Virus record (IMG/VR): IMGVR_UViG_3300032331_003909
Location: 1-28,974 of that record
Source of the DNA: a virus
DNA: 28,974 nt
Reading direction: 5' to 3' (one strand)
Positions 1-28,974 of the stretch are shown here, piece after piece; within the stretch, counting starts at the first letter, position 1, and each line of letters opens with the position of its first letter. A program made the translations under genes and the position numbers. The notes under the pieces were generated by a model. The model was not told where the DNA came from. It saw only the letters and a program-made list of their open reading frames with translations, and made no database searches.

Positions 1-8
1 AAAAATAT

Positions 9-551
9 ATGCCTGGAAGTTGGGGTTACTTTAAAAATCAAATTCAAGAATATTTAACAAAAAATTTTTCACCAGATGACACGGTATTGGATATTGGCTG
101 CGGTCAAGGTGATTATTATGAAATGTTAAAAGATCATTTCAAGCGGATTGATGCTGTTGAAATTTGGGAACCATATATACATGAATACAAATTAAAAGAA
201 AAATATACGAATTTATACCATGTGAACATCATGGATTTTGATTTTGATTATTATGATATCATTATAATGGGAGATATTTTAGAACATTTGAGTAGGGAAG
301 ACTCGATTACATTGCTTAATCGAATACATAAAAAATGTAAACAAATTTTAGTTGTATTACCATATTATCTTCCCCAAGAAACAGTGTTTGGAAATGTATA
401 TGAGAGACATCTGCAACCAGACATAGACGATTCGGTAATGGAAAAATATTTTCCGATGTTAAAATTACACGAATTCCATGGCAAAGAGGCGAAACTTAGA
501 ATAGATGTCGGGGAAAACGTATATTATTATTGTGTTTTTGTTAAAAAATAA
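9..551 (+). CDS. Class I SAM-dependent methyltransferase
   Basis: Predicted to transfer a methyl group from S-adenosylmethionine to an unknown small molecule or sugar. The SAM-binding motif I, VLDIGCGQGDYYE, lies at residues 26-38, an acidic motif II (DAVEIWEPYI) follows, and a motif IV-like strand MGDILEHL lies near residues 88-95. At 180 residues it is a bare Rossmann-fold methyltransferase without an obvious substrate domain. The ATG at 9 is the first in this frame, but the frame is open to the window edge, so a more upstream start cannot be excluded. It is the first of four closely packed genes that also encode a second methyltransferase-like protein and two glycosyltransferases, so its substrate is probably a glycan or nucleotide-sugar. 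The fold is certain enough; the substrate is unknown. Confidence 0.85.
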   Translation: MPGSWGYFKNQIQEYLTKNFSPDDTVLDIGCGQGDYYEMLKDHFKRIDAVEIWEPYIHEYKLKEKYTNLYHVNIMDFDFDYYDIIIMGDILEHLSREDSITLLNRIHKKCKQILVVLPYYLPQETVFGNVYERHLQPDIDDSVMEKYFPMLKLHEFHGKEAKLRIDVGENVYYYCVFVKK

Positions 552-558
552 AAAAAAA

Positions 559-1236
559 ATGAAAGAAATATATAAAGCCATATATAATTTTAAATTGGAT
601 AGGAAATATTGGAAATATCAAAATTTAACAGGGGAAGATTATGATATAAGAAGATCCAAACCAGCACCGTATTTGAAAAAAGCAATTGAAATTGCAAAAA
701 TATTGAACTTAAAAACTGTTGTTGAAATTGGATCAATGCGATATGCTGTAACAAAAAAATGTTTAGATTACTTTTACTCATCAAATGATCCTTTTCTTTC
801 ACCGTCTTGTTGCTGTGATGGTCACGGTGGATTTTTTTGGGCAAATGAGGGTTTTGAAACGTATACTGTGGATATAGATTTGAATTGTAAAACAAATATG
901 GAGTGGTGTTACTCGAATCTTGAAAGGGAAATTCCTAAAAATTTGCATATTGAGATTCCAATCGATGGTATAGAATTTTTAAAAAAATTTGATAAAAAAA
1001 TAGATGTTCTTTTCTTGGATGGTTGGGATGTTGGTAGTGATCTATATGCAGAAAAACACTTAGAAGCATACCAAGCGGCTAAAGACAAGTTTTCCCCTCA
1101 ACACTTGGTTTTAATTGATGATACGGATTATTTAACTTTTAACGGTGGTAAAGATAAAATACTATCTCCTTTTTTAATAGAAGAAGGCTATATACCATTA
1201 TTCAATGGAAGACAAACTCTATTTTTGAAAAAATGA
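559..1236 (+). CDS. Methyltransferase-like (Rossmann fold) protein
   Basis: A 225-residue protein with a class I methyltransferase-like pattern: the strand TVVEIGSMR (motif I position, glycine-poor), then TVDID (acidic end of strand 2), then IDVLFLDGWD and LVLIDDTD (strands 4 and 5). A cysteine-rich insertion SCCCDGHGGFF sits between motif I and strand 2 and could bind metal. The frame is open back to 505, but starting there would overlap the previous gene by 47 nt; the ATG at 559, seven bases after the upstream stop, is the better start. It overlaps the next gene by ATGA, implying translational coupling. Probably acts with the neighbouring glycosyltransferases on a sugar chain. Methyltransferase activity is inferred from the fold, and the degenerate motif I leaves room for another nucleotide-binding function. 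Confidence 0.65.
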   Translation: MKEIYKAIYNFKLDRKYWKYQNLTGEDYDIRRSKPAPYLKKAIEIAKILNLKTVVEIGSMRYAVTKKCLDYFYSSNDPFLSPSCCCDGHGGFFWANEGFETYTVDIDLNCKTNMEWCYSNLEREIPKNLHIEIPIDGIEFLKKFDKKIDVLFLDGWDVGSDLYAEKHLEAYQAAKDKFSPQHLVLIDDTDYLTFNGGKDKILSPFLIEEGYIPLFNGRQTLFLKK

Positions 1237-1985
1237 AAAAAGTTATTCTCAGCCTAACCACGATACCCAATAGATTGAATAATCCAGATTTAAATGGTGG
1301 ATTATATCCAGTTATTAAAAAAATTACCAATTTATCATATGAAAATTATGAAATTCATTTAAATATTCCTCATTTTAATAATAAAACAAATGAGGAATAT
1401 ATCATACCGAGTTGGTTAAACGATTTTAATGATGAAAAATTGAAAGTTTTTAGAACGGAAGACTACGGTTCAATAACAAAATTGATACCAACATTGGAAA
1501 GATTAACAGATGGTGAAGATGTCATTATAACTTTGGATGATGATTTGGAATATATGGATGGATTTATCGAATACCATTTGAAAAAAAGGGAAGAGTATCC
1601 TGATTGTGCAATTGGTTTTGCTGGAATTGGTGCAATAGATGGTAGTTGTCATTTTTGTACAACTGTAAACAAAGATGTCAGAGTGAAAATTTTAGAAGGA
1701 TATAAGACAGTTTCTTATAAAAGATCATTTTTTGATGATGATTTTAAAAATTTTTCAATTGGAAATTGGAATGACGATATGATAATTTCGGCTTATTTGG
1801 GAATGAAAAACATTAAAAAGATCGTAGTTTCATATGAAAAGGATGATGATTTTACACCTAGAGTCGAATCATTTCCAATAGTAGGCCATTTACCAAATGA
1901 AAGAGGCGGTTGTTGGTTGTTTAGAAATGAATCTGTACCAGACAACCATGAAATTTATTATAAATTGGGATATTTGGAAAAATGA
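1233..1985 (+). CDS. Glycosyltransferase, GT-A-like
   Basis: Predicted glycosyltransferase of 250 residues. It opens with a strand typical of family 2-like enzymes (ILSLTTIPNR, residues 5-14) and has the metal/nucleotide-sugar acidic motif LDDDLEY with D102-D104. A later acidic run, FDDDFKNF, and NWNDDMI may contribute to the acceptor side. There are no membrane segments. Start and stop codons overlap both neighbours as ATGA, so it is in the middle of a translationally coupled four-gene unit. In phages such enzymes decorate virion proteins, modified bases or host surface glycans; the sequence does not tell which. Fold assignment is fairly sure, donor and acceptor unknown. Confidence 0.75.
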   Translation: MKKVILSLTTIPNRLNNPDLNGGLYPVIKKITNLSYENYEIHLNIPHFNNKTNEEYIIPSWLNDFNDEKLKVFRTEDYGSITKLIPTLERLTDGEDVIITLDDDLEYMDGFIEYHLKKREEYPDCAIGFAGIGAIDGSCHFCTTVNKDVRVKILEGYKTVSYKRSFFDDDFKNFSIGNWNDDMIISAYLGMKNIKKIVVSYEKDDDFTPRVESFPIVGHLPNERGGCWLFRNESVPDNHEIYYKLGYLEK

Positions 1986-3661
1986 ACAACGTAACAATTG
2001 TAACTGGTCTTTGGGACATAGGAAGAGGGAATCTAACGGAAGGTTGGTCTAGAAACTTTGACCATTATCTCTCCAAGTTTTCGGAACTTTTAAAAATCGA
2101 AAACAATATGATAATATTTGGAGAACAAGAATTGGAAGATTTTGTTTTTCAACATAGAAATAAAGAAAATACTCAATTTATTGTGAGAAGCAAGGATTGG
2201 TTCAAAGGTGAGTTTTATGAAAGAATTCAAAATATTAGAAACAATTCAAATTGGTATAATCAAGCAGGATGGTTAAAAGACTCAACTCAAGCAAAATTGG
2301 AATTATATAATCCACTTGTAACATCCAAGGTGTTTTTACTAAACGATGCAAATATTTTAGATCGTTTCAATTCAAAGCATTTGTATTGGCTTGATGCTGG
2401 AATTACAAATACAGTTCATTCTGGATATTTTACACATGACAAAGTTCAGGATAAACTACCAAAGGTTTTTGATAAATTTGGATTCGTCGCTTTTCCTTAC
2501 AATGCTAACAACGAAATACATGGTTTTTCTTATCCTAAAATAAACGATTATGCTGGAAAAGATGTAAAACTTGTTTGTAGAGGTGGATTGTTTGGAGGAC
2601 CAAAAGATATAATAGGGGAAATTAATACAATATATCACGGTGTTCTTTCAAATACATTGAACGATGGATACATGGGAACAGAAGAATCCGTTTTCAGTAT
2701 CATGCTTTATAGATACTGTGGAATGATCGATTATGTTGAAATAGAATCTAATGGACTTATATCCAAATTCTGTGAGGATTTAAAAAATGATAAATTTGAA
2801 GTGAAAAATATTCTTCCAAAGAAAACTGGAGAATTTTCCAAAAAAATTGATATTGAAAAAGTTGGGCTTTATGTGATCAGTTTTAATAGTCCTGAACAAT
2901 TTGAGACTCTAATCAAATCAATGTTGGAATATGATGCTGATTTTATCAATAAACCAAGAAAGTTTTTATTGGACAATTCGGTTGATCTTTCCACAACTCC
3001 TCGTTATGTGGAACTTTGTGAACAATATGGATTTGAACACATCAAAAAGAATAATATTGGAATTTGTGGAGGAAGACAGTTTGTCTCAGATCATTTTCAT
3101 AATTCTGATTTAGAATTAATGATTTGGAGTGAGGATGACTTCTTCTTTCAAAATAAACCAAATGAAACATGTAAGAATGGTTTCAATAGATATTGTCCAA
3201 ATCTGTATCAAAAATGTTTAGAAATCATAAAAAAAGAAAATTTTGATTTTTTGAAATTAAATTTTACAGAATTTTATGGTGATTCTTCAACCGCATGGGC
3301 TTGGTATAATGTTCCATCTGAAGTTAGAGTAAGACTTTGGCCTAACAATCCAAGATTACCAGTTCAAGGATTAGACCCGAATGCTCCTTTGACGGAATTT
3401 AAAAATATCAAATCATATAAAGAATTGCCTTATATTACAGGAAATATATACTATTCGAATTGGACACATTTTGTAACAAAAGAAGGAAACAGAAAAATGT
3501 TCCAAGAAACCAAATGGGCGCACCCTTTTGAAAATACCTGGATGTCATATATTTATCAAGAAACCATTAAGGGCAATATAAACCCAGCATTATTACTGTT
3601 GACACCAGTTGAACATAATCGCTTCCATCATTATTCCGCTGGATTGAGAAAAGAAAATTAA
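1982..3661 (+). CDS. Two-domain glycosyltransferase (HtrL/YibB-like plus GT-A-like)
   Basis: A 559-residue protein that looks like a fusion. Residues 1 to about 265 resemble the HtrL/YibB family: TIVTGLWDIGRGN near the N terminus, an FDHYLSKF segment, LYWLDAGI in the middle, and RGGLFGGP. From about residue 297 a second domain begins with a fresh strand, VGLYVISFNSPEQ, and carries a probable DxD-type site, WSEDDFFF, near residue 383, followed by aromatic-rich acceptor-like sequence (TAWAWYNVP, NWTHFVTKEG). A lysine-rich linker separates the two. It overlaps the previous gene by ATGA and ends the operon; its stop overlaps the stop of the opposite-strand gene. Two active sites in one chain could add two successive sugars. 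The HtrL assignment is by motif resemblance only. Confidence 0.7.
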   Translation: MNNVTIVTGLWDIGRGNLTEGWSRNFDHYLSKFSELLKIENNMIIFGEQELEDFVFQHRNKENTQFIVRSKDWFKGEFYERIQNIRNNSNWYNQAGWLKDSTQAKLELYNPLVTSKVFLLNDANILDRFNSKHLYWLDAGITNTVHSGYFTHDKVQDKLPKVFDKFGFVAFPYNANNEIHGFSYPKINDYAGKDVKLVCRGGLFGGPKDIIGEINTIYHGVLSNTLNDGYMGTEESVFSIMLYRYCGMIDYVEIESNGLISKFCEDLKNDKFEVKNILPKKTGEFSKKIDIEKVGLYVISFNSPEQFETLIKSMLEYDADFINKPRKFLLDNSVDLSTTPRYVELCEQYGFEHIKKNNIGICGGRQFVSDHFHNSDLELMIWSEDDFFFQNKPNETCKNGFNRYCPNLYQKCLEIIKKENFDFLKLNFTEFYGDSSTAWAWYNVPSEVRVRLWPNNPRLPVQGLDPNAPLTEFKNIKSYKELPYITGNIYYSNWTHFVTKEGNRKMFQETKWAHPFENTWMSYIYQETIKGNINPALLLLTPVEHNRFHHYSAGLRKEN

Positions 3662-4065
3662 TTGATCACGCTAAAATATGTAAACCGCTTGGTATTTTTT
3701 GATGCCTTGGTATATCCTGCACCATTGAAATACAATATATCATAATTTCCAACTAAGAGATTCTCTGGTAATCTAAATTGTAAAAGAGTTCCATCATCTA
3801 ATACATCATATTCATAAACTGGAAAACCAGAAACGGACGGATATCTTGCACTAATTGATTTTATTTCTGTATAAAGATTCAATTCCATTTGATTCATCGA
3901 TGCGTTACTGGAAGACAGATACAGACCATTTAATGATGTGTATTGAAACATATCTCCCTTGATATTCGCATTTGTGGAAGAAAGGTTTTGCGTTTTAACT
4001 GTAAATGATGGTTTGGAAAAATCCTTCACGATATTATTTAGGGAGAAAATGCTAAATAATCCCAT
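3658..4065 (-). CDS. Small beta-rich protein of unknown function
   Basis: A 135-residue protein not recognised. The C-terminal half is beta-rich; LPENLLVGNYDILYFNGAGY resembles the end of an IPT/TIG-type immunoglobulin-like fold, which in phages usually means a surface-exposed virion part, but this is weak. There is no signal peptide or membrane segment. The start codon reads on the palindrome CCATGG and overlaps the start codon of the opposite gene (4064). A one-mismatch late box (TGAATA on the minus strand, 4075-4080) lies upstream inside that gene. The last four bases overlap the end of the glycosyltransferase gene, giving a tail-to-tail arrangement without a visible terminator. Confidence 0.6.
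   Translation of the reverse strand: MGLFSIFSLNNIVKDFSKPSFTVKTQNLSSTNANIKGDMFQYTSLNGLYLSSSNASMNQMELNLYTEIKSISARYPSVSGFPVYEYDVLDDGTLLQFRLPENLLVGNYDILYFNGAGYTKASKNTKRFTYFSVIN
4052..4058 (+). promoter_or_regulatory. Late promoter box CTAAATA
   Basis: Five bases between the box and ATG 4064 (DUF5856-like gene). Confidence 0.7.
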
Positions 4066-4426
4066 GGAAAGAATTATTCAAGGACTATTAACTATACTAA
4101 ACCAAATCAAATTTCATCATTGGTCTACTGATTCATTTGCAAAACACAAGGCACTTGGAGAAGCCTATGATAGTTTGAACGATTTGATTGACGAATTTGT
4201 GGAAGTAATGCTTGGAAAATATGGTAAAAATCTTTCCACAATCGATTTCACGATTTATTCAGAAGGAGATATTCAAACCTCTGATGTATTGGAAGAAATT
4301 ATCAATTTTTTAACAGTTACACTTACAGATGGCTTGAGTTCTGAAAAAGATAGCGATTTACTAAATTTGAAAGACGAAATGCTCGCTGTAATTAATAGAA
4401 CGAAGTATCTTTTGACTCTAAGTTAA
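4064..4426 (+). CDS. DUF5856-like (ferritin/Dps-like helical) phage protein
   Basis: A 120-residue all-helical protein. The segments IKFHHW and KALGEAYDSLNDLIDEFVE followed by GKYG match a helical family common in T4-like phages (DUF5856 as I recall it), which has a ferritin/Dps-like look: paired histidines in helix 1 and a Y-D-L-D-E-E-rich helix 2. Function in phage is unknown. The frame is open back to 3959, and an ATG at 4049 behind GGGAG is possible, but the ATG at 4064 lies 5 nt after a CTAAATA box, the spacing seen at most genes here, and is preferred. Its start codon overlaps that of the opposite-strand gene. Confidence 0.75.
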   Translation: MERIIQGLLTILNQIKFHHWSTDSFAKHKALGEAYDSLNDLIDEFVEVMLGKYGKNLSTIDFTIYSEGDIQTSDVLEEIINFLTVTLTDGLSSEKDSDLLNLKDEMLAVINRTKYLLTLS

Positions 4427-4456
4427 TTTTTTTTTTTGAAAAAACGAATGCTCGGT

Positions 4457-4464
4457 TATAAATA
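4457..4464 (+). promoter_or_regulatory. Late promoter box TATAAATA
   Basis: Exact T4 late -10 consensus, seven bases before the tail fibre-like ATG at 4472. Confidence 0.88.
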
Positions 4465-4471
4465 AAAATAT

Positions 4472-4999
4472 ATGGCGATTAATTTTAACAGCTTTACAGA
4501 GGGAACTACCTCGAATATTCAAAGCAATGATTATGTTGTGGGTTTTGATAATACAAGCCCAGGCGGGGAGCGCAAATGGACCGTTTCCACAATTGCAAAT
4601 GCTGTGCTTTCAGCTAACTCTGTTGGTGCAACGCAGATCGCTAATGGATCAGTCACCGCAGCAAAACTTGGCACTAACGAGCAGAAGCAGATTTGCAAAG
4701 CATGGGTGAATTTCAATGGAACTACATCGCCGGGAACAATCCGTTCAAGCTACAATGTCTCAAGCGTTACGAAGAATGGAACTGGTGATTATACTGTGAA
4801 TTTTGCGACTGCATTAGCTGATGCGAATTATAGTGTGTGCGGAACTGGATCAAGCGTTTCAAGTGGAGAAACATCTGGTAGGTTGACAGTTAATCCAGTT
4901 CCAACAACGCCACTTACCACTAATTCTGCACGGATACCTTATGTTGGCGCGGCTTATTATGATCCTTTATGGGCATCAGTTCAAATCTTCGGAAACTAA
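4472..4999 (+). CDS. Tail fibre-like protein
   Basis: A 175-residue protein with the pattern of phage tail-fibre ends. The N-terminal part has short fibre-type repeats (VGATQIANGSVTAAKLG, residues about 51-67). The C-terminal part starts with KAWVNFNGTT and contains NGTGDYTVNF and ALADANYSV, a domain widespread at fibre tips of unrelated phages. It probably contributes to receptor binding. Its base composition is richer in G and C than the surrounding genes, suggesting recent acquisition. A perfect T4 late box TATAAATA (4457-4464) lies 7 nt before the ATG. The next gene, 4 bases downstream, looks like a fibre assembly factor, a common pairing. It is short for a whole fibre, so it may be a distal tip or tip adhesin. 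Confidence 0.8.
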   Translation: MAINFNSFTEGTTSNIQSNDYVVGFDNTSPGGERKWTVSTIANAVLSANSVGATQIANGSVTAAKLGTNEQKQICKAWVNFNGTTSPGTIRSSYNVSSVTKNGTGDYTVNFATALADANYSVCGTGSSVSSGETSGRLTVNPVPTTPLTTNSARIPYVGAAYYDPLWASVQIFGN

Positions 5000-5003
5000 T
5001 TTT

Positions 5004-5420
5004 ATGCTTATCACCTATCCACAACCAAACGGACAAGTAGCAGTAGTCATTCCTACTGGAGATGTTAATGACGCAATCAAAGATGTTCCAGCAGGAGTAG
5101 AATACAAGATTGTCGAGTCAGTTGACATTGATAACGACTACTTCAACGCATACGAGTTTGACGCTGAACTCGGCGCAAAGGTAAACATCGAGAAAGCGAA
5201 AGTTATTCATCTTGATAAGTTCCGTGCTACAAGAAATCCTCTTCTGGTTACTCTTGACGTAGATTTTATGAGAGCAGTGGAATCTGGTAACACAACCTTA
5301 CAACAAGAAATTGCTTCTAAAAAGCAAGCTCTTCGGGATGTTACTAAAACAGAGCTTCCAAATACTCTAGAAGAAATTAAAGCAACTTGGCCAGAAATTC
5401 TTGGACCAAAACCTTTTTAA
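5004..5420 (+). CDS. Probable tail fibre assembly/chaperone protein
   Basis: A 138-residue protein. Its C-terminal half has the pattern RATRNPLLVTLD, then QALRDVTKTELPNT and finally ATWPEIL, which is the usual ending of phage tail-fibre assembly proteins (R-x-x-R-N-x-L-L ... LRD ... WP). The N-terminal half, with QPNGQVAVVIPTGD, is less typical. The frame is open to 4941 but that would overlap the fibre gene; the ATG at 5004, four bases after its stop, is chosen and needs no own promoter. It probably assists trimerisation or attachment of the fibre protein at 4472. Like that gene it is somewhat GC-richer than its surroundings, so the two may have moved together. Confidence 0.75.
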   Translation: MLITYPQPNGQVAVVIPTGDVNDAIKDVPAGVEYKIVESVDIDNDYFNAYEFDAELGAKVNIEKAKVIHLDKFRATRNPLLVTLDVDFMRAVESGNTTLQQEIASKKQALRDVTKTELPNTLEEIKATWPEILGPKPF

Positions 5421-5448
5421 AAAAAAAATATATTTTCCAAACATTGCA

Positions 5449-5455
5449 TTAAATA
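5449..5455 (+). promoter_or_regulatory. Late promoter box TTAAATA
   Basis: Six bases before GTG 5462. An ATG at 5460 is followed directly by TGA, so the box supports the GTG start. Confidence 0.75.
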
Positions 5456-5461
5456 ATTAAT

Positions 5462-6676
5462 GTGAATCTTAATGCACCTGATTTTCTAAAGGATTTAGAA
5501 GGAATACAAAACAAATTGGATGGTAGTATATCTATTGATGCATTGACAAGTGTATCAAATTTACCACAACTTTCCGAATTTTCCGAACTAGCCAAAGGAT
5601 TGTTGCCAGAAAATCTTATAAAAACAGATGAAAATGGTAAACTCGGTCTTGTTTCTTTAACGGAATTACAAAGCGCATTATATAGTGGCTTAACAGATAT
5701 AAAAGGATATCTGGAAAATGAAATCACAGGTGTTTTTAATTCCCTAAAGGGTGAAGTTGAAAATGCATACAATGAAGCAAAGGCGGTTTATGATGATCTC
5801 AAAAACTTATCCACTAATATACAAAACGATAGTTCTGTAATCGCAGATTTGGCCGTTTCTTCTTTAAATGGTGCAACAGGACTCAATATTGAAGTCCAAG
5901 ACCTTGCAAATTTACAAAAAACCGTATCCAATACAATAGAAAGTTTTGCCCAACTTTCACCTAAAAAAGTAAAAGACCTCGCTGATCCAAATTTTTATGG
6001 AAGAGTTGTAAATGCAACTCTTAACACAACACTTGATCTTACAGGAAAAACAGCGGAATTAATTGCAACTCAAAGTTTAATTAATGATCAATTGGACAGT
6101 TCTGGTTATGTTGAAATGTTTAAAAGTGCTATTGAGAGCGGAAAGAATCTACTCCCAAAAGAAAATCCAAATGACCCATCAAAAGAGAAAGTTACAGTTT
6201 ATAGGACAGTATATTGGGGTAAAGGAGAGGGTGCTTTACCAGAAGCGGCAGCACAAAAAGCCAATTCTGGAAATAAACTTGTGGACGATTACAGTCTTGC
6301 AGTTGACAATTCCAAGGTTATAATTGGAAGCAAAGTGAAATTCGCAGATGATAAAAAAGAAAGAGAAGCGGTTGATGTTGCAACTCCATCAAAGGGTATA
6401 ACAACATCTGGAGAAAATCCAACAGTTGCCATATATTTTGAAACAAAAGAAAAAGCTCAAGCATATCTAAAGGCACATCCAGAAAGAAATGTTCTTGCAA
6501 CCGTCACTGTACCTTCTCCAAAAGAAAAAGAAGATAAACAGAAACTTAAAAAGAAAGCATCTGAAACAAAAACTACAATTAGTAAAGAGAAATCTCAAAA
6601 AATGTTGGAAGATATAAGAAGAGAAAATGCAGAAACGGAAGATGTATTTAAAAAACTTGAGGCTAAATTAAAATAA
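5462..6676 (+). CDS. Virion protein with 3D/double-psi-barrel-like motif
   Basis: A 404-residue protein with a helical N-terminal two thirds (Leu/Asn/Ala-rich, weak coiled coil), a short domain near residues 245-300, and a Lys/Glu-rich helical tail. The middle domain contains VYWGKGEGALPEAA and then LAVDNSKVIIGSKVKF, very like the AVDPxxIPLGSxV motif of 3D (double-psi beta-barrel) domains found in peptidoglycan lytic proteins. Whether the catalytic Asp arrangement is complete is unclear. The start is GTG at 5462, six bases after a TTAAATA box; the nearby ATG at 5460 runs straight into TGA. It lies 11 nt before the gp5-like hub spike gene, so a baseplate or tail-tip role is likely. Confidence 0.6.
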   Translation: MNLNAPDFLKDLEGIQNKLDGSISIDALTSVSNLPQLSEFSELAKGLLPENLIKTDENGKLGLVSLTELQSALYSGLTDIKGYLENEITGVFNSLKGEVENAYNEAKAVYDDLKNLSTNIQNDSSVIADLAVSSLNGATGLNIEVQDLANLQKTVSNTIESFAQLSPKKVKDLADPNFYGRVVNATLNTTLDLTGKTAELIATQSLINDQLDSSGYVEMFKSAIESGKNLLPKENPNDPSKEKVTVYRTVYWGKGEGALPEAAAQKANSGNKLVDDYSLAVDNSKVIIGSKVKFADDKKEREAVDVATPSKGITTSGENPTVAIYFETKEKAQAYLKAHPERNVLATVTVPSPKEKEDKQKLKKKASETKTTISKEKSQKMLEDIRRENAETEDVFKKLEAKLK

Positions 6677-6687
6677 GCCAAACAATC

Positions 6688-9060
6688 ATGAAAAATTTAG
6701 ATGGATTTTATAGGGGAGTTATTGTTCAAAACAATGACCCAAAAAAGTTGGGGAGAGTTAAGGTTTTCGTTCCACACATGCACCTTTCTTTAATTGACTT
6801 GGAAGAAAGTGACCATGACAAGGAATTTTATTTTGGAGAATTCGGAACAAATTATCAAAAGAAAGACCCAAATCTAGTCGATCTCACAAAATACATGGAG
6901 AAAATCAAGCTTAAACTTCCTTGGGCAGAGGTTTCTCTTCCAATTACGGGAGGCGGTTATAGCTCATTTAACTCTGCATCAAACAAGGCGACAATTTCCG
7001 ATAGCCCATCCTATGCAAATCAAATTGCAGAAGATGATGGATCAACTGGAGCACCAGCGGGTGCAGAAGTTAAGGCTAATCCACCATCGGATCGTTTTTC
7101 TTCTTCTTCTGACAATCCAAATCCCCTTGGTGCTACATATAACACCCAATCTTTTTACAATGCCCCAAAAGGAATGTTTGGTATTCCCCAAGTTAATACC
7201 AAAGTTTGGCTGTTTTTCTTGGATGGGAACCCAAATACACCTGTTATTTTTGGATATAGTCCATCAGCTTCCAGTTATAGTCAAATTTATGATGATACCA
7301 ATCATCCAAGTGGATACGAGAACAATGATCCAACGCAAGAAGCAAATCCAGAAAATGTAAAAAGAAGAAACATGATGACTATCAACCAAAAAGGGGGTAG
7401 TATTAGTTTCAATGGAACGGATAATGAAGAGTCGTTAAGCATTGCCCATGACAGTGGTTCATATAACGAGTTCAACAACTCTGGTCAACAGAATCTTGTG
7501 ATGGGACAAAAGAGCAGTTTGGTTAAAGGTTCTTCTTTTTCTACGATAGATGATACACATTCATTCCATTGTGGAGAGGATTCAAACGTTTCTGTTCAGA
7601 AGGATGTAAAGATAACAATTGGAAGTGCAAATTATGCAGCTGCACAAAGATGGAAAGATGCTGCATCTAATATACATGCTGTTAAAAGTCTTCCAGAGAC
7701 TCAAAATTCAGGAAGTGATGCGTTTTATTCCTCACCTCTTGCTAAAAAAAGTGGAGAAAATGGCCCATGTCCAGCGTGTAGTCAGGGAAGATCATATAAA
7801 ACATTAAAAGGTGGGAATGGTGACGAGAAAAATAATAAGACAATTGATGAGGGGCAAACTTCTTTTATTGATAGTCTTAAAGATAATTTTTTGGCATTTT
7901 TTGGAAAGAAGAGTAAGCTTGAAATAGAAGATGCAAAGGAAGAACAATTTCCAAAAACAGAAAATTGCCCTGTTTGTTCAGGAAGTGGAAAATCACCATC
8001 ATCCATGGGTGGAAACTTCCCAAAGGAAGAAAGAAAAGAGGAAACGGGAAATCTTTATTTGAACTCAGCACAGGACTTTTTTGAAGCGGAAAATGATTTG
8101 GGAGAAGGCGGAAGTTTAACTCTCAATGTTACCAAGGATGTATTCTTGAGTGTTGGATGTGCATCGAATGACTTTGATAGTGTCCGAGTTAACAACCAAG
8201 GGTCCGCACATGATATAGGATTAAAATTGGATGGGGAAAACGGTGTTTATCCCTCCCCAGTTGTTGGAGCGGTAGTGGAGAAGGTTCATGTGGATAGGTT
8301 TCCAGGTGGACAGTTTACGGTGGACGCTCAAAATGGAATCAACCTATTGGGCGGTTCTGGTGGGATCGATTTCAGTAGCACAGGAGTCATGAGCATTCAC
8401 GGAACAATTGCAGAAGTTACTGGAGAACAGGTAAATATTAGTGCAAAGAGCGGACTAAATATTGCAACTGATGATGTTCTTTCCATTAAAGGTTCAAATA
8501 TCTCAATTCAATCGTCCAATCAAGTGTTTGTTAAAACTGTTCTTGCAGTGGATGGAAATATAGTGTGTCGTGGAGGAATCATGGCGCAGGGAGAAGTATA
8601 TCTTCAACACGTTACAGCACCCGTTTCATTTCAAGAAACCGAATATCAGGCAGAATTGTATGGGACATCGTATGGAGAGAAGCAAATGGTGATGGGATTT
8701 ATAAAAAACACACAAACTATCACTATGGATATACCCGGTCTTGGAAACGATATCCCTTGCCTTGTAAAACAAACCGTTCCAATCTATACAACAGACAGTG
8801 GACAAAAAGCGGAAGATGGATGTATTTTTGTATATCCACATAGTCACGTCTTTAGAAATTTACCATTAAAACTCACAACCACATATGAATCGACTAGAAG
8901 AAGAGCGGCTGGAATAGAAGTCGCTGTAAGTGGTCCAATCGAGGCAAGTAAAATTTCCAATGGTTTAACTTGTCCTGAAATAAAAGGAACAACAAAAGAG
9001 GGTAACACTGGACTAAGTAATCAATTAAAGGCAAAGGAATTTACACCAATAGAAGTATGA
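6688..9060 (+). CDS. 5: Baseplate hub spike, gp5-like, without lysozyme domain
   Basis: A 790-residue homologue of the T4 gp5/VgrG spike. An OB-fold starts at once (YRGVIVQNNDPKKLGRVKVF, residues 8-27) and resumes at GIPQVNTKVWLFFLDGNPNTP near residues 170-190. The T4 lysozyme domain is absent. Residues from about 230 carry repeated short Gly/Ser-rich beta segments, ending in DGNIVCRGGIMAQGEVYLQ, consistent with the trimeric beta-helix needle. Two zinc-knuckle-like pairs, CPAC (C361, C364) and CPVCSGSG (C427, C430), are inserted in the middle and are not a feature of T4 gp5. It overlaps the next gene by ATGA. Hub-spike identity is secure; the metal binding is inferred. Confidence 0.88.
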   Translation: MKNLDGFYRGVIVQNNDPKKLGRVKVFVPHMHLSLIDLEESDHDKEFYFGEFGTNYQKKDPNLVDLTKYMEKIKLKLPWAEVSLPITGGGYSSFNSASNKATISDSPSYANQIAEDDGSTGAPAGAEVKANPPSDRFSSSSDNPNPLGATYNTQSFYNAPKGMFGIPQVNTKVWLFFLDGNPNTPVIFGYSPSASSYSQIYDDTNHPSGYENNDPTQEANPENVKRRNMMTINQKGGSISFNGTDNEESLSIAHDSGSYNEFNNSGQQNLVMGQKSSLVKGSSFSTIDDTHSFHCGEDSNVSVQKDVKITIGSANYAAAQRWKDAASNIHAVKSLPETQNSGSDAFYSSPLAKKSGENGPCPACSQGRSYKTLKGGNGDEKNNKTIDEGQTSFIDSLKDNFLAFFGKKSKLEIEDAKEEQFPKTENCPVCSGSGKSPSSMGGNFPKEERKEETGNLYLNSAQDFFEAENDLGEGGSLTLNVTKDVFLSVGCASNDFDSVRVNNQGSAHDIGLKLDGENGVYPSPVVGAVVEKVHVDRFPGGQFTVDAQNGINLLGGSGGIDFSSTGVMSIHGTIAEVTGEQVNISAKSGLNIATDDVLSIKGSNISIQSSNQVFVKTVLAVDGNIVCRGGIMAQGEVYLQHVTAPVSFQETEYQAELYGTSYGEKQMVMGFIKNTQTITMDIPGLGNDIPCLVKQTVPIYTTDSGQKAEDGCIFVYPHSHVFRNLPLKLTTTYESTRRRAAGIEVAVSGPIEASKISNGLTCPEIKGTTKEGNTGLSNQLKAKEFTPIEV

Positions 9061-9788
9061 TGTCGTTTTCAAAATACATTACAGAATCAGCATCGTCTGA
9101 TTTCAAAAATAACATACAAAAAACAATTTCTTTTTTGGAAAAGAAAAAGAAAGTTTTGTTTCTCACCACATCGAATCGATATGAAAAAAATGTGGATGAT
9201 GTTCCAAAAAGCACACAGATCGCATATCACATTCAAGAAATGGTTGGAATGAAAAAAATAGAAATTGTTGAAGTTCCAAATCTCAACATATACAATTGCG
9301 AAGGAAATGTGAGTAGTGCAAATGGAAATGGATGTGGAAAAAAAGAAGCATTGTTGGAAGATAAAGCAAAAAATCCCACAGGTTTTCACAGGTGTTGGTG
9401 TTCATTGCACCATAAAGATGATGAACTTTGGAAGATTTCAAGACCTCTATTTGAATCCGATTGTGTTTTATTTTTTGGTTCCGTTAGGTGGGGTCAGACC
9501 AATGCAATTTATCAGAAAATCATAGAAAGACTCTGTTGGATTGAAAACAGGCACACGACATTAAGGGAATCCAATATTGTTGGAAATATATCCGCTGGAA
9601 TTATTCTTACTGGACAGAATTGGAATGGTGAAAATGTCATAGAAACCCAAAAACAAGTCTTAAAATTTTATGGATTTGATGTTCAAAATGATATTTGTTG
9701 GAATTGGCAATATACAAACAATGCAAATGACGAATCAAAAGATTCATACAAACAAGCAATCAAAGAATTTAACGAAGAGCTTCTCTAA
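9057..9788 (+). CDS. NADPH-dependent FMN reductase-like flavoprotein with N-terminal head-targeting-like tag
   Basis: A 243-residue flavodoxin-fold protein. The phosphate-binding strand-loop VLFLTTSNRYEKN (about residues 33-45) is followed by CEGNVSSANGNGCG, then NPTGFHRCWCS, then FFGSVRWGQTN and WIENRHTTL, a pattern of NAD(P)H-dependent FMN reductases. It should reduce flavin or quinone substrates. About 32 residues precede the core; they start MMSFSKYITE|S, strikingly like the T4 internal-protein targeting peptide MKTYQEFIAE|A. The ATGATG start overlaps the gp5 stop, so either Met could be used. Its stop codon forms part of the next late box. The enzyme family call is good; packaging into the head is inference. 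Confidence 0.78.
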   Translation: MMSFSKYITESASSDFKNNIQKTISFLEKKKKVLFLTTSNRYEKNVDDVPKSTQIAYHIQEMVGMKKIEIVEVPNLNIYNCEGNVSSANGNGCGKKEALLEDKAKNPTGFHRCWCSLHHKDDELWKISRPLFESDCVLFFGSVRWGQTNAIYQKIIERLCWIENRHTTLRESNIVGNISAGIILTGQNWNGENVIETQKQVLKFYGFDVQNDICWNWQYTNNANDESKDSYKQAIKEFNEELL

Positions 9789-9791
9789 ATA
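9785..9791 (+). promoter_or_regulatory. Late promoter box CTAAATA
   Basis: Five bases before ATG 9797; its TAA is the stop codon of the flavoprotein gene. Confidence 0.8.
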
Positions 9792-9796
9792 ACAAT

Positions 9797-10834
9797 ATGT
9801 CTAGGTTTGATAACACAATTAATGCACTTTTGGAGAGTTTGATTTTTGAGCAAGATCAAAGCGAAATTGAAAAGGCAAAAGAAATCGCCGATAAAGCTAG
9901 ACAAGATATTAAAACTCAATTTGATGCTGATCCTGAAATATTTGTACAAAATGCCAACAATAAAATAGCATCTTACGATTATTTAGCCAATGCATTCGTG
10001 GATTATGTTACAAAAATAAAAGACTCTTCCATAAAAACAATTCAAGACACCTCAAGTATAAAAGAACAGACCGATGATACACTTCAAGATGTAACATCCA
10101 AGGTAAAGGATTTCGCTCTTCAATTTGGAAAAAAGGCTGGAAGTGTGATTGGTGGAACATTTGAAAAAGGACTCGATCTTGTCACAGATGAACTTGTTGA
10201 AAAAGTACCATCGATCATGAAAGGACTTATGGGGTCGGAAACATATGATAAAGTTAGAGCGGAAGTTGATCAAATGGAAGATAGTTTTTTGTATAAGGTG
10301 TTTGCATTTTTGGACCCAACAGGCGTATTGTCTTGGACATATTTGGAGGAAGCTAAAGCTCTTTATGAAAAAAATCTCGGAACAGAAAACGAAGATATAT
10401 ACACATTGAATCTTTTAGCGGCGGCAGTGGCCGTGATACCCGGCGTTAGTGCATTGAAAATATTCACCGTTCCTTTCAAAATATTATCACCATTAACAAA
10501 AATTTTCGGTATTGGAAGAGCGGAGAGAATAGCTAAAGCTGTTGCAAATGAATTTAAAACGGCATTTAATTTGGGAGGCAAGATGCGAAAAGCAACAACA
10601 ATTGGGGGGAAAATTGGAGCATTTGCAAAAAATATCGCAAAACCAATTAAACCTATTGCAAAACTTTTTGCATCTGGTGCAAAAGCAGCTACAGTAATTG
10701 CTTCTGGTGACATCCCTCAAACTTGGAAAGATTGGACAGAGGAAGGTAAAAAGGAACTGGAAAAAGTTAAACCAGCTGAAAGAACATTGGGTAAATTCCC
10801 AAGTTTTGCAGGACTATCAACGCAAAGATTTTAA
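9797..10834 (+). CDS. Putative ejected/internal virion protein with hydrophobic helices
   Basis: A 345-residue protein not matched to a named family. The N terminus MSRFDNTINALLE|S resembles a capsid-targeting tag with an LxE site. A long charged, probably coiled-coil region follows (residues 15-180), then FLDPTGVLSW and a hydrophobic segment LNLLAAAVAVIPGVSALKIF near residues 204-223, then a lysine-rich, glycine/alanine-rich region (about 240-310) with repeated IGGKIGAF and IAKPIKPIAKLFASG stretches that look amphipathic. This arrangement suits a protein that contacts or crosses membrane during DNA entry, but no activity can be shown. A CTAAATA box lies 5 nt upstream. Its 3' end overlaps the convergent NUDIX gene by 18 bases. 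Confidence 0.55.
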   Translation: MSRFDNTINALLESLIFEQDQSEIEKAKEIADKARQDIKTQFDADPEIFVQNANNKIASYDYLANAFVDYVTKIKDSSIKTIQDTSSIKEQTDDTLQDVTSKVKDFALQFGKKAGSVIGGTFEKGLDLVTDELVEKVPSIMKGLMGSETYDKVRAEVDQMEDSFLYKVFAFLDPTGVLSWTYLEEAKALYEKNLGTENEDIYTLNLLAAAVAVIPGVSALKIFTVPFKILSPLTKIFGIGRAERIAKAVANEFKTAFNLGGKMRKATTIGGKIGAFAKNIAKPIKPIAKLFASGAKAATVIASGDIPQTWKDWTEEGKKELEKVKPAERTLGKFPSFAGLSTQRF

Positions 10835-11242
10835 TGATTTCAAGACATCTGGAAGACATATTTCAAAAATCTTAGAAATTTTTATTTTATCCAAGTTTTC
10901 CAATTTAACCCAAGAATAGTCGATATGTTCATCGGATAAAGTTATATCGTGAAAAGGTTCATTGACCTTGAAAATATAAGTAAAATATTTGTTTCCACGT
11001 ATTTTAAATTCAAGTTCTTTTTTATTGACTCCTTTTATTGTTCCAATTTCTTCCTTCGCCTCCCTTTTTGCGGTTTCCAAAGGTGTTTCTTGTTCAATTG
11101 GCTTTCCGCCAACAAAACCCCACTTTTTATTTGGTTTTTTAAGAAGTAGAATTCTCTCTCCATCGTAAAAAACAATTCCTGCACCGTGGAATCTGTTAAT
11201 GTTCGATTCCTTGATAATTTTGTATGCTTCAAAAATGTTCAT
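10817..11242 (-). CDS. NUDIX hydrolase with N-terminal head-targeting-like tag
   Basis: A 141-residue NUDIX protein that should hydrolyse a nucleoside diphosphate linked to another group (dNTP, NDP-sugar, ADP-ribose or capped RNA; substrate not readable). The full NUDIX box GX5EX7REUXEEXGU is present at G46, E52, R60-E61, E64-E65 and G67. The core begins at FHGAGIVFYDGERILLLKK; ahead of it are 16 residues, MNIFEAYKIIKE|SNIN, that fit the tag shared by neighbouring proteins. A CTTAAATA late box (minus strand, 11248-11255) lies 5 nt before the ATG, so it is expressed late. It is the only minus-strand gene in the 4472-16593 block and overlaps the gene at 9797 at their 3' ends. It sits beside the tandem hairpins at 11262-11367. 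Confidence 0.9.
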   Translation of the reverse strand: MNIFEAYKIIKESNINRFHGAGIVFYDGERILLLKKPNKKWGFVGGKPIEQETPLETAKREAKEEIGTIKGVNKKELEFKIRGNKYFTYIFKVNEPFHDITLSDEHIDYSWVKLENLDKIKISKIFEICLPDVLKSLKSLR

Positions 11243-11247
11243 AGAAG

Positions 11248-11255
11248 TATTTAAG
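11248..11255 (-). promoter_or_regulatory. Late promoter box CTTAAATA
   Basis: Minus strand, five bases before the NUDIX ATG at 11242. Confidence 0.75.
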
Positions 11256-11261
11256 ATAAAC

Positions 11262-11367
11262 GGCTGATTCGTCTAGGTGATCTTTAGTCGCCTAGATGAA
11301 TCAGCCCTGATCGTTAAGGGCTGAGTGAAAACCATGTGATCTTTAGTCGCATGGATGAAACTCAGCC
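11262..11367 (+). ncRNA. Tandem hairpins with identical loop TCTTTAG
   Basis: Two direct-repeat hairpins. Hairpin 1, 11262-11306: 19 bp stem with two or three G-U pairs when read as RNA, loop TCTTTAG at 11281-11287. Hairpin 2, 11319-11367: outer stem of 8 bp, a 5x5 internal loop, inner 8 bp stem, the same 7-base loop at 11340-11346. The inner stems differ (CTAGG/CCTAG versus CCATG/CATGG) but remain paired, as if selected for structure. Both begin GGCTGA and end TCAGCC. A third hairpin, 11301-11308 with 11317-11324, uses the 3' foot of the first and the 5' foot of the second, so it excludes both. No T-run follows on either strand, so simple terminators are unlikely. It could be RNA on either strand or a DNA palindrome bound by protein. 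Confidence 0.6.
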
Positions 11368-11410
11368 AAAAAATAATTAGAAAAAATCATTGAAAATGAA
11401 AATAGCAACA

Positions 11411-11417
11411 CTAAATA
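11411..11417 (+). promoter_or_regulatory. Late promoter box CTAAATA without a gene behind it
   Basis: Same sequence as the gene-linked boxes, but the next good gene starts 298 bases away. It may drive the structured region at 11423-11700. Confidence 0.5.
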
Positions 11418-11702
11418 ATTTAAACTCCTTTAATGGAGATAGTTCTTTAAAAAAGAATAAAAAGACCTTTCAGTGGCGTAGCGAGATTAACTTCTTAGGA
11501 TGCTGATACCAAGTAAATCAAAGGCAAAAAGAACATACTATGGATGTTCATCGTCTGGAACAGACGATTACAGGCATGGAGCTAAAATAAGACCAAACAA
11601 ACTTGATTTGAATGGCATAAGCAATGAAGTGCTGAAAAAGAAAGAACATTTATGTTCTGGAAGCCAGCGGGTCTTTAGCTCACTGGTAGTTCACGATCTT
11701 TT

Positions 11703-11709
11703 CTAAATA
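11703..11709 (+). promoter_or_regulatory. Late promoter box CTAAATA
   Basis: Five bases before ATG 11715. Confidence 0.8.
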
Positions 11710-11714
11710 ATAAC

Positions 11715-12155
11715 ATGAGATTCGATGACTTTGTAAATAAAATTCTAAGAGAGGCAACTTTTTCCACGCAACCAAAAGACGTGAAAAATGTTCCAACAAC
11801 TACACCAAAAGATGGTTTATCCGCTATTACAGGAGTTTCCACACAAGGGACACCAGTAAACCAACAACAAGTAACTCAACAAGGTCAAGTTGTGCAACAA
11901 CCACAGAAACAAGAAGTCGATTCTTCAGATCAAGATACCGATTCATCCGATGCAATTGAAGGATTAGTTGATGCAATTGAAAAAGGAAATAAACAACAAG
12001 AAGATTTTTATAAAAAAATGATAGCTACAATGACTGCACAAAAGGCACAAGCATCAACAACTCCAGCCCAAACAACATCTCCAACAACTGCACCAGCAAC
12101 AAATGTTCCAAATTCTCAACAAATTATTGCTAATTTGCAAAAACTTGGACAGTAA
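11715..12155 (+). CDS. Probable internal head protein, low complexity
   Basis: A 146-residue Gln/Thr/Pro-rich protein without recognisable fold. The N terminus MRFDDFVNKILRE|A fits the tag shared by its neighbours, with an LRE|A site at residue 13. After it comes a disordered stretch rich in Q, T and P, an acidic patch (SSDQDTDSSDAIEG), a short helix around residues 75-100 and another TTxA-rich stretch. The position, two genes before scaffold and capsid, matches where T4 keeps small prohead core genes. A CTAAATA box is 5 nt upstream of the ATG. Probably packed in the prohead core and trimmed; no biochemical role can be read. Confidence 0.6.
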   Translation: MRFDDFVNKILREATFSTQPKDVKNVPTTTPKDGLSAITGVSTQGTPVNQQQVTQQGQVVQQPQKQEVDSSDQDTDSSDAIEGLVDAIEKGNKQQEDFYKKMIATMTAQKAQASTTPAQTTSPTTAPATNVPNSQQIIANLQKLGQ

Positions 12156-12159
12156 ACAG

Positions 12160-12167
12160 TATAAATA
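12160..12167 (+). promoter_or_regulatory. Late promoter box TATAAATA
   Basis: Exact T4 consensus, nine bases before ATG 12177. Confidence 0.85.
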
Positions 12168-12176
12168 ATTCATAAT

Positions 12177-13238
12177 ATGGGTAAAAACTCCGATCATAAA
12201 AATATTTTTGAATCTTATTATAACAATGTTGTGTTAAATGAACAAACTGATCTCTCAAAAGAGGACATTGTTAATTTAAATGCGCTTTTGAAAACAGCAA
12301 CTGGTGATGCGAAAAAATCAATTCAAGCTGAAATTGATAAAAGAGTGAGTCAAGTAGCACTAGCACAACAACCCAAAGACGTGTATAAGGGTAATGAGGA
12401 TAATAGCGACCTTAAATGGGATGAACATAGCGCACCACCAGCACCAGTATCAGCAGCACCAGAGACAGCGCAACCAGCACAAGTAGCAACTCAACAACCA
12501 CAAGTAGCAGCACCTCAACCCACAACTGGTAGTGGAGAGTTTGATGAAATTGCAAATTTAAAAGCAGCATTGAATAATCCGAATTTAGATCCAACGCTAA
12601 AAAAAATAGTACAAGATAGGATCACTGAATTATCAAAACAACCACAACCACAAGCGAAACAAGCGGCTCAACCAAAAGCACAATCTTCTGGAGGGGGATC
12701 AATAGTTGATTATTTGGCTAGTAAAGGGCAACCTACAGATAAAGCATCTAGAGCAAAACTTGCAGCACAAGAAGGTATACAAAATTATAGTGGAACAGCT
12801 GAACAAAATATTCAACTTTTAAATAAACTAAAAAGTAAAGAAAAATCATCAGCACAACAACCTGCAACTCAGAAAGCAGCACAACCAGCAAAAAAATCAG
12901 GCGGGGTATCCAAGGCTGTTGGTGATGTCGGCACATCAATTAAAAAAGGTTTAGTTGGTAGCGAAAAACCACTTGGAGGTGCAGCGGGACTCGCTTCAAA
13001 AGGAATTGCAAGTGTTGGAAATCTCGCAAAAGGTGCAGCAAAAGGAATTGGGAGGGCATTAGTTGGAGATCAAGATGAATCTGAAGAAGAAGGATTCGTT
13101 CAATTTGAAAATAATAATATTGCTAAATTTTTAAAATCTCTATCTGAAAAAGATTATTCTAACGCCAATAAATATTTAAAAACTATTGTGGATAATAAAA
13201 TAAATCGTAATGTTTTAAAAAACATAAATAATAAATAA
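12177..13238 (+). CDS. Probable prohead core/internal protein, paralogue of the next gene
   Basis: A 353-residue protein, mostly disordered and Ala/Gln/Pro/Lys-rich, framed by two conserved ends. The N-terminal end has SDHKNIFESYYNNVVLNE|Q, tag-like with LNE at residues 20-22. The C-terminal end, IAKFLKSLSEKDYSNANKYL (from about residue 313), is shared with the next protein and recalls the helical start of T4 gp67 (a short helix-turn-helix ending in a lysine-rich tail). Between them are a helical stretch (residues 28-60), Pro/Gln/Ala runs, and a Gly/Ala/Lys region like that of basic DNA-binding tails. A perfect TATAAATA box at 12160-12167 precedes it. Likely part of the scaffold core or ejected contents. 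Confidence 0.6.
   Translation: MGKNSDHKNIFESYYNNVVLNEQTDLSKEDIVNLNALLKTATGDAKKSIQAEIDKRVSQVALAQQPKDVYKGNEDNSDLKWDEHSAPPAPVSAAPETAQPAQVATQQPQVAAPQPTTGSGEFDEIANLKAALNNPNLDPTLKKIVQDRITELSKQPQPQAKQAAQPKAQSSGGGSIVDYLASKGQPTDKASRAKLAAQEGIQNYSGTAEQNIQLLNKLKSKEKSSAQQPATQKAAQPAKKSGGVSKAVGDVGTSIKKGLVGSEKPLGGAAGLASKGIASVGNLAKGAAKGIGRALVGDQDESEEEGFVQFENNNIAKFLKSLSEKDYSNANKYLKTIVDNKINRNVLKNINNK
13223..13237 (+). promoter_or_regulatory. Double late box CATAAATA / AATAAATA
   Basis: Two overlapping boxes; the second is five bases before ATG 13243 and runs into the previous stop codon. Confidence 0.75.
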
Positions 13239-13242
13239 CAAT

Positions 13243-14136
13243 ATGTCAAAAAAGAGCGATATGAAAAATTTAGCCGATGCATATGATAGTATGTTGCTAA
13301 ATGAAGCGGTTAAACCAACTGAAAGCAATGAACCGATTAAACCATTAACTCCTGAAGAAAAGGCTTTCGGTGAAAGAGCTAGAGCCAATGGTAAGAACTG
13401 GACAGAGGCTCAAACGAGATTAATGTTCCAACGTCAAAATGAAATTAATACGCAAGGAACAAACTCTTCTACTACACAAACTCAGCAACCACAGCAACCC
13501 CAACCATCACAACTAGGTGGAACTGTTGGTTCTCAGTCTAATACAATTGGAAATGTTGCTAATACTGTTAAGCCAACGCAACCCGCTCAACCAACACAAA
13601 GTAATGATGATGAAGGTTATGAAGAAGTTGAAACTACTGTTGAAAGAATACCAAATGTGACTCAAACATATACTTCCCCTTCAGCAAACCAAGCACAAAG
13701 ACAACCATCACAACTAGGTGGAATTATTGGTTCTCAGTCTAATACAATTGGAGATGTTGGCGGTTTTGCTAAAGCACAAACAAATCGGCCTGTAGAAACT
13801 ACAGTACAACGAATTCCAAATGCAGTTACAACTACATCTATTGCTGCTGGAGATGATGAATTTGAACAAAATGATGAAGATGAGAGTGATGATGAAGGTT
13901 ATGAAGAAGTTGAAACTTCTGTAGAAAGAATACCAAATGCAACTCAAACCACATCTATTGCTGCTGGAGATGATGAAATCAAGCCATATCATAAAAAAAT
14001 TCAAGAAAAAATTAACATTTCTAAATTTTTAAAGCATCTTTCTGAAAAAAATTATTCGTCCGCGCATAAATATTTAAAAGCAATCGTGGACGATAAGGTG
14101 AAAACTAAAATTGCACAAAGAATTGCAAAAATTTAA
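13243..14136 (+). CDS. Probable prohead core/internal protein with internal repeats
   Basis: A 297-residue paralogue of the preceding gene, sharing N- and C-terminal ends: SDMKNLADAYDSMLLNE|A at the start and ISKFLKHLSEKNYSSAHKYL near the end. The middle is disordered and built from duplicated blocks: PSQLGGTVGSQSNTIG recurs 67 codons later as PSQLGGIIGSQSNTIG, DEGYEEVETTVERIPN recurs 94 codons later, and TTSIAAGDDE occurs twice. Such repeats point to expansion by slippage or recombination. A doubled TAAATA box lies 5 nt before the ATG; the box overlaps the previous stop codon. It probably forms part of the prohead core before the scaffold protein encoded next. Confidence 0.6.
   Translation: MSKKSDMKNLADAYDSMLLNEAVKPTESNEPIKPLTPEEKAFGERARANGKNWTEAQTRLMFQRQNEINTQGTNSSTTQTQQPQQPQPSQLGGTVGSQSNTIGNVANTVKPTQPAQPTQSNDDEGYEEVETTVERIPNVTQTYTSPSANQAQRQPSQLGGIIGSQSNTIGDVGGFAKAQTNRPVETTVQRIPNAVTTTSIAAGDDEFEQNDEDESDDEGYEEVETSVERIPNATQTTSIAAGDDEIKPYHKKIQEKINISKFLKHLSEKNYSSAHKYLKAIVDDKVKTKIAQRIAKI
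13501..13759 (+). repeat. Duplicated 58-base coding blocks
   Basis: The block at 13501-13558 recurs at 13702-13759 with few changes and in frame (offset 201 bases). It encodes PSQLGG..GSQSNTIG. A second in-frame duplication pairs 13606-13659 with 13888-13941 (offset 282 bases), encoding DDEGYEEVET.VERIPN. Confidence 0.85.
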
Positions 14137-14141
14137 AACAT

Positions 14142-14149
14142 AATAAATA
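14142..14149 (+). promoter_or_regulatory. Late-box-like AATAAATA overlapping the gp22 start codon
   Basis: The last A is the first base of ATG 14149, so a promoter here could not make an mRNA carrying the start codon. Either it is not a promoter or gp22 is read from upstream. Confidence 0.3.
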
Positions 14150-15024
14150 TGGATATCAAAAAGCAACTTAAAAAGGTAACTAAGGAACTTCTCAGCGAAG
14201 AATCTCTTAATGAGATTCAAGCTTCATTTGAAGCAGCAGTTGAAGAGAAGGCAAAAATCCAAGTAGCATCCGCTCTCGTAAAACAAGATGCTGACTACGC
14301 CAATAAACTCTCTCACCTATTGGAAGCAATCGATAAAGATCACACCAAGAAACTTCAAAAGGTTGTAAAAGCAATTGATATCAATCACGGTCAAAAATTA
14401 CAATCAATTGTTGAAAAATATCAAACCGCTCTTATTAGTGAAGCTGGTTCTTTCAAATCGAACATCATCAACGATGTTTCAACATACCTCGACGCATATG
14501 TTGAAGAAGCTCTTCCAAAAGCTCAAATTCAAGAGGCTGTTAACAACCGTAGAGCTAAAATCGTACTTGAACAAATCAAAGAATTTCTCGGTGTTGATAG
14601 TGCCGTTTCAAAGAAAGCTGTTAAATCAGCAATCATCGATGGTAAGAAACAAATCGATGAAGCGAATGGAAAATTTGCTGCAATTCAAAGAGAACACAAT
14701 GTCCTCGTTGAACGTTACAATCACATTGCTTCCGAACTTATTCTTGAAAAGAAAAGTGCTGGACTTAGCGATAAGAAAAAAGACTATATCAATCGCATTA
14801 TGAAAGGTAAGAGTGCTGAATTCATAAATGAAAACTATGATTATGCTCTAAATCTTTTTAATAAAAATGAAACCGAAAGGCTTCATGAACTAAAGGAAAG
14901 TGCCATTAGAAAAGCAGTGGCAACTAACGTAGATGTTCCTCAAATTCTTGAGGAAAAAACCCAAGTTAAACAAGAGGAAGAAGTTCAAATGAACCCATAC
15001 CTCAGAGAACTTTCCAAATACTAA
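14149..15024 (+). CDS. 22: Prohead core scaffolding protein, gp22-like
   Basis: A 291-residue, highly charged, almost entirely helical protein directly before the capsid gene, the same place and size as T4 gp22 (269 residues). It has long coiled-coil stretches (about residues 20-130 and 165-215), followed by the segment NRIMKGKSAEFINENYDYAL, which in gp22 proteins is the conserved region before the variable tail, and ends NPYLRELSKY. Possible protease sites of [L/I]-x-E type occur near the start (LLSEE, SLNEI), in keeping with destruction of scaffold on maturation. The AATAAATA upstream overlaps its ATG, so it may be read mainly from an earlier promoter. The scaffold role is strongly supported by context, less by sequence identity. 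Confidence 0.82.
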   Translation: MDIKKQLKKVTKELLSEESLNEIQASFEAAVEEKAKIQVASALVKQDADYANKLSHLLEAIDKDHTKKLQKVVKAIDINHGQKLQSIVEKYQTALISEAGSFKSNIINDVSTYLDAYVEEALPKAQIQEAVNNRRAKIVLEQIKEFLGVDSAVSKKAVKSAIIDGKKQIDEANGKFAAIQREHNVLVERYNHIASELILEKKSAGLSDKKKDYINRIMKGKSAEFINENYDYALNLFNKNETERLHELKESAIRKAVATNVDVPQILEEKTQVKQEEEVQMNPYLRELSKY

Positions 15025-15038
15025 TTTTAGCTGAGATA

Positions 15039-15045
15039 TTAAATA
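15039..15045 (+). promoter_or_regulatory. Late promoter box TTAAATA for leader peptide and capsid gene
   Basis: Four bases before the leader peptide ATG at 15050 and 51 bases before the capsid ATG. Confidence 0.8.
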
Positions 15046-15049
15046 ATTA

Positions 15050-15100
15050 ATGTCTGAATTAAGTCGAAAAAATAAAGGAGAAACACAAAAACGAATATGA
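15050..15100 (+). CDS. 16-codon leader peptide overlapping the capsid gene start
   Basis: A short ORF encoding MSELSRKNKGETQKRI starts four bases after a TTAAATA late box and ends TGA, overlapping the capsid start codon as ATGA. A GGAG purine run inside it (15077-15080) is 16 bases before the capsid ATG, too far to be an ideal Shine-Dalgarno site. If the late mRNA begins near 15050, this peptide would be translated first and ribosomes would reinitiate on the capsid gene. It is too short for coding statistics; evidence is the promoter spacing and the exact ATGA overlap. Confidence 0.5.
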   Translation: MSELSRKNKGETQKRI

Positions 15101-16593
15101 AATCTATACGCCCTACACAAGCCTATATTGACCAAACTCGCGCTGAAGCTCTTTTGGAGAAGTGGAAGCCAGTTCTGAATTATACTTCAGATAAGGTTGC
15201 CGCTATCGAAGACGATCATACCCGCCTCAATACTGCTATGCTTCTTGAAAACCAAGAACGCTGGTGCATTGAGGAATCCAACCAAGCTGGTGGAAGCTCT
15301 TCCGTTTTCGGAAGTGTTAACGCTGGTGGTTTTGGTGGTGCTGGAAATAACTTCCCCAACAGTTACCCTGCTGGTGATGTTTATGCCCAAGGTGATGCTC
15401 GTTTGCCAAAGATCCTCATCCCGATGATTCGCCGTACTTTCCCCGAATTGATTACTAATGAAATCGTAGGCGTTCAACCAATGGGCGGACCCGTTGGCCT
15501 CGCTTTCGCATTACGTTACAAGTACCTCGCCCAACAACTCGGTAATGATGGTGTTGATGGTTCTGGCATAAATGCTGGAACTAATCTCAACAACCCTCAA
15601 GCCCAAGCTGACGGCAAGGAACTCGGCTACCAATACCTCGACACCCGTTATACTGGCACTTCTAGTGCCAAGCTTTCTGGTGCTAGCGGAGCATATGCAA
15701 ATCTTTTCCCAATGGTTGGACAAGATCAAGGCGTTGCTCAACTTCTCGCAAACTTCGAATTGACAGGTAAAATCCCTCAAATTGAAGTTAGCTTCGAGAA
15801 GACCGCAGTCGAAGCTGGCACACGCCGCCTCGCTGCTCGCTGGTCTGTCGAATTGGAGCAAGACTTGAAGAATATGAATGGCATCGATATCGATACCGAA
15901 CTCACCAATGCAATGTCTTACGAATTGCAAGCTGAGATCGACCGTGAGATGATCATGCGTATGATTCAAACTTCTCTCAATGCTGGCTTTGGCGTTGGAT
16001 ACTCCGTATGGAGTCCTGCCTCTGCTGATGGTCGTTGGTTAGTTGAACGTAATCGTGATTTCTATCAACGTTTAATCATCGAAGCTAACCGTATTGCAAT
16101 CCGCAACCGCCGTGGTGCAGCAAACTTCATCGTTTGTACCCCTCGCGTTGCAGCAATCCTCGAAATGTTACCCGAATTCCAATGGGTTCCAGTTCAAGGC
16201 AATGTTAATACTCAGCCTGTCGGTGTTGCAAAAGTTGGTAATCTCGGAGGAAGGTTTAATGTTTACCGTGACACTCGTACAGAAGCTCAATTTGAGCAAG
16301 GTCGTAGTTCCACTTACCTTTCACCAGGCCAAGTTCGTCCAAATCGCGTCGAATATGCTTTGCTTGGTTACAAAGGTCCAGAGTTCTATGATACTGGTAT
16401 TATCTATTGCCCTTACATCCCTGTGATGATCCAAAGGACAATCGGCACTAATGATTTTTCACCTCGCGTGGGTCTTATGACCCGCTACGGAGTGGTGGAT
16501 TCAATTTTTGGCGCGAATTTATACTACCACACAATTCTGTTAGCAGGTCTAGGTGAAGCATTTACACCAGCGAATACCTCGGTCTACTTCTAA
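15097..16593 (+). CDS. 23: Major capsid protein, gp23-like
   Basis: A 498-residue HK97-fold major capsid protein of the T4 gp23 type. The N-terminal helix AEALLEKWKPVLN (from residue 16) matches the gp23 delta-domain start (AELLNKWKPLL in T4). Further matches are PMIRRTFPELITNEIVGVQPMGGPVG, ARWSVELEQDLKNMNGIDID, NFIVCTPRVAAILE, YALLGYKGPEFYDTGIIYCPYIP and PRVGLMTRYG. A CIEE|S site at residue 60 is close to the T4 processing site at residue 65 and predicts removal of about 60 residues by the prohead protease. Codons are richer in C and G at third positions than in its neighbours, as expected of the most strongly expressed gene. A rho-independent terminator follows at 16617. Confidence 0.97.
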   Translation: MKSIRPTQAYIDQTRAEALLEKWKPVLNYTSDKVAAIEDDHTRLNTAMLLENQERWCIEESNQAGGSSSVFGSVNAGGFGGAGNNFPNSYPAGDVYAQGDARLPKILIPMIRRTFPELITNEIVGVQPMGGPVGLAFALRYKYLAQQLGNDGVDGSGINAGTNLNNPQAQADGKELGYQYLDTRYTGTSSAKLSGASGAYANLFPMVGQDQGVAQLLANFELTGKIPQIEVSFEKTAVEAGTRRLAARWSVELEQDLKNMNGIDIDTELTNAMSYELQAEIDREMIMRMIQTSLNAGFGVGYSVWSPASADGRWLVERNRDFYQRLIIEANRIAIRNRRGAANFIVCTPRVAAILEMLPEFQWVPVQGNVNTQPVGVAKVGNLGGRFNVYRDTRTEAQFEQGRSSTYLSPGQVRPNRVEYALLGYKGPEFYDTGIIYCPYIPVMIQRTIGTNDFSPRVGLMTRYGVVDSIFGANLYYHTILLAGLGEAFTPANTSVYF

Positions 16594-16616
16594 TAGAAGT
16601 CAAGGCAAAACTCTAG

Positions 16617-16651
16617 AAAGCCAAGAAGAAATTCTTGGCTTTCTTTTTTTT
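16617..16651 (+). terminator. Rho-independent terminator after the capsid gene
   Basis: A perfect 11 bp stem (16617-16627 with 16632-16642) closed by a GAAA tetraloop, followed by C and then a run of eight T. It ends transcripts of the gp22-gp23 region 24 bases after the capsid stop codon and separates them from the convergent endonuclease gene, whose stop lies just beyond. Confidence 0.93.
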
Positions 16652-16652
16652 A

Positions 16653-17222
16653 TTAAAAATCACAAATTTCTTCTATTTCTTTTAAATATTTTTTAAAAAA
16701 CCAACTTGGAACAACAGATTCTATGTTTGTTTTGTAAATTTCTTTAATAAGAGAAAACGCAACTTCATTTTTTACATTGTGTGATAATTCTGAAAATTCT
16801 TTTTCAAATCTTTCAATACCAAGATGACAATATCCAGATGGATATTTTTTAGATTTAATAAAACCATGTTTGAAATCTGTATTAATCTCAATAAAGTCAA
16901 ACGGTGTAAATTTTTTAATAGTTTCTGGTTTTAGTTGAATAAAATATGGAATTCTATACATATGCCATCCCCTATCTTCACATTCCATGTCTTTATATTT
17001 GTCGTTAATTATTGTTTTAGGATTTTGATAATGAAAGTGACTGTCAAATTCAAAAACAACAGTTTCACCATGATAATCGAATATTACATCCCATTCAAAT
17101 TTTTTTTGATACTTATCTTTTTCATTAAATCTTAAATTTTCAACAAATTCAATTTGTGAAATGATATTTTGGAGCTTGGATTCTGTTAGAAATCCATCGT
17201 ATTTAATTTTTTGTTTTTTCAT
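16653..17222 (-). CDS. PD-(D/E)xK / Vsr-like endonuclease, probably free-standing homing type
   Basis: A 189-residue protein with a restriction-endonuclease-like core: FEWDVIFDYHGETVVFEFDS followed by HFHYQNP, a downstream K-D-x-E-C-E-D-R stretch and GWHMYRIPYF. This strand-turn-strand with D and E-F-D-x-H, then a helix and a final strand, is the pattern of Vsr/DUF559-like nucleases, several of which are phage homing enzymes. The frame is open to an ATG at 17261, but that ATG lies in the -35 element of a good sigma70-like promoter, so ATG 17222 is chosen. It is AT-rich, lies opposite to the flanking capsid gene, has no late box, and is bounded by terminators on both sides. Cleavage target unknown. 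Confidence 0.65.
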   Translation of the reverse strand: MKKQKIKYDGFLTESKLQNIISQIEFVENLRFNEKDKYQKKFEWDVIFDYHGETVVFEFDSHFHYQNPKTIINDKYKDMECEDRGWHMYRIPYFIQLKPETIKKFTPFDFIEINTDFKHGFIKSKKYPSGYCHLGIERFEKEFSELSHNVKNEVAFSLIKEIYKTNIESVVPSWFFKKYLKEIEEICDF

Positions 17223-17232
17223 ATGAGAATAT

Positions 17233-17261
17233 AGTATATTACATGAATCAAAAAAAGTCAA
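17233..17261 (-). promoter_or_regulatory. Sigma70-like promoter for the endonuclease gene
   Basis: On the minus strand TTGACT (17261-17256), a 17-base spacer and TATACT (17238-17233), one mismatch each from the bacterial -35 and -10 consensus. Predicted transcription start is near 17226, only a few bases before the ATG at 17222. It is the only well-matched host-type promoter noticed, in contrast to the late boxes of the other genes. Confidence 0.7.
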
Positions 17262-17266
17262 AAATA

Positions 17267-17299
17267 AAAAACCCCTTGGTTTATTACCAAGGGGTTTTT
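17267..17299. terminator. Bidirectional rho-independent terminator
   Basis: A 14 bp perfect stem (17267-17280 with 17286-17299) with a 5-base loop. The GC-rich core CCCCTTGG is flanked by A residues on the left and T residues on the right, so it has a U-run in either direction. Its main use is to end the minus-strand transcript of the acidic protein gene at 17321. Confidence 0.92.
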
Positions 17300-17320
17300 C
17301 TTTATATATTGTTCTATTTC

Positions 17321-18169
17321 TTATTGATCAAAGAGTGATTTACCAGTCTTGAGGCTTCCAACTTTGTTCTTGGAAGGATTGGTAAGTTCCGACTTATGAT
17401 CGAGAGGGTGTTTACCAGTTTCTGTTCCAACTGTATCAGTTACCTTTGCATCAGCCTTACCAGAAGAAGCCTTGATATTACCAGCGGCAGCAAATCCTTT
17501 TTGGAGCTTGTGACCAGCGGAATCTGGAAGTTTTTCGATGTCGGTTGTTTCATACATACCTTGTTCATCTTCTTCTTCGGCATCTCCATCTTCATCGGAA
17601 TCAACTCCGAGGTCTTCTAAATCTGTGTCAGATTCATCAGAACCTTCGTCTTCGCCCATTGAATCGGCTACTTGTTGAAGAAGGTCGATTGCCTTTTGAA
17701 GCATTTCTTTGGGTGATTCAGTTGATTCGTCGCTATCGGAATCAGTTTCGCTATCAACGTCAAAGTCTTCGACATCTCCAGCAGAACCTTCTGGTCCCAT
17801 TCCAATGCCTGTGTTTAAGTTAAGTTCGTCATTCTTCATGACATCTTCGTAGAGTTTATCAAATATGCTCATAAATTTATTTATATCTTGTTCATCTAAT
17901 TTTTTGGTTTTTTGTGAAAATTTTTCATTTTTCTTTGCCTTAGTGAGATTTTTTACATTTTGAGGTCCACCCTTTTTAAATGTAGAAGGCTCTTTTACGA
18001 CTTCTTCGGATCTTTTAAATGTATCTTTTGGAAATTTGGCCTTGACTTTTTGGCTTTTCTTTTTAGTGGATACTGATTCATTGATTTGTGTAGCATCTGC
18101 TGCACTAGCTTGTTGCATTGCACGGTAAATATTACCAATGTCTTTGATTGATTTTGATCTGTTCATCAT
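17321..18169 (-). CDS. Acidic disordered protein, probable head core component
   Basis: A 282-residue protein without a recognised family. The first 30 residues, SIKDIGNIYRAMQQ to ATQINE|S, resemble the tags of other internal-protein candidates but are longer, with an INE|S site. A basic stretch (residues 32-90, many K) follows, then a very acidic central region (about residues 120-215, runs of D, E and S such as DSDEDGDAEEEDEQG) with an embedded helix EMLQKAIDLLQQVADSMG, and a Gly/Ser/Lys-rich tail ending GKSLFDQ. Strong acidity next to capsid genes recalls T4 gp67. A CATAAATA box (minus strand) lies 11 nt upstream; the terminator at 17299 ends it. Start may be either Met of ATGATG. Confidence 0.5.
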   Translation of the reverse strand: MMNRSKSIKDIGNIYRAMQQASAADATQINESVSTKKKSQKVKAKFPKDTFKRSEEVVKEPSTFKKGGPQNVKNLTKAKKNEKFSQKTKKLDEQDINKFMSIFDKLYEDVMKNDELNLNTGIGMGPEGSAGDVEDFDVDSETDSDSDESTESPKEMLQKAIDLLQQVADSMGEDEGSDESDTDLEDLGVDSDEDGDAEEEDEQGMYETTDIEKLPDSAGHKLQKGFAAAGNIKASSGKADAKVTDTVGTETGKHPLDHKSELTNPSKNKVGSLKTGKSLFDQ

Positions 18170-18180
18170 AGGTTTTAATG

Positions 18181-18188
18181 TATTTATG
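18181..18188 (-). promoter_or_regulatory. Late promoter box CATAAATA
   Basis: Minus strand, eleven bases before the acidic protein ATG at 18169. Confidence 0.72.
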
Positions 18189-18211
18189 TTTTTGATGTGT
18201 GAAAATGCAAA

Positions 18212-18799
18212 CTATTGAAAATAAATTTTAAACACTAAATTAGTTGGATTTGGTTTTTTATCTTTTATATGGCTTTTCCCAACCCAATACTTTTCAAAAT
18301 CATCTTCCACATAAGGCGTTTCTTCCTTTGTTCTATTATTTAAAACAAATGTTACAAATCCCTTTTCATTTGATTCTTTTAAAAGTTTTCTGAAAAATTC
18401 TTTACCTTTTGTATTTGCAACTTGATCCAACGTCACACTAGAAAAAATTTGTGAAAAATAATTCAAAAAAACTCGCCTCAAAAAACCTTTAGTATCTTCT
18501 GATTTTCTTTGTGCAACAGTTTTGCTGATCATTCCTCCATCAGCGTCTATTGAAAATTCAACATATGCATTTGCTACATTATTTTTGATGAAACAAAAAT
18601 ATGAATATTTCTGATCAATCGTATTTTTATATACTTCTACACCTTCAAAAGAATTGAGTTTTTCTCCATTTTCAAAACAACTCTTTACAATTTCTTCATT
18701 TTTCGATTCATCGTTTAAATCTATTGGCAAAATTTTTTCGAAAAAAATAGGATTTTCGTTTAACAACAGTTGTTTGACTAAAGTATTAAAGTTTTTCAT
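18212..18799 (-). CDS. Unknown protein with head-targeting-like N terminus
   Basis: A 195-residue protein. The start MKNFNTLVKQLLLNE|N fits the tag motif (F, hydrophobic helix, LNE at residues 13-15). The remainder is a compact alpha/beta domain: YFCFIKNNVANAYVEFSIDA, then a helix GFLRRVFLNYFSQIF, then KGKEFFRKLLKES with GFVTFVLNN. This alternation, especially the G-K-x-F-F-x-x-L-L helix after a strand, faintly recalls acetyltransferase-like folds but lacks a convincing acetyl-CoA signature. Its start overlaps the end of the next upstream gene by 14 bases, so the two are co-transcribed. Function unknown. Confidence 0.6.
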   Translation of the reverse strand: MKNFNTLVKQLLLNENPIFFEKILPIDLNDESKNEEIVKSCFENGEKLNSFEGVEVYKNTIDQKYSYFCFIKNNVANAYVEFSIDADGGMISKTVAQRKSEDTKGFLRRVFLNYFSQIFSSVTLDQVANTKGKEFFRKLLKESNEKGFVTFVLNNRTKEETPYVEDDFEKYWVGKSHIKDKKPNPTNLVFKIYFQ

Positions 18800-19268
18800 A
18801 AAGTCTGATTAAAGATTCATTATTTGTAAAAAATAATATTTTTTCATTATCTCTGTTGATTGAAATAAAGGTTTTTGAGAAATTTGTCTCCAAATCAAAT
18901 GCCTTGTCATGTGTTGTTGGTAGTTCTATTGCAACCGTTTCGTTTTGATTTATTATTTCTTCACTACATCGCATAAGCTCTTTGATAATAATTTCAACAT
19001 CATCTTTTTCGTTGTAATTTTTAAATTTTACATAGGTTATGGAGTCGAAAGAAATATTTTCTATAAAATTTTCAAAATGGTTAATTAAATTTTTATCAGA
19101 AAAAAACCTATCATCTATATAATCTATTAAAACTCTAACTCCAGAATATTCTTCTTGAGTGATTATACCTACGACTGTTGAATTAATAGTTTCAAATTTT
19201 TCTGAAAATTCTCCAAAAAGACCGCACATCGCATTATTATTCTTTGAATATTTTGGAAATATTTTCAT
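18786..19268 (-). CDS. Unknown small alpha/beta protein
   Basis: A 160-residue protein that I do not recognise. It alternates short strands and helices (TVVGIITQEEYSGVRVLIDYI, SFDSITYVKF, ETVAIELPTT, NEKILFFTNN), suggesting a single alpha/beta domain with no membrane segment. It has no clear [L/I]-x-E tag, unlike its neighbours. The ATG at 19268 lies 8 nt after a minus-strand GTAAATA box (19277-19283); a second Met at residue 14 is also possible. It is the first gene of the three-gene minus-strand late unit and shares a 55-base divergent promoter region with the terminase gene. Confidence 0.55.
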   Translation of the reverse strand: MKIFPKYSKNNNAMCGLFGEFSEKFETINSTVVGIITQEEYSGVRVLIDYIDDRFFSDKNLINHFENFIENISFDSITYVKFKNYNEKDDVEIIIKELMRCSEEIINQNETVAIELPTTHDKAFDLETNFSKTFISINRDNEKILFFTNNESLIRLYEKL

Positions 19269-19276
19269 CTTTGGAT

Positions 19277-19283
19277 TATTTAC
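19277..19283 (-). promoter_or_regulatory. Late promoter box GTAAATA
   Basis: Minus strand, eight bases before ATG 19268; divergent from the terminase box. Confidence 0.65.
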
Positions 19284-19310
19284 AATTTCTCTTTATTTTT
19301 CCAATACCCT

Positions 19311-19317
19311 CTAAATA
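19311..19317 (+). promoter_or_regulatory. Late promoter box CTAAATA
   Basis: Six bases before the terminase ATG at 19324. Confidence 0.8.
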
Positions 19318-19323
19318 TTTGAA

Positions 19324-21540
19324 ATGACAACAAAAAAAGGTCCAAAAGAAAAATTTTATTTGGGAAACACAAACCTCCCAACAGCACAAACGCAATATGA
19401 TTACACTCCTGACATGATCAAGGAGATTGCAAAGTGTAGAAAAAATATTCTACATTTTGCGAGTAATTATTTTTATATTATCAATGTTGATGAGGGTAGA
19501 CAGAAGATTAAACTTCATAAATTTCAGAAGAGAATTTTGAAGGCATTGATGGAGAATAGGTTTAATATCTTGTTGGCTTCCAGGCAAATAGGAAAAACAA
19601 CCCTTATGACAATTTATGCTCTTTGGGTTGCTCTTTTTGAAGAAGATCAAAGAATTTTAATTGTAGCGAACAAGGAACAAACCGCAAAAATGATTCTCAA
19701 AAGAATTAAAACAGCATTTGAAATGATGCCAAATTTTATCAAAGCTGGTGCGGTGGAATATGGTCAAACAAATATCTCACTTTCCAATGGTTCTTCTATT
19801 GGTATCTCCACAACAAGTAGTGATGCGGGTCGTGGTGAATCGGTAAATTGTTTACTAGTTGATGAAATTGCACATATTGAATGCTTTAGCGGAGAAACAT
19901 TCGTTAGAGTTAGAAATAAAAAAACTAAAGAAATTCAAAAAATTAAAGTAGAAAATTTCACAAAACAATTAAACAAAACTGAACAAATAATCGAAGAGGG
20001 TTTTGGGGATGTTATTAAAACATTTGCTAATTTAAATGAATGGGAAATTGAAACACCTAATGGATGGAGCGATTTCAAAGGCATCACCAAGATGAAAAAG
20101 AAACAACTTTATTCTGTAACAACGGAAAAGGATAAAAATGTAATCGTTTCTAAAAACCATTTTTTTATAGATGAGAATGATGAAAAAATGTTCTGTAAAG
20201 ATGCATTGAATAAAAATATTAAAACAATTGATGGTTTGGAAAAAGTCACAAAAATAGAAAAATACAAAAAGGGATGTGTTTATGACTTAATTTCCGTGGA
20301 AAAAGGAAATGTTTTTTATGGAAATGGTATTTTACACCATAATTGTGGATTATTAGAGGAATTCTGGAGGTCTGTCTATCCAATTATTTCATCTGCCAAA
20401 AAGTCCAAAATTCTTGCGGCATCCACACCGAAAGGAATCGGTAATCTTTTTCATGATCTTTGGGAAGGTGCAAATAAAACAGGAGAGGAATGGAACGGTT
20501 GGCACGGTGAAAGAGTAGACTGGTGGGAAGTTCCAAATAGAGATGAAAAATGGAAATTAGAAACCATGAGAACAATTGGTTCCAGAGAAGCATTCATGCA
20601 AGAGTTTGAAAATGCATTTCTAGCATCTGGTGAAATTCCAATTGACAAGGATGTTTATGATATGTTGGAATCTGGTTGCAAAGATCCAGAATACATTTTC
20701 GATGATGGTCAATATGTTGTATGGGACGAACCAAATGAAAAATGTCATTATGTTGTTGGTGTGGACGTTGGAGAAGGTTTGAATCAAAATGCCACAGTAT
20801 GTCAGATTCTAAACATCACAGACCTAACAAATATCACACAAGATGCCGTCTATTATACAAAGAAAATATCACCATATTATTTTGCCCAAAAATTACACGA
20901 TCTATTGCAACAATGGGGAAGACCACCAGTGCTTATAGAAAGAAACGGTTGTGGAGCACAAGTCATTGATTCTCTAAAAATGAATTATGGTTATGAAAAT
21001 ATTGTAACATGGGGAACGAAGGGTGCGATATCCAATGATTTCAAGATAACAAACAAAGCTGGTATTATAAGCCACCAAAATTCCAAGATAGAAGCAGTTA
21101 CAAATATGAGATACTTTCTCAATGAAATGAGAAGCATCAAAATAAGAGACATAAAGACATTAAGTGAAATTAAGGACTTCATTCGTCATCCAAATGGAAC
21201 ATGGAGTGGTAGAACTGCAAACACTTTGGATGACAGGGTTATGGCTCTTGTTTGGGCAACTGCCATTTTCATCAATGACATTTGCAAGAGATATTACGAG
21301 ATGATTGCAATGGATGACAATCAAAGACCATTAAAAATAAAACCAATCGATTATGGAATCACGGATATAGTATCTCCAAGCAATATATACGTGAACGAAA
21401 AAGATGCGCAAGCATTCATGCCACTTCCCACTGTTTTTAGTAATCCGATTGGAACAAAAGATGAATTTTCCAACATTCCAGATTATGAAATTTTAAAAAA
21501 AGATGGTTGGGATATTTTCACAAAGGATTTCAACTTCTAA
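19324..21540 (+). CDS. 17: Large terminase subunit, gp17-like, interrupted by an intein
   Basis: The DNA-packaging motor ATPase and nuclease, 738 residues as translated and 584 after predicted splicing (T4 gp17 has 610). Walker A is SRQIGKTT (residues 86-93) as in T4 (SRQLGKTT); Walker B is LLVDE (177-181). The intein occupies residues 187-340, five residues after the Walker B glutamate. Past it come ISSAKKSKILAASTPKG (ATPase coupling motif) and the RNase H-like nuclease with GVDVGEG (D481), VLIERNGCG (E539) and NTLDDRVMA (D636/D637). All catalytic residues are intact. A CTAAATA box is 6 nt upstream. The stop codon forms part of the next late box. No small terminase gene is seen next to it. 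Confidence 0.96.
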   Translation: MTTKKGPKEKFYLGNTNLPTAQTQYDYTPDMIKEIAKCRKNILHFASNYFYIINVDEGRQKIKLHKFQKRILKALMENRFNILLASRQIGKTTLMTIYALWVALFEEDQRILIVANKEQTAKMILKRIKTAFEMMPNFIKAGAVEYGQTNISLSNGSSIGISTTSSDAGRGESVNCLLVDEIAHIECFSGETFVRVRNKKTKEIQKIKVENFTKQLNKTEQIIEEGFGDVIKTFANLNEWEIETPNGWSDFKGITKMKKKQLYSVTTEKDKNVIVSKNHFFIDENDEKMFCKDALNKNIKTIDGLEKVTKIEKYKKGCVYDLISVEKGNVFYGNGILHHNCGLLEEFWRSVYPIISSAKKSKILAASTPKGIGNLFHDLWEGANKTGEEWNGWHGERVDWWEVPNRDEKWKLETMRTIGSREAFMQEFENAFLASGEIPIDKDVYDMLESGCKDPEYIFDDGQYVVWDEPNEKCHYVVGVDVGEGLNQNATVCQILNITDLTNITQDAVYYTKKISPYYFAQKLHDLLQQWGRPPVLIERNGCGAQVIDSLKMNYGYENIVTWGTKGAISNDFKITNKAGIISHQNSKIEAVTNMRYFLNEMRSIKIRDIKTLSEIKDFIRHPNGTWSGRTANTLDDRVMALVWATAIFINDICKRYYEMIAMDDNQRPLKIKPIDYGITDIVSPSNIYVNEKDAQAFMPLPTVFSNPIGTKDEFSNIPDYEILKKDGWDIFTKDFNF
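19882..20343 (+). mobile_element. Mini-intein inserted just after the terminase Walker B motif
   Basis: A 154-residue in-frame intein. It begins with the block A pattern CFSGETFVRV (Cys1), has a block B-like SKNHFF, a block F-like CVYDLISVEKGNVF, and ends with block G GILHHN followed by Cys as the first C-extein residue. These carry the residues needed for protein splicing: Cys1, the block B His, penultimate His, terminal Asn and +1 Cys. The size leaves no room for a LAGLIDADG or HNH homing endonuclease between blocks B and F, so it cannot move by itself. The interrupted terminase sequence rejoins as VDEIAHIE-CGLLEEFW. Splicing is predicted, not shown. Confidence 0.94.
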
Positions 21541-21543
21541 ATA
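21537..21543 (+). promoter_or_regulatory. Late promoter box CTAAATA
   Basis: Five bases before ATG 21549; its TAA is the terminase stop codon. Confidence 0.78.
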
Positions 21544-21548
21544 TTATC

Positions 21549-22127
21549 ATGTCCAATCTTTCCATTTTCCAATCTTCATTCAACAAGCAAAGAAAAGACA
21601 AATTCATCATGGTTTTCGATCTTCCGAAGATTTTGAAACCAGAGAAGTCAATATTGGAAAGAGGTAATAATAAAGTAATGCCAGATACAGTTCAGTATTC
21701 TCTTTACGGAACCGTAATTCCACCCCTAAACATTCCATCCACAAATGTACCATATGCTGGACAAGTTCCAAAAATAACGACATTCAATCGTCCAGCATTT
21801 GAAAATATGACAGTGAATTTCACAGTTGACAATCTTTTTAACAACTATTGGGTATTGTACAGATGGCTCAATTGTTTCAATGATGGAAAAAAAGGATTAT
21901 ATAAAACCCCAATTCCATCCAAAGGTTTGATGCCAGATTATCAAACCACAATCACAGTATATGGCAGGGACGAATATAATAAAAACGTAATAAAATTTAA
22001 TTTTTATCATTGTTTTCCTGTAAGTCTTGGTGGAATAGGGTATTCGGACAGGGATGCAAGCGAAATGGAATCTTCATTTCAGTATGCATATCACCAATTT
22101 GAAGCGGAATTGTTACCAGAAAAATAA
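21549..22127 (+). CDS. Tail tube-like protein (gp19-family paralogue)
   Basis: A 192-residue protein between terminase and sheath. Its second half, with MTVNFTVDNLFNNYWVLYRW, TTITVYGRD, FNFYHCFPVSLGGIGYSDRD and a closing SSFQYAYHQFEAELL, follows the layout of gp19 tail tube proteins (substitution loop, then P-x-x-L-G-x-I-x-Y/D-x-x-D, then a final strand). It could be a tail terminator, a tail completion protein or a second tube ring protein. The frame is open to 21507 within the terminase gene, but the ATG at 21549 lies 5 nt after a CTAAATA box that overlaps the terminase stop, so that start is chosen. Confidence 0.7.
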   Translation: MSNLSIFQSSFNKQRKDKFIMVFDLPKILKPEKSILERGNNKVMPDTVQYSLYGTVIPPLNIPSTNVPYAGQVPKITTFNRPAFENMTVNFTVDNLFNNYWVLYRWLNCFNDGKKGLYKTPIPSKGLMPDYQTTITVYGRDEYNKNVIKFNFYHCFPVSLGGIGYSDRDASEMESSFQYAYHQFEAELLPEK

Positions 22128-22165
22128 TTTTTTAATATTTTTTATAAAAAACGTTCTTGAAAAAT

Positions 22166-22173
22166 CATAAATA
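22166..22173 (+). promoter_or_regulatory. Late promoter box CATAAATA
   Basis: Six bases before the sheath ATG at 22180. Confidence 0.82.
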
Positions 22174-22179
22174 ACTTAT

Positions 22180-24585
22180 ATGGCACGTATAATTCAATCA
22201 CCGGGTGTGGAGATCAAAGAGATCGACCTTACACTTAGACCCGTTACAATCGAGGGAACTTCAGTTTTTATCGCAGGTTTTGCATCACAAGGACCAGTCG
22301 ATGAAGTTCTTCAACCGACAAGCATTTCCGAATTTGAACAAATTTACGGTTCACCGACAAATGCCGCTGAACGTTATTTTTATCACACCGTTAAAAATGT
22401 TGTAAATTCATCCCCTGCTCGCCTTCTTGTAACACGTCTTCCTTATGGTAACAACAAAGGTGATGGTTTCTCTTCTTGGAGATATAGTGCTCTAGCCTAT
22501 CCTGTAAAAGCTTTATCCGCAAATGGTGGTGTTACGAGCATTTCTACAAATCTATCCGCAGCACAAACTTATTTTATCGGAAAACCGACACACCTTGAAC
22601 TTAGTGCGGAACAATATCAAAGCATTGTAGAAGGAAATATTGATTGGTCAAATACTCCAACCGCATCTGGTTCATTTACATATAGCAACTTGAAAGATGC
22701 AGCTTTAGTTGTTCTAAACAAGTCGCAAACAACTGTAAACAACAAATTCGAAGGTTACTATGTTGGATTTGCTGATAATAGCAATTTCAATCCAGCCACT
22801 CAATTTGATTCCATTCGAACAGTTGAAGGCATTCAATCTTCTTTAGATTCAATTTCAACTTATACAACAGTTCCGAAAAATCGTCTGAATTTCAGTCTTT
22901 CTGCAACCAAGTTTGGAAGCGGAGATTCCATTTCAGAGGTCATGGAAAATCTATCCAAGTTCGATATCAGCGAAACAGTATATCAAGATAGTGCAGCATT
23001 CGGCATATTCAAACTTCGCCAAAGCATCTTCACTCCAGATACAATTTCTCTTGATTATGTTTTAACTGAAAATTATACAGGATCGTTCGATTACCACAGA
23101 CAAGTTGGTGATCAAAATGGTGGATCACCTGTAACATTCAACATTTCAAGACTCGCTGAAGATTCCCCAAACATCAATGTTATTGTAAACCCATATATCA
23201 GTAACAGATATGCTGATACTTGGCTAGATAATAACGGAATCCCAACTAAAAAAGTAAGGTTTCTTTCCAAGCAAATCGAAAAACCACTTTCTGATTCAGG
23301 ATTTATCGACACGCAATCAACTTATGTTACAAGAGTCGGTGCAGCATCTGGTACAGTTGCGACAATAGCATCTTCTTATGGATATGCTGATTCATTATTC
23401 CCTCTTGGTGTATATAGCAATACTGTGGCATCAGACAAATCAATTGGCTCCCTTCCAAAGAAACTTGATCGTGCTCTAGAATTAGTTGAAAGTGATGAAC
23501 TCTATCCAATTGATATTGCACTTGAAGCTGGTCTTGGTACAATTTATGTAAACGCCATTGAACAATCCAATCAAACAACTGAATCTGGATATGCATCTGC
23601 TGGAGAATATATTGAAAGTACTCCTTTAAATGCTCTTTCTGCGTTCTATACAACGAATTCGGAAAACTTAAACTCGGAGGGTCTAAGAATTCGTGGAAAT
23701 TACACAGCTATTTCAAATATTTTCATCAATTATGCTGAAAAAGTTAGAAAAGACTTCTTGGTTGTTTTAGATCCAATTAGAAACATTTTTGTTCAAGGTA
23801 CGAATAGCAAAGTTATCAATACTAAAAAACTTTGGTCGCCAAATGCTGGAAATGATCCTGATCCAACTGCTGCTGGATATGTTACAACAAACTTCTCTCA
23901 GCATATATATTGGCCTTTAAGACATCAATTTGGAACAACAAATTGTTCTTATGCCACAACATATGCAACTTGGGCGCAAGTATTGGACCCACAAAGCAAT
24001 CGTCAAATTTGGATTCCATTCTCAGGATTTGCTTGTGCTGCAATGGCAAATACGGATTCAAACTTCCAACCTTGGTCAGCACCAGCTGGTTTCACTCGCG
24101 GTGTTCTCATTGGAGTAAACGATCTCTCAATTTATCCTAAACAAAAACAACGTGATCAATTGTATAAGATTTCCATGAATCCAGTACCATTCTTTCCGAA
24201 TGAAGGATTTGTGATCTTCGGTCAAAAAACCTTATTGAAGAAACCTTCAGCTTTTGATCGCATCAACGTTCGTCGCTTGTTCCTAGCCTTGGAAAAAGCA
24301 ACAAAACAAACAGCTAGATTCTTTGTATTCGAGCCTAATACCCTCTTTACAAGAACTCAAGTCATCAACGTTCTTGCTCCAATTTTTGAAAATGCAAAAA
24401 ATACAGAAGGTGTTTATGATTACAGAATCGTTTGTTCCGAACTAAACAATACTCCTGATGTAATCGACAACAATGAACTAAAAATTGACATCTATATTCA
24501 ACCAGTAAGAACAGCAGAGTTTATTCTTGTAAACTTCTATGCAACCAGAACTGGAACAAATTTCGATGAACTAATCGGAGGTTAA
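22180..24585 (+). CDS. 18: Tail sheath protein, gp18-like
   Basis: The contractile sheath subunit, 801 residues (T4 gp18 has 659). The start SPGVEIKEIDLT with VTIEGTSVFIAGFASQGPVDE is the usual sheath N terminus that interlocks with neighbouring subunits. The conserved C-terminal domain includes PWSAPAGFTRGVLIGVNDL, NPVPFFPNEGFVIFGQKTL, FDRINVRRLFLALEKATKQT and a final strand ELKIDIYIQPVRTAEFILVNF. The extra length lies in the middle (about residues 100-450), where sheaths carry variable surface domains. A CATAAATA box is 6 nt upstream of the ATG. The tube gene follows at once, as in T4. Confidence 0.96.
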   Translation: MARIIQSPGVEIKEIDLTLRPVTIEGTSVFIAGFASQGPVDEVLQPTSISEFEQIYGSPTNAAERYFYHTVKNVVNSSPARLLVTRLPYGNNKGDGFSSWRYSALAYPVKALSANGGVTSISTNLSAAQTYFIGKPTHLELSAEQYQSIVEGNIDWSNTPTASGSFTYSNLKDAALVVLNKSQTTVNNKFEGYYVGFADNSNFNPATQFDSIRTVEGIQSSLDSISTYTTVPKNRLNFSLSATKFGSGDSISEVMENLSKFDISETVYQDSAAFGIFKLRQSIFTPDTISLDYVLTENYTGSFDYHRQVGDQNGGSPVTFNISRLAEDSPNINVIVNPYISNRYADTWLDNNGIPTKKVRFLSKQIEKPLSDSGFIDTQSTYVTRVGAASGTVATIASSYGYADSLFPLGVYSNTVASDKSIGSLPKKLDRALELVESDELYPIDIALEAGLGTIYVNAIEQSNQTTESGYASAGEYIESTPLNALSAFYTTNSENLNSEGLRIRGNYTAISNIFINYAEKVRKDFLVVLDPIRNIFVQGTNSKVINTKKLWSPNAGNDPDPTAAGYVTTNFSQHIYWPLRHQFGTTNCSYATTYATWAQVLDPQSNRQIWIPFSGFACAAMANTDSNFQPWSAPAGFTRGVLIGVNDLSIYPKQKQRDQLYKISMNPVPFFPNEGFVIFGQKTLLKKPSAFDRINVRRLFLALEKATKQTARFFVFEPNTLFTRTQVINVLAPIFENAKNTEGVYDYRIVCSELNNTPDVIDNNELKIDIYIQPVRTAEFILVNFYATRTGTNFDELIGG

Positions 24586-24587
24586 TT

Positions 24588-24595
24588 AATAAATA
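24588..24595 (+). promoter_or_regulatory. Late promoter box AATAAATA
   Basis: Eleven bases before the tail tube ATG at 24607. Confidence 0.78.
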
Positions 24596-24606
24596 ATTAA
24601 AATACT

Positions 24607-25158
24607 ATGGCAGCTACAAAACAAACCATTCAAGATTTCTACAGAGTAGCATCACAACGCGATTTCGCACGTGATGTGCAATTTAGAGTTTTAAGCATTA
24701 CACCGCAAGGTACAACTACCAGATTTGATGAAAACGATCTCGTCTATGCACGAACAGCATCACTTCCTTCCAGACAGATTGGAAATGTGCCTACGAAATA
24801 TATGGGATTAACCTTCAACATACCTGGCCTAGCAACCTATCCAGGCTCCGAGGGTTATGAAATTAATTTCTATTGCAGTGCTAATTCTGATCTCAGAAAG
24901 AAATTCCTTTCTTGGACAAATGATACATTTAATGATGCCAATAGTACAGGTAATTATCTAACTCCAACTCAAAATTCAACAATTGATTTAGTTCAACTTG
25001 ATGTTAACTTTGAAAAGGTTAATCAATATCAATTGGTTGGCGTTAGCATCAGAGATGTTGGTGCGTTGAGCTATAGCATATCTGAAGGAGCAGGAAATGT
25101 TTTAAACTTTCCAGTTAAACTCGCCTACCATTACTGGAGAGAAGTTAAAAATAGTTAA
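24607..25158 (+). CDS. 19: Tail tube protein, gp19-like
   Basis: The main tail tube subunit, 183 residues (T4 gp19 has 163). It has the tube fold pattern: DFARDVQFRVLSI near the start, then ASLPSRQIGNVPTKYMGLTF (the strand and loop that lock rings together), FYCSANSDLRKKFLSWTNDTF, and QLVGVSIRDVGALSYSISEG with a final strand LNFPVKLAYHYWREV. It lies directly after the sheath gene, as in T4. An AATAAATA box precedes the ATG by 11 nt, longer than usual here. Expected to polymerise around the tape measure and be surrounded by the sheath. Confidence 0.9.
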   Translation: MAATKQTIQDFYRVASQRDFARDVQFRVLSITPQGTTTRFDENDLVYARTASLPSRQIGNVPTKYMGLTFNIPGLATYPGSEGYEINFYCSANSDLRKKFLSWTNDTFNDANSTGNYLTPTQNSTIDLVQLDVNFEKVNQYQLVGVSIRDVGALSYSISEGAGNVLNFPVKLAYHYWREVKNS

Positions 25159-25174
25159 AACTTCATCCTTTCCC

Positions 25175-25182
25175 AATAAATA
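25175..25182 (+). promoter_or_regulatory. Late promoter box AATAAATA
   Basis: Six bases before ATG 25189. Confidence 0.78.
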
Positions 25183-25188
25183 ATTAAA

Positions 25189-26130
25189 ATGGGATCTGGA
25201 TTAAGCGATGCATTTAATAATGCGTTAAATGGAATTAAAAAAAACGTGGGAGGTGTTTTCTCTGGTAGAAACCCCCTCACTCAACCTCAAGTTGGGGAAC
25301 TATTTGGTTTTAATATCCAAGGTGCTCCATTAATATCAACAAGAGACTATTTTCTTCTTCAATTAGAATCTTGGTTAACTGCAATACCTCTTCAGTCTCA
25401 GTGGATCGTATTAATTCAACCATTTCCTCAGTGTATCAATACAAGCATAATTCAAGGTCTGGAAAGAACTGGTGGTGATTATAAAAATTATGACATTGAT
25501 CAAGCAAGAAGTATTTTAACATCATACCCATTTCAAAAAGTTAATGGATGTTTATTTGCTCAGAGCGTTCAACTTCCAGATGAAAAAATGACGATTGAAA
25601 GGGCAAATGTAATAAATCCTAGGGGTTTCTTGCCAGGCATTATTTCAACAGGTAGAACTCCTTCAAATTCATTAACAATATCATTTCTGGAAACAAACAC
25701 TTCATTTGCAGATTTCGTAATAAGACCTTGGGTTATTGCAGCTGAACACTTTGGTTTCGTTGCAAGAGAAAACGATACAACAACAAAAAGAGATTATAGA
25801 AATGTAAAATCGACTATATACGTTTTACAATACACAAGAACATTTCAAAATGTTTCCATGATTCCAAGAAAAGTATGGACATTTTTCAATTGCGCTCCAA
25901 TCACAGTTAATACAAAAACGTTGGGATATGAAGAACCGAATTCGGCTCCAACAATAGAAACTAATTGGACTTATACTGATTATGCACTATCTAATTCACT
26001 TTATCTTCCCCTTCCAAATATAATAGATAGAATATCAAATGCATTTAGAGGTAATTTTCCAACAATCAGCCCATTCCAAGGTGGAAAAGGGAATGGAAAT
26101 TTTCCGCAAAATATTACAGGTTTTTTATAA
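25189..26130 (+). CDS. Baseplate tail tube initiator, gp54/gp48-like
   Basis: A 313-residue protein close to T4 gp54 in length (320) and layout: an N-terminal Gly/Asn-rich arm, a hydrophobic IPLQSQWIVLI strand, then a tube-like core with VQLPDEKMTIERANV, SNSLTISFLETNTSF and IRPWVIAAEHFGF, and a late strand pair around VWTFFNCAPITVN and TNWTYTDYAL. gp48 and gp54 are tube-fold proteins that cap the baseplate hub and start tube polymerisation, and genes for them often lie near gp19. Which of the two it corresponds to cannot be settled by eye. An AATAAATA box is 6 nt upstream. Confidence 0.72.
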   Translation: MGSGLSDAFNNALNGIKKNVGGVFSGRNPLTQPQVGELFGFNIQGAPLISTRDYFLLQLESWLTAIPLQSQWIVLIQPFPQCINTSIIQGLERTGGDYKNYDIDQARSILTSYPFQKVNGCLFAQSVQLPDEKMTIERANVINPRGFLPGIISTGRTPSNSLTISFLETNTSFADFVIRPWVIAAEHFGFVARENDTTTKRDYRNVKSTIYVLQYTRTFQNVSMIPRKVWTFFNCAPITVNTKTLGYEEPNSAPTIETNWTYTDYALSNSLYLPLPNIIDRISNAFRGNFPTISPFQGGKGNGNFPQNITGFL

Positions 26131-26136
26131 AAATTT

Positions 26137-26793
26137 ATGGATATTTTTACAAAATGCCATATTCCGAGCATTGGTGAAGAATTGAAGGTTAATAAACTTT
26201 GTTTTGGTGATTACTTTCAACTCAATTCATACATTTCCAATAATGATTTTGAAAACATAAGTAATACTTTTGATCTGATTTGTCAAAAATCATTAAACGA
26301 TACAAATCTTACAAATTTAGACAAGTTTATTTTATTGATGCATTTAAATTGCGAATATCTTGAACCTATATTAAAATTACAAGCAAAAGATAATGAGTCC
26401 AATTCGGTAACTTATGAAATTTTTTTAAAAGATGTTATAAATAAATCAAAAAAATATGAATTGGGTAATTTTCCACTACCAAAAAAGTTTTATTATTCAG
26501 ATGTAAATGATATATTAAAAGAAACTGGTAAAAATACAGAGGAAATAAAGGAACACATAGAGAAGAACAAGATTTTAATGTTTGAGATTCCAGATATGAT
26601 TAGAAATATTCCTAATGTTTATTTTAATTGTTTCGATAATACTCTTTTTTACTTTTTAAAATTGGTTTACTCAACGGATAAAAATAATATATACGGTAAA
26701 ATAAAAAAATTAAAAAAAGAATATAATTTTCTTCTTTCTGAAATATATGAAATGAGTCCAAAAGAAATAGCCTTGTTTCTCGGTGATAAATAA
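26137..26793 (+). CDS. Baseplate hub assembly protein, gp26/gp51-like
   Basis: A 218-residue, AT-rich, mostly helical protein. The N-terminal strand MDIFTKCHIPSIGEELKVNK followed by a helix-rich body with FILLMHLNCEYLEPILKL, and the KFYYSDVNDILKETGK and MSPKEIALFLGD segments, fit the T4 gp26/gp51 family (about 208-249 residues), whose members help assemble the hub and are not or only weakly present in virions. It follows the tube initiator after six bases with only a weak TATAAAAA box, so it is probably coupled to it. The assignment rests on length, layout and context. Confidence 0.6.
   Translation: MDIFTKCHIPSIGEELKVNKLCFGDYFQLNSYISNNDFENISNTFDLICQKSLNDTNLTNLDKFILLMHLNCEYLEPILKLQAKDNESNSVTYEIFLKDVINKSKKYELGNFPLPKKFYYSDVNDILKETGKNTEEIKEHIEKNKILMFEIPDMIRNIPNVYFNCFDNTLFYFLKLVYSTDKNNIYGKIKKLKKEYNFLLSEIYEMSPKEIALFLGDK
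26785..26792 (+). promoter_or_regulatory. Late promoter box GATAAATA
   Basis: Five bases before ATG 26798; overlaps the previous stop codon. Confidence 0.72.
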
Positions 26794-26797
26794 TTGA

Positions 26798-28039
26798 ATG
26801 GCAGAAGAAAAAAAAACTCCAGAAAGCGTTTTTGCAATAGATAATCCAAAAGATATTTCATCCGCGAATAAAGGGATGAACGTTGAGTCTTCGGAGGAAA
26901 AACAAAAAGAAGAGTTGGTTCTGGAAACTAAAGACATGACATTGGAGGATTTGAAATCATATCTCCAAAAAAATAATGTTATTGTCAATGAACAAAATAT
27001 TGAAAATTATTACAATCAAATTGTTGAAAATAAAAAATATATAAACGAATATAACAATGCGATAAAAGAATTGGATGAAGCCAAAAAGATTTTTTCAGAC
27101 AAAAATGAAGAAATTGGAAGAACGGATAATCCAGATAAAACGATTGTTTCCAAAATATCCGAATTGGAGAAAAGACTTGCGGATTTGAACGTGGAAAAAC
27201 AAAAAAATGAAGATTCGATAAAATCCACGATTAATAATATTTTCAATGAAAATAAAACAGAAAATTCAAAAAATGTAAATTTTGAAACAAAAAATAACGT
27301 TTTAAATATGGCATTGAATGGAGTACAAAAGCCTGCACCTGTTGAAAAAAAGATTGAAAATATAGAAAACAAATCCAAAGATGAAACGAAAGAAGTCGAA
27401 AAAGAAACAACGAATCCAACAGTAGAAAAGGTTGTAGAAGAACAACCTAAACAAGATACAATAGCAGTAGAAAAAATTGTAGAGGAACAACCTAAACAAA
27501 GTTCAATAGCAGTAGAAAAGGTTGTAGAGGAACAACCTAAACAAAGTTCAATAGCAGTAGAAAAGGTTGTAGAAGAACAACCTAAACAAAGTTCAATAGC
27601 AGTAGAAAAAGCTATTGAGGAGGAAAAAACACCAATTTATCCTCCAAAAGAAACAAAACCTGAAATTCCAATTTCAGATATTAAAAAAACTGAAACGGAT
27701 ACAAAAAAAGAAGAAAATGTAGAAAAAATGCAAAATGATAAAGACTTAAATTCTTTATCAGAAGAGATGAGAAAGGGTTTCGAGTCCGTTTTAAGTGCAA
27801 TTCAAGGAATTTCAAAAACAGCTTCACAACAACCTCAAAAAGAGGAACAAAAACAAGAAGAATCGAAACAAGAACCAGAATCAAAGCAATCCACAGATAC
27901 TCAAAACAAATCGAAAACCCCTCAAAAAAATTACATAGAAGAATATAGGCAAAGTCTTAGATCAAATGTTCCAATAGATGGATTTGTTGGAATTAAAGGT
28001 CTTCATCTGAAAGCCAACAACATTGGATCGTTTGTCTAA
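26798..28039 (+). CDS. Coiled-coil, Lys/Glu-rich virion-associated protein with 15-residue repeats
   Basis: A 413-residue, highly charged, largely disordered or coiled-coil protein not assigned to a family. Residues about 45-140 form a coiled coil (KSYLQKNNVIVNEQNIENYY, then ISELEKRLADLNVEKQKNED). Residues 209-275 hold four to five tandem copies of a 15-residue unit, VEKVVEEQPKQSSIA. After a helix around EEMRKGFESVLSAIQGI and a Gln/Glu/Lys-rich stretch, the only ordered-looking part is the very end, NVPIDGFVGIKGLHLKANNI. Its place after hub assembly genes suggests a tail or baseplate assembly role. A GATAAATA box (26785-26792) overlaps the previous stop; ATG is 5 nt downstream. Confidence 0.55.
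   Translation: MAEEKKTPESVFAIDNPKDISSANKGMNVESSEEKQKEELVLETKDMTLEDLKSYLQKNNVIVNEQNIENYYNQIVENKKYINEYNNAIKELDEAKKIFSDKNEEIGRTDNPDKTIVSKISELEKRLADLNVEKQKNEDSIKSTINNIFNENKTENSKNVNFETKNNVLNMALNGVQKPAPVEKKIENIENKSKDETKEVEKETTNPTVEKVVEEQPKQDTIAVEKIVEEQPKQSSIAVEKVVEEQPKQSSIAVEKVVEEQPKQSSIAVEKAIEEEKTPIYPPKETKPEIPISDIKKTETDTKKEENVEKMQNDKDLNSLSEEMRKGFESVLSAIQGISKTASQQPQKEEQKQEESKQEPESKQSTDTQNKSKTPQKNYIEEYRQSLRSNVPIDGFVGIKGLHLKANNIGSFV
27422..27622 (+). repeat. Tandem 45-base coding repeats
   Basis: Four 45-base units at 27422-27466, 27467-27511, 27512-27556 and 27557-27601, plus a partial fifth to about 27622. Units 2 to 4 differ by only a few silent or conservative bases, so expansion is recent. Each unit encodes VEKVVEEQPKQSSIA or a variant. 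Confidence 0.95.
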
Positions 28040-28042
28040 ATA
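28036..28042 (+). promoter_or_regulatory. Late promoter box CTAAATA
   Basis: Six bases before GTG 28049; supports that non-ATG start. Its TAA is the previous stop codon. Confidence 0.75.
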
Positions 28043-28048
28043 TTTTTA

Positions 28049-28974
28049 GTGAAAAATTTGTTTAAATTTCAAGTTACAGCAGATTGTAGCAATCCATCAG
28101 GTTCTCCGAAAATTGTTCCATCTGGAGGAGGACTTTCGGATTCATTATCAAGAAATTTTCTCAAAACGGACTCTATAACAGGAGATTCTAGTGGTCTTAT
28201 AGACGTTGTAAATGGATTTTACTGGACAAATTCTCAACTAAGCAGTAGACAGGATATTCCTGCTGTAATGTTGAAAGAAAAAAGGCTTAAAACGAATTCA
28301 ATTATAGCTCAACTCGCATATTACAGTGCAATTGCAAGTGAAAAGGGCGGTCAAGCATCAGGAAGAATTGCTAATTTATTTTCAAGTTCAGCTGGATCTG
28401 GAGGAATTAGCGGTCTTTTAAGTGGTGTAGCGGGAAGAGCATTTGCTGGAATTGGTCAAAAACTTGTTGGAGCCGCATCGAGTTTCGGAAAGGGGTTCTC
28501 CAGTTCTGGAATTCTTCAAGCAATAACAGGAAAAAATGCAGAAGGGGTTATAGGCGCATTAACTTCAGAATTGGCTTCATCCGATGTTCTTGCTCCATAT
28601 GAAGGCTTATATATGACAGAAGATACTAAGTTTGTATATAGAATGCCTTATTTCTCCGATCCTGTACATGCTATCCAAAATCAATTCGCAACTGATGATA
28701 AAGTTATGTCAGGAACAATGGGATTAGGTGCTCTTGTATCAGAAGGAGCCAAGAAAGCGGAACAAGCGGCTTACGGTCTATCAACTTCTATGAATTTCAT
28801 GGAGCCAGGCATTTATATCGAGAAGCCTCAATTTTATTCTTTTGCCGCTGGTGGCGACTCAATACAATTCAGTTTTCCTCTCATTAATACGGGTTGGGCT
28901 ACATTTGAAGATGTACAAAGAAATTGGCAACTCATTTATATGCTTGTTTATCAAAATAGGCCAAATAGAAAAAG
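28049..28974 (+). CDS. Virion structural protein, 3' end beyond the window
   Basis: An open frame of 308 codons running off the window. The start is GTG at 28049, six bases after a CTAAATA box (28036-28042) that shares its TAA with the preceding stop; no in-frame ATG occurs for about 75 codons. The protein begins MKNLFKFQVTADCSNPSG, has a Ser/Gly/Ala-rich, glycine-zipper-like stretch (SSSAGSGGISGLLSGVAGRA and on, about residues 110-165), and then a structured part with APYEGLYMTEDTKFVYRMPY, EPGIYIEKPQFYSF and NTGWATFEDVQRNWQLIYML. It is not recognised; being next to baseplate genes suggests a tail or baseplate component. Confidence 0.7.
   Translation, partial: MKNLFKFQVTADCSNPSGSPKIVPSGGGLSDSLSRNFLKTDSITGDSSGLIDVVNGFYWTNSQLSSRQDIPAVMLKEKRLKTNSIIAQLAYYSAIASEKGGQASGRIANLFSSSAGSGGISGLLSGVAGRAFAGIGQKLVGAASSFGKGFSSSGILQAITGKNAEGVIGALTSELASSDVLAPYEGLYMTEDTKFVYRMPYFSDPVHAIQNQFATDDKVMSGTMGLGALVSEGAKKAEQAAYGLSTSMNFMEPGIYIEKPQFYSFAAGGDSIQFSFPLINTGWATFEDVQRNWQLIYMLVYQNRPNRK

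Follow-up and report, generated by a model that had tools for sequence, protein, structure and literature searches.

Candidate T4-type capsid-targeting leaders on proteins of uncultured T4-like phages

Tagged proteins and head genes of the window

The window, the whole 29-kb (28,974-nt) stretch of viral DNA analysed here, encodes eight proteins that begin with a leader, and the leader ends in [I/L]-x-E in 8/8. On the + strand, the leader MMSFSKYITE↓S (9057..9086; the arrow marks the predicted cut) precedes a predicted flavodoxin-fold oxidoreductase (CDS 9057-9788), MSRFDNTINALLE↓S (9797..9835) a 345-aa protein with no assigned function (CDS 9797-10834) and MRFDDFVNKILRE↓A (11715..11753) a low-complexity protein of 146 aa (CDS 11715-12155). 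Further along this strand, MGKNSDHKNIFESYYNNVVLNE↓Q (12177..12242) and MSKKSDMKNLADAYDSMLLNE↓A (13243..13305) head two putative prohead-core proteins (CDS 12177-13238 and CDS 13243-14136). On the - strand, MNIFEAYKIIKE↓S (11207..11242) belongs to a NUDIX hydrolase (CDS 10817-11242), MMNRSKSIKDIGNIYRAMQQASAADATQINE↓S (MMNRSK...ATQINE; 18077..18169) to an acidic low-complexity protein of 282 aa (CDS 17321-18169) and MKNFNTLVKQLLLNE↓N (18755..18799) to a 195-aa protein with no assigned function (CDS 18212-18799). All eight N-termini were found as an earlier sequence-only reading had quoted them. Five leaders are 10-15 residues long and three are 21-31, and the exact cut position is ambiguous in the long ones because two [IL]xE sites are present; the 12177 leader has a second candidate site at NIFE↓S.

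The bodies had been described as unrelated, but the 12177 and 13243 proteins have in common a C-terminal module of ~33 residues. It starts with IAKFLKSLSEKDYSNANKYLKTIVDNK in the first (13107..13235, +), and its paralogous copy in the second lies at ~14017-14133 (+). The NUDIX assignment was confirmed by a match to PF00293 (E = 4e-15) with the domain running from residue 20, and no search backed the suggestion that the 9797 protein is membrane-active. In a profile search, the core module was found in most capsid-bearing related loci, in the gene adjoining the scaffold. Homology of this module to T4 gp67, plausible by eye, was rejected, gp67 placing 1383rd of 1794 when set against shuffled versions of itself.

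A scaffold-like gene in the gp22 position (14149..15024, +) adjoins the capsid gene, and in the relatives examined its place is between gp23 and the core gene; it has no family match and its role is putative, the product presumably being the docking core for the leaders. The major capsid protein, of the gp23 family (PF07068, E = 8e-87), is encoded at 15097..16593 (+). Its cleavage site was considered as independent evidence on the protease specificity of the clade and set aside, several candidate sites being present and not resolvable. No gene for an S77 (gp21-type) prohead protease was found in the window or in the three long relatives closest to it, each of them a fragment. The protease family occurs in 18 of the 41 related records, which are mostly fragments, and it is encoded in the tag-bearing relatives G002, G005, G006, G010 and G018.

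Excess over chance and distribution of the tags

In 8 of the 29 window genes, the first 24 residues contain an aromatic residue followed by 4-8 residues and [ILV]xE, whereas composition-preserving shuffles of the same 29 N-termini gave an expectation of 1.1 and a maximum of 5 in 300. For [IL]xE[SAN] the corresponding figures are 8 and 1.0, and comparison of the window motif with internal protein segments gave p = 2e-5. Bare [IL]xE, present in 14 of the 29 genes against ~20% by chance, was rejected as evidence because it is too common, and the motif is therefore informative only together with its context. With gene starts taken from a simple caller, the shuffle expectation is also exceeded in the relatives G001, G005, G008 (27 N-termini vs 10.0) and G018 (49 vs 16.4 for [IL]xE[SAN]). 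The N-termini of cyanophage Syn9 show no excess over shuffles, and in T4 and Syn9 the looser motif is hardly or not at all in excess.

Leaders also resemble each other between proteins without similar bodies, the counts being 60 vs 4.0 in shuffles for G018 (score >=40) and 15 vs 2.0 for G008 (score >=36), and the same shared-leader test retrieves T4 ipII and ipIII. Of 258 T4 genes, a matrix trained on the eight window tags puts gp24, which gp21 is known to cut, at the top. The low recall of the matrix in G008 (7 above threshold vs ~22 by inspection) and the absence of a general surplus in T4 (3 genes, with 2.9 expected) meant that it was kept as a cross-check only. With this matrix, IPSIGE (26137), which the sequence-only reading had named as a chance-like match, scored far under the real tags and was dropped. 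In cultured phages, T4 gp61.1 (MKTFKEFIKE↓D) and gp2 (MAIFQIINE↓S) and cyanophage Syn9 gp184 (MKKFSAFLSE↓A) are predicted candidates for such tags. Synonymous codons vary within the G018 leaders, which argues for selection acting on the peptide.

The scale is larger than had been proposed, with 20-50 tagged genes in whole relatives: ~22 in G008, a 116-kb fragment, and ~49 in G018, a phage genome of 308 kb that encodes an S77 protease, the tags in both having been chosen partly by eye or with an ad hoc pattern. The leader families of G018 differ, for example MKIIITE↓S and MNLQENIxRIxxMMGxIxE. The tags, originally described as clustering at the scaffold and capsid genes, are not restricted to that region, G008 having several clusters across the fragment. 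Structural genes of G018 seldom carry a tag, 2 of the 64 genes of the structural block being tagged compared with 47 among the other 309 genes (p = 0.007); in the window, no tag was found on the terminase, sheath, tubes or hub. In G008 a late-promoter-like TAAATA box accompanies 15 of the 22 tagged genes vs 31 of 134 others (p = 6e-5).

Conservation of the leaders and their separability from the body

Enzyme leaders are retained among relatives at 80-94% body identity. Orthologues of the 9797 protein in G001, G007 and G008 keep the leader, with a body identity of only 33-40% in the latter two. The 11715 leader is conserved in L007 as MLFDQFVNKILKE↓A, and the stretch after it has diverged. In orthologues of the 18169 protein the site is kept as ATQLNE↓S (G001) and STIDE↓S (G008) within altered surroundings. 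The NUDIX leader is present in the orthologues L164-L169 and missing from the distant homologue L170.

The 9057 product had been called a flavoprotein, and this is supported at the level of fold, Pfam, NCBIfam and PDB having given no sequence match. Foldseek searches with the predicted model returned many quinone/azoreductases (best E = 4e-7, TM ~0.5), pointing to a flavodoxin-like NAD(P)H quinone/azo-reductase fold, and in the AF2 model pLDDT below 50 is confined to residues 1-12. The median distance from the start to the flavoprotein core motif is 24 aa in cellular proteins vs 39 aa in phage proteins (p = 1e-10), a gap that corresponds to the leader, which is not found in cellular homologues. 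Across phages this body carries at least seven leader types, most of them ending at the same motif ahead of the domain. On average the flavoprotein leaders match the leaders of their own contig (p = 0.009), but the flanks of the 33 loci are short and a clear match was seen in only 10. No cultured relatives of the flavoprotein or of the Zn-protease were found in the phage collection searched. Similarly, the RARHKC-type body is joined to a different leader in each of four T4-like contigs; its homologues in four phages without the S77 protease start directly at the body with no leader. The leader extension is missing from podovirus homologues. Leader and functional domain are separable units, and non-head homologues lack the leader.

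Comparison with known systems and interpretation

T4 IPI-IPIII and Alt carry a capsid-targeting sequence (CTS) that is cut by gp21 at L/I-X-E, and targeting and processing residues have been mapped in IPIII (PMC9026906). A site profile of 30 tags, with I/L at P3 in 29/30, a hydrophobic P4 in 77% and S/A at P1' in 17/30, agrees with both the rule and the mapped residues (PMC9026906). As in T4, a short N-terminal leader on unrelated bodies ends in L/I-x-E with a small residue next, a gp23-type capsid is encoded in the window and the S77 protease in relatives. MSFSKYITE↓S and MKTYQEFIAE↓A, aligned in register, have the two aromatic targeting positions (P7 and P4) in common, with I at P3. These T4 positions, 4 and 7, are matched exactly by MSFSKYITE and, among relatives, by leaders such as MKTFKEFYLE; other leaders have their hydrophobics in a shifted helical register, and P10 is F in a third of tags. 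T4, however, places what is essentially a single leader on a handful of small proteins, whereas here there are at least eight tagged proteins in 29 kb, ~22 in the 116-kb fragment and ~49 in the 308-kb genome, several unrelated leader families and a predicted enzyme cargo (flavodoxin-fold reductase, NUDIX, Zn-protease and pterin dehydratase).

The ejection proteins of phiKZ/SPN3US, processed by gp175/gp245, are likewise a large set of inner-head proteins whose N-terminal propeptides are cleaved behind a Glu by a protease distantly related to gp21, but these propeptides are mostly >100 residues with S/A-x-E sites, compared with 7-31 residues and I/L-x-E here (PMC5694885). Phage P1 DarB also has an N-terminal packaging signal on a cargo protein, able to bring a reporter to the capsid, but it is one large protein of a different head system for which no shared [I/L]xE-ended leader is described (PMC9024508). 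A search for the exact leader strings in the open literature, with most subscription papers and preprints outside its scope, gave no match.

The shared N-termini are very probably T4-type capsid-targeting and processing signals, as the sequence-only reading had proposed. This is supported by the excess over shuffles, the conservation, the gain of a leader relative to cellular and podovirus homologues, the co-occurrence with S77 in related genomes, the late-promoter-like boxes of G008 and the near-absence from the structural block of G018. Weighing against it are the protease gene not found in the window or its closest long relatives, the ambiguous cut position in long leaders, the simple gene caller and the partly by-eye choice of the G008 and G018 tags, the flat T4 count given by the matrix, and the own-contig match of flavoprotein leaders, clear in a minority of loci. 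It is extremely improbable that they reflect chance or a start-codon composition bias, in which AT-rich early codons (K, I, N, F) give rise to hydrophobic/E motifs near starts. Such an origin would fit the frequency of bare [IL]xE near starts and the scant or absent surplus of the looser motif in T4 and Syn9, but it is already contradicted by the composition-preserving shuffles, exceeded in the window and in four relatives, by whole leader patterns common to proteins without similar bodies and by the missing extension in cellular and podovirus homologues.

That the leaders serve another target or function (membrane docking, a replication compartment, stability or enhanced translation), their [I/L]xE likeness to gp21 sites being incidental, is unlikely. 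The part that does not vary coincides exactly with the gp21 recognition motif and is followed by an enrichment of S/A, two tagged proteins carry the module that adjoins the scaffold in most related capsid loci, the methods used here also recover T4 gp24, ipII and ipIII, and the codon variation in G018 argues for peptide-level selection, even though the leaders are amphipathic, some are very short (MKIIITES) and head packaging is so far a prediction from sequence. A quite improbable alternative restricts the true head proteins to core proteins (12177, 13243, perhaps 11715 and 18169) and treats the enzyme leaders as inherited segments without packaging. It can draw on the direct head link by position and module, which exists for two proteins only, but has to accommodate enzyme leaders that are phage-specific additions with the same site, a flavoprotein whose several leader types mostly end at one motif, and retention of the leader across the range of body identity given above.

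If the leaders are T4-type targeting signals, their amphipathic part probably docks the new protein on the prohead core, and a gp21-type (S77) protease would cut after [I/L]-x-E at head maturation. The mature cargo (redox enzyme, NUDIX hydrolase and disordered proteins) would then stay in the head with the DNA and probably be injected at the next infection. It is reasonably likely that large uncultured T4-like phages possess a general, evolvable head-import system, in which unrelated leader families share only the [I/L]-x-E cut, are presumably matched to their own prohead core and carry into the virion, as a toolkit for the start of infection, dozens of proteins that each phage has captured (redox enzymes, NUDIX, proteases, DNA-binding and unknown proteins). 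The mechanism is already known from T4; the scale, the enzyme cargo and the divergent leader families appear to be new.

Head-packed proteins act ahead of any phage gene expression, and T4 IPI counters a restriction enzyme. We know of no way to tell which proteins of uncultured phages are head-packed. A leader recognisable in the sequence would allow the injected proteome to be predicted for thousands of environmental phages, the predicted set being mostly unknown proteins with some metabolic enzymes, and would directly flag candidates for counter-defence and takeover factors. The way in which one head core recognises leaders unrelated in sequence also becomes testable.

Tag statistics in the window and its relatives

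All eight N-termini named in the sequence-only reading are present in the window, those of the genes starting at 9057, 9797, 11715, 12177 and 13243 on the plus strand and at 11242, 18169 and 18799 on the minus strand, each with a short leader ending in [I/L]-x-E before a predicted cut (slash below). The bare [IL]xE motif, present in about one fifth of arbitrary protein stretches, was rejected as evidence. With gene starts from a simple gene caller, and the residues of each N-terminus permuted within itself as the control, an aromatic residue followed by [ILV]xE within the first 24 residues is found in 8 of 29 window genes versus 1.1 in shuffles (maximum 5, 300 trials), and [IL]xE[SAN] is observed 8 times versus 1.0. 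A related 116-kb phage record with the gene order of the window (G008) gave 27 versus 10.0, and counts in two further relatives (G001 and G005) lie above every shuffle. T4 has a mild excess with the stricter motif only, and the cyanophage Syn9 has none over shuffles. Among the 30 tags of the window and G008, 29 have I or L at P3 and 17 have S or A at P1'; a hydrophobic residue occupies P4 in 77%, and about one third have F at P10. The G008 tags (n=22) were chosen by reading, and those of a 308-kb relative, G018 (n=49), with a pattern devised ad hoc; neither set enters into the shuffle counts. A candidate ninth tag, KYDGFLTE/S, lies near the start of a nuclease-like protein (16653-17261, minus strand); its score is low, and the match may be due to chance.

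Leaders and bodies

Leaders are additions to the protein body. Across about 56 phage contigs the flavoprotein (the 9057 product) has a well conserved body, with 64% mean column identity over aligned columns, preceded by at least seven unrelated leader types. [LIMV]xE lies ahead of the domain in 48 of 56, the remainder being apparently mis-called starts; because 32 would be expected from shuffled leaders, whose composition is equally rich in these residues, the count taken by itself gives modest support. In cellular homologues (Sulfurovum, CPR bacteria and archaea; 50-60% identical) the core motif comes 15-27 residues after the start (median 24), versus a phage median of 39 (p=1e-10). In the AlphaFold model pLDDT falls below 50 at residues 1-12 only, and the remainder is modelled as a flavodoxin-type quinone/azo-reductase fold. 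In the RARHKC-motif family each of four T4-like contigs has a different leader (MKTFKEFYLE/E, MKSFETLFLE/S, MNNFDQLVNVLLE/S and MFEQVYVQLLTE/E), and leader replacement is also seen in the Zn-protease family. The RARHKC homologues of three Roseobacter phages and of Flavobacterium phage elemoF start at the body without a leader, and no gp21-type (S77) prohead protease was detectable in these four genomes; the protease was detected in T4, Syn9 and HTVC008M, whose RARHKC homologue has its own long N-terminus.

Leaders are also shared by proteins with different bodies. When the N-termini of all within-genome protein pairs were compared, after removal of pairs with similar bodies, 60 proteins of G018, which encodes an S77 protease, had a partner at score ≥40, versus 4.0 after shuffling and 8 when internal segments were compared. 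The majority are leaders of the types MKIIITE/S, MNLQENIxRIxxMMGxIxE, MKELIKKxLREE and MKKIIRLTESxL..VxxVINE, a minority being signal peptides or tail proteins. G008 gave 15 proteins at score ≥36 versus 2.0 shuffled, and T4 returned ipII with ipIII, gene 61.1 and homing endonucleases. Synonymous codons vary among the G018 ITE leaders, and thus conservation seems to act on the peptide rather than the DNA. Blocks of G018 (for example 58-84 kb and 288-291 kb) hold dozens of small function-unknown proteins with MKIIITES, MNLQENIxRIxxMMGxIxE, MKELIKKxLREE or MKKIIRLTESxL, which may be a large predicted arsenal of injected proteins.

The T4 parallel and the predicted route of the cargo

The gp21 protease cleaves after L/I-X-E, and the 10-residue leader of T4 IPIII suffices for packaging, residues 4 and 7 governing targeting and 8 and 10 governing cutting (PMC9026906). 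Its register is that of window MSFSKYITE/S. T4 gp24 has a short N-terminal propeptide removed by gp21 (PMC5694885). A matrix from the eight window tags ranks gp24 first among 258 T4 genes. The gp24 cut falls after residue 10. From the leader rules, the shared register and the gp24 ranking we infer that a tagged protein would dock on the prohead core, that an S77 protease would then cut the leader and that the cargo would stay with the DNA; by analogy with T4 IPI and Alt, it might be injected into the next cell. The protease gene is absent from the window and from the three long relatives closest to it, all four being fragments. Tagged bodies include enzymes (the NUDIX hydrolase of 11242, minus strand, and the Zn-protease) and, in G018, pterin dehydratase-, LysM- and SLT-like proteins.

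The tagged 12177 and 13243 proteins share a conserved, helical C-terminal module of about 33 residues (13107-13235 and about 14017-14133). It occurs in most of the related capsid loci (L001-L080), often as a 45-60 aa protein, and marks the gene adjoining the scaffold, so that both are probably prohead-core proteins. Compared with T4 gp67, the module showed no detectable homology.

Similar N-termini occur in cultured phages. T4 gp61.1 (NC_000866, 18966-19130) starts MKTFKEFIKE/D, nearly an internal-protein leader, and the DNA end protector gp2 (76061-76885) starts MAIFQIINE/S; judged by these starts, both are possible gp21 substrates so far unrecognised. In the cultured cyanophage Syn9 an enzyme, gp184 (149735; annotated as a cytidyltransferase), starts MKKFSAFLSE/A, by sequence a leader of the T4 type.

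Gene arrangement and promoter boxes

The window, an IMG/VR virus record of 28,974 bases, encodes a gp23-type capsid protein (PF07068, E=8e-87), at most ~34% identical to those of cultured phages. It also has a gene in the scaffold position and encodes a terminase with an intein, the tail sheath and tail tubes, and a gp5-like hub; its closest relatives are environmental contigs only. The apparent intein (CFSGETFVRVRN...HHN C) lies between ATPase motifs of the large terminase (19324-21540). No tags were found on the window terminase, sheath, tubes or hub, and in G018 only 2 of 64 genes of the structural block are tagged, versus 47 of 309 elsewhere (p=0.007). Tagged genes cluster, with 10 adjacent pairs versus 2.9 in G008 and 24 versus 6.2 in G018.

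The T4 late promoter is TATAAATA; a similar box, TAAATA, lies within 45 bases upstream of 15 of 22 tagged versus 31 of 134 other genes in G008 (p=6e-5; p=0.02 with regex-defined tags); in the window alone the difference (6 of 8 versus 9 of 21) is not significant. The boxes upstream of tagged genes in both are often just ~12 bases from the start codon, a spacing that would give nearly leaderless late messages.
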